Shown piece by piece: positions 1 through 40,752 of a stretch of DNA of 40,752 nt. The position numbers were made by a program, and so were the translations under genes. The stretch comes from Candidatus Sulfopaludibacter sp. SbA3 (GTDB taxonomy: Bacteria; Acidobacteriota; Terriglobia; Bryobacterales; Bryobacteraceae): the NCBI GenBank assembly GCA_945890485.1, contig CAMDCN010000029.1, positions 1 to 40,752 of the forward strand, given 5' to 3'. The notes beneath the pieces are model-generated. The model ran no database searches. It saw nothing but the letters and a program-made list of their open reading frames with translations, and was not told where the DNA came from. The first letter of the stretch is position 1; every line of letters begins with the position of its first letter.

Positions 1-70
1 TCTCGATGAGATGGAGCCGCAACACTCTGATCTTGTCGTCCGCGCTCCAATGCCGTCTTTCTTTCTTCAA
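1..70 (-). mobile_element. IS3-family-like transposase (OrfA), N-terminal fragment at window edge
   Basis: Reading the minus strand from a possible TTG at 70 gives a short peptide that runs off the window and includes RRHWSADDKIRVLRLHLIE. This resembles the start of OrfA transposases of the IS3 superfamily, the basic helical segment before the first HTH. The fragment lies directly downstream of the SIR2 gene and in the same frame, after the SIR2 stop at 113-115. A second frame across about 60-150 is also open, so where the element begins is uncertain. The most economical reading is an insertion sequence that landed in the 3' part of the SIR2 gene. Only about 20 residues are visible, so the assignment rests on a short motif. 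Confidence 0.45.
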
Positions 71-112
71 GGTCTCGCTCCAAAGACCTCTTCGACCACT
101 TTCCTTTCGGCT

Positions 113-799
113 TTAACCGATTCCTCCGGTTTCAACTGAGGCAAAACAGCGGCTGTTCTTCTCAAGCAGCTGCTTGACGCGGTTCAGGATATAAAGAACG
201 TTCGGATCGGTAAAGCTGAACCCTAGGAACAGAAAGGTTTTTCTCGCAAGATCGCCTTTGAGCGAGATGGTGAACACCTCGCGCTCATCGTTGTAGCTTT
301 CGTAGTCTTCCTTCGTGAGCACGGCATTGGCGGGGTCGGTTTTATCGCCGTGCATTTTATAGATCGTCACATCGCTACGCTTCCGCGTTACCGAGAAATC
401 TTCTTTCCGGCGCTTTACGTCGATTCGCTTCGTCGCCGCTTCGAACGCCTTTTCCAGGAGGTCGTCGTAGTTGGTCGTCCAAACGGTGTGAACCGGCAGA
501 GATGCGATCAGGTGATGCACATTCGTCAGTTCGGCGTGTTCGAGGAATTCATCGATCAGGAGTTGATTGATGCGGTCGCGGCCCTTGCGGTGATTGACAT
601 GAAATTGTGCGAGCGCAACTAGGTCCGATTCCCGGTCCACATCAAGTTCGAGGTCCGCGGCGATATCCTTCAACAACTGTTTCCAATCGACATAACCGGC
701 TGCCCTTGAGATCCCCGCACCTGCAAATACGGCTGCGTCTCCATCGCGTAGGGCCTGCGCGTATTCTTTCAAGAATCTTTGCCTATCGAGTTTGGACAT
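113..799 (-). CDS. SIR2-like domain protein, C-terminally truncated
   Basis: The likely product is a SIR2-like NAD-binding or NAD-hydrolysing domain of the kind found in many anti-phage proteins. The start is the ATG at 799, preceded by AAGGGA seven bases upstream; an upstream in-frame start at 877 lacks family resemblance. Visible motifs are AVFAGAGIS near residues 23-31 (NAD-binding GAGxS), TTNYD in the middle, KMHGD with the likely active-site His, and LGFSFTDPN (GxSxxD type). The product is only 228 residues. Family resemblance stops abruptly at LLEKNSR (about position 148), after which a short unrelated tail runs to the stop at 113. Normal members continue into further helices or an effector domain. 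With transposase-like sequence immediately downstream, the gene was probably truncated by an IS insertion. Whether the remnant is active is unknown. Confidence 0.8.
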   Translation of the reverse strand: MSKLDRQRFLKEYAQALRDGDAAVFAGAGISRAAGYVDWKQLLKDIAADLELDVDRESDLVALAQFHVNHRKGRDRINQLLIDEFLEHAELTNVHHLIASLPVHTVWTTNYDDLLEKAFEAATKRIDVKRRKEDFSVTRKRSDVTIYKMHGDKTDPANAVLTKEDYESYNDEREVFTISLKGDLARKTFLFLGFSFTDPNVLYILNRVKQLLEKNSRCFASVETGGIG

Positions 800-1230
800 C
801 GAATGATCCCTTCGTGGATGGCAACTGTACCGATTGATTAGCGCTGATCCGGCAAGGAGTTGGTTTGTTACGCCCACTACAAAATCGACCGTGTCGTGAG
901 CGGGGCAATGACTGAGTGGATAGAGCCTTAACCCACGACGAGTCTTGCGTGTTCGGAATCGTAAACAACATTCTTTATCGTGCCATCTTTGACGCGTCCG
1001 ACGGATTCAGCAGCGTCAACCATACGTAGACGTAGACTGACTGGCAGTCCGTCTGCGAAACCCGTGGGTGCCATTTGGACCTGTCCCCTTGCGTGAGACA
1101 CGAGATTAGAAACAGTTGGCTGTCTGGCTGAAAATGGACTTGTCCCAACGCGTGAGACACGAGTCTAGACACTGTGTATGCAGGCGCACTCGGAATCCTC
1201 GTCGCCCTTGCGGGAATTATCACCGGCGAT
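800..1230. other. Intergenic region without a convincing gene
   Basis: About 430 bases separate the SIR2 start from the end of the next minus-strand gene. Short open frames here have no family resemblance and look incidental. The region should hold the SIR2 promoter close to 800-850. Its one clear structure is a pair of imperfect direct repeats at 1076-1172, listed separately. Confidence 0.5.
1076..1172. repeat. Two 38-bp imperfect direct repeats
   Basis: Copy 1 is at 1076-1113 and copy 2 at 1135-1172, 59 bases apart start to start. Both begin TGGAC(C/T)TGTCCC, continue with an almost identical GCGTGAGACACGAG core, and end in TAGA(A/C)AC. They could be the ends of vanished insertion sequences, since IS481/IS3-type elements often end in such GTCTCAC/GTCCC strings. 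Alternatively they could be binding sites for the HTH protein encoded just to the right. I see no transposase between or beside them. Confidence 0.6.
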
Positions 1231-1797
1231 TCACTCCAACAACCCCCGCACACTGGGCACCTTCACCGACGTCGATGGGTCCGGGAATCCATTCAGCACC
1301 AACCATTCCCGTTGGGCAGGGGGCAACTCTTTGTAAGGGACGAGGTTAGGATGCTCCCGGAGAAAAGCCTCAAACGAGGACTCAGCGATTCCGCCTTTGA
1401 AGCGCCGAAGATAGCCACTCTTCAACAAGCGCTGCACCGTCGTGCGGGATCGGCCGATATCGTGCGCCACTTGGCTCACTGTAAGCGGCTGATGCTCCAT
1501 TTCTTCAGCGCGCTTTTCGACACGTTGCTTGTGCTTTCGAAACGCTGCATGTGTGCGGCCATTGGGGTTCTGTCCGCGCTCAATTGCGTCGCGCTCGTGC
1601 CGGTTCCATCGTGGCTTCCTTTGCCACGGCCACTGGTCGCGCGGGAGCCTACGCCGGAGGAACTCCTTGATTGCTTCCGGCGTCCGCTCCAGTTCAGCTG
1701 CTAAAGCTTCAATCGGCCGTCGCACGTCTTCAGGTTCCTTTGCCCATGCAACGACCAAACGGGATTCTGATGTCGTCCAATTTCGCATGCCTCTCAA
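1231..1797 (-). CDS. HTH DNA-binding protein of the island (paralogue 1)
   Basis: A 188-residue basic protein. Residues 5-50 begin NWTTSE and resemble a Myb/SANT-like or sigma-region-4-like helical DNA-binding unit. Residues around 105-140 (LTVSQVAHDIGRSRTTVQRLL) form a clear helix-turn-helix, followed by a GYLRRFKGGIAESSFEAFLREH segment and an REWLVLNGFPDP tail. The same architecture and several of the same words occur in the protein at 2942-3691, so the two are diverged paralogues. A TTG start at 1797 has AAGGAG four bases upstream; the ATG at 1788 is the alternative. It is probably a transcriptional regulator of the island. No enzymatic motif is visible and the exact role is unknown. Confidence 0.65.
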   Translation of the reverse strand: MRGMRNWTTSESRLVVAWAKEPEDVRRPIEALAAELERTPEAIKEFLRRRLPRDQWPWQRKPRWNRHERDAIERGQNPNGRTHAAFRKHKQRVEKRAEEMEHQPLTVSQVAHDIGRSRTTVQRLLKSGYLRRFKGGIAESSFEAFLREHPNLVPYKELPPAQREWLVLNGFPDPSTSVKVPSVRGLLE

Positions 1798-2088
1798 CCG
1801 GCTCCTTAATGGGGGTCTTGAATGGCATCCTAGGGACGCTTCGTTCCTTCAACAATTGGCAAACGTGAGGGCTCGACAGCCCGTGATCGCTTCGTTAGGC
1901 ATTATGTCTTCGGAGCTAAACCTCTGTAATGACGGGAGTTGGATGCCTATGGCATTTGCCTGCTGACGCCGGGAACAGCTTTCGCCGCCACGGTCAAAAA
2001 ATGTCGATCCGTGGTTCTATCCGTGGGCAATATCGGAATCGATTTCCTTCGAGGGATTGCCGCCTTTTCCCAAAGCCATGCATACTCG

Positions 2089-2952
2089 ATGGGAGTGGGC
2101 AAGAACGAATCTTCGCGGTCCAACCGAGGCAGTGATTCCCAGACCGAACTTTCCGATCGAATGCTTCAGCAGTCGCTGAGAGTCTCTTGGATGCGCTTGG
2201 CGGCAGAGGTGGATCGCGTGCTGGAATCCCGGGCGTTTTCACTTTGGACGCGAGCAGTCATCGAGACCGAAGGCGCAATTCCTGACGCAGTGCTTGCCGC
2301 CATCAAGCAGCGTTGCCCCGGGTTCGGGTTGAGCAAAAGGGGCAATCACAATCTGGGCTCGCTGTGGACAGACCTTCTTGCGTGGTCCGAGCAGTTCGTG
2401 TTCATAGAGTCTAAAGCCGGGGGATGGATCGAGGCGGCCCATTACTACTCCGGCATGGATCCTCGTTCGGAGCAAACCTGGCAGCACATGGAGCGATCTG
2501 CGGGTGAGTGGTCTGAGCAGCGGCCAACCCATTACCCCGACTTCACCGAATGGTGGAAGGCGGCTAAGGCAACGTGCCTTGAGATTCCCCCGGCCACTCT
2601 GGACAAAGCCATCGAGGCAATCGCTTTCTCTTGTTGGGCAGGCCTGCTTTTAGCTGGCGGTGTGCAAGAAAACCTCCTGAGAGGCGAGATCGAAACGCAC
2701 TGCCCGGGCTTCCTTACGACCCATCCGATTCCACCGACCAACGACGCGGATGCCTTGGCAAGATTCCGTACTGCAATCGTGGAGAACCTTCTGGCCGGGC
2801 ACGAAGATTCGCAGCGCGTGAAGGCTGCCGCGATGAACCATCTCCGCACTGTCCGCATCACGGCGTACTTCGACGCCTGCCTGGATCATGTTCAGATTCC
2901 GCCCTTTCAGGTCTGGCTGCAGCACGCTGACGAGTTCATCGTTACCCCTTAG
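2089..2952 (+). CDS. Unknown protein with an internal duplication
   Basis: I do not recognise this family. From the ATG at 2089 it has 287 residues; starts at 1939 or 2161 are also possible, and the extra N-terminal residues from 1939 look non-coding. The protein is helical and rich in Trp. It contains a two-fold internal repeat: AFSLW near residues 49-53 followed 23 residues later by CPGF (76-79), and AFSCW near 179-183 followed 22 residues later by CPGF (205-208). The intervening hydrophobic spacing is alike in both halves. There is no signal peptide, membrane segment or catalytic signature I can name. It is the only plus-strand gene of a trio, enclosed by the two paralogous HTH genes, and overlaps the 3' end of the second one by 11 bases. 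Confidence 0.6.
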   Translation: MGVGKNESSRSNRGSDSQTELSDRMLQQSLRVSWMRLAAEVDRVLESRAFSLWTRAVIETEGAIPDAVLAAIKQRCPGFGLSKRGNHNLGSLWTDLLAWSEQFVFIESKAGGWIEAAHYYSGMDPRSEQTWQHMERSAGEWSEQRPTHYPDFTEWWKAAKATCLEIPPATLDKAIEAIAFSCWAGLLLAGGVQENLLRGEIETHCPGFLTTHPIPPTNDADALARFRTAIVENLLAGHEDSQRVKAAAMNHLRTVRITAYFDACLDHVQIPPFQVWLQHADEFIVTP

Positions 2953-3691
2953 CTCCGGCCGCCATCGCTTGTGGCGAACCCTTTGGGTAGCCATGCACCG
3001 AAACCAGCCAATACTGGGTTTCCGGCGCCAACACACAGAAGGAAATCTCCTCAGAATGCTCCTTGCAGAATGCGGAAAAGGACGCTTCTGTGATGCGCCC
3101 GCGCCGCCGCCGCAACCACCCATTTCGCTGCCAGCGACGGACATCGGCTTCTGATACCTCAAGTACGCCAGCCAAGTCCTTGGCCTTGAAGCCACCAAAA
3201 AAGTCAGCCGACTTCCCCAGCCGGCGCAACCGCGCCACGATGGATTCCACGGATCGTCCGAGGCGTCTGGCGATGATCTCCTTGGGCTGATGCACTAGCG
3301 ACAGTAGCACCAGGTCGGTGCCGCGATCCCAATCGCGCCGCCGCACTTCATCCGTGCAGCGAAGCCCGAGTGCCCGCGCTCTCTTGGCGATCTCGCGCCG
3401 GGTTAAGCCTGGATGCCGCGCTTGAATTGCCGAGATCGCGGCAATAGCGGCCTTCTTCCCCAGTGGGTACTGCGAACGCAACAGATCATCGTCTTCGGCT
3501 GTCCAATTGCCCTTCAGCAGATCTTGACTAGCCGGATCACCGGCTGTGGAGACGTAAACTCCGTTTCCGAGTACTTGGCGCAGCGTCACTGTTCGTTCCG
3601 GGTGCGCCTGAAGACGCGCGCGGACATCGAGTGTCGGGAAACCAGAGTGCCCGGGGGAAGAAAGGCGCTGGGGGGGAGGTCCCTTCGACAT
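2942..3691 (-). CDS. HTH DNA-binding protein of the island (paralogue 2)
   Basis: A 249-residue protein with the same layout as the product of 1231-1797. A NWTAEDDDLL segment (the counterpart of NWTTSE) begins the conserved part. A second Myb/sigma-4-like unit covers the middle, and near the C terminus there is an HTH (LAGVLEVSEADVRRWQ) with GWLRRRRGRITEASFSAFCKEH and a QYWLVSVHGYPKG tail. The chosen ATG at 3691 has AGGTGG upstream; a GTG at 3700 is an alternative. The gene is transcribed divergently from the sigma-factor operon beginning at 4035. It therefore shares a regulatory region with that operon and could control it, as a local regulator in a mobile island. DNA binding is well supported; target and ligand are unknown. 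Confidence 0.65.
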   Translation of the reverse strand: MSKGPPPQRLSSPGHSGFPTLDVRARLQAHPERTVTLRQVLGNGVYVSTAGDPASQDLLKGNWTAEDDDLLRSQYPLGKKAAIAAISAIQARHPGLTRREIAKRARALGLRCTDEVRRRDWDRGTDLVLLSLVHQPKEIIARRLGRSVESIVARLRRLGKSADFFGGFKAKDLAGVLEVSEADVRRWQRNGWLRRRRGRITEASFSAFCKEHSEEISFCVLAPETQYWLVSVHGYPKGSPQAMAAGAKG

Positions 3692-4034
3692 GACTACCAC
3701 CTGTTCAGTCTTTACATTGTTCAGTTGCCGTTCTTGCGCTGCGACTGCCTCTCGGTCAGGGCGACCTCAGCCGTGTGGTGCTCAACGCCGGCAAACTTTG
3801 CCAATAAGCTGCCCACAACACTAGAAGTCCTGACTCAGGCGAAAGGTCCGATTCTCATGCGCAACCGGTGTTGGATGGCCAGTGTTAGAGTGACAATTCA
3901 GTCCGCGGATGACTAGCAAGTAACTGGAAAAAAGTTTTGGGACTTTTTGGGCTGCCCGGATCTTCTATTGAGTAGAGGGGCAGACTCAGTCGGCATTCCT
4001 CTAGTACGTCGGCCAAAGGTCGGCAGGGGTTCTC
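3692..4034 (+). promoter_or_regulatory. Divergent intergenic region with a putative ECF-type promoter
   Basis: This 343-base region separates the HTH gene from the sigma-factor operon. At 3926-3949 there is GGAAAAAAGTTTTGGGAC followed by TTTTTG, and about 15 bases later TCTATTGAGTAGAG (3964-3977). From memory, this resembles the layout upstream of many planctomycete and acidobacterial ECF sigma genes, with a GGGACTTTTT-like -35 element and a TCTA-containing -10. That would fit autoregulation. CTGCCC (3952-3957) and GGGCAG (3978-3983) form an inverted repeat enclosing the proposed -10. The ribosome binding site (AGGGG) before the ATG at 4035 is weak. Promoter use is inferred. Confidence 0.35.
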
Positions 4035-4655
4035 ATGGCAGCAAACCACGATAATCGCCCTGATAGCTTCGACTTGGAAGTGATTCCACCCTTCTGGCTT
4101 CGCGACGATGAAGAGGGCAAGCAACTGCTGGATGCAAGGGTCGTAAAGGTTGCCAGCGAGAACTGGCATTGGGCATTTCGATTTGCCAGAAATGAGTTGC
4201 ATGATGGTGCCGGCGCTCTTGAGATCGTCGAGTTCGTGGCAATCGAAGTTTCCAAGCGCCTCCGTGCCGAACCAGCCGTCCAAACGAACTTGGCCGCTTA
4301 CTACAAGACTGCATACGTGAATCGTGTACGGGCATTGGCTGAGCGAAATGGCCGGATCCGCTACGAAGGCAGCCCCAACGACCTCGAACTTAACCACCAG
4401 CCGATCGCCGCTGACTGGTTCAAGCTCTTCGAGAACCGGATGATTCTGCAAGCCCTGCTCCCGTTCACCGCTGAGCCGATTCGCCGCATTCTCAACTACC
4501 GACTCCTGGATTTCTCGTGGAAAGAAATTGCCGGGCAACTCGGGGTTACAGAGAAGCAGGCGAAATCACGGTTCTATTACGGAGTTCAGCAGGCACGGGA
4601 TGAGCTATCCGCCGCCCAAAAGAAGCGGGCCCGCAAGGAGGCATCCGCGCCATGA
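4035..4655 (+). CDS. ECF-like RNA polymerase sigma factor
   Basis: A 206-residue sigma-70-family protein. Residues about 35-110 have the helical pattern of region 2 (AFRFARNELHDGAGALEIVEFVAIEV, then AAYYKTAYVNRVRALAERNGRI). Residues about 135-190 are a good region 4 HTH (YRLLDFSWKEIAGQLGVTEKQAKSRFYYGVQQAR) that would read the -35 element. No long insertion or extra domain is visible, so it is of ECF size. It is the first gene of an operon; its stop overlaps the start of the anti-sigma gene (ATGA at 4652-4655), the usual arrangement for a sigma factor and its cognate inhibitor. Region 2 is divergent, so the exact ECF group cannot be named. It presumably drives its own operon and perhaps further island genes. 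Confidence 0.8.
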   Translation: MAANHDNRPDSFDLEVIPPFWLRDDEEGKQLLDARVVKVASENWHWAFRFARNELHDGAGALEIVEFVAIEVSKRLRAEPAVQTNLAAYYKTAYVNRVRALAERNGRIRYEGSPNDLELNHQPIAADWFKLFENRMILQALLPFTAEPIRRILNYRLLDFSWKEIAGQLGVTEKQAKSRFYYGVQQARDELSAAQKKRARKEASAP

Positions 4656-5395
4656 AGATGATGGATCCAGATCAAAGCTTTACTCCGCGTGAGGAGCGAC
4701 AACTTCTGCAAAGTGTCGCCGCGCTGCTTGAAGCAAACCTCTCGCAACCCGACACAACTCAATGCCCGTCCTGCACAGATTTGAGGAATCTGGCAAGACG
4801 CCGAATTCGCTTGGTCGACGCTGATTCCCTCGTAGATCACGTCGGCGTTTGTCCGCGGTGCTTCAAGAGCTACTCGGAGTTTCGGGCTCAGCATAAGACG
4901 CGCGTCCGAGCCCTGTACACCGCTTTTGCCCTGGCCGCTGGCGTGGTGATTGCGGTTGTACTGTTGCAGCCGATGCGTCCACATGTGGCTCAGCCCAATC
5001 CTCCAGCGCCGATCATCGCCAAGCTGCCCGAGCGGCCAGCTCCCGCAGTGGCCGCCGCCCTGGACCTCACGAAGTTGGGCTTGGCGCGGAGCGATCCTCC
5101 GGCAGCGGGGGATCGATCGCAAGTGGGCGCTTTGCCATGTGCCAGAGTCACTCTTTCCATCCACCTGCCCGTCGGGAGCGAGGACGGCCGCTACGATGTG
5201 GCGCTGCTGCGCAAGTCCGGAGAATCCGTGGTGTCATCAAGCGGGAATGCGACGCTTCAGAACTATGTTGAAGTGCTCGGCGTGGAAATTGATTTGTCCT
5301 CTGTGGCTCCAGGCAACTACAGCCTCGCGATTCGACGGGTTGGATCTTCCTGGAGAGAGTATCCGATTGCTTTGGTCCCCAAGGAGGCCCCATGA
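4652..5395 (+). CDS. Transmembrane zinc-finger anti-sigma factor
   Basis: A 247-residue single-pass membrane protein. The cytoplasmic N-terminal part carries C38-x2-C41 and then H63-x3-C67-x2-C70, the last being the Hx3Cx2C signature of ZAS (zf-HC2-type) anti-sigma domains. A hydrophobic helix lies at about residues 88-106. It is followed by a Pro/Ala-rich linker and a beta-rich C-terminal domain (about 155-247, ending in a GNYSLAIRR type strand) that would lie outside the cytoplasm. The gene overlaps the sigma gene upstream and the S41-like gene downstream by four bases each. It is predicted to hold the sigma factor inactive until a signal or protease acts on it. The two protease-like genes that follow make proteolytic inactivation plausible, but no cleavage site is evident. 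Confidence 0.75.
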   Translation: MKMMDPDQSFTPREERQLLQSVAALLEANLSQPDTTQCPSCTDLRNLARRRIRLVDADSLVDHVGVCPRCFKSYSEFRAQHKTRVRALYTAFALAAGVVIAVVLLQPMRPHVAQPNPPAPIIAKLPERPAPAVAAALDLTKLGLARSDPPAAGDRSQVGALPCARVTLSIHLPVGSEDGRYDVALLRKSGESVVSSSGNATLQNYVEVLGVEIDLSSVAPGNYSLAIRRVGSSWREYPIALVPKEAP

Positions 5396-6612
5396 CGACT
5401 GACGCTCCCGAATTCTCACGAGCGATTCGAGAACAACTGCTCGAAGCGATTGCCACCACGGTCCAGGCAAGGTTTTTCGACCCGAAGTTCAATGGCCGCA
5501 ATTGGCAAACTCTTGCCCAACTGGCCAGAGAAGGCATCTTGCAAGCCACTAACCCGGTTGATTTCGAATCACGTGTCCAAAACTTGCTCGAACAACTCGC
5601 AGTCCAGCCGGTTGGATTCTTTCATCGCAATCGTGCCAAGGTTCCCGTACACCATGTGCTTCGGGCCACGCTTTATCCACACGACGGCGCATGGGTGTTT
5701 GAAAATGTCCAGGAGGACGGGCCAGCTTTTGCCGCACAGATCAAGCCAGGTGACACGCTGCTCGCCGTCAACGATACGCCCGTAGCGCCACCCGAGCCAG
5801 TGCGATTTTCTGCCGGCGCGCCGGCGTCGATTCTAGTTCGGCGCCGCAACGGTAACGAGGAACGCATCGTGCCGCAAGCGCTTTCGCCAGACGAGGCGCG
5901 CCGCAACTCCGTTCGCACGGACTTGCTCGAAAATGGCGTCGGCTATTTGAAGATCACTCGATTCCCTGGATTGGTCGGAGTCGACATGGCACGAGACATC
6001 GACGCCGCTGTTCAAACACTCGCTGAATGCCGCTCGCTCTTGGTGGATCTGCGTGGAAATCCCGGAGGTGGTTCCGCGAATTTGCGCCTGATGAGCTACT
6101 TGACGCCGGACAAAAAGCCTGTCGGCTACAGCCTGACACGGCCGCGTGCAGAACGTGGCTATCGCCGGGAGGAACTGGCACAGTTCCGTCGCATTCCGAC
6201 CAGCAAGCTCGCCCTCATCGGGCTCGCTCTTCGATTCAAATTTGCGGACAAATCCATCGTCGTTGTCACCGAGGGTTTGAAGCCGCCGAGGTTCCAAGGC
6301 CGTGTCGTACTGCTGGCGAACGAGCACACCGTAAGCGGCGCTGAGATCGTCGTAGGTTTCGCAAAGGACCACGGGTTGGCACGGATCGTGGGCACGCGCA
6401 CTGCCGGGCGGCTCTACGGGTGGAGTTCGTTCCCGATCCAGCAGGACTACCGGCTCACCATCCCGGTGAGCAACTACGTCACATGGGAAGGAAAATGCTT
6501 CGAAGGCACCGGCATTGAGCCTGACGTCGAAGTGCATTTTTCTCCCGAAGCCGCGCGGGAGGGACGAGATTTGCAGTTGGAGGAGGGGGCCAAGATCGCC
6601 GCCAGTCTTTGA
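5392..6612 (+). CDS. PDZ-S41 (tail-specific) peptidase-like protein, catalytic Lys replaced
   Basis: A 406-residue S41-family protein: an N-terminal helical domain (about 1-75), a PDZ domain (about 95-145, with EDGPAFAAQIKPGDTLLAVN) and an S41 core (about 185-395). The core shows VGYLKI, the LLVDLRGNPGG motif, and LANEHTVSGAEIV, in which S315 sits at the nucleophile position. Twenty-five residues later, where tail-specific proteases have the general-base Lys (TFGKG-like), the sequence is TAGRL with R340. The enzyme may therefore use another base, have altered specificity, or bind peptides without cutting. No signal peptide is seen, whereas most S41 enzymes are exported, so it is predicted to be cytoplasmic. 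The start overlaps the anti-sigma stop (ATGA at 5392-5395), indicating translational coupling. A role in degrading the anti-sigma cytoplasmic part is a hypothesis. Confidence 0.78.
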   Translation: MTTDAPEFSRAIREQLLEAIATTVQARFFDPKFNGRNWQTLAQLAREGILQATNPVDFESRVQNLLEQLAVQPVGFFHRNRAKVPVHHVLRATLYPHDGAWVFENVQEDGPAFAAQIKPGDTLLAVNDTPVAPPEPVRFSAGAPASILVRRRNGNEERIVPQALSPDEARRNSVRTDLLENGVGYLKITRFPGLVGVDMARDIDAAVQTLAECRSLLVDLRGNPGGGSANLRLMSYLTPDKKPVGYSLTRPRAERGYRREELAQFRRIPTSKLALIGLALRFKFADKSIVVVTEGLKPPRFQGRVVLLANEHTVSGAEIVVGFAKDHGLARIVGTRTAGRLYGWSSFPIQQDYRLTIPVSNYVTWEGKCFEGTGIEPDVEVHFSPEAAREGRDLQLEEGAKIAASL

Positions 6613-6647
6613 CCTGAACAGAGAGTTTTCTCGGAGGAACTAAATTT

Positions 6648-9299
6648 ATGGCCGTTCTGAATCCAAGGCGCAAGGCTGCCTCAGCTTTTCGTTGTCTCGG
6701 GATCCTGGTTTTCGCTGTGTGGCCGCCAATACTCGTCGCACAGTCAGATAATCCGAACGCCCTGCTCGCTGAAGCGGAGCGGCTCTACTGGCTGGACAAC
6801 TGGGCAAAGTCCCGGCCGTTGTACGAAAAGGCGGAACCTCTGTTCGAAGCCAAGGGCGACCTTCGAAATGCCGCCCTTGCCCGTATCAGCCGCTTGCGCG
6901 CCGACGCAGATCGGATTTCCTACCCAGAGGTCAGTCAGCAACTCGCAAAAGAACTCGAGAACCCTATCGTAGTCAGCGATCCTCAAGTCCGCCTACGCTG
7001 CCTGATCGTCAAGGCAACGATCGACCTGAGTATCGACCCACTTCTTTCCGCCGGCACATGGCGAACCGCTCTGGAGTTGGCCAACTCTATCGGAGAGACG
7101 CGTTGGGTCACGAGAATTCAGGGCGAACTGGGCATCATCTCTTTTCTGGATGGCAAGAGCACGGAGGCCCGCGGGATCATGACCAAAGTGATTCAATCTG
7201 CGGCGGCCGTGGGCGACCTTGCGGGTCAGATTCGCGCTCTCTCGCTCATTGGTGTGGGCCTGTCGGAACTGGGTGAGTATGATCGATCGCTCCGCTTCTT
7301 CGACCAAGCCTTGGACCTCTCGCAAAAGAATCCGGACCTGCGCTTCCCGTTGATGGCACACATGGGGAAGGCTTCTGCCCTGAACGCATTAGGACGAACG
7401 CGCGAAGCGCAGGACTTCCTGAAGCGGGCAATCCGCTTCGTCGAAGAAACGGAAATGAACGTCTATCGTGCGGACATTCTGCTGGCACTCGCTGGAAGCG
7501 CGGCGAGAAGCAAAGACTATCCCACAGCCGTGGAGTTGCTCACGGAGGCCGTCCGATCGGCAGAACGGTTCGAGATGCCCCGTCCCCGAGCTGCTGCCTT
7601 GCTCAGCCTGGCTGCCATCTATCGCGAAATGGGCGATTCGAAGAAGGCGGACGAGGCTGCTTCGGAAGCAATCGTCGCAGCGAGGAAGCTCGTGGACATG
7701 TACGTCCTGCCACGGCACCTCGCCTCGGCGGCGGCGATCAAAGTGAACAGCGGCAAGATAGCCGAGGCGGATTCACTTTACGAAGAAGCGGGCGACCTCA
7801 TCGAAGCAATGCTGGTGAACGTACCGAGCCCAAGACTGCGCAGCACTATGGTGGCCGCAATGAGCGAAGTCTACGTAGGGCACTTCGCACTCGCCGTAGA
7901 AGGGCTGAAAGACAACCAGCGTGCGTTCGAGATCCTGGAGCGCGCCCGAGGTCGTGCCGCGGCAGACGCCCTTCGATCTTTGCCAACACAGCAGTCCACT
8001 CCTCAAGGAACGAAGGCCCCCGCGGAGCGCCAAATTGCCGCATTGCAAATTCGCCTCCAGCAAGCGGCAACGCCCCGGATTCGAAAGGACCTTCTCTACC
8101 AACTTGCATTGGCCGAAGAGGCGTTGTCACCACTCCACTTCGATCAGCATCGCTTTACTCAATTCCTGCGCGGCGACCCGGTTTCGCTCGAAGCTTTGCG
8201 GAAGACTATGCGCGATGACGAGCTGATCGTCGAATACGTGCTTGCAGATCCAGCATCTTTTGCAGTAGTCATTTCAAAGGCTGCCATTCGCATTCAAAAG
8301 TTGGCGAGCAAAGCCACGATCGAGGGGCTGGCCCAACGATTCCACGGCGAACTGAAGAACAAAGAGTCGGTTGCAGCGCCTTCCGGCGTGACGCTGGCAT
8401 CCGAACTGCTCCGGCCCATCCCAGAGATCTTGGGCAGTAAGCGGGTGATCTTTGTCCCTGACGGAATGCTTCACCTCACGCCGTTTGACGCCCTCCCATC
8501 CGGGCGCACTGGGTATTTGGGAGATCAGAAGGTTGTTTCAGTAGTGCCCTCCGCGACCGTCCTCCATTTGATCCGTACCAATCGCCCCATCACGACTCAG
8601 GCCGCACGCCTGCTTGCAGTTGGTAACGTGGCGTACCCCGCCAGTGGACGTTCTCCAAACACCACGCGGGAAACGCGCGGAATGTTTGATGCCTCCGGTA
8701 GCGGTATTACTGCGCTACCGTCGACCGCAGATGAAATCGCAGCAATTGCTGCTCTCGCCGGCCCCAAGTCGGTGGTCTTGGATGGACGGGCGGCGACCGA
8801 GAAGGCCCTCAAATCTCAGCCGCTCCGGTCATTTTCGGTTTTGCACCTGGCAGTCCACGGAGTCGCCGATTCCAAGTTTCCAGATCGTTCCGCCCTCGTG
8901 TTCGGTTCTGACGCCGCTGCTCATGAAGACGGATTACTTCAAGTCCGGGAGATTGAATCGCTCCCGCTCAATGCAGACCTGGTGACGTTGTCCGCCTGCG
9001 ACACCGGTGCCGGTCGCATACAAGGCCAAGAGGGCGTTGCCAACATTGTTCGCGCCTTTCTGTACGCTGGCTCGCGGTCCATTGTCTCGACCCTCTGGGA
9101 AGTGGACGACATCTTCACTGCGGCTCTGATGAAGCGCTTCTACGCGAACCTGGCCGCCGGACGCGATGTCAGCGACGCCTTGAGGCTAGCCAAGTTTGAA
9201 ATGCGCCGTCGCCTTGGCCCCAATGCCACGCCTTACTTCTGGGGTCCCTTCACTGTCGTCGGCGATGGGCTCACCCGCATTAAATTCACTCCTCGCTAG
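6648..9299 (+). CDS. Exported TPR-CHAT protein (caspase-like peptidase)
   Basis: An 883-residue protein. Residues 1-31 form a signal peptide or N-terminal anchor (RRK, then a hydrophobic stretch ending ILVAQ). Residues about 38-400 are a run of TPR-like helical repeats, then a helical linker. Residues about 510-880 are a CHAT domain, clan CD like caspases and separases. The catalytic pair is visible: H737 in LHLAVHGVAD and C784 in TLSACDTGAG, with the usual spacing and the following REGVANIVRAFL-like and GSRSIVSTLWEVDD segments. A GGAGG ribosome site precedes the ATG. The gene follows the S41-like gene by 35 bases and closes the sigma operon. In known systems the TPR part senses a partner and unlocks CHAT cleavage. 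Here the natural substrate candidate is the extracytoplasmic domain of the anti-sigma factor. Catalytic competence looks intact; the substrate is inferred. Confidence 0.88.
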   Translation: MAVLNPRRKAASAFRCLGILVFAVWPPILVAQSDNPNALLAEAERLYWLDNWAKSRPLYEKAEPLFEAKGDLRNAALARISRLRADADRISYPEVSQQLAKELENPIVVSDPQVRLRCLIVKATIDLSIDPLLSAGTWRTALELANSIGETRWVTRIQGELGIISFLDGKSTEARGIMTKVIQSAAAVGDLAGQIRALSLIGVGLSELGEYDRSLRFFDQALDLSQKNPDLRFPLMAHMGKASALNALGRTREAQDFLKRAIRFVEETEMNVYRADILLALAGSAARSKDYPTAVELLTEAVRSAERFEMPRPRAAALLSLAAIYREMGDSKKADEAASEAIVAARKLVDMYVLPRHLASAAAIKVNSGKIAEADSLYEEAGDLIEAMLVNVPSPRLRSTMVAAMSEVYVGHFALAVEGLKDNQRAFEILERARGRAAADALRSLPTQQSTPQGTKAPAERQIAALQIRLQQAATPRIRKDLLYQLALAEEALSPLHFDQHRFTQFLRGDPVSLEALRKTMRDDELIVEYVLADPASFAVVISKAAIRIQKLASKATIEGLAQRFHGELKNKESVAAPSGVTLASELLRPIPEILGSKRVIFVPDGMLHLTPFDALPSGRTGYLGDQKVVSVVPSATVLHLIRTNRPITTQAARLLAVGNVAYPASGRSPNTTRETRGMFDASGSGITALPSTADEIAAIAALAGPKSVVLDGRAATEKALKSQPLRSFSVLHLAVHGVADSKFPDRSALVFGSDAAAHEDGLLQVREIESLPLNADLVTLSACDTGAGRIQGQEGVANIVRAFLYAGSRSIVSTLWEVDDIFTAALMKRFYANLAAGRDVSDALRLAKFEMRRRLGPNATPYFWGPFTVVGDGLTRIKFTPR

Positions 9300-9351
9300 A
9301 CGCGGAAAGGGGGATGGTTGTGCGATGTCCATTCCGCCACGGGGACCAAGT

Positions 9352-9633
9352 CTATTTGTTTGCATATGCAGCCCGCTGCGTCGCAATCCGACGGCAGTCC
9401 TCAATAAAGCGCTCCACGTCCAGTGGATCAAACCTGAGGGGACTCTTGCCAGGACCCATTTTGACTGCGGGCAGATATGGCTTCCGCTTACCGGAGGCGT
9501 GCTGGATAACCCACGACTTGCTGACACCCAGTTTTTTCGCCACATCGGTTGCGCGTACCAGTTGCCGGATTGGGCCAGTACTTTCAGATTTGGACGGGAG
9601 CGGGCTTCCTTCTGCCCCAATGAGTCGCTGCAT
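9352..9633 (-). CDS. Small HTH protein, excisionase-like
   Basis: A 93-residue protein with a MerR/HTH_17-type DNA-binding fold. VRATDVAKKLGVSKSWVIQHA is the helix-turn-helix and wing start, followed by LPAVKMGPGKSPLRFDPLDVERFIEDC, the typical K/R-F-x-P-x-DVE-x-FI ending of excisionases and related binding-domain proteins. The start at 9631-9633 has GAGGT upstream. It lies immediately downstream of the integrase on the same strand, 77 bases apart, the usual place for a recombination directionality factor. It is convergent with the CHAT gene. A role as transcriptional regulator instead of Xis cannot be excluded. Confidence 0.7.
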   Translation of the reverse strand: MQRLIGAEGSPLPSKSESTGPIRQLVRATDVAKKLGVSKSWVIQHASGKRKPYLPAVKMGPGKSPLRFDPLDVERFIEDCRRIATQRAAYANK

Positions 9634-9710
9634 GTTTACCTCGAGGTCAATCGTCTGGCGATCAGATCCTCACTGTATGCGACTTCGTCAAGTACACCAA
9701 ATGACTTTGC

Positions 9711-10955
9711 CTATTCAGGTGTTTCGCCAGCCTTTTCGGGGCCGCCCGCGATCTGTGCGTCTAACGCAGCTACTGCGGACCGGAGGCTTTCTGGAATCAC
9801 TTTTGCATAGTGCTTCAGGGTAGTGTATGGATTCGAATGCCGAAGATGTCGCTGCATGTCTTTGACCGTGGCGTGGGTCTGCATGTGTGTGGCAGAGGAG
9901 CGCCGGAAAGCCTGGAAGGTAACCCCGGCCACTCCGGCCTGCACAGCCAATGGCTTGAGGTGCCGCTTCAGGAAATTGCCGACGCCAAAGGCCGAACCAG
10001 CCGCGTTGGGAAAGAGGAATGCACGAGGATCGGTGCGATCGTTATGCCCCAAGATCCACGTCTCGACTTCGTGCCTCAGATCAGGAGGAATCGGAACAAA
10101 ATTGTCGCTTTCCGCAGTCTTCGTATGGCCTATTCGCCCTTCGCCGCGCTGGCGCTCCTTAAGCGCCTCATCGATTCTGATTTGCTCTCCCTCAAAGTCC
10201 TCGATCCTAAGGGCCAAAACTTCCGAGGGGCGTAAACCGCAAACCGAAAGTAGACGCAAGATCAGGTGTTCTCTTGGCGGGGCAATCGCCATTATTGCCC
10301 TTAGTTCGTCAATTGAAAGAAATCGTTCGCAAGATTTGTGGGTTAGGTTTGGCAGAGTCAGTTTCCGCGCTGGATCTCGTTCAATCCATGCCTCTTCGGC
10401 GGCGAAATTGAAGCTCGCCTTTAGATACGTGCGAACCCGTCCCACGGCCGAGGAACTATAGCCAGCCTCCGCCATTTGATTCAAAAGCCTTTGCACGGAG
10501 ACAAGGGTGATCTCATGGAGGTGCTGGTGCCCGATGGTGGGGATGACATGCTTATTGAAGAGATACTGCAGGTCCTCCCGAGTCTTGGTAGACCAGCGCC
10601 CTTCGCGAACGGCGGAAAACGATGACCACAAATCCGCGAACGTAATCAACTTGCGAGTCTGCGGTTCCCGTCGCCCTACACACTCTTCGATGTAATTGGA
10701 AAGCCGGACCAACGCCTCATGTTTTGGCATCGACGCAGGCCCAAGCGTCTTTTCCTTCTTTTTGCGAAGTTTCTGGCCATCCCGCGATGTAGTCGAGATG
10801 TGAAAGAAGCCAACCCACACCTTTCCGACCCGTGGCCTGTCCATCTTTGCTACCCAGCCTTGGGGCGGGGAAGTCTCTGGGAGTAGTGGGCCAAGACGCC
10901 GAATGTCGAAGTCAGTTTCGCGATCAGGATACGGAGTTTTGCCTTTCACCACCAT
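9711..10955 (-). CDS. Tyrosine recombinase (phage-type integrase)
   Basis: A 414-residue site-specific recombinase. The N-terminal part (about 1-100) is basic and arm-binding-like. The core-binding SAM-like domain spans about 103-195 (TFADLWSSF to FNFAAEEAWIERDPA). The catalytic domain follows to the end. Active-site residues visible are R242 (CGLRPSE), K279 (HTKT), R351 within FQAFRRSSATH, H373 (LRHSN) and the nucleophile Y383 (LKHYAK). The first His of the HxxR box is Gln (Q348), as I recall for a known subgroup, so it need not indicate loss of function. The gene starts 101 bases from the 3' end of tRNA-Val and points away from it, the classic layout of an island integrated at a tRNA 3' end. 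Confidence 0.92.
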   Translation of the reverse strand: MVVKGKTPYPDRETDFDIRRLGPLLPETSPPQGWVAKMDRPRVGKVWVGFFHISTTSRDGQKLRKKKEKTLGPASMPKHEALVRLSNYIEECVGRREPQTRKLITFADLWSSFSAVREGRWSTKTREDLQYLFNKHVIPTIGHQHLHEITLVSVQRLLNQMAEAGYSSSAVGRVRTYLKASFNFAAEEAWIERDPARKLTLPNLTHKSCERFLSIDELRAIMAIAPPREHLILRLLSVCGLRPSEVLALRIEDFEGEQIRIDEALKERQRGEGRIGHTKTAESDNFVPIPPDLRHEVETWILGHNDRTDPRAFLFPNAAGSAFGVGNFLKRHLKPLAVQAGVAGVTFQAFRRSSATHMQTHATVKDMQRHLRHSNPYTTLKHYAKVIPESLRSAVAALDAQIAGGPEKAGETPE

Positions 10956-11056
10956 GGCCGAAGTATACGGCCCGTCGGGAAATCTGACAAATGCGACTGG
11001 GTGGGCTGTTGGGTGGGCTGTTTTCCGGAGGGGGAGCCGTAAACTATTGAATCTAA

Positions 11057-11133
11057 TGGTGGGCGCGCAGGGACTCGAACCCCGGACCTCCTGCGTGTGA
11101 AGCAGGCGCTCTAACCAGCTGAGCTACGCGCCC
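11057..11133 (-). tRNA. tRNA-Val (anticodon CAC)
   Basis: The minus strand folds into a complete cloverleaf of 77 nt including an encoded CCA end. The acceptor is GGGCGCG/CGCGCCC, the D arm GCTC/GAGC, and the anticodon stem CCTGC/GCAGG with loop TTCACAC (anticodon CAC, reading GUG). The T arm contains GGTTCGAGTCC. Discriminator A is at 11060 and CCA at 11057-11059. It is the apparent attachment site of the island to its left. Confidence 0.97.
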
Positions 11134-11187
11134 AAGAACTTAAAGGTTACCACAACCACGCCCCATTCCGCATGGTACTCTGACGCG

Positions 11188-13533
11188 ATGGACGCCCTCG
11201 CGTTTCTGGTAGCGATCCTGGCCCTAGCCATCGCGTGGGCTATGCGCTCCCGTGCCATCGCCCTCGAACGGCACACCGCCTATCTAGAACAGCGCCTGCG
11301 CGAACAAGCCACCCGCCTCTACGCCATCGAGTCCTACCTCACACCGCCCCAGTCCATCGCGCCAGAACCCATCCCTCCTCCCGTCCCACAAACTGTCGAA
11401 CCGCCGCCCATCCAACCGATTATCCAAGCCGTTCCCCAACCCCTACCTATCGATCCCACCACCCCTGCCGTCGACCTCGAATCCGTCATCGGCAGCAACT
11501 GGCTCAGCAAACTCGGCGTCTTCATCCTCCTCATTGGTCTCGCGCTCTTCCTCGGCTTCTCGCTGACCACCATGGGCCCCGCCGGTCGTGTCGCCGTCGG
11601 CCTCGCCACAGGCCTCGCCCTCCTCGGCGTCGGCATCGCCGCCGAGCGGAAAGCCGACTACAAAGTCCTCGGCGGCGCTCTCATCGGCGGAGGCTGGGCC
11701 GCGTTATATTTCACCGCTTACGCCGGCCACGCCCTCCCGGCCGCCCGCGTCATCGACTCTCCCTTGCTCGGCTTCACCTTCCTCCTCGCCGTCGCCGCTG
11801 GCATGGTCGCCCATTCGCTCCGCTACGACTCCCAAACCATCACCGGTCTCGCCTTCGCCGCCGCCTTCCTTTCCATCGCCATCTCCCCCCAAAACCAGTT
11901 CGCCCGCCTCTCCTCGATTCCACTCCTGGTCACTCTCCTGGCGGTCGCTTGGCGCAAGAACTGGCAACCTCTCGCCGGAGCCGGCGCCGCCTTCGCCTAT
12001 TTCGCCTACGCCCTAAACCTCGCCACCGGCGACGGCGACACCAATATCACCCGCTTCGGCGAACCCATACTCTGGACCTACTGGATCCTCCTCGAAGCCT
12101 TCGATCTTCTCAACCTCCGCCGCGCTGTCGCCTATTTCCCTGTCTTCCTCTTTAACGCCATCGGCTTCCTCCTCGCCTCAGTCTCCACTTGGCCACCCCG
12201 CGATTTCGGCCCCCCCGATCTTCTGCTCCTTTCGATCGCCGGAGCCTACTTCCTCTCTTCCCTGCTCCGCTACGAACGCCGCCCCGACGGTGAATACGCC
12301 GATCGTTCCCTGCTCGGAGGCTTCCGCGCCGCAATCACCCTATCGGCCATCTTCGCCGTCGGCGCCATCGTTCTCCGCTTCCCCGAACTCCAACAGATCT
12401 ACGCTCTCTCCCTACTCGCCCAGTTCGTCGCCGTCGCCGGATGGTGGTACCGCAGCGCCTATCTCCGATGGCTCGCCGCGTCACTCTTCCTACTCCCCCT
12501 CGCCCGGCTCGTCATCCATGCTCTCGACCATCACGGGCGATTCGAATATCTCGGCCGGCAATGGAACGACTGGGCCCCCGCCGCCGCCCTCCTCGTCATC
12601 CTTTTCTATGCCAACCGCCTGGTCTTCCTAGGCGGCCGGCCCTACACCTTTGCCGGCTCCATCGTCCTCGCCGTTCTCATTGGCGCCGAGGCGACGTTCG
12701 AAACCCGCCCCCTCATCTACACCCTCGCCGCCGCCCTCCTCTGGCTCGCCGCCCGCCGCACGGATGCCACGGACCTCCGCCTCCAGGCTGCTCTCCAAGC
12801 CGCCTTCAGCCTCGTCAGCCTCTTCGATCACAAGCCCGCCGATTTCCCGCTCCTCACCATCGGTCTCCCCGCGGTCCTCTATCTGGCCGCCGCCATCCGT
12901 TTCACCGAACGCGAAACGCTCCGTTTCGCCCTCTACGCGACAGGCAGCATTTTCCTCGGCGCGCTCTTCTCCCGCATAATCCCCGAACCCCATCGCGCCC
13001 TCGCCGCCGGCCTCGCAGCCCTCGCCCTCTGGCTCTACGGCCTGCGCACCAACTCGTGGGGAGCCTACAGCGCCACCCCCGTCCTCGGCTTCGCCGCCTT
13101 CGCCAACTGGCTCGACGTCACCCCCATCGGCTGGGCTCGCGTCCCCAGCCTTCTCCCCTTCTTCGCGATGCTCTACGCCGCGCCAAAATCACCCGCCCGC
13201 CCCGAACTCGCCCTCCGCATGCTCCACGGAGCCACCGGCATCTTCCTGCTCTACTACCATCTCACCGACGTCGTCTCCAAGGGCTCACTCACCCTCGCAT
13301 ACGCCGCGGCGGCCGCCGCCCTCCTCGTCGCGGGCTTCCTGCTCCGCGATCGATTCAGCCGGCTGGCCGCTTTGGTCCTCTTCCTGTTCTGTCTCGGCAA
13401 ACTCTTCTTCCACGACTTCAGCGAGCTCGATACGCTAAGCCGGATCCTATCCTTCATCGGCCTGGGCTTGCTGCTCATCAGCGCCTCCTGGGCCTACTCC
13501 CGCTTCAAAGACCAGATCCGCCGATACCTCTAA
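11188..13533 (+). CDS. DUF2339 polytopic membrane protein
   Basis: A 781-residue integral membrane protein. Residues 1-25 are a membrane helix, followed by a short coiled-coil-like stretch and a Pro-rich linker (about 50-95). The DUF2339 signature SNWLSKLGVFILLIGLALFLG follows at about 105-125, then some twenty hydrophobic helices to the end. The family is widespread and of unknown function; a role in the envelope is usually assumed. The gene has the strongly C-ended codon use typical of the rest of this genome and begins 55 bases beyond the tRNA, so it belongs to the chromosomal backbone rather than the island. Its stop overlaps the stop of the convergent gene at 13530-13533, leaving no space for a terminator between them. 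Confidence 0.85.
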   Translation: MDALAFLVAILALAIAWAMRSRAIALERHTAYLEQRLREQATRLYAIESYLTPPQSIAPEPIPPPVPQTVEPPPIQPIIQAVPQPLPIDPTTPAVDLESVIGSNWLSKLGVFILLIGLALFLGFSLTTMGPAGRVAVGLATGLALLGVGIAAERKADYKVLGGALIGGGWAALYFTAYAGHALPAARVIDSPLLGFTFLLAVAAGMVAHSLRYDSQTITGLAFAAAFLSIAISPQNQFARLSSIPLLVTLLAVAWRKNWQPLAGAGAAFAYFAYALNLATGDGDTNITRFGEPILWTYWILLEAFDLLNLRRAVAYFPVFLFNAIGFLLASVSTWPPRDFGPPDLLLLSIAGAYFLSSLLRYERRPDGEYADRSLLGGFRAAITLSAIFAVGAIVLRFPELQQIYALSLLAQFVAVAGWWYRSAYLRWLAASLFLLPLARLVIHALDHHGRFEYLGRQWNDWAPAAALLVILFYANRLVFLGGRPYTFAGSIVLAVLIGAEATFETRPLIYTLAAALLWLAARRTDATDLRLQAALQAAFSLVSLFDHKPADFPLLTIGLPAVLYLAAAIRFTERETLRFALYATGSIFLGALFSRIIPEPHRALAAGLAALALWLYGLRTNSWGAYSATPVLGFAAFANWLDVTPIGWARVPSLLPFFAMLYAAPKSPARPELALRMLHGATGIFLLYYHLTDVVSKGSLTLAYAAAAAALLVAGFLLRDRFSRLAALVLFLFCLGKLFFHDFSELDTLSRILSFIGLGLLLISASWAYSRFKDQIRRYL

Positions 13534-13739
13534 TCGGCATCCTGCCGCGCGGCCAGCATCAACGAAAGCCCAAGCGCGCAGAGGATGCCCCCAACCAACG
13601 GCTTCACCGCCGACATCTCCGTACCATATACCGATGCGTACGCCAATCCCTGCATGGCCAGCAACCCCATCCCGGCAATCATCAGCAACAGCCCGATTCC
13701 GAAACTAGATCGCATAACGTCTCCGTACGTGAGTCCCAT
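13530..13739 (-). CDS. Small two-helix membrane protein
   Basis: A 69-residue protein with two hydrophobic helices (about 13-33 and 45-63). I do not recognise a family. Its ATG overlaps the TGA of the upstream sigma gene (ATGA at 13738-13741 on the minus strand), so it is probably translationally coupled to it and could act as its membrane-bound partner or anti-sigma factor. It has no zinc-finger motif, so this remains a guess from position. It overlaps the DUF2339 gene tail to tail. Confidence 0.6.
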   Translation of the reverse strand: MGLTYGDVMRSSFGIGLLLMIAGMGLLAMQGLAYASVYGTEMSAVKPLVGGILCALGLSLMLAARQDAD

Positions 13740-14263
13740 CAGGCGGCCTCCGGCATCACGTTCACACGCAATCCCATCACCGTCCGCAGGCTCTGCTTGA
13801 TCCGGAGCAGGCGCACCCGCACCGACACCGGACTAATTCCCAAACGCGGGGCGATCTCGTTGCTCGACCAGCCCTCCAGATAATGCTGTTTCAAAAGCTC
13901 CCTGTCCACCGGCGAGCAGAACGAGAGAATCTCGCCCACAGCGCTCGCATCGTAGTCCGGCTGAATCACGGCCGAGTTCTCACTCAGCTCCTCAGTCGCC
14001 TTCTTGCGCCGGTAATCCACGCGCACCAAATTCTTGGCGATCGTGTTCACCCAAACGCCCACGGCGCCTTGGCTCTTCAGTTGCGCGCGGCATTCCCATC
14101 CCCGCGCCCAAGCCGCCTGGGCAATCTCTTCGGCTAGGTCACTCCGCACGCCGGTGGATAACAAGAACCGCACCGTGCGCGGATAACCCTGACGATAAGC
14201 CTTTTCGTACTGCTGCTCCGTCAAAACTTCGGCTGTTTGTTCAATCCCGTTTGCGGTAACCAT
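13739..14263 (-). CDS. ECF RNA polymerase sigma factor
   Basis: A 174-residue sigma-70-family protein. Region 2 covers about residues 25-95 (DLAEEIAQAAWARGWECRAQL, then VWVNTIAKNLVRVDYRRKK, with the usual core-binding and -10-reading pattern). Region 4 covers about 110-160 (RELLKQHYLEGWSSNEIAPRLGISPVSVRVRLLRIKQSLR), a clear HTH. The ATG at 14263 has AAAGGG upstream. It is followed by the overlapping small membrane protein. The signal it responds to is unknown. Confidence 0.85.
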   Translation of the reverse strand: MVTANGIEQTAEVLTEQQYEKAYRQGYPRTVRFLLSTGVRSDLAEEIAQAAWARGWECRAQLKSQGAVGVWVNTIAKNLVRVDYRRKKATEELSENSAVIQPDYDASAVGEILSFCSPVDRELLKQHYLEGWSSNEIAPRLGISPVSVRVRLLRIKQSLRTVMGLRVNVMPEAA

Positions 14264-14351
14264 GCCCTTTACCTTGCATCCGACGGGCCAAACAAATAAC
14301 TAGCCTATTTTCAACAGACTGCCGACTACCACAGAAAAAACTGCCTAATCC

Positions 14352-14591
14352 TCACACATCCCCGTCGGGGCTTTGTACACTTCCCGTACGCTCCTGCGCT
14401 TCCGCCCTCACCCGTTTCAGCAGATCCTCCATCTCCCCCGCCGCCCGGCGGATGTTTTTCACAAACCGCCGCTGCGTCGCCGGATCCGATTCTTCTTCCA
14501 ACATCTCCGCATACCCTGCAATCGCGCTCAGCGGCGTCCGCAGGTCATGCACCATCTGGCCAATCAACGCGTCCATTTCCGCATGGGTCAT
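14352..14591 (-). CDS. Stand-alone HisKA (histidine phosphotransfer/dimerisation) protein
   Basis: A 79-residue protein that consists essentially of a HisKA dimerisation domain: QMVHDLRTPLSAIAGYAEML is a full H-box with the phosphorylatable H15, followed by the second helix (RRFVKNIRRAAGEMEDLLKRV). It has no ATP-binding domain and no sensor. Its start overlaps the stop of the receiver gene upstream (ATGA at 14588-14591). It could be a phosphotransfer or dimerisation partner for the receiver or the hybrid kinase of the same operon. Alternatively it could be the remnant of a longer kinase, but the clean overlap and intact reading frame speak for a deliberate small protein. Confidence 0.7.
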   Translation of the reverse strand: MTHAEMDALIGQMVHDLRTPLSAIAGYAEMLEEESDPATQRRFVKNIRRAAGEMEDLLKRVRAEAQERTGSVQSPDGDV

Positions 14592-14968
14592 ATTACCCTC
14601 CCGGTCACTTCCCCAATCACCCCTAACAGCCGCACAAAATCCACTGGCTTGGTCTCGAACGCCGAACAGCCGGCCTCCATCGCCCGCGCCTGCTCATCTC
14701 CCAACGCGTGCGCCGTCAACGCAATCACTGGAATCCCCGCCGTCCGCGCGCTCTGCCGCAACAATCGCGTCGCCTCCCACCCATCCAACACCGGCAAACT
14801 CATGTCCATCAAAATCACATCCGGCTGCTGTTGCGCCGCCAGGATAATCGCCTGTTGCCCATTCTCCGCTAGCAACACCTCGAAGCCGCGCTTCAACAAT
14901 CGCCGCGAAAGCATGTCCCGATTCAGTTCGTGGTCTTCCACTAGCAGTACCTTCAACGGTTCACTCAT
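14588..14968 (-). CDS. Single-domain response regulator
   Basis: A 126-residue CheY-like receiver with no output domain. The acidic pocket E11-D12, phosphoacceptor D55 (VILMDMSLP), T85 and K107 (ETKP) are all present. The start at 14968 overlaps the stop of the hybrid kinase (ATGA), so it is the natural phosphorelay partner of that kinase. An in-frame extension upstream reads through the kinase gene and is not coding. The stop overlaps the start of the HisKA protein. Confidence 0.85.
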   Translation of the reverse strand: MSEPLKVLLVEDHELNRDMLSRRLLKRGFEVLLAENGQQAIILAAQQQPDVILMDMSLPVLDGWEATRLLRQSARTAGIPVIALTAHALGDEQARAMEAGCSAFETKPVDFVRLLGVIGEVTGRVI

Positions 14969-17076
14969 ATCATTCTCCGGCTCGCCAGCATAGCGGCCCT
15001 TTCCAATGCACCCGTCACCCGAAACGCCCCCGTTTTCAAAGTGGCCGCCGCCAGCCCGCGCAGCCGTTCCCGGTCCCCCGCCGTCAACGCCCCATCCACC
15101 ACCGCCACCACCGGCGTTTCCCGCCCATCGGGCCGCTGCCGCAACTCCGCCATAAACGAAAAACCATCCATGCCCGTCATCAGCAGGTCCACCATCACCA
15201 TCCCCGGCCGCTCCTCGCTGAATCGCCGCAAACCCTCCTCCCCGCTCCCCGCCCACAACGCCCGCCAACCCATCTTCTCAATCACCGCCCCCAACTCCGC
15301 CACGCCCTCCCCCACCAGCAGAATCGCCTCGGACGGCTCTCCGCTCCCGTGCCGCAGAATCGCCGCCGCCAACGCCTCCCCCGCCACCGGCGTCGTCAGC
15401 ACCTCCTCCGCCGCTAAACCTTGGTCCCCGCCCCGCCCCGACAACAGCACCACCGGAATTCCCGCCGCCCCAGGGTCGGCCTTCATCCGCGTCACCACGT
15501 CCCAAACGTCCGTCCCTTCAAGCGACGGATCCACCGCCACCACCGCCGGGCGCTCCTCCCGTATCCTTTGCAACGCCGCCTCGCCATTCACCGCCACGGC
15601 GGCATCCAACCCGTGCTTAGTCAACTCGTCCTGCATCTGCTCCACCGCCACCGGACCACCCACCACCACCACCGCCGTCCGCCGTCGTGGCCCCGCCACC
15701 TTACTCGCAAAGTAGCCCGGCGTCACCTCCGCCGGCAGTTGCATCGCAAAGGTCGACCCCTTCCCCAACACCGATTCCACCGTCACATCCCCACCCAGCA
15801 GCCGGCACAACCGCCGCGTAATCGCCAGCCCCAACCCCGTACCCTCGTGCTTGGTTCCCTCCTTCGGCTGCTTCACTTCCAATTGCGAGAACGGCTCGAA
15901 CAGCCGCGCCAGATCATCCCGGCCAATCCCCGGCCCCGTATCCCGCACCGAGAACTCCACCCAATCCCGGCTCTGCCGCCGCACCCGGCTCACCCTCAGC
16001 CGAATCTCCCCATTCTCCGTAAACTTCGCCGCGTTACTCGCCAGGTTCAATAGCCCCTGCTTGATCCGCGTCACATCGCTGAACATCCGCCCCACCTCCG
16101 GCGCCACGTCCACCACCAGCCTGTTTCCCTGCTTCCGCGCGAGCGGCTCCACCAGCCCCATCACGTCCCGAACCAACTCTTCCACCCCAAACTCGCTCGG
16201 GCTAACCTCCAATCGCCCCGCCTCAATCTTCGATAGCTCCAGCACGCCGTTGATCAGCACCAGCAAATGCTTCCCCGCCGATTCAATGCGCTGCAGGTCC
16301 ACCAGGTCGTTCATCCGGCCCGCCTCCAGCGCTTCCTCCTGCTGCATCTGCGTATAACCAATAATCACGTTCAACGGCGTACGCAACTCATGGCTCATAC
16401 TTGCCAGAAAAGCGCTCTTCACTTCACTCGATTTTTCGGCGGCCCGCCGCCGGTTCGTCACCCGGTGATTCTCAATCGCAAATAAAGCAAACAGCGCCAC
16501 GCAGCAAATCACTGTCAATGCCGCCGTCTGCCGCATCTGCTCCGTCAGCGCCGTGCTGAACTGCTCCTCGGATACAAACACCCGCTTCTCCAGTTCCTCC
16601 AGCTTCTCCACCAACTGGTCCATCGTCTGCTTGCCGAAGTTGCTCCGCATCAGCAGATCCGCCGCCCCCGGATCCCCCTCCTTCACCAGTTCCACCGCCG
16701 TCTGCAACTCCCCCATCTTCGCCCGCGCCAGCTTATCAATCTCTAACACCGCATCCCGCACCGGCGGCTGTTGCTCCCCCACCAAATGCAGGTAGTTCAG
16801 AATCTCCGGCATCTGCGCCGCGGCCTTCTCGTACGGATCCAGATAGTTCTGCTGCTGCGTCAACAGGTAGCCCCGCTGCCCTGTCTCCCCCCGGTACAGC
16901 ACCACCAGCAACTGCCGTATCGTCCCCACCGCCTGCCGCGTCTGCGAAGCCTGCAGGCTCGTTCGCTGCGCCTGCTGCCAATTCAAATAGATCGCGCCAG
17001 TACCCAGCGTCAACGCCAGCGCCCCGATCAATACGTAGCCCACTTCATCCAGCGGACGCCCGCGCCATTGCAGCAT
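14965..17076 (-). CDS. CHASE3 hybrid sensor histidine kinase with two receiver-like domains
   Basis: A 703-residue membrane kinase. TM1 (about 13-31) and TM2 (about 185-201) enclose a CHASE3 sensor domain (RGETGQRGYLLT at about 62-73, and GDPGAADLL). HisKA follows with H229 in SMSHELRTPLN, then HATPase with the N, G1 (RDTGPGIG), F (LFEPFSQLE) and G2 (GTGLGLAI) boxes. Two C-terminal receiver-like domains come next. The first reads VVVVGGP where the acidic pair should be but keeps a possible Asp (VAVDPS). The second reads ILLVGEG and keeps VMVDLLMTGMDG. Both look degenerate in the Mg-binding pocket, so phosphorylation may pass mainly to the separate receiver encoded next. The gene is divergent from the sigma-54 activator gene, with only 34 bases between the starts. 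Confidence 0.87.
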   Translation of the reverse strand: MLQWRGRPLDEVGYVLIGALALTLGTGAIYLNWQQAQRTSLQASQTRQAVGTIRQLLVVLYRGETGQRGYLLTQQQNYLDPYEKAAAQMPEILNYLHLVGEQQPPVRDAVLEIDKLARAKMGELQTAVELVKEGDPGAADLLMRSNFGKQTMDQLVEKLEELEKRVFVSEEQFSTALTEQMRQTAALTVICCVALFALFAIENHRVTNRRRAAEKSSEVKSAFLASMSHELRTPLNVIIGYTQMQQEEALEAGRMNDLVDLQRIESAGKHLLVLINGVLELSKIEAGRLEVSPSEFGVEELVRDVMGLVEPLARKQGNRLVVDVAPEVGRMFSDVTRIKQGLLNLASNAAKFTENGEIRLRVSRVRRQSRDWVEFSVRDTGPGIGRDDLARLFEPFSQLEVKQPKEGTKHEGTGLGLAITRRLCRLLGGDVTVESVLGKGSTFAMQLPAEVTPGYFASKVAGPRRRTAVVVVGGPVAVEQMQDELTKHGLDAAVAVNGEAALQRIREERPAVVAVDPSLEGTDVWDVVTRMKADPGAAGIPVVLLSGRGGDQGLAAEEVLTTPVAGEALAAAILRHGSGEPSEAILLVGEGVAELGAVIEKMGWRALWAGSGEEGLRRFSEERPGMVMVDLLMTGMDGFSFMAELRQRPDGRETPVVAVVDGALTAGDRERLRGLAAATLKTGAFRVTGALERAAMLASRRMI

Positions 17077-17110
17077 TCCTCTATCCTACGGCTTGTTACC
17101 CTAAAGAGGC

Positions 17111-18472
17111 TTGTCCCAACCAGTCTCCATCCTCGCCGTCGACGACGACCCCCTCTCCCTCGAACTCCTTACCGACGCTCTCCGCCCCCTCGCCGTGCGC
17201 GTCCTCACCGCCGAGCACCCCGACGCGGCCATGAAGATCGTCCACGCTGAACGCCCCCAAATCGTCATCCTCGATCTCATGCTTCCCGGCCGCTCCGGCC
17301 TCGAACTCACTGAGGAAATCCTCCAGCACGCCCCCACCACCGACGTCCTCCTCCTCACCGGCCACTACACCCCCGAATCCGCCGTCGAAGCCGTCCGCCG
17401 CGGCGCCTGTGACTACCTCACCAAGCCCATTCAAATCGCCGCCCTTCGCGCCCGCATCGGCCAACTCCTCGAAGACCTCCAAAAGCGCATCGACGCCGCT
17501 CGCCTCGAAACCGAACTCGTCCGCGCCCACCGCTTTGAAGGCATGGTCGGCTACAGCGCCCAAATGCTCGAACTCTTCGCCATGATCCGCCGCGTCGGCC
17601 CCCACTTCCGCGTCGCCCTCATCCGCGGCGCCACCGGCACCGGTAAGGAACTCGCCGCCACCGCCCTCCATCGCCAGTCCCCCGTCTCCTCCGGCCCCTT
17701 TGTCGTCTGCAACTGCTCCGCCATCACCGAAACGCTCTTTGAAAGCGAGATGTTCGGCCACATCAAGGGCTCCTTCACCGGCGCCACCCACGACAAGAAG
17801 GGTATGTTCGAAGCCGCCGACGGTGGCACCCTCTTCCTCGACGAACTCGGCGACATGCCATTTGCCATGCAGTCGAAGCTTCTCCGCGCCATCCAACAGC
17901 AGGAGATCAAACCCGTCGGCGCCAATACACCGAAGAAAGTCTCCTGCCGCGTCGTCGCCGCCACCAATCGCGACCTCGAAACCATGATGGGCTGCGGCGA
18001 ATTCCGCGAAGACCTCTACTACCGCCTCTCCATGGTCGAACTCCACCTGCCGCCCCTTGCCGAGCGCATGGAAGACTTCCCCTACCTCGTCCGCACGTTC
18101 ATTGAACGCTACGCCGCCGAATACGGCAAACCCATCCGCGGCATCACGCCCCGGGCCCAAGCCGTCCTCGCCCGCCATGGTTGGCCCGGCAACATCCGCG
18201 AACTCGAAAACGTCCTCGGCAGCGCCTGCATGATGGCGGAAAACGAAATGGTCGATACCCGCGACCTCCCCCCTTTCTTCCAGCGAAACCCCGCGCCCTC
18301 CCAGCCGTCACACCAACATCCCATGCAACAAGAGATGCTACCCCTCGCCGAAGTCGAACGCCGCCACTCCCGCTGGGTCCTCGAACAACTCCAAGGCAAC
18401 AAAAGCAAAGCCGCCGAAGTGCTCGGCATCACCCGCAGCACCCTCTATCGCATCCTCGGAGAACCCGAGTGA
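17111..18472 (+). CDS. NtrC-family sigma-54-dependent response regulator
   Basis: A 453-residue three-domain activator. The receiver (1-120) has D11-D13, phosphoacceptor D55 (VILDLMLPG), T83 and K105. The AAA+ sigma-54 interaction domain (about 145-370) has Walker A GATGTGKE (173-180), a GSFTGA sigma-54 contact loop (220-225; Ser replaces the usual Ala), Walker B TLFLDELGD and an R-finger region. A Fis-type HTH at the C terminus (KSKAAEVLGITRSTLYRIL) binds enhancers. The TTG at 17111 is chosen because AAAGAGG lies just upstream and the receiver begins at once. It is probably the output partner of the divergent hybrid kinase. Its stop overlaps the GTG start of the phosphatase gene. Confidence 0.9.
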   Translation: MSQPVSILAVDDDPLSLELLTDALRPLAVRVLTAEHPDAAMKIVHAERPQIVILDLMLPGRSGLELTEEILQHAPTTDVLLLTGHYTPESAVEAVRRGACDYLTKPIQIAALRARIGQLLEDLQKRIDAARLETELVRAHRFEGMVGYSAQMLELFAMIRRVGPHFRVALIRGATGTGKELAATALHRQSPVSSGPFVVCNCSAITETLFESEMFGHIKGSFTGATHDKKGMFEAADGGTLFLDELGDMPFAMQSKLLRAIQQQEIKPVGANTPKKVSCRVVAATNRDLETMMGCGEFREDLYYRLSMVELHLPPLAERMEDFPYLVRTFIERYAAEYGKPIRGITPRAQAVLARHGWPGNIRELENVLGSACMMAENEMVDTRDLPPFFQRNPAPSQPSHQHPMQQEMLPLAEVERRHSRWVLEQLQGNKSKAAEVLGITRSTLYRILGEPE

Positions 18473-19650
18473 TTCTCACCCTCTTCGCAGCCGCCCTCGT
18501 CTACATCGGCGCCCTCACCGACGCAACGGCCACCCTCGTCTGGGGTGACCCCGAAAAATCGGGCAACTCGATCGGCCTAAAAGGCGCCGGCCTCGGCCTC
18601 GTCACCGTCGAAATCGCCGGCCAATCCCACAAAACCGCCGCCTCCTACCTCACCATCAAGAACCTCCAACCCGACACCGTTTACCCCTATCGCATCGTCC
18701 GCCTCGGCGAACCCGTCCTCGAAGGCCGCCTCCGTACTTGGCCCCGCCAAGCCCAACGCCTCATCTTCTTCGTCATCGGCGATTGGGGCAACGGCAAGAA
18801 GGTCCAATACGAACTCGCCTACCGCATGGAGGCCGAACGGCGCCGCCTCCGCGAACGCGGCGACGAGGTCCGCTTTGTCATGTCCGTCGGCGACAACATC
18901 TATGGTTTCCGCGACAGCGGCAAAACCGACAGCGAATGGGTCAAGAAGTTCTTTCTCCCCTACGCCCCCACCCTCCGCGAAATCCCTTTCTACATGGTGG
19001 CCGGCAATCACGACGGCAATGAAAGCGAGTCCGCCGAAGACCTCGAAACCCAACTCGACAACACCTTCACCCCCAACGGCCCCGGCCAGCGTTGGTTCCA
19101 CTTCACCTACGGCAACCTCGCCGAGTTCTTCGCTCTCGATTCAACCCGGAATCAACCCACCGGCCCCAAAGCCGCCGTCTATACCCCCGAAGGCGAACAG
19201 TCCCAGTGGCTCGCCGCCCAACTCGCCAAGCCCGCCCTCCCCTGGCGCCTCGCCATCCAGCACCACCCCATGTTCACCGCCGGCCCCGACCATCCCCCCT
19301 TCCTCCCCCAGACCGCCCACTGGTTCAATCTCTTCAAGGAACACGGTGTCCGCGCCGTCTTCTCGGGCCACGAGCACAACCTCCAGTTCTCCGAACAGTC
19401 CCCCGCCACCGGCAACATGCTCTTCGCCGTCGCCGGTTCCGGAGGCCAACTCCGCCCCGGCAACGTCACGAAAAAGATGGCTGCCAACCATATCGCCGCC
19501 TGGGCCCCCCAACGCGCCTTTCTCATCGTCGAACTCAACCGCGACAAACTCACCGTCACCCCCGTCGCCGCCGAACCGCTCCGCCTCACCAACCCTTCCG
19601 GAGTACCCGTCTCTACTCCGATCGAGGTAACCAAAACGAAACCGAATTAG
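18469..19650 (+). CDS. Secreted metallophosphoesterase of the purple acid phosphatase type
   Basis: A 393-residue protein starting at GTG 18469, which overlaps the activator's stop; upstream in-frame residues are noise. An N-terminal hydrophobic stretch (about 2-15) is a probable signal peptide. A fibronectin-like N-terminal domain (about 18-95) precedes the calcineurin-type phosphatase core. The core shows the metal ligands of the TRAP/purple acid class in order: GDWGNG, SVGDNIYGF, VAGNHDGN, IQHHPMF and FSGHEHNLQF. It would hydrolyse phosphomonoesters outside the cytoplasm. It stands 60 bases before a barrel, kinase-like and nucleotide-transporter gene set on the same strand, which suggests a joint role in extracytoplasmic phosphate chemistry. 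The substrate is unknown. Confidence 0.82.
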   Translation: MILTLFAAALVYIGALTDATATLVWGDPEKSGNSIGLKGAGLGLVTVEIAGQSHKTAASYLTIKNLQPDTVYPYRIVRLGEPVLEGRLRTWPRQAQRLIFFVIGDWGNGKKVQYELAYRMEAERRRLRERGDEVRFVMSVGDNIYGFRDSGKTDSEWVKKFFLPYAPTLREIPFYMVAGNHDGNESESAEDLETQLDNTFTPNGPGQRWFHFTYGNLAEFFALDSTRNQPTGPKAAVYTPEGEQSQWLAAQLAKPALPWRLAIQHHPMFTAGPDHPPFLPQTAHWFNLFKEHGVRAVFSGHEHNLQFSEQSPATGNMLFAVAGSGGQLRPGNVTKKMAANHIAAWAPQRAFLIVELNRDKLTVTPVAAEPLRLTNPSGVPVSTPIEVTKTKPN

Positions 19651-19710
19651 GGATACTGGCACGACCGAAAATCGCTATGCTAGGTCTAATTCGCCCGGGA
19701 GACACTTTCT

Positions 19711-20955
19711 TTGCTCAGACCATTCGTCGTTCTGATTTTCACCCTCTCCGCCGCTTACTCTCAAACGTCCACGCGCACCCAGGAAATCGAGCAGGAACGC
19801 GATAAAAAGGCAGCCCTCCTCAAACCCGAATTGGTCACCAAGGAAGAAGGCTTTCTTCGCAATTTCAAGGATAAGAAGTACCTAGAACGCTTCGCCGCCG
19901 GCTTCAACGGCCTCCGCGCTAAAGTCGGCAACATGGTCGTCGGCTCGGGCTTCGCCTTCGGCCCCGAATACTACCGCGAAGACCTCATGAAGGGCGAACT
20001 CACCTTCCGCTCCTCCGCCCAGGTCTCAACGCGCGGCTATCTAAAACTCGACGCCCAAGCCACCCTCCCCCGCCTCGCCAATAGCCGCATCAACCTCGAT
20101 CTCACCGCTACCTACCGCAACTACGGCGCCATCGACTACTACGGCCCCGGGCCGGACTCCTCCGAAGAAGGCCGCTCCAACTATCGCCTCGAAGATACAA
20201 CCCTCGAAACCGTTCTCACCTTCAAACCCACTCGCCACGTCCGCCTTGGCCCCTCCCTGGCCTATCTCAAAACCAACGTCGGCCCCGGTACCCGCGACCC
20301 TCAGTTCATCTCCAGCGACAAGATCTACAACGTTCCCGGCATGCAACAGCAGTCGGACTTCATCCGCACCGGTGTCTACGGCCAGTTCGACTACCGCGAT
20401 AATCCCCTCGGTCCCAAGAACGGCGGCAACTACGTCATCAACTACTCCTGGTTCAACGACCAGCGCCTGAATCAATACAACTTCCGCCGCCTCGATATCG
20501 ACCTCCAGCAGTTCATCGGCTTCTTCAACCGCACCCGCGTCATCGCCCTCCGCGCCAAGGGGACCTTCACGGATACGGACCGCAACGAAGCCGTTCCTTT
20601 CTATCTCCAGCCCGTCCTCGGCGGAGCCAATACCCTCCGCGGCTATCGGAACTTCCGCTTCTCCGACCGCAACATGGTCCTCTACAACGCCGAATACCGC
20701 TGGGAGATTTTCGCCGGCCTCGATGGCGCCATCTTCGCCGACGCCGGTAAAGTCTCCTCCCGCCGCGGCCTCGCCACCAACTTCAAAGACCTCGAAGCCT
20801 CCGTCGGCTTCGGCCTCCGCTTCAACGCCCGTAACGCCACCTTCATGCGCATCGATACCGCCTTCTCCCACGAAGGTTTCCAGGTATGGTTTCAATTCAA
20901 CGACATCTTCAACCAACGCAAGTTCGGCACCACCGTCGGCCAGCCCATCTACTAG
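19711..20955 (+). CDS. Omp85/BamA-type outer-membrane beta-barrel protein without POTRA domains
   Basis: A 414-residue protein starting at TTG 19711, with GGGAGA about 10 bases upstream. Residues 1-18 form a signal peptide. The remainder shows alternating amphipathic strands typical of the bacterial surface antigen (D15) barrel. The late LGGANTLRGYRNFRFSDRNM motif corresponds to the Omp85 RGF/Y motif, and the ending strand GFQVWFQFNDIF fits an outer-membrane barrel. It is too short for periplasmic POTRA repeats, so it is more like a stand-alone barrel of the patatin/ShlB-related group. It is followed after 12 bases by the kinase-like gene and is probably co-transcribed with it. Confidence 0.8.
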   Translation: MLRPFVVLIFTLSAAYSQTSTRTQEIEQERDKKAALLKPELVTKEEGFLRNFKDKKYLERFAAGFNGLRAKVGNMVVGSGFAFGPEYYREDLMKGELTFRSSAQVSTRGYLKLDAQATLPRLANSRINLDLTATYRNYGAIDYYGPGPDSSEEGRSNYRLEDTTLETVLTFKPTRHVRLGPSLAYLKTNVGPGTRDPQFISSDKIYNVPGMQQQSDFIRTGVYGQFDYRDNPLGPKNGGNYVINYSWFNDQRLNQYNFRRLDIDLQQFIGFFNRTRVIALRAKGTFTDTDRNEAVPFYLQPVLGGANTLRGYRNFRFSDRNMVLYNAEYRWEIFAGLDGAIFADAGKVSSRRGLATNFKDLEASVGFGLRFNARNATFMRIDTAFSHEGFQVWFQFNDIFNQRKFGTTVGQPIY

Positions 20956-20967
20956 GAGACCACCCGG

Positions 20968-22557
20968 ATGACCAAGACACTCTCTCTCCTCCTCCTCGCG
21001 GCCACCCTCCTCTCCGCCCGCAAGTTCCACGACGACGACCCGCTCCTCCGCGAACCCAAGCCCCGCAACGTTGAGAAAGCGGAAAACCGCAAGCTCAGTG
21101 ACTACTACGACCTCTTCCTTCATCAATTCGGCCCCCCCGGCGAACACCAGCCCGAAAAGGGCGAACCCATCCGCGCCAAAGCCATCAATACCCTAGGCGA
21201 CCCCATGGAAGGCGCCTGGTGGGAAAAGCGCCACTACTTCAAGACGATGTCCCGCGAAGAACTCCAGCGCGGACCCGCCTACGGCCAGCCCCCTTCCCTC
21301 GACGGCAAATGGACCGTCATCGGCGCTAAAAACGAAGGCGTCACCCCCGGCTTCGTCATCGTCGACTCCCGTAACAACGGCTACTTCATCAAGTTCGACC
21401 CCCTCTCGAACCCCGAAATGGCCACCGCCGCCGACTCCATCTCCTCCCGCTTCTTCCACGCCCTCGGCTACCACGTCCCTGCTAACTTCCTCGTCTCCTT
21501 CCCCATGGAGCAGCTCGAAATCCGGGAAGGCGTCACCCTCGCCGATTCCACCGGCCGCAAGCGCGCGATGACACGCCGCGACCTCTACGAAGTTCTGCTC
21601 AAGGTTCCCAAGGACGGCAAAGGAAACTACCGCGCCACCGCCTCCGCCAGCCTCCCAGGCAAGACGATCGGCCCGCCCCGCTGGTTCGGCACCCGCGCCG
21701 ACGACGTCAACGACATCGTCCCCCACGAACACCGCCGCGACCTCCGCGGCCTCCACGTCATCGACGCCTGGCTCGGCCACGACGACTCCCGCGCCATCAA
21801 CAATGTCGATATCCTTGCAAAAGAAGGCGGCGTCCAGTTCATTCGCCACTATCAGCTCGATTTCGGCTCTACTCTCGGCTCCGCCACCCAGAAAGCCAAT
21901 AGCCCCCGCTCTGGCGTCTATTTCTTCTCCTGGCGCGAATCCGCCAAGCTCTTGTTCAGCCTGGGCGCGTACATTCCGTACTGGGCCCGCGCCGAATACC
22001 CCGACCTCCCCTCCGTCGGCCGCCTCGAGTGGAAGACGTTCCTCCCGGAACGTTGGCGCCCCGAGTACCCCAACCCTGCCTTCAAAAACCGCCTCCCCGA
22101 CGACGAGTTCTGGGCCGCCAAGCAGGTAATGGCCTTCACAGACGACGACATCAAAGCCATCGTGGAAACCGGCCGGTACTCCGACAAAAAGGCGGAATCC
22201 TGGGTCGTCGAGTGCCTCATCAAGCGCCGCGACAAAATTGGCGAGACCTACTTCGCCAAGGTCCTCCCCCTCGACAACTTCTCCGTCCAGAACCGGATCC
22301 TGAACTGGGTCGACCTCGGCCGAAAACACAAGCTCCACGCCCCGGAGACCGTCAAGTTGCAATGGTTCACGTTCAACAACGAGACCAGCACGAAAGCCCC
22401 CATCGCCGGAGCCACTGGCAACGTCCTGCCCAGCACGCAGAACGGCTACTACCTAGCTGAACTTGTTAATCCCGCCAAGCCGACGCAGACGATCAGCGTC
22501 TACGTCCGCCAGCGCAACGGTGCCGCCTCCGTCGTAGGTGTGGAGCGGGCATGGTAA
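20968..22557 (+). CDS. Secreted protein with kinase-like fold signatures
   Basis: A 529-residue protein with a signal peptide (1-17, LLLLAATLLSA). I do not recognise a named family, but the middle shows the key residues of the protein-kinase-like fold in the right order. K142 in YFIKFDP is the beta-3 Lys and E150 a possible partner. IDAWLGHDDSRAINN (about 265-279) resembles the catalytic loop of HipA/Fam20-like kinases with Asp272/273 and Asn278/279. D298-F299-G300 in YQLDFGST is the metal-binding DFG. The segment SSRFFHALGYHVP is also typical of HipA- or CotH-like atypical kinases. Neighbours are an outer-membrane barrel (12 bases upstream) and a nucleotide exchanger (7 bases downstream), so an extracytoplasmic kinase is suggested. 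Activity and substrate are inferred. Confidence 0.6.
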   Translation: MTKTLSLLLLAATLLSARKFHDDDPLLREPKPRNVEKAENRKLSDYYDLFLHQFGPPGEHQPEKGEPIRAKAINTLGDPMEGAWWEKRHYFKTMSREELQRGPAYGQPPSLDGKWTVIGAKNEGVTPGFVIVDSRNNGYFIKFDPLSNPEMATAADSISSRFFHALGYHVPANFLVSFPMEQLEIREGVTLADSTGRKRAMTRRDLYEVLLKVPKDGKGNYRATASASLPGKTIGPPRWFGTRADDVNDIVPHEHRRDLRGLHVIDAWLGHDDSRAINNVDILAKEGGVQFIRHYQLDFGSTLGSATQKANSPRSGVYFFSWRESAKLLFSLGAYIPYWARAEYPDLPSVGRLEWKTFLPERWRPEYPNPAFKNRLPDDEFWAAKQVMAFTDDDIKAIVETGRYSDKKAESWVVECLIKRRDKIGETYFAKVLPLDNFSVQNRILNWVDLGRKHKLHAPETVKLQWFTFNNETSTKAPIAGATGNVLPSTQNGYYLAELVNPAKPTQTISVYVRQRNGAASVVGVERAW

Positions 22558-22564
22558 ACCCCGT

Positions 22565-23947
22565 ATGGTGAACGACGACCGCCCCGAATATCAGACCCGC
22601 CCCGAACTCCGCACGCAAGCCAGCTTTCCCGCCTTCAAGGTGGTCGGTGAGAAACCGAAAGGGCCCCTCGAAAAGGCCCTTTCTTTTTTCGCCGATGTCC
22701 GTGCCGGAGAAGCCCCCGGCGCTTTACTCCTAACGGCCAACGTATTCCTCCTCCTCTTCGCCTACTACCTTCTCAAGACGGCTCGCGAGGCCCTCATCCT
22801 CGCCGAAGGCGGCGCGTACATCAAGGCGTACTCCGCCGCCGGCCAAGCGGCTTTGTTGATGCTGCTCGTCCCCGTCTACGGCTACATCGGCGCCAAGGTC
22901 GACCGCGTCAAACTCCTCACCGGCCTCACCGGCTTCTTCGCCTCCCATCTACTGCTCTTCTCGTTCTTCGGAACGCAGGGCTATCAGGAAGGTGTGGCGT
23001 TCTACATCTGGGTTGGCATCTTCAATGTGTTTGTCATCTCCCAGATCTGGGCCTTCGCGAACGATATCTACACGGAAGCCCAAGGCAAACGCCTCTTCCC
23101 GATGATTGGAGTGGGCAGCTCATTGGGAGCGTGGTTAGGCGCCGAAGCCGCCGCCCAACTCGTCGGCAGTTTTTCTCTCACCCCCTATCAACTCCAACTC
23201 TGCGCCGCCGCCATTCTGGTCGTCTGCGCCCTGGTCACGGTCGTCGTGAACCGCATCGAAACCAAGCGCGCAACCCCGGAGATGGCCGCCCACGCGACGG
23301 ACAAACTCGAAGGCCCCGGCGGCTTCGAACTGATCTTCAAGAGTCGCTACCTGACTTGGATCGCGCTGCTCACCGTCCTCCTAAATGTAGTCAACTCGAC
23401 CGGCGAGTTTCTTTTGGGCCAGGTCGTCACGGAGCAAGCCAAAGCGATCGCCGGCGCTGACGTCGCCGCGCAGAAGCAGTTCATCGGGCAGTTTTATGGA
23501 CGATTCTTCGGCATCGTGAATCTCCTAGGCTTCCTCTTCCAAACCTTCGCCGTCTCCCGCGTCTTCGCTTTCTTGGGAGTCCGCAACGCCGTCTACGTCC
23601 TCCCGTCCATCGCTCTGATGAGTTACTCGGTGCTGGCGGTAGCCCCCATCTTGGGAGTGGTCCGCATCGCCAAGACGCTAGAGAACGCGACCGACTACTC
23701 CCTACAAAACACGGTGAAGCAAGCTCTGTATCTCCCGACGTCCCGAGAGGCGAAGTACAAGGCCAAGGCCGCGATCGACACCTTCTTCATGCGCTTCGGC
23801 GACGTCCTGCAGGCCGGCATCGTAAAGATGGGAGCCGAACTCTCCTTCAGTCTCCCGGCCTTCGCCTGGCTAAACGTAGCGCTAACAATCCTCTGGCTTG
23901 GCATCGCCAGCCGCCTCTCCGCTGAGCACCGCCGTATGGGCTTTTAG
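22565..23947 (+). CDS. ADP/ATP-exchanger (Npt/TlcA-like) family nucleotide transporter
   Basis: A polytopic inner-membrane protein of 460 residues from the ATG at 22565 (an ATG at 22538 overlaps the previous gene). After a 60-residue cytoplasmic N terminus come about 11-12 membrane helices. FAYYLLKTAREALIL in the first helix matches the signature of the ATP:ADP antiporter family (TC 2.A.12), and the Q/R-rich loop before SLGAWLGAE is also typical. Free-living bacteria with such proteins are thought to use them for nucleotide or other phosphometabolite exchange; this cannot be settled from sequence. It ends the operon begun by the barrel and kinase-like genes. Placed beside an exported kinase-like protein, it could deliver ATP to the periplasm. 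Confidence 0.72.
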   Translation: MVNDDRPEYQTRPELRTQASFPAFKVVGEKPKGPLEKALSFFADVRAGEAPGALLLTANVFLLLFAYYLLKTAREALILAEGGAYIKAYSAAGQAALLMLLVPVYGYIGAKVDRVKLLTGLTGFFASHLLLFSFFGTQGYQEGVAFYIWVGIFNVFVISQIWAFANDIYTEAQGKRLFPMIGVGSSLGAWLGAEAAAQLVGSFSLTPYQLQLCAAAILVVCALVTVVVNRIETKRATPEMAAHATDKLEGPGGFELIFKSRYLTWIALLTVLLNVVNSTGEFLLGQVVTEQAKAIAGADVAAQKQFIGQFYGRFFGIVNLLGFLFQTFAVSRVFAFLGVRNAVYVLPSIALMSYSVLAVAPILGVVRIAKTLENATDYSLQNTVKQALYLPTSREAKYKAKAAIDTFFMRFGDVLQAGIVKMGAELSFSLPAFAWLNVALTILWLGIASRLSAEHRRMGF

Positions 23948-23964
23948 CAATCGATGACTTCAGG

Positions 23965-24043
23965 CCACTGACCAGTGGTTTAGAAGCAACGGGCCTTAGG
24001 CAAAGTGCCTTCGATTTGGACCTTGCGGCCAAGGTCCAAATCG
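23965..24043. repeat. Three consecutive perfect inverted repeats
   Basis: The 180-base gap between the transporter gene and the sigma gene contains three hairpins in a row. The first is CCACTG-AC-CAGTGG at 23965-23978. The second is AGGCA-AAG-TGCCT at 23998-24010. The third is a 14-bp stem, CGATTTGGACCTTG, with loop CGGC and its exact complement, at 24012-24043. The nonamer AGCAACGGG occurs at 23985-23993 and again at 24046-24054, flanking the larger hairpins. No T-run follows, so this is not a standard intrinsic terminator. It may be an mRNA 3' structure, a REP-like element or a protein binding site. Confidence 0.7.
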
Positions 24044-24129
24044 GCAGCAACGGGTGCCGCTCCGGTAACCGATAAGACGCAAAGCTCCCGTCAACTTCAT
24101 GGTTGGCTAAACTAAGATCTGCTACCGGT

Positions 24130-24702
24130 ATGAACGACACGGGTCCCGCCGTCACCGCACTGCTCCAGTCCTGGCAAGACGGCAATCGAGCCGCGCTCGA
24201 TCAAATCGTGGACCAACTCTACGCCCAACTCCGCGCCGTCGCCGGCCAGCAACTCAACGCCGAACGCCCCGGCCATACCCTCGCCGCCACCGCCCTCGTC
24301 CACGAAGCCTACCTCCGCCTCCAAGCCAACGCCAAAGCCAAAGCCCACTTCGTCGACCGCCACCACTTCCTCGCCATCGCCTCCCGCGCCATGCGCTGCA
24401 TCCTCGTCGATTACGCCCGAGGCCGCAAACGTCTCAAACGAGACGGCGGCCAGCAGGTCACCCTCGAAGAGTTCACTGCCGTCACCAACTCCACTCACGA
24501 TCTCCTCGCCATCAACACCGCCCTCGAAAAGCTCGCCGCCTTGGATCCTCGCAAGGTCCAACTCCTCGAACTCATCTCCTTCGCCGGCGCCACTTACGCG
24601 GAAGCCGCTGCCATCCTTGACATCTCCGAAGCTACCGTCCACCGCGACCTCAAGTTCGCCCGCGCCTGGCTCAAAAACGAACTCAACGGCGAGGGCGCCT
24701 GA
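24130..24702 (+). CDS. ECF sigma factor, TIGR02999 type
   Basis: A 190-residue sigma factor from the ATG at 24130; an upstream start at 24103 adds nine non-conserved residues. Region 2 is at about 20-95, with the characteristic GHTLAATALVHEAYLRL and RHHFLAIASRAMRCILVDYARGRKR typical of the acidobacterial/planctomycete TIGR02999 group. Region 4 is at about 130-185 (LLELISFAGATYAEAAAILDISEATVHRDLKFARAWL). No zinc-finger anti-sigma gene follows; instead the kinase-TPR gene starts at the base after the stop. In this group, the partner Ser/Thr kinase is believed to regulate the sigma factor. Confidence 0.88.
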   Translation: MNDTGPAVTALLQSWQDGNRAALDQIVDQLYAQLRAVAGQQLNAERPGHTLAATALVHEAYLRLQANAKAKAHFVDRHHFLAIASRAMRCILVDYARGRKRLKRDGGQQVTLEEFTAVTNSTHDLLAINTALEKLAALDPRKVQLLELISFAGATYAEAAAILDISEATVHRDLKFARAWLKNELNGEGA

Positions 24703-27276
24703 ATGCCCGATACCGCGCACCGCTGGCGCCGCATCGAAACCCTCTTCCATCGCGCCAGCGCCCTGCCCACCCCGGAACGCAACGCCTTTCTCGACCACGA
24801 ATGCGCCGGCGACCCGGATCTCCGCCGCACCCTCCAAGACCTCATCCAATCCGACTCCGAATCCGGCGTCCTCGACCAAGCCATCGCCGCCGAAGCCCGC
24901 CAAATGGTCGACGAAATCGCCCCCGGCGCCATCTTCGGCGCCTTCCGCCTCGAAGAACTCCTCGGCCACGGCGGCATGGGCGCCGTCTATCGCGCCGTCC
25001 GCATCGATCGGGAGTTCTCCCAACAGGTCGCCATCAAGCTCGTCCGCAGCCACCTCCGCGCCGAAGATTGGACCCGCCGCTTCCTCCGTGAACGCCAAAT
25101 CCTCGCCCGCCTCAACCACCCCTACATCGCCCGCCTCCTCGACGGCGGCAGCCTCCACGGCCGCCCCTACATCGTCATGGAGTACGTCGAAGGCGTCACC
25201 GCCGATGCCTACGTCCAGCAGCACTCCCTCAGCACCCGCGATCGACTCCTGCTCTTTGAAAAGGTCTGCCAGGCCGTCAGCTATGCCCACGGCCAACTCG
25301 TCGTCCATCGCGACCTCAAGCCGCAGAACATCCTCGTCCAAGCCGGCGGCCTCCCCAAACTGCTCGACTTCGGCATCGCCAAGCCCCTCGAAGAGGAAGA
25401 AGACAGCGCCCTCACCCAGGCGAGTCAACGCGTTCTCACCCCACAATACGCCGCCCCCGAACAGGTCCTCGGCCAACCCATCACCACCGCCACCGACGTC
25501 TACGCCCTCGGCGCGCTCCTCTACGCCCTCCTCGCCAACCAGGCCCCCTTCGATTCCACCGGCCTCTCCGGCTTCGCCCTCGAAAAGGCCATCTGCGACC
25601 AGGACCCGCCGCCCCCCAGCACTCTCGTTAAGCTCGACCCCGATATCGACGCGATCATCGCCCGCGCCATGCGCAAGGAACCCGCGCAGCGCTACCCCTC
25701 CGTCGGGGCCCTTGAAGCCGATCTCGCACGCTGGCTCGGCGGCTATCCCGTCGAAGCCAGCCGCGGCAACTGGCAGTATCGCACCCGCAAGTTCCTCCGC
25801 CGCCGCGCCGGCGCCGTCCTCGCCGCCACGCTCCTCGCTGGCTCCCTCGCTGGCGGCTTCGCCTCCACCCATGTCCAGCAGCAGAAAGCCGAACGCCGCC
25901 TCGAAGAGGTCCGCGAACTCGCCAACCGCTTCCTGTTCGAGTTCCACGACAGCATCGCCGCCCTCCCCGGCGCCACCAAGTCCCGCCAGATGGTCGTCGC
26001 CCGAGCCATCGAATACCTCGACCGCCTCGCCGCCGAATCCGAAGGCGATCGCCGCCTGGAAGCCGATCTCGCGGCCGGCTATGAGCGCATTCGCGACATC
26101 CAGTACGGTTTCGACTACGGCCACCTCAACGATGTCGAAGGCGCTGTCGCCAGCGCCCAACGCGCCCTCAACCTTCGCCAAAAGCTCCTCGCCGCCACCC
26201 CCAAAGATCCCGCCGCCATCGCCGCCGCCGCCAAGGCCAACCTCGACGCCGCCAACCTCCTCGCCGAAACCGGCGCCTCCCTCGATCAAGCCCAGTCCTA
26301 TCTCGATTCCGCCCAGCGCCTCCTCGCCGCCAGCGCCCAGTCTCAGCCCGGCGCTCTTCCCCAACTGCGCAGCGAATCCGCCGTCGCCATCGGCGCCGCC
26401 GCTATCGAAAATGCCAAAGGCGATGGGGACCGCGCCGTCGCCGCCGCCCGCCGTGCCGTCGAACTCCAGCAAAAGGTCTACGACTCGAGCCACGACCCCG
26501 CCGACGCCCCCCGCCTCCTCGGCGCCATCCAGATGCTCGGCGACGCTCTCCTCCTCGGCGCTAACCGGCCTCTCGAAGCGCTCGCTACTTACCAACGCGC
26601 CCTGCAGATTCTCCCCGCTCTCCCATCCGGCGTCCAGCAGGAGATGAACCGCGGCCAGCTCCTCGCCCGCATCGGCCTCGCCTACGCCATCGCCGGACGC
26701 CACCCCGAAGCCCTACCCTACCGACGCCAAGCGCTTGCCGTTGCCGAAGCCATCGCCGCGCGAGATCCCCAGAACGCCCTCGCCGCCCGCGACCTCGCCG
26801 TCGCCTGCCTCAACGCCGCCCAAAACGAGTACAAAGCCGGTAGCAAAACCGAAGCTGTCCGCCTCGCTCGCCGCATGGTCGCCATGTTTGAAGTCGCCAT
26901 GCAGCAAAGCAACGGCAGCGGCCAGTCGAGGACCGACTACGCCGCCGCCCTCGAAGACCTCGCCGATTACCTCGTCCGCACCGAAGCCCGCGCCGAACCG
27001 GAAACCCTCCTCGAAAGAGCCATCGCCCTCCGCGAACAGATCGTCCGCCAGGAACCCGAACGCGGCGTGTACCAATCTCACCTCGCCCACGCTTGGACCC
27101 AGTTCGGCGATTCCTACGCCCGCTGGGGCGAACCCGGCAAAGCCGAAGCCATGTACCGCAAAGCCCTCGCCGCCTACGAAAAGCTCGAACGGGATAAACG
27201 CATTAACGGACTCGACCGCAGCGACTGGGATCGCACCAAACGAAATCTCGCTAATCTTTCCACTCAGAAAAAATAG
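24703..27276 (+). CDS. Membrane Ser/Thr protein kinase with TPR repeats
   Basis: An 857-residue protein. Residues 1-75 are a helical leader found on ECF-linked kinases. The kinase domain spans about 80-345: glycine loop GHGGMGAVYRA, K112 (AIK), HRDLKPQN with D204, D222-F-G and AAPEQ. A membrane helix lies at about 368-386. The rest (about 390-850) is a run of TPR-like repeats that would face the periplasm. All catalytic residues are present. Directly adjacent to the sigma gene (stop then ATG with no gap), it forms the familiar sigma-kinase pair, presumably coupling an external signal to sigma activity by phosphorylation. The downstream hairpin at 27276-27308 lacks a T-run on this strand. Confidence 0.93.
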   Translation: MPDTAHRWRRIETLFHRASALPTPERNAFLDHECAGDPDLRRTLQDLIQSDSESGVLDQAIAAEARQMVDEIAPGAIFGAFRLEELLGHGGMGAVYRAVRIDREFSQQVAIKLVRSHLRAEDWTRRFLRERQILARLNHPYIARLLDGGSLHGRPYIVMEYVEGVTADAYVQQHSLSTRDRLLLFEKVCQAVSYAHGQLVVHRDLKPQNILVQAGGLPKLLDFGIAKPLEEEEDSALTQASQRVLTPQYAAPEQVLGQPITTATDVYALGALLYALLANQAPFDSTGLSGFALEKAICDQDPPPPSTLVKLDPDIDAIIARAMRKEPAQRYPSVGALEADLARWLGGYPVEASRGNWQYRTRKFLRRRAGAVLAATLLAGSLAGGFASTHVQQQKAERRLEEVRELANRFLFEFHDSIAALPGATKSRQMVVARAIEYLDRLAAESEGDRRLEADLAAGYERIRDIQYGFDYGHLNDVEGAVASAQRALNLRQKLLAATPKDPAAIAAAAKANLDAANLLAETGASLDQAQSYLDSAQRLLAASAQSQPGALPQLRSESAVAIGAAAIENAKGDGDRAVAAARRAVELQQKVYDSSHDPADAPRLLGAIQMLGDALLLGANRPLEALATYQRALQILPALPSGVQQEMNRGQLLARIGLAYAIAGRHPEALPYRRQALAVAEAIAARDPQNALAARDLAVACLNAAQNEYKAGSKTEAVRLARRMVAMFEVAMQQSNGSGQSRTDYAAALEDLADYLVRTEARAEPETLLERAIALREQIVRQEPERGVYQSHLAHAWTQFGDSYARWGEPGKAEAMYRKALAAYEKLERDKRINGLDRSDWDRTKRNLANLSTQKK

Positions 27277-27308
27277 GGGAACGTTCCCGCTCTCGCGGGC
27301 CGTTCCCC
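27276..27308 (-). terminator. Nested hairpin with T-run on the minus strand
   Basis: The outer stem GGGGAACG (27276-27283) pairs with CGTTCCCC (27301-27308), and the inner stem CCCGC/GCGGG has loop TCTC. On the minus strand the stem is followed by TATTTTTT, so it is a good intrinsic terminator for transcripts arriving from the right (the PI-PLC-like gene). On the plus strand no T-run follows, though the hairpin may still protect the 3' end of the kinase mRNA. Confidence 0.7.
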
Positions 27309-27322
27309 CCTCCCGGAATGGA

Positions 27323-27541
27323 CTACAGGAGATCGTGCGCTAAACCATCCGCCCGGGCGAAGTTCGCCACGTTCTTCCATGGCGCGGTCCCAGGGACCGT
27401 GCTCCAAGAGAAGAGTGCGTAACGGGTGCTCCGCCCGCGTTGATTCAAGTTCCCGCGAGCAGAGGTCCGTTGGGCGAAAGCCGGAGCCAGGCTCGGGAAA
27501 GCCAGCACGCCCAGTCCCGCCCTTTGCGATGAGGGACTCAT
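27323..27541 (-). CDS. Possible small exported protein, translationally coupled
   Basis: A 72-residue open frame on the minus strand whose ATG overlaps the TGA of the preceding segment (ATGA at 27538-27541). The N terminus (GVLAFPSLAPAFAQ) could be a weak signal peptide. The rest has no family I recognise. The terminator at 27276-27308 follows directly, so the frame would lie inside the same transcript. The overlap and position favour it; the composition and lack of relatives do not. Confidence 0.25.
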   Translation of the reverse strand: MSPSSQRAGLGVLAFPSLAPAFAQRTSARGNLNQRGRSTRYALFSWSTVPGTAPWKNVANFARADGLAHDLL

Positions 27542-28140
27542 CGGTCTTCTCCTTCACCGGCGGCCGCGCTCATTCGCCAATCGGCCTGCCCTAAAGGCGA
27601 CAGCAAGCCCACCGCTTCTCCACTCCCCGACCCATTTTTCAGCGCCGTTCCTCCCACGGTGAACCCCGGCGAGAATTGAGCGGCCACGTTCAGCGGCCCG
27701 GTCACCGTCAGCGTCAATGCTGCCTGCGACGAGGTCACATCCCCGGTGAACCTCGTAAACACATAGCCGCTCGCCGGCCTTGCCTCCAACTGCGCCCTCG
27801 TTCCCTCCCCGTACCAGCCGTCGCCATGAATCGTCCCCCCGGCCGCCGGCATCGCCGACACCGATACCAGATGCTCCGTCTGGTAGGTGGCTAGCACCCG
27901 CAGCGTTGCATTCGGCATCACGATTTGCCGCGCCAGACTGGTATTTCCGTCCTCCCAGCGCGTAAACCGGTATCGCGACTGCGCGCTGATCGGCATCGTG
28001 CCCATCATGAAAACGGTGTGCGTCGAACGGGGGTACCACAGAAAGTTGGCAGGCAAAGTAGTCACCACCCCGTCTATCGCCGCCGTTGCCCCAGGGACAT
28101 TTGCGGTAATCTCCACGCGCCGCGCCTCCTGCGGGTGAAA
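27538..28140 (-). pseudogene. Detached C-terminal InlB-like repeat segment of the PI-PLC-like gene
   Basis: The 200 codons after the TAG at 28141-28143 stay open in the same frame and encode recognisable protein. They include a PEGA-like or tandem beta domain (VEITANVPGATAAIDGVV, FLWYPRSTHTV) and an InlB-type repeat (GGTIHGDGWYGEGTRAQLEA, then SGYVFTRFTGDV), ending in GPLNVAAQF. These modules are normally C-terminal extensions of large acidobacterial exported proteins. The segment has no signal peptide and no natural start; the first GTG at 28116 lies inside the domain. It is best seen as the 3' part of the upstream gene cut off by one nonsense codon, unless the TAG is read through or is a sequencing error. 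Confidence 0.6.
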
Positions 28141-31100
28141 CTATGCCCGCACCACGTTCGGCGAGAAGATCGTCAGCAGAATCCGCTCCTGGTCACTCGT
28201 CACCTGGCCAAGCACATAGTCCACGTTCCAAGTCACATCCCCGAACCCAATGTTCGGCCGCGCCCTCAACTCCACATTCGTCCCATGCCGGTAGTACTCC
28301 CCGTCCGGCGCCGAACTCGCCGTCACGCCAATCGTCCCGTTGCTGTCCGGCAGAAGCTGCACCCGGTACCAGCTAGTGAAAAGCGCCGTCACGAATCCAC
28401 CTTGGGCGGTCGCCTGCAGAGTCGTCTTTGCTCCTAATCGCAAGGCGTTCTGGACCTCCCATCCCTCCGGAGTTTTCCGCTCCGCTCCCGCAAGATAAGG
28501 CAGCATCTCTAGTTGGTGCTCTGACCCGATCTTCCAGTAAAAGGTCCCCACGCCACGGTAATTCGCACCGTCCACCGTGAACGGCATACCCGCCGGATGA
28601 GTCTCAATTAAGGTCGGCCTGACCCGGTCAAACACCACTGGAACCCGGAGCTCCGGCGTCACCGCCGAGCGGAATATCACTTCTCCATGATGCCGCCCGT
28701 ACGACAGAGTGCCTCCGGTAGCGGTAATCTGAAACACGCCCGGCGCTCGCATCGAACTCCCTGCGGTCACCTGCAGCCAAGGCACGCTCGCCGACACCGA
28801 AATCTCCACGCCGGCCGCTGCCGAGGTCGCCAAGGTCAGCAATCTCGTCGCCGTGCCGTCCCCCACCAGCACGACGTCGCCTCCCGTCTGCGCCGTCAAC
28901 GATGCCTGTACCAACAGCGTCACCGGCACCACCAACCGCCCTAAGCCCTGAGCCGTTAGAGTATCCGTCACCGTCACGTCGCACCGGTGCGCCCCCAATG
29001 CGAGCTGCCGGACGCCCTCCGTACCCTCCACCCGCATCAGCGAACCCAACACCTCGGCTTTCAGCCACGGGCACCCCACCGCCGCCACGGGACTCCCGCC
29101 CAACCCCGCTAACGCCACATCTCGCTGCGGCAACGCCGCACCCTGGAACATCGGCAACTCCAATGCCGCCGGAGTCGCCGTCAGGCGGGGCCGAATCGTC
29201 ACCGTCACCGGTTTCGCACTCGCCGGCAGGTTCCGCACATCACCCAGCGCCATCGCCAGCAACGAATGAGTTCCTACGGGGATGTTCGTCAGCGTCACCT
29301 TCGCCACCGCCGTCGAGCCGAAGAAAGACGTCATCACGCCCTTCGCCAGAGGCTCCATCACCCCGTTTGTCATTCGCTGGATCGAGTACTCTCCCACCGG
29401 CTGATAGGCGCCGGTCAAATCCAGCCGCAGCGTTACCTCTGCTCCAACGACCGCTGTCGCCGGGTCCGCCCCCAACGACAGTGCCGGCGCCGCCCGCACC
29501 GTCAGCTCCACCTCCACCTGCGTCGACTGTCCTCCCGTCGTCAGTTGCACCCCTCCCCGGTGCACCCCCGGCGGCATTCCAAACAACCCGCTCCCGAAGC
29601 CCACGACCAACGGAAAGCCCCCGGTTGGCAGCGTCGCCGACATCGCCGATACGGTTAGCGGCAGTCCCGGCATCACCTTGATCCCCACCGGCGTCCCCGC
29701 CGTTCCCCCAATCAGCAGCGTCTGCGTCGCCGGCACGCCCCCTCCGGGTCTCATCTGGAACACCATCTTCCGGCTGCTTAGCGATAAGCTGGAACTCTCC
29801 GTCACCTTGTAGTGCAGCCACACCTGCCGGCCCGCCGCCACCGTCGCCAGCGCGTGATTCTGATAGGCATTGTCCGGCGCCGAAAACGCAAAATCGGCAC
29901 TAAACTCTTTCATGCATAAGTCATTCGCCACGCTTGCATTCCAGGCCACGGCGCCACTGGTGATCCGCCACGTCCGGTCCTGCAGCGGGTGGCCGAGCGG
30001 CCGGCGGGACGCGCAAGCCACCGGCAGCACTTGGGTCTCCGGCGCGGAAGTCCACCGTCCCTCATGGTTCAGCATGGCCGCCCCGTTCCGGCCCCAGTCT
30101 CCTTCCGCCCAGGACCACACCATCGCCGGTAATCGCGCGTCCGTGGCACTCATCTGCGTCAAGCCCACCGATGCCACCCCGCACCGCACGGCCTTCCGCA
30201 CCAACGTGCCATCGAGCATCCCCCCGCCGCTGGACTCCGCCACGTCCCACCAGGAAAGCGGACGCATGCTGCCGCGCTGCGCCAGGTCCATCCCGTCATT
30301 CGCCACGCAGCCTTCGAGGTTCTGATCCATCACCCGGTCGCTGATTTGGGCCAATCCAGTCGCATTCCAAATCCACGCCGAGCTCGCCGTCGCCGGTCCC
30401 TGGAACTGCGCCACCAGCACGGTCTTGCCCGCTGCCCGCATCTCGCTCGGCGTCGGCCACCGCGATGGCGTGCCCGTCGGCGCGGGAAACACGCGCGTTC
30501 CCAGCATCCGCTGGATCTCCCCGGACAAGGCGGCGATGCGCGAGCCGAGCGGCGGGTCGTTGTTCAACCGCACCAGCACTACCTGACCCGGATTGGCGTC
30601 CAGCCAGTTCGCCAACTCTTGTAGAGCGTAGCCGAGCAGCCGGAACCGGCCTTCCGGATGAGCGCACGCCGCGCCATTTTCGGTCCGGCAGAGCCGCAAA
30701 GCCTCCGCGTTGGCGCCGGCTGCGTAGGAGCGGACATCAAACACCACCAGCCGTGCGCCGGCGTTGAGCTGATCGGTCAAGGAGAGGCTTTGCGACGCCA
30801 GTGCGGCGGGGAAGCCTTGCGGGGGGTTGGCATAAGCCTGGTGCGCCGCGGGCCAACTGAGAAAGTTGAGGGGCGCGTTCTCGCCGATGCCGGTGAGTTG
30901 ATTTTCCAATGCCCACGCGGCCCACTGAGAGCGCCGGACACCTTGCAGATTCCGGCGATCGTTCACGCAATAGCCGCCGCTTTCTTTGAGATCGACTTCA
31001 CAGGCACGGTCTTCTCCGGCCACCAGGTTCGTCCGGGCCCAGTCGGAGTGTTGGCAGGCGCGTTGGTTGAGATTGCCGCAATCGGAAGAATTCTGCGCCT

Positions 31101-31164
31101 CGGCGCGAGTCAGGCTAGAGAGACTCAGCAGGCCCAGGCAAGCCAAACGGGACAAGAACTTCAT
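28141..31164 (-). CDS. Large exported protein with PI-PLC-like phosphodiesterase domain
   Basis: A 1007-residue protein from the ATG at 31164, which has AAGGAG eight bases upstream (a TTG at 31182 lies before that site). Residues 1-23 form a signal peptide (CLGLLSLSSLTRAEA). Residues about 25-400 resemble the X domain of phosphatidylinositol-specific phospholipase C-like TIM barrels: FLSWPAAHQAY with a His where the first catalytic one is expected, then SLTDQLNAGARLVVFDVRSY and GQVVLVRLNND. Eight or so Cys residues fit an exported fold. Residues about 400-1000 are successive Ig-like or BACON-like beta domains, as in cell-surface proteins. The frame stops at TAG 28141-28143 in the middle of a further domain series that continues in frame. 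Substrate unknown; the second catalytic His is not certain. Confidence 0.72.
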   Translation of the reverse strand: MKFLSRLACLGLLSLSSLTRAEAQNSSDCGNLNQRACQHSDWARTNLVAGEDRACEVDLKESGGYCVNDRRNLQGVRRSQWAAWALENQLTGIGENAPLNFLSWPAAHQAYANPPQGFPAALASQSLSLTDQLNAGARLVVFDVRSYAAGANAEALRLCRTENGAACAHPEGRFRLLGYALQELANWLDANPGQVVLVRLNNDPPLGSRIAALSGEIQRMLGTRVFPAPTGTPSRWPTPSEMRAAGKTVLVAQFQGPATASSAWIWNATGLAQISDRVMDQNLEGCVANDGMDLAQRGSMRPLSWWDVAESSGGGMLDGTLVRKAVRCGVASVGLTQMSATDARLPAMVWSWAEGDWGRNGAAMLNHEGRWTSAPETQVLPVACASRRPLGHPLQDRTWRITSGAVAWNASVANDLCMKEFSADFAFSAPDNAYQNHALATVAAGRQVWLHYKVTESSSLSLSSRKMVFQMRPGGGVPATQTLLIGGTAGTPVGIKVMPGLPLTVSAMSATLPTGGFPLVVGFGSGLFGMPPGVHRGGVQLTTGGQSTQVEVELTVRAAPALSLGADPATAVVGAEVTLRLDLTGAYQPVGEYSIQRMTNGVMEPLAKGVMTSFFGSTAVAKVTLTNIPVGTHSLLAMALGDVRNLPASAKPVTVTIRPRLTATPAALELPMFQGAALPQRDVALAGLGGSPVAAVGCPWLKAEVLGSLMRVEGTEGVRQLALGAHRCDVTVTDTLTAQGLGRLVVPVTLLVQASLTAQTGGDVVLVGDGTATRLLTLATSAAAGVEISVSASVPWLQVTAGSSMRAPGVFQITATGGTLSYGRHHGEVIFRSAVTPELRVPVVFDRVRPTLIETHPAGMPFTVDGANYRGVGTFYWKIGSEHQLEMLPYLAGAERKTPEGWEVQNALRLGAKTTLQATAQGGFVTALFTSWYRVQLLPDSNGTIGVTASSAPDGEYYRHGTNVELRARPNIGFGDVTWNVDYVLGQVTSDQERILLTIFSPNVVRA

Positions 31165-31323
31165 CGGTTTACTCCTTCGCAATGGCGCTCGCGGTCGTCC
31201 GCAAGTCCGCCCGGCCTTGTATGCGACGGAACACTCCCCATACCCTCACCCGATCAGATTTTTTTCTCTATCCGTTTGTGCCTCGCCAGCGATGCGGCGC
31301 TACCGGATCCGCCAACCGCCTGC

Positions 31324-31674
31324 TTACTTTCCCCCGCGAGAGGCCCACTCGATGCCCAGCCGCCCCCCTGCGCCCAAAGCCACCACCACCGCCGGCACAA
31401 ACCAAACCGGATGCGCAAAGCTGAAAACATTCATCAGCGACAGCACCAGCAGTACCGCCGCCACCACCCAGCCCAACACCCCACGGCCTCCCAACTTCGT
31501 CGCCAACCCACCTCCCGCCGCCGCCCCCAAACCCTGCGCCACGCACACCGCGGCAAACACACCTTCGCCGCTAAATGCGCCATGCGCCCCCGCTTCCGCC
31601 AAGCCAATCACAAGTCCCGCCACCACAACGCCTACCACCACCGCCCCCGCCCTACGCAGAATCGAGTGCTTCAC
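31324..31674 (-). CDS. Small membrane protein, four helices
   Basis: A 116-residue hydrophobic protein with about four membrane helices and many Gly/Ala/Val residues. It starts at GTG 31674 with AAGGAG eight bases upstream. I do not recognise a family. It follows the AraC regulator by 68 bases on the same strand and may be regulated by or co-transcribed with it. No transport or enzyme motif is visible. Confidence 0.65.
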   Translation of the reverse strand: MKHSILRRAGAVVVGVVVAGLVIGLAEAGAHGAFSGEGVFAAVCVAQGLGAAAGGGLATKLGGRGVLGWVVAAVLLVLSLMNVFSFAHPVWFVPAVVVALGAGGRLGIEWASRGGK

Positions 31675-31742
31675 GCCAAAATCTCCTTTTCTCTCTCTGG
31701 TATCTCACCCCTTCCCAGCGCCTGGCTTGGAGATTTCGGTAC

Positions 31743-32552
31743 TCACCTCACCTTGGGAACAAAATGTGGCGCCGCCGGCGGAGCCTCTCCCTCATTCCGC
31801 AGCCGCAGATACTCTCCCGGCGCCTGACCACAAAATCGCCGGAAGTCGCTATTCATATGCGCCTGGTCGGCATACCCGTGCCGCACCGCCAACTCCGCCA
31901 GCCCTGCGGCGCCACCCACTCCCCGCAGCGCCGCGTCGAATCGGCCCAATTGCAACCACAACTTCGGCGACAGCCCTAGTTCCACCGCAAACCTCTTCCG
32001 CAATCCCCGCGGCGAAAGGCTCAACTCGCCGGCCAGCGCATCCACCCGCCAGTTCAGATCCGCCAGCCGCGCCCGCTCCGGCAGTCGACACCGGACCGCC
32101 TCCGGGTCGAGATGTTCGCCAATCCAAGCCGCCAGCGTCTCCATCTTCCGCCGCGCCGTCGGGGCCTCGTACAACTGCTCGCGCAGCCGCCGCCCCTCAC
32201 CGCCCAGCAGCGCCGCCAGCGGGATGGGATACCCCAGCCCCCGCTGCACCGCCACGCCAAACAGTTGGGCGCACGCCGCCGGCTCCAGCCGCGCCCCGAC
32301 CAGATGCAGCTCCCCGGCCGTCTCCGCATACCGCGGCGCCGCCTGCAGAGGCGTCAACCATCCCTCCTCGAATCGCAATCCCGCCGCCCCCGGATCGCTG
32401 TACCAGCAATGGCTCCCGGCCAGACTCACAATGAGCTCGGCATAGGGCTTTGGAAGGCCTTGGTACCGCCCCGCCGGCCAGCCCCGCAGCACCCACAGCG
32501 CCCTCACCTGCCCGCGTAACCTCGCCGGCGGAGGCATGATCTGCATCTCCAT
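31743..32552 (-). CDS. AraC-family transcriptional regulator
   Basis: A 269-residue regulator. The start is ATG 32552, with GGAGG seven bases upstream; an upstream frame start at 32579 lacks this. The N-terminal domain (about 1-155, PYAELIVSLAGSHCW and VGARLEPAACAQLFG) is of the type common in AraC proteins with a DUF6597-like ligand domain. The C-terminal two-HTH domain is at about 170-255: VDALAGELSLSPRGLRKRF for the first and LAELAVRHGYADQAHMNSDFRRFCGQAPGEYL for the second, which is nearly consensus. It likely controls the small membrane protein downstream or a nearby gene. The effector is unknown. Confidence 0.87.
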   Translation of the reverse strand: MEMQIMPPPARLRGQVRALWVLRGWPAGRYQGLPKPYAELIVSLAGSHCWYSDPGAAGLRFEEGWLTPLQAAPRYAETAGELHLVGARLEPAACAQLFGVAVQRGLGYPIPLAALLGGEGRRLREQLYEAPTARRKMETLAAWIGEHLDPEAVRCRLPERARLADLNWRVDALAGELSLSPRGLRKRFAVELGLSPKLWLQLGRFDAALRGVGGAAGLAELAVRHGYADQAHMNSDFRRFCGQAPGEYLRLRNEGEAPPAAPHFVPKVR

Positions 32553-32650
32553 CGCACCGCCTCCCACCGCTCGCCGCACTCTAATCGCCCGAGAATAACA
32601 TAGGGGACTCGAACGCCATGGTCAGGGCCAGCCATGCCCCCCGCTCAGGC

Positions 32651-33195
32651 CTACCGGGACGCGCCTGCGGCAGATGCATAGAGCACAGCGCCGAAGGCCC
32701 AGTTGTCGGCGTGGGCGTCCGCTTCCTTACCTTCGAAGAACTCCGGAGCCATGTATTGGCGTGCCCATCACGGTGCCTTCCGTTGTCAGCCCCTTGGTCA
32801 GCGTCGCCTCGGTCGGGCCGGGTTTCGGCGCCACAGGCTTTGCCAGGCCGAAGTCCAACACCTTCACCCCATCTCGCGTGAGCATGATGTTCTGCGGCTT
32901 AACATCCCGGTGGGTAACACCAGCCCGACGCGCCCGGTCGAACGCGTCGGCGATTTGCAAGGCAAAGCGAAGTGCCGCATCGAGCGGTAGCGGACCCTTT
33001 TCAAGGCGGGCGGCGAGCGATTCGCCCTCGATGAGTTCCATCACCGTGCAGCTCGGCCCGACATCGAAGAGCGAGCAGCTATTCGGGTGATTCAAGGAGG
33101 CGACCGCGCGCTTTGTACACCTCTCCCATGCCGCCCCCTCCGATAGAAGCCTGGATTTCGTAGTGGCCGAGTTTGTCGCCTGCGGAAAACGGCAT
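32651..33195 (-). pseudogene. Decayed Ser/Thr protein kinase (remnant 1)
   Basis: The ATG at 33195 opens a standard kinase start (MPFSAGDKLGHYEI, then a glycine loop GGGGMGEVYKA). The frame then breaks: about 100 bases that should encode VAIK and the catalytic Lys are missing, and the sequence resumes with VASLNHPN. In this second frame THRDVKPQNIM, VLDFGLAKP and GTVMGTP are intact. A further frameshift follows, and YMAPEFFEGKEADAHADNWAFGAVLYA continues to a stop at 32651-32653. The C-terminal half and any PD40 part are absent. It cannot make a working kinase. Confidence 0.85.
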
Positions 33196-33325
33196 CGGTT
33201 CAGTCGATCCAAGAAGGATCCGTCAAGTCCTGAATCAAGGCCTATTCTTGCATTCCGTTTAGTCCTACTTTGACCGGATCCCGCCCTCTATTGCCGGCTG
33301 GGCTTTATTTCCCTGTCGCCATTCT

Positions 33326-35897
33326 CTACCGCCTCGCCCCCGCCAGCCAGTTCTGCACCACCGTCAGCGGCCGGGCAGACCCATCCACTTCCGCCGGGAC
33401 CAGGAACCGCTTCCCGTCCGCCGTCACCGCGAATCGCTCGATGGGCCTCGTAAGTCCCGTCTCAAACAGCGCGGCCGCTTTCCCCGGCTGAAACGAGTGG
33501 CCCATGCTCACCTCCCCCGCCAGCAACGTCCCATCTTCCTCCAGCCAGTAGATCTCCCTACCGTCCCGCCGCCAGTTCGGACGCGTTCCCCCCTCCCGCG
33601 ACACCTGCCACTTCGCACCGGTCGTTGGATACGGCTGCACATAGATCTCATACCGGCCTGACTCGTCAGACCTGTAGGCGATCCATTTGCCATCCGGCGA
33701 AAACACTCCATATCTTTCGTTGAACTCCGTCTTTAGAAACACGGCCGGCTTCCGTTCCCCCGTCATCGGCAGCACCCACAGGTCATACTTCGTCTTCGGA
33801 TCCTGCTCGTAGTAGAGCAGCACGTCCCCTGTGGCCGTCCAGTCAGTGGCAACTGAAAGTTTCCCCTCCTTTAGCAGCCGTTCATCCTGCCCCGCCCCGT
33901 TGGCGCTCTTGAGATAGAGGTTAAAAGGACCCTCCCGACCAGAAGCGAACACGACTCGGCTCCCATCCGGCGCCCACACGGGGCTGAGGTGATTCGACGA
34001 ATGAAACGTGAACCGCGTCGGGATGCCGCGCGCCAAGTCCCTCACTCAGATATCCGCGCCTTGCCCTTGCGCCGCAGCCAGACGGAACGCAACCTACTTC
34101 GCGTCCGGCAACAGGGTCGGCTGCATCAAATCACCCAGGTCGCCGAGCGACTCCAGCCGCTTGCCCGCGCGGTCCATCCATGTCAATCGGGTCTGCCTGC
34201 CCCAGCCCGCCCCATACACCAGCATCCCGTTGCCGGATACGGAAAACACCGCCTGGCCACCGAATTCCACACCCACATTCTCCGCGATTGGGAAGGACTC
34301 GCCAGCCAATGAGCGCTTCCCGGCATCGAACCGCTGCGCCATCAGTGTGGTTCCTCTTACAACCATCAGATAGCCTTCGCCCTCCGGTCCCTCCGCATAG
34401 CCGGAACTCGACCGGTCTCCCGTCAGCTTCGTGCGCTCCTTCGATTCCATCGCCCCGAGGTAGATCCCCGCCGTGTCAGCGGTGCCGAGGACCGTGTAAA
34501 CGTAGTGGCTTCCGCCAGGTAGAAACACCGGCCACCTGTGGTTGAACTCCGTGTAGGCTCCGTTCGGGGCCGAGAGTTGCGCGGGAGTTCCGCCGTGTGC
34601 CGGCACGCGCCACAATCCGGCATTCTGAGTCCCGTACACAATCACGCCGTCCTGATTCCATGTGGCGCCCCATCCGCTGCCTGCGTCGCACAAAGCCTGC
34701 ACCGGACCGCCCGATGCTTCAATTTTTTTAGCTTCCCCTGTGCGAAGAAGCCGATCCACCGGCTATCGGGCGACCAGAATGGAAACTCGGCCTGCTCGGC
34801 CCCGGCCAGCGGCTGAGCCGTAAGGGATTGCAGCGGCCGCACCCAGAGCTGCTGCCTGCCCGCTGAGGCCACCGTGAACGCCAGCAGCTTCCCGTCCGGC
34901 GAGATCGCCGTATCCCGGAAAGTCGCCTTGTCCGGCGGCAGGATCGACGTCGTGAGCACTGGCTGCTCGGGCGGTGTTTGGCGTAAATGGATCAGCGAGA
35001 CTGCTGCCAGGGCGAGCGCCAAAGCGCCTGCGGCCCACGGCCACCAGCCAGACTTCACCGTCGCGATCGCCTGAGCTTGCACGGGCGCATAACTCTCGAT
35101 CGCGATGCGGGCTTCGCCGATGTGTTGGAGCCGGTTTTTGATATTCCGGTCAAGGCATCGGCCGATGAGGTGTCTGGCTTGATGGTCCTCGATCACGGCC
35201 AGATCAATCGGGGCCCGGACGACGTCGGCCAAGGTATGGGTTACCGTCTCGCCGTCGAACAACCGTTTCCCGGTCAGCAGTTCGTACAGCACAACGCCGA
35301 AGGACCAGATGTCGGACCGCCGGTCGACCGGTTTGCCGGCGGCTTGTTCGGGGGACATGTAGCCGACGGTGCCGAGGATCAGGCCGGCTTCGGTAGTGCG
35401 GAGGGTTAAGGTCGGCGAGTCGGCCCCAGACGGCATGGAGCGCTCCGCGACCGCTTTCGCCAGCCCGAAGTCGAGGACCTTGACGATACCTTCCGGGGTG
35501 ACCTTAATATTGCCGGGCTTCAGGTCGCGGTGGATGATGCCTTTTTCGTGCGCCGCCTCCAACGCTTCGGCGATTTGCTTGGCCAAGGCCAGGGCTTTGG
35601 CGATCGGGAGGGGGCCACGCAGGGTGTCGCCCTCTACGAGCTCCATGACGATCGAGTTGGCTTCGAGGCCGCAGATTGCGGCGATGTTGGGGTGGTTCAG
35701 TGAAGCGAGGGTCTGCGCTTCGCGCTGGAAGCGGGCGAGGTAGTCGGCGTCGTTGCTAGTGTTGCCGGGAGGACTTTGATTGCGACTTCGCGCTTGAGTT
35801 TGGGATCACGGGTCCGGTACACCTCGCCCATGCCGCCTTTGCCGAGGAGGGAGACAATTTCGTAAGGCCCGAGTTTGTCGCCGGGGGAGAGGGGCAT
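33326..35897 (-). pseudogene. Decayed Ser/Thr kinase-PD40 (TolB-like propeller) gene (remnant 2)
   Basis: Reading from ATG 35897: the glycine loop [11 protein letters not shown] and VAIKVLPA are followed by a frameshift near 35755. The next frame (35700 to about 34735) holds MELVEGD, HRDLKPGNI, DFGLAKA, MSPEQ, a membrane helix (WPWAAGALALALAAVSLI) and PD40 blades (AISPDGKLLAF, FWSPDSRW). A second frameshift occurs at a run of seven A/T at 34724-34730. The next frame (34759-34094) continues the propeller until TAG at 34091-34093. After 15 codons a TGA stands where related proteins have Trp, and the same frame continues (34045-33326) with more PD40 motifs (WAPDGSRVVFAS, FSPDGKWIAYRS). The gene is nearly full length (about 860 codons) with at least two frameshifts and two nonsense codons, so it is recently dead or error-containing. 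Confidence 0.88.
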
Positions 35898-35926
35898 GTT
35901 CCGATGATTCTACTAAAATGCGCAAT

Positions 35927-36193
35927 TTAGGAAGCGCGTCTTTTCGACATGAGTTCCCGCAAGTAGAGGTTTACGCGGGTTTGATAGCCATCCCCGGATG
36001 CCTTCAGCCAGGCAAGTACGTCCGCATCCAATCGCAGAGTCACGCTCTGCTTCCTTGGACGATAGAACTTGCCGATCACTGCGTCGGATGGTAGCTGACG
36101 AATTTCGGGAATATCGGAGAGATCGATTTCTGCATCCGGTCGCTTGGCAAGTCGATGCAGTTCGCTGCGTTGCTTATCGGTTAGCTGTTTCAT
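35927..36193 (-). CDS. brnA: BrnA-type antitoxin
   Basis: An 88-residue antitoxin. The C-terminal part KQSVTLRLDADVLAWLKASGDGYQTRVNLYLRELM is the characteristic ribbon-helix-helix of BrnA; the N-terminal half (DAEIDLSDIPEI) is the toxin-binding segment. Its start lies within the 3' end of brnT (overlap 36174-36193), the family's usual order of toxin first, antitoxin second. It should neutralise BrnT and, with it, repress the promoter upstream. The frame is intact although the genes on both sides are decayed. Confidence 0.9.
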   Translation of the reverse strand: MKQLTDKQRSELHRLAKRPDAEIDLSDIPEIRQLPSDAVIGKFYRPRKQSVTLRLDADVLAWLKASGDGYQTRVNLYLRELMSKRRAS

Positions 36194-36464
36194 ATAGCTT
36201 CCTTTCGTGACGAGTCGCCTGACGGGCGGAAATGATACGAATGATTTGGTCCGCTTCTACTTCGCAAAAGGTATGGACGACGACAAGCAGGAGCAATCCT
36301 TCGATCGTCCCTATGCCGTGCCAGCGCTCCTCACCGGATTCTATCCGCTCGATGTACGTTACGCAGTGTGGATCCTCGAAGATCCATTGGGCGATCTCGA
36401 AATCGATTCCGTGTTTGTCGATGTTCCGCTGATTCTTCGTTTCGTCCCATTCGAAGAGAACCAC
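36174..36464 (-). CDS. brnT: BrnT-type ribonuclease toxin
   Basis: A 96-residue toxin of the BrnT (RelE-fold) family, a ribosome-independent or ribosome-associated mRNA interferase that halts translation under stress. Recognisable parts are LFEWDETKNQRNIDKHGIDFE at the start, the central EERWHGIGTIEG, and RIISARQATRHERKLYE at the end, matching family landmarks including the late Arg/His/Glu residues. It begins at GTG 36464 without a Shine-Dalgarno sequence, directly at the edge of an inverted repeat (36465-36490) that is a likely autorepression site. It overlaps brnA by 20 bases. Confidence 0.9.
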   Translation of the reverse strand: MVLFEWDETKNQRNIDKHGIDFEIAQWIFEDPHCVTYIERIESGEERWHGIGTIEGLLLLVVVHTFCEVEADQIIRIISARQATRHERKLYETANR

Positions 36465-36490
36465 CTGTATGTACAGATTAGCACATACAG
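36465..36490 (-). promoter_or_regulatory. Probable BrnTA operator (inverted repeat)
   Basis: CTGTATGT (36465-36472) and ACATACAG (36483-36490) form a perfect 8-bp inverted repeat with a 10-base spacer, ending right at the brnT start codon. A smaller palindrome, TGTA-TG-TACA, overlaps the left arm. Ribbon-helix-helix antitoxins bind such repeats, so this is the expected autoregulatory site. Its closeness to the GTG suggests a very short leader. Confidence 0.6.
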
Positions 36491-36497
36491 ACCTGTT

Positions 36498-38525
36498 TCA
36501 ATTTCCCACCGGTGCCTTCCGCCGCAGTTCATCGAAGAAGCTCGAGAGGAACGTCGGATGCGTGGGCAGCTTGTCGTCCCCGGCATCATCCGCGACCATC
36601 GCCGCCAGCCGCTTCGCGTCCGGCGTTATGTCGTATGCGAGAGCGAAGCGACCTTGCCGTGCCGGAATCTCCGTCCAAACCCGTGGCTTCCCGGCTACGA
36701 ACGACTCGCCTTTCCCGATCGAGGGGGCGGCCATCAAGCGCCGATCCGAAGCATTAAACAGCAGTTCCCGGCCGTCGTGGGACCACCGCAGGGAACCGCC
36801 GACTCCCGTAGATACCTGCCATCGGCTACCCGGCTCAGGGAACGGGCGGACGTAGACCTCCGGGGTCCCCGACTCATCCGACTGATACGCCAGCCAGTGC
36901 CCGTCCGGCGAAAACGCCGGGAGGCTTTCGCTGATAGGCGTCCCCAGGAACGGCTCCGGTTTCCCGAGCCGGCGTCCTGGACCAACCGGCCCTGCATCGG
37001 CCTCCACCGGTACTTTGAATAGGTCTCGAGGCCTGCCGTTCTTCCCGGTCGTAGAAATCGCCAGGAGCTTCCCGTCGGGAGAAAACGAAGCCGGATTCGC
37101 TGTTGCCTTACCCTCCGTCAGGCGCTTCACCTCGCCCGATCCGTCCGAGCGGATCGCGCACAGCCCGGGAGCAGCCGAATTGTCGGACCGGAACACGATG
37201 CTCTTCCCGTCCGGAGTCCAGAGGGGCAGGCGATTCACCCCCGGCAGGAAGCTGAGCCGCGACGGCGCGTCCCGGTCCAAATCCTTCACCCAGATGTCTC
37301 GTCCATTGTCCTTGACCATCGAAAACGCAAGTCGCTTCCCGTCGGGTGAGAAGCGTGGACCGTAGTACGGGCCAAGCGGCGCGTGCAGCACCTGTGCCGC
37401 AACCCTTTTCCTATCGACTCAGCATATCGGCCAATCCGTCCGGGATGCCTTTCCAACGAGGTAGACCAGCGCTCCGTTCTGTGCGAATGCAAAGTCTCCA
37501 CCTCCTGCTCTTGTGCTGCTGACATCCTCCAGAATTGGTGCCGGGGCACCAGCCAAGTCTAGCTTACCGGGCTGGAAGGGTACGGCGAAAGCCGTGGACT
37601 GGCCTAGGTAAATCAGGTGTCCGATGCCGCTCGCACTATTGGTATCGGCCAGGTAGCGGGCGAAGAAGCCGCCCCGTTGCAGCTTTTTCGCTCACCGGTC
37701 TGCCGCAAGATGAGTTCGATGGTCGCGTCGTCGTGACGAACAGCCCTCCCGGCGGAAGCAGTGAAAAAGGACCATCTGGCCGCCTGGGAGCACCTGCGGC
37801 CGGCCTTGAGTCCCTTCGCCGGCGACCAATTTCGTCACCGGCACGGGCGTCCCGCCGGCGGCGGGGACCCGCGAGAGAACGGTGAATGAGTTCAGAGACG
37901 CGATGATGTTGCCGTCGTCGCCCCAACTTCCGCCGCCGCCCGAAGGTACGTCGCCTCGCGGGATGGCAGCACAGCCCTCCACGGCAATCTTCTTCAGCTT
38001 GCCATCGGCGAAGAAGCCGATCCCATCGCCTGCCGAAGAGAAGAATGGCCCATGGGCATTCTCGGTCCCGGCGATCGGCACAAACTGGCGCGGATGCAGC
38101 AGCCGAGTGTGGAGCCGAAGGTTGCCGTCAGCACCGAGCAGCGTGAGCGCCACACGGGTACCGTCCGGGGAGAGCGCGCGAGCAAATCGGTGCCGTCAGA
38201 GAAACCCACCTGGGGCCTTGCGAGCGGCTTGCCGGAATCGATGTCCAGGGAGAGCCGTAGCAGAGGGCGGAACTGGGCGTGGCGGGTGGCATCGTACCAG
38301 ACGATGCCAGCAGCGACAACGAAAGCGAGTGTTGCCACTACAGCCGCCTACGGCGACCATCCAACCTTCGCTGGCGCGATGGCAATAGCCTCTTCCGGCG
38401 GTGCGCTGAGATCGAGCACCACCTCGCGCATCGTTTGACAGCGAAATTCGGAGGCCTTCGCCAAGCAGCGCCGCACCCGCCTCTCCAACCAAAGCGGCGT
38501 AAGCGGCGGCACTGCCATCGGCGCT
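36498..38525 (-). pseudogene. Decayed kinase-PD40 gene (remnant 3), kinase domain largely lost
   Basis: The upstream end shows only the last part of a kinase domain (RRCLAKASEFRCQTMREVV near 38470-38400). Then comes an in-frame TAG just before a membrane helix (VVATLAFVVAAGIVWY, about 38340-38290), a frameshift near 38190 (TDLLA | RALSPDGTRVALT), a propeller segment (about 38170-37750), at least one more break near 37730, and a final intact propeller stretch (37391-36498). That stretch carries FSPDGKRLAFS, WTPDGKSIVFRS and FSPDGHWLAYQS. It belongs to the same kinase-PD40 family as remnant 2. The part above 38525 is too degraded to read. It is not functional as a kinase; an isolated propeller from 37391 is open but has no signal or ribosome site. 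Confidence 0.82.
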
Positions 38526-38734
38526 GGTTCTCACGCCATTCGTCAATTGACGAATCGCCAACAATCCGCCGTGAACTCCAAGCCACGTCGGCGTGATGGG
38601 CGTAGCCATTGTCTGGATCGCCGGCGATCCGCTCAGCGGCAGCAGACCGGCCAATCGAACGTCAGGCACTCTTCCTCAAAGTGGCCTCTGCTGCCCATTC
38701 CAGCGCTCCGGTCCGAACACCCAAATACTGAGGC

Positions 38735-40054
38735 CTATCTTTCAAAACCACGTCTGTACGGCGCATCCGGTGGCCGCGACCCGGTGCTAAACTGCGGCCC
38801 CCGTGTCGAGCGGTAACTCATGCTCAGCACCGCCGTCTCCACGCGGCGTCCCACCGCAGAATAACGGCCATTCTCCCAGTTGGATTCCATGTAGTGGTTC
38901 GTAATCCCAGTCGACAGCAGCAGCCGTTCCGCGGGAAACGGTTCCTTCCTGGTCACCATCATTTCGGTAATCCAGTGGGGTTGGGCATTCGAGGCGTGAT
39001 ACTGAGCATACGCGCCGGGCCAGCCCAGCATCGAGATGATCGTCGGCTCCTTCTGCCCCTCGATTTCCCCCGCATAGGTCCAGCCGACATCGCGGCCCGA
39101 AATCACCGCCGCTTTCGTCCCATCGTTGTACTCGACGATGCAAGCATTGGCCTGAGCGTTCTCCTGAAAGATTCCCCGCTTCACGTTGAAGTTTGCCGCT
39201 ACCGAATCGAGGAGCCTGCCGGCCCACGGACTCCGTTCGACCCACTTGCCTGTTTCCGGCCCTCGGATGGACTGCACCGACTTGACGCCTGTCTCACCGC
39301 CCTTGCGGCGTTCCACGAACGCCTGAAGCACATCGATGCAATGGAAGATAGCTCCCTCATCGGAGGCGCCTCCCAGCACAATCGAGTTCTTGATTGGCGT
39401 ATCGATCGCAATCTCGATCTCGGGCTTGCGGAAGTAAACCGGTATGGAGGAGCCGCCGGTCAAGGGAAAGTTCAACTCCCGGGATTTGTCAAACATCCAC
39501 TTGGCGTCGTCCCAATTGTAGGAGAGGTGCTTATCGTTAAACACCGGCACCGAGCGCTTACTCTGCTCGAAAACCCGGATTACCTGCTGGTAAATCCACC
39601 AACGAGGCAACAACCAGTGGCCCTTGAGATCGGTTGGATAATTCCCGTGCTCGCCGACGATGACCACCCCGTCCACCGCAAGTTCCTTTCCACCCAGCGT
39701 CACCGCCTCGCCCACTGTCTTATAAATCGGAATGCTTTTCGCTTGACACACCTTCTGACCCAGTCCGCTGGTGTCGAACTGGTGAATGTAAACGGATACA
39801 ATCTCCACCCTGGATGGAGTGTGGGCGCCCTGCCACCAATAGCCGTCCATTAGCTTGCAGAGGATCCAGTCCGCATGGGATCCCGGAGCCCCCCAAAAGC
39901 TGACGCAACAGGCGACCCGAGGCCGCGTTGGTGGAGTCTGCAGCGCCGCACCCGCGGCGCTGCCGGTCAAGCCCGTCAAAGCGGCCAGACCGGTTGCTCC
40001 CAGCATGTCCCGCCGAGTGAGGACTGGGCTCTTCAAAGGGTGATTTTCAGTCAT
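38735..40054 (-). CDS. Tat-exported protein of unknown function
   Basis: A 439-residue protein from the ATG at 40054, with AAAGGAG about seven bases upstream; the longer frame to 40300 is not coding. Residues 12-38 contain TRRDMLGATGLAALTGLTG, a twin-arginine signal. The mature part begins with PRVACCVSFWG and contains DGVVIVGEHGNYP, FNDKHLSYNW, GGSSIPVYFRKP and VLGGASDEGAIFHCIDVLQAFVERRKGGE. This resembles large sets of planctomycete and acidobacterial Tat-exported hypothetical proteins, but I cannot name a reaction. Use of Tat implies folding, often with a cofactor, before export. The C terminus runs normally to a stop at 38735. Confidence 0.75.
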   Translation of the reverse strand: MTENHPLKSPVLTRRDMLGATGLAALTGLTGSAAGAALQTPPTRPRVACCVSFWGAPGSHADWILCKLMDGYWWQGAHTPSRVEIVSVYIHQFDTSGLGQKVCQAKSIPIYKTVGEAVTLGGKELAVDGVVIVGEHGNYPTDLKGHWLLPRWWIYQQVIRVFEQSKRSVPVFNDKHLSYNWDDAKWMFDKSRELNFPLTGGSSIPVYFRKPEIEIAIDTPIKNSIVLGGASDEGAIFHCIDVLQAFVERRKGGETGVKSVQSIRGPETGKWVERSPWAGRLLDSVAANFNVKRGIFQENAQANACIVEYNDGTKAAVISGRDVGWTYAGEIEGQKEPTIISMLGWPGAYAQYHASNAQPHWITEMMVTRKEPFPAERLLLSTGITNHYMESNWENGRYSAVGRRVETAVLSMSYRSTRGPQFSTGSRPPDAPYRRGFER

Positions 40055-40489
40055 GCGAAGGCTCCTTTTGTTGCGGTTCGGACAGACGTTAAAGGCTAAA
40101 TGATACCGCCCGGCAACAGTTGTCGCGAAATCGGATTCCCCGTCGTCGACGCGTCTGCGACGAGTCCCTCCCCGCCCGAAACACCCGCCCCCGCCCGCCC
40201 ACTCGGGGCATCGAGCCCATCGCGGACGCATAACCAATCTGCTTTCAACGACTTGCCTTCTGCTTTCTCCAAACCCACCCACCCCGCCAAACCCGGTCAC
40301 GGCCCATGAAAATAAAGCTAATCCCCTATCCCATCAATCACTTCCAGCCAATCCCCCCACCCCGCCGATCCGTTTTCGCCCCCTCGTCTGCTACGTTCAA
40401 ATCAAAGTGAGTTTGGCGCTCTCTCGAACGCCCCGTCTTCCCGGCGGGGCGTTCGCCTTTTTGCGCCCTCATTTTTGCTGAGGAGAACC
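40055..40489. other. Divergent intergenic region
   Basis: About 435 bases between the Tat-protein gene and the plus-strand gene at the right edge. The first 40 bases hold the ribosome site and presumably the promoter of the Tat-protein gene. 40130-40300 is C-rich with no convincing gene. 40395-40425 could be a promoter/leader for the rightward gene, followed by the hairpin at 40425-40462, listed separately. Confidence 0.4.
40425..40462 (+). terminator. Intrinsic terminator or attenuator before the right-edge gene
   Basis: CGAACGCCCC (40425-40434) pairs perfectly with GGGGCGTTCG (40446-40455), followed by CCTTTTT. It is a canonical Rho-independent terminator on the plus strand, but no plus-strand gene ends upstream; the nearest genes point the other way. 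It stands 28 bases before the ATG at 40490. It therefore looks more like a leader attenuator, or the end of a short untranslated RNA, than a gene terminator. Confidence 0.75.
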
Positions 40490-40752
40490 ATGCCCAACCA
40501 ACTGACCCCCGAAGAGAAAAAGGCCAAGCGCGCCGCCACCAATCGCGCCAACGCCCAGAAAAGCACCGGTCCGCGCACCCCCGAAGGCAAAGCCCGCGCC
40601 CGTCACAACTCCATCAAACACGGCCGCCGCGCCCAACTCACCGACTACTCCGGCGCCGTCAATACCGTTCTCCTCCCCGGCGAACCCATGGCCGAATACG
40701 TCCGCTCCGTCGAAGCCCTCGCCGCCAAACTCGCCCCGCGCGACGAAGTCGA
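40490..40752 (+). CDS. Acidobacterial conserved hypothetical protein, cut by window end
   Basis: The ATG at 40490 follows a good GAGGAG site. At least 87 residues are visible: a basic N terminus with KKAKRAATNRANAQKSTGPR and TPEGKARARHNSIKHGRRA, the hallmark of a multi-copy family common in Solibacteraceae-type genomes and of unknown function, then an acidic helical part (EYVRSVEALAAKLAPRDEV) that would continue. The basic segment suggests nucleic-acid contact. The C terminus lies outside the window. It is preceded by the hairpin at 40425-40462. Confidence 0.75.
   Translation, partial: MPNQLTPEEKKAKRAATNRANAQKSTGPRTPEGKARARHNSIKHGRRAQLTDYSGAVNTVLLPGEPMAEYVRSVEALAAKLAPRDEV

Follow-up and report, generated by a model that had tools for sequence, protein, structure and literature searches.

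Genes and features at the locus

The window analysed here is the whole stretch of 40,752 nt, in which four genes under study encode a sigma70-like protein (SIG), a putative anti-sigma factor (ASF), a PDZ and S41 peptidase-like protein (S41) and a TPR-CHAT caspase-like protein (CHAT). Each gene is intact, and the coordinates, strand and spacing given for them in a preliminary description proved correct, with two 4-nt overlaps (SIG-ASF and ASF-S41) and a gap of 35 nt between S41 and CHAT. The nearby tRNA-Val and tyrosine integrase are both real. The gene first called SIR2 is an N-terminal fragment of ThsA (Thoeris) near the contig end, outside the four-gene set. The features are as follows, with counts referring to the 80 loci introduced below.

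113-877, N-terminal part of ThsA (Thoeris), stopping at 113 close to the contig end
1231..1797, minus strand, second HTH protein of cluster c3
1939..2952, plus strand, uncharacterised protein of cluster c8, a cluster found in 7 loci, 6/7 of them also with c3
2942..3700, minus strand, c3-cluster HTH protein oriented divergently to SIG, with homologues in 21/80 loci, often adjoining SIG
3938..3980, plus strand, promoter-like element upstream of SIG: GGGACTTTTT, 17 nt, TATTGAGTAGAGGGG
4035..4655, plus strand, SIG, sigma70-like protein with region 4 recognisable below cut-off and region 2 unrecognised by profile
4652..5395, plus strand, ASF, putative anti-sigma factor with a C..H-x3-C-x2-C N-terminus, one hydrophobic segment and a conserved outer domain
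5392..6612, plus strand, S41, PDZ and S41 peptidase-like protein without a signal-like N-terminus, with Gln-Pro at 72-73 replacing the Ser-His pair
6648..9299, plus strand, CHAT, TPR-CHAT caspase-like protein with a hydrophobic N-terminus and intact H737 and C784
9352..9633, minus strand, small HTH_17 protein adjoining the integrase, excisionase-like by position only
9711..10955, minus strand, tyrosine integrase
11057..11133, minus strand, tRNA-Val (CAC), presumed integration site, with its 3' end towards the integrase

Properties of the four proteins

CHAT matches PF12770 at 1.6e-64 (218.6 bits; cut-off 24) together with TPRs. Residues H737 and C784 form the His/Cys dyad that marks membership of the CHAT family, and the dyad is conserved across 74 aligned rows (His in 72/74, Cys in 74/74). 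A hydrophobic N-terminus is present in 55/56 CHATs, including that of the window, and the protein is predicted to be exported; its dyad and N-terminus agree with the earlier account. The window genome carries nine CHAT genes altogether.

The window S41 matches Peptidase_S41 at 7.4e-30 (104.1 bits; cut-off 24) and so contains an S41 peptidase domain, while PDZ scores below cut-off. The tricorn-type catalytic set of Ser-His, Ser and Glu is incomplete: S315 and E371 are retained and Q72 and P73 stand in place of Ser-His. The His is kept in 69/80 homologues, and two clades, one of which contains the window copy, have lost the active site. Most relatives have the Ser-His pair; without it, the window copy is probably not a serine protease, and a protease role for it is doubtful. 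A signal-like hydrophobic N-terminus was seen in only 3/79 S41s, and the protein is predicted to be cytoplasmic.

ASF had been described as a zinc-finger membrane anti-sigma factor. Residues C38, H63, C67 and C70 (C..H-x3-C-x2-C) are conserved among homologues, and a 19-residue hydrophobic segment in 52/56 of them predicts a single-pass protein; the H-x3-C-x2-C motif and the membrane segment, both traits of ZAS anti-sigma factors, are thus present. No zinc-finger family in Pfam matched ASF, DUF7569 alone appearing at 16.2 bits, below cut-off. SIG matches region 4 only in Pfam (20.9 bits, under the 25.7 cut-off), and among its homologues at E 0.01, Sigma70_r4_2 was found in 18/37 and Sigma70_r2 in 3/37. 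SIG could therefore be a DNA-binding protein of another kind.

Recurrence of the gene set

A profile scan using S41 alone yielded the 80 acidobacterial loci kept for comparison, one of which (L117) belongs to the cultured Acidipila rosea DSM 103428. CHAT was encoded in 74/80 of these and in 33/33 where the flanks were complete, and ASF in 58/80 and in 32/33, respectively. Conserved co-occurrence of the four families, fixed beforehand as a check on the preliminary description, was thus borne out. Between the window and homologue L047, dN/dS was 0.03 for SIG, 0.49 for ASF, 0.125 for S41 and 0.07 for CHAT. On these values and the joint occurrence of the families in most of the 80 loci, the four-gene set is considered to be beyond chance.

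The fixed gene order that had been proposed did not hold, as ASF is convergent to S41 in 47/58 ASF-bearing loci, and in 18/47 of the convergent loci the two genes lie >3 kb apart. L124, L125 and the window type have all four genes in the same orientation; operon order differs among loci and was rejected as a defining trait. The predicted topology is constant across loci, with CHAT exported, ASF single-pass and S41 cytoplasmic. Among the genes between S41 and ASF, 57/67 have no homologue in another locus, and the variable cargo includes AIPR, methylase and helicase genes. Defence cargo was likewise rejected as a conserved part, the cargo being mostly unique to each locus. These comparisons show a conserved four-gene module that is retained while the surrounding cargo changes. 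S41 relatives were absent from PLSDB plasmids (tblastn) and from viral contigs (profile scan).

Mobile elements and conjugation genes

In the window, the integrase lies at a tRNA gene, as in integrative and conjugative elements. Among the 80 loci, an integrase was found in 18, a tRNA in 18 and both in 14; the two were ≤0.5 kb apart in 12/13 loci with coordinates given, and the integrases lie close to many different tRNA genes. The dS of the window island was 0.05-0.30, whereas the core gene next to it gave 0.64 and rpoB 0.83. This low island dS and the diversity of tRNA sites indicate that the set is mobile, in agreement with the tRNA-integrated island described previously. A candidate attL, an imperfect copy of the tRNA-Val 3' end, was located on contig C8, where the flanks were uninformative; no empty site was present among the relatives read.

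VirB genes were identified in 14/80 stretches, with none seen in the other 66/80, many of them short contigs. In 11/14 VirB stretches, 27-1323 bp separate SIG (ASF in L052) from the nearest VirB gene, which is upstream and on the opposite strand. VirB is likewise divergent in G145, G281, G203 and G110; G203 also carries a TrwC relaxase and a coupling protein, and G281 and G203 are not independent because their maps are near-identical. In L068, the SIG-like gene adjoining VirB sits 6 kb from ASF; VirB lies elsewhere in L056 and L095, and neither SIG nor ASF is in view in L065. No integrase, VirB or RepB gene was found in 47/80 stretches, many of them short contigs. On the window contig, scanned over 1-14000 with its left end cut, no VirB, T4SS, relaxase or coupling protein was seen. 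The only VirB9 of the window genome lies 2.4 kb from a second SIG, its only CagX is on another contig, and SIG and VirB are not divergent in its C10 element.

The link to conjugation was also apparent in a draw of 247 genomes from the phylum, of which nine had S41 (10 places) and 238 did not. Five of the 10 S41 places had a VirB9 gene no more than 20 kb away, and VirB9 occurred in 8/9 S41 genomes compared with 29/238 others (p 1e-6), or 7/9 compared with 28/238 for over-cut-off matches (p 2e-5). By these genomic comparisons, the set occurs repeatedly on integrative and conjugative elements of Acidobacteria, and its retention on transferable DNA across soil Acidobacteria goes beyond the window.

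Sites similar to the promoter-like element occur in a minority of other loci, upstream of SIG or of the divergent operon, including two VirB2 operons, those of L072 and L073. Of 44 regions upstream of SIG, nine had the element at p 0.05 (Fisher 6e-5), several of the matches being weak; the reversed control gave 2/44 (p 0.95). Visual inspection of L072 and L073 had already revealed the element when the test was run, and leaving both out gave 7/42 (Fisher 8e-4). It was not found in L097, L122 or the second copy in the window genome. A symmetric motif in SIG-VirB intergenic regions performed no better than shuffles and was discarded, as was a shared promoter from the first k-mer search, whose commonest words were confined to one group of loci.

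Proposed switch and alternative explanations

The set is kept together on transferable DNA, often next to DNA-transfer genes, and may therefore switch transfer on. The main reading, a protease-gated sigma switch on mobile elements that turns on transfer genes, is given a probability of about 0.5, and such a switch would probably control transfer genes. SIG would be held at the membrane by single-pass ASF until an envelope or cell-contact signal is sensed by the exported TPR-CHAT through its TPR part, whereupon CHAT would cut the ASF outer domain. The inner remnant would be bound or trimmed by the cytoplasmic PDZ-S41, which would be a protease in copies that retain a complete active site and a PDZ adaptor in the clade of the window. 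SIG, once free, would then read its own promoter and, in some elements at least, that of the adjoining VirB operon, switching on transfer functions. The complete scheme, an element-borne caspase-gated switch in which CHAT reads a surface signal and cuts ASF, SIG starts the VirB operon so that DNA passage is timed, and S41 is a pseudo-protease adaptor in some lineages, is offered tentatively, at somewhat below even odds.

The set could instead be cargo that acts in defence or cell death: phage or envelope damage would activate CHAT, which would free SIG for defence genes or kill the cell. The use of a TPR-CHAT protease in type III-E immunity, as reported in the available part of PMC10028731, speaks for such a role, as do the AIPR, methylase and helicase genes in the cargo and the ThsA fragment at 113-877. 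However, PADLOC assigned none of the four genes to a known system, giving no match to SIG, ASF or S41 and weak partial matches to CHAT, and the module stays while the cargo varies. Furthermore, VirB is divergent upstream of SIG in 14/18 T4SS-linked cases once L063 is left out (13/18 with L068 discounted as well), and this conjugation link suggests control of the element itself. The defence role first proposed thus gained no direct support, the nearby defence-like genes being variable cargo, and it is considered unlikely. An envelope-stress regulator that serves the host, carried on mobile elements but with mainly chromosomal targets, would account for the sigma or zf-HC2 genes near other CHAT genes of the window genome, and for the frequent lack of the promoter element upstream of VirB. 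However, elements and the neighbourhood of VirB are frequent locations of the S41-containing set, and identity to the window across elements, with near-copy L034 set aside, is 11-29% for SIG and 22-29% for ASF. Such differences between elements, unlike one shared host regulon, leave this explanation with a low probability. Independence of SIG-ASF from CHAT-S41, the pairs being gathered in the same element region with no joint pathway, fits their facing each other as separate units in 47/58 loci (18/47 with the separation noted above), but is very improbable given ASF in 32/33 fully seen S41 loci, the one-strand arrangements and an ASF-only search that recovered S41 and CHAT each at 12/15 places.

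Relation to known systems

Bacterial caspase-like proteases are known mainly from immunity and cell death. If the proposed switch is correct, a caspase-like protease can control horizontal gene transfer, and the set would offer a handle on conjugation regulation in Acidobacteria. Among the literature matches listed, with preprints and most subscription papers outside their scope, the four-gene set was undescribed; the available part of PMC7159879 contains nothing on CHAT, a sigma factor, an anti-sigma factor or S41, and those of PMC3174227 and PMC3158045 nothing on the four-gene set.

According to the available part of PMC10028731, type III-E CASP/Craspase comprises Csx29 (TPR-CHAT), Csx30 and CASP-sigma, with cleavage proposed to relieve inhibition. 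Both systems thus encode a TPR-CHAT protease with a sigma factor and an inhibitor; however, as far as that part describes it, the type III-E protease is RNA-guided, whereas the window CHAT is predicted to be exported, ASF is a predicted membrane protein and S41 is added. In agreement with the preliminary description, no CRISPR repeat array is visible in window positions 1-11200, and no Cas family was found among the nine window proteins scanned; the CRISPR array and Cas7-11 adjoining the TPR-CHAT gene that define type III-E CASP are therefore lacking there. The set may correspond to the TPR-CHAT/sigma pathway without CRISPR, in which case the origin of this pathway could be put to the test.

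Stepwise proteolytic inactivation of a membrane anti-sigma factor is known, from the sources partly available, for RseA/DegS/RseP and comparable systems with ECF anti-sigma factors, and is proposed here, but the window set has CHAT in place of DegS, an S41 without a signal-like N-terminus and a mobile-element location. In ICEBs1, ImmA/ImmR are regulators of transfer. The available part of PMC3395598 describes regulation of ICEclc transfer through RpoS, and in the proposed switch, too, a sigma factor or protease would control the transfer of an integrated element. Unlike in these systems, the sigma factor, anti-sigma factor and protease would all be element-encoded, an arrangement absent among the matches listed. 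S41 is itself related by profile to the S41 peptidases IRBP, CtpB and tricorn, but differs in being encoded with CHAT, in having no signal-like N-terminus in 76/79 cases and in the active-site loss in two clades.

Conservation and arrangement of the four genes

Four intact genes, whose positions had been correctly placed in the preliminary description, form the set considered here.

4035-4655, forward strand: putative sigma factor (SIG)
4652-5395, forward strand: putative anti-sigma factor (ASF)
5392-6612, forward strand: PDZ-S41 protein (S41)
6648-9299, forward strand: TPR-CHAT protein (CHAT)

Pfam supports the TPR-CHAT and S41 identities well and the sigma factor weakly. Naming ASF a zinc-finger anti-sigma factor held in part: no zinc-finger profile scored above its cut-off, and conservation extends to both its C..H-x3-C-x2-C residues and its single hydrophobic segment. 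Against L047, the same stretch in genome G010, dN/dS was 0.03 for SIG, 0.49 for ASF, 0.125 for S41 and 0.07 for CHAT.

An S41 profile scan of an 84,980-species collection supplied the loci compared (best 80 of 129 relatives); all are Acidobacteriota by their titles, and their genus placement is presumed. The co-occurrence expected from the window was borne out, with CHAT in 74 and ASF in 58 of these best 80 of 129, and SIG immediately adjoining ASF in 50. The six loci lacking CHAT end early: the contig stops <200 bp upstream of S41 in L077, L102, L111, L120 and L126, and 67 bp downstream in L121. Among the 33 fully flanked loci of the best 80 of 129 (≥3 kb upstream, ≥9.5 kb downstream), CHAT was present in 33 and ASF in 32, the exception being L114. 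With ASF as the sole query, 15 places were recovered from 12 of 61 genomes (the window's own counted); S41 was near 12 of them and CHAT near 12, in the window genome's second copy ~15 kb off.

The window's gene order did not prove to be the standard one. The commonest layout sets CHAT-S41 opposite ASF-SIG (47/58 loci with ASF), and the operon SIG-ASF-S41-CHAT is a minority form common to the window, L047, L049 and L050 (L048 is cut). The S41/CHAT order switched at most five times on the S41 tree, as an upper bound.

Mobile and conjugative context

Horizontal movement is supported by comparison with L047: the island common to it and the window lies at the same tRNA-Val and has a dS of 0.05-0.30, against 0.64 for the next core gene and 0.83 for rpoB. 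The CHAT of L048 (Bryobacter sp.) is 96% identical to the window's and lies near a different tRNA (Val-GAC). The genes between S41 and ASF, which include MacB/FtsX, GH42, AIPR, methylases and helicases, vary by locus, 57 of 67 having no homologue in another locus by clustering. Four constant genes with variable intervening genes are as expected for the backbone of an element. The 3' end of tRNA-Val is imperfectly matched at ~7660-7710 of L130 (contig C8 of genome G000), possibly an old attachment site.

Of the 80 stretches (best 80 of 129), 18 showed an integrase and 18 a tRNA gene, with the two together in 14; VirB genes were seen in 14 and a RepB-type primase in 6, and 33 had at least one of integrase, VirB and RepB. 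The integrase-tRNA distance was <0.5 kb in 12 of the 13 loci with both coordinates given, and the tRNA genes of the 14 loci with both were Val, Thr, Ser, Gly, Arg, Leu, Asn, Met, Lys and Glu. VirB2, VirB3, VirB4, VirB6, VirB9, VirB10 and the RepB primase were confirmed by Pfam in one representative apiece, as were a TrwC relaxase and coupling protein in genome G203; a putative VirB11 was assigned from its sequence. L052, of the window's S41 clade, carries tRNA-Ser, an integrase and VirB2-3-4-9-10.

The closest VirB gene lay upstream of SIG on the opposite strand, 27-1323 bp from the match, in 11 of 14 VirB loci, a count in which L063 duplicates L062, the L052 distance is measured from ASF and the SIG-like gene of L068 is 6 kb from ASF. 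The divergent arrangement recurs in G145, G281, G203 and G110 (the G281 and G203 maps are near-identical), and the window genome's second copy (contig C10) has a VirB operon before SIG on the same strand. Overall, VirB is divergent from SIG in 14/18 cases with L063 dropped, or 13/18 without L068.

Association with VirB9 (Pfam CagX) was examined in 247 phylum genomes, the window's included, with an S41 threshold of E 1e-40. S41 occurred at 10 places in 9 genomes and CagX in 37 genomes (35 above the family cut-off). CagX was carried by 8/9 S41 genomes vs 29/238 others (Fisher p 1e-6), by 7/9 vs 28/238 above the cut-off (p 2e-5), and by 7/8 vs 29/238 with the window genome left out (p 6e-6). It lay within 20 kb of S41 at 5 of 10 places, for which a rough binomial, assuming genome size and CagX number, gave 6e-8, and at 45 kb for one more. 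A VirB4 piece lies close by S41 in G219; the sole CagX of G105 is below cut-off and 105 kb off; the contig of the window's S41 has no CagX. G189 has neither CHAT near S41 nor CagX, and its S41 is probably not a member of the set.

Integrative and conjugative elements have previously been noted in acidobacteria (in part of PMC3158045). Searching PLSDB plasmids and IMG/VR viral contigs for S41 gave no match. The C10 element (L178, 4949-6343) encodes an ArdC-type antirestriction protein with a KfrB domain.

Predicted topology, active sites and a proposed mechanism

By hydropathy rather than a signal-peptide program, an N-terminal hydrophobic stretch was present in 55/56 CHATs and 3/79 S41s with the N-terminus in view, and a membrane-like segment in 52/56 ASFs. 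CHAT is therefore predicted to lie outside, S41 inside and ASF between both. The CHAT dyad (H737/C784) is conserved across aligned rows, His in 72/74 (Arg in the other two) and Cys in 74/74.

S41 profile matches were IRBP, CtpB and tricorn. With catalytic residues labelled as we take them to be, S41 keeps His in 69/80 rows and the nucleophile Ser in 72/79. Fifteen rows, including the window and excluding the partial row L102, lack one or both and fall in two supported clades: His to Pro (n=8: window, L047-L050, L052, L061, L067) and Ser to Gly or Cys (n=7: L055, L057, L066, L084, L096, L101, L109). Parsimony requires one event of active-site loss. Since its clade has lost a catalytic residue, the window's S41 is probably not an active serine protease; it is nonetheless kept by selection, judging from its dN/dS.

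Sequence comparison establishes the set, its predicted topology, the CHAT dyad and the mobile, T4SS-associated context. In the proposed switch, a trigger outside the cytoplasm would lead CHAT to cut ASF, S41 would handle the remnant, and SIG would read the transfer operon. Such a switch would act like RseA-type regulated proteolysis and like the CASP pathway, as portrayed in part of PMC10028731. Membership of type III-E was rejected, and the literature matches listed held no description of the four-gene set.

A promoter-like element upstream of SIG

One further feature lies upstream of the window's SIG.

3938-3980: promoter-like element, GGGACTTTTT-N17-TATTGAGTAGAGGGG

Visual comparison first brought out the likeness among five loci: the window, L049, L050, L072 and L073. 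In 1.5 Mb, a strict pattern derived from the five matched at four places, two at SIG (L049, L050) and two at VirB2 (L072, L073); it failed on the window's own site, and five shuffles gave 0, 0, 3, 0 and 1. A matrix was built on three of these loci, the window, L049 and L050. It ranked SIG-upstream regions of other loci above the remainder of the same loci (12/50 at p 0.05; Fisher 2e-7). Against their own dinucleotide shuffles it scored 9/44 (Fisher 6e-5; reversed control 2/44, p 0.95), and 7/42 without L072 and L073 (Fisher 8e-4). The element was absent from most SIG-upstream regions scored by the matrix, which is consistent with divergent sigma factors yet restricts the promoter claim. Between element and VirB2, L072 (from 16726) and L073 (from 16929) have a 150-300 nt stretch, alike by eye, that may be a structured leader.

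Other genes noticed

The window genome has further CHAT genes with their own neighbours at L027, L030 and L031: a sigma plus TPR protein, an ECF-type sigma and a subtilase. At 113-877, the window encodes an N-terminal part of ThsA (Thoeris; 254 aa vs 478 in the profile), which stops at a stop codon near the contig end, its partner gene not in view. At 1231-3700, an uncharacterised protein (cluster c8) is flanked by two HTH proteins of one family (c3), and the two clusters co-occur in 6 other loci. Two imperfect 41-nt direct repeats, spaced 59 nt, lie at 1076-1175.
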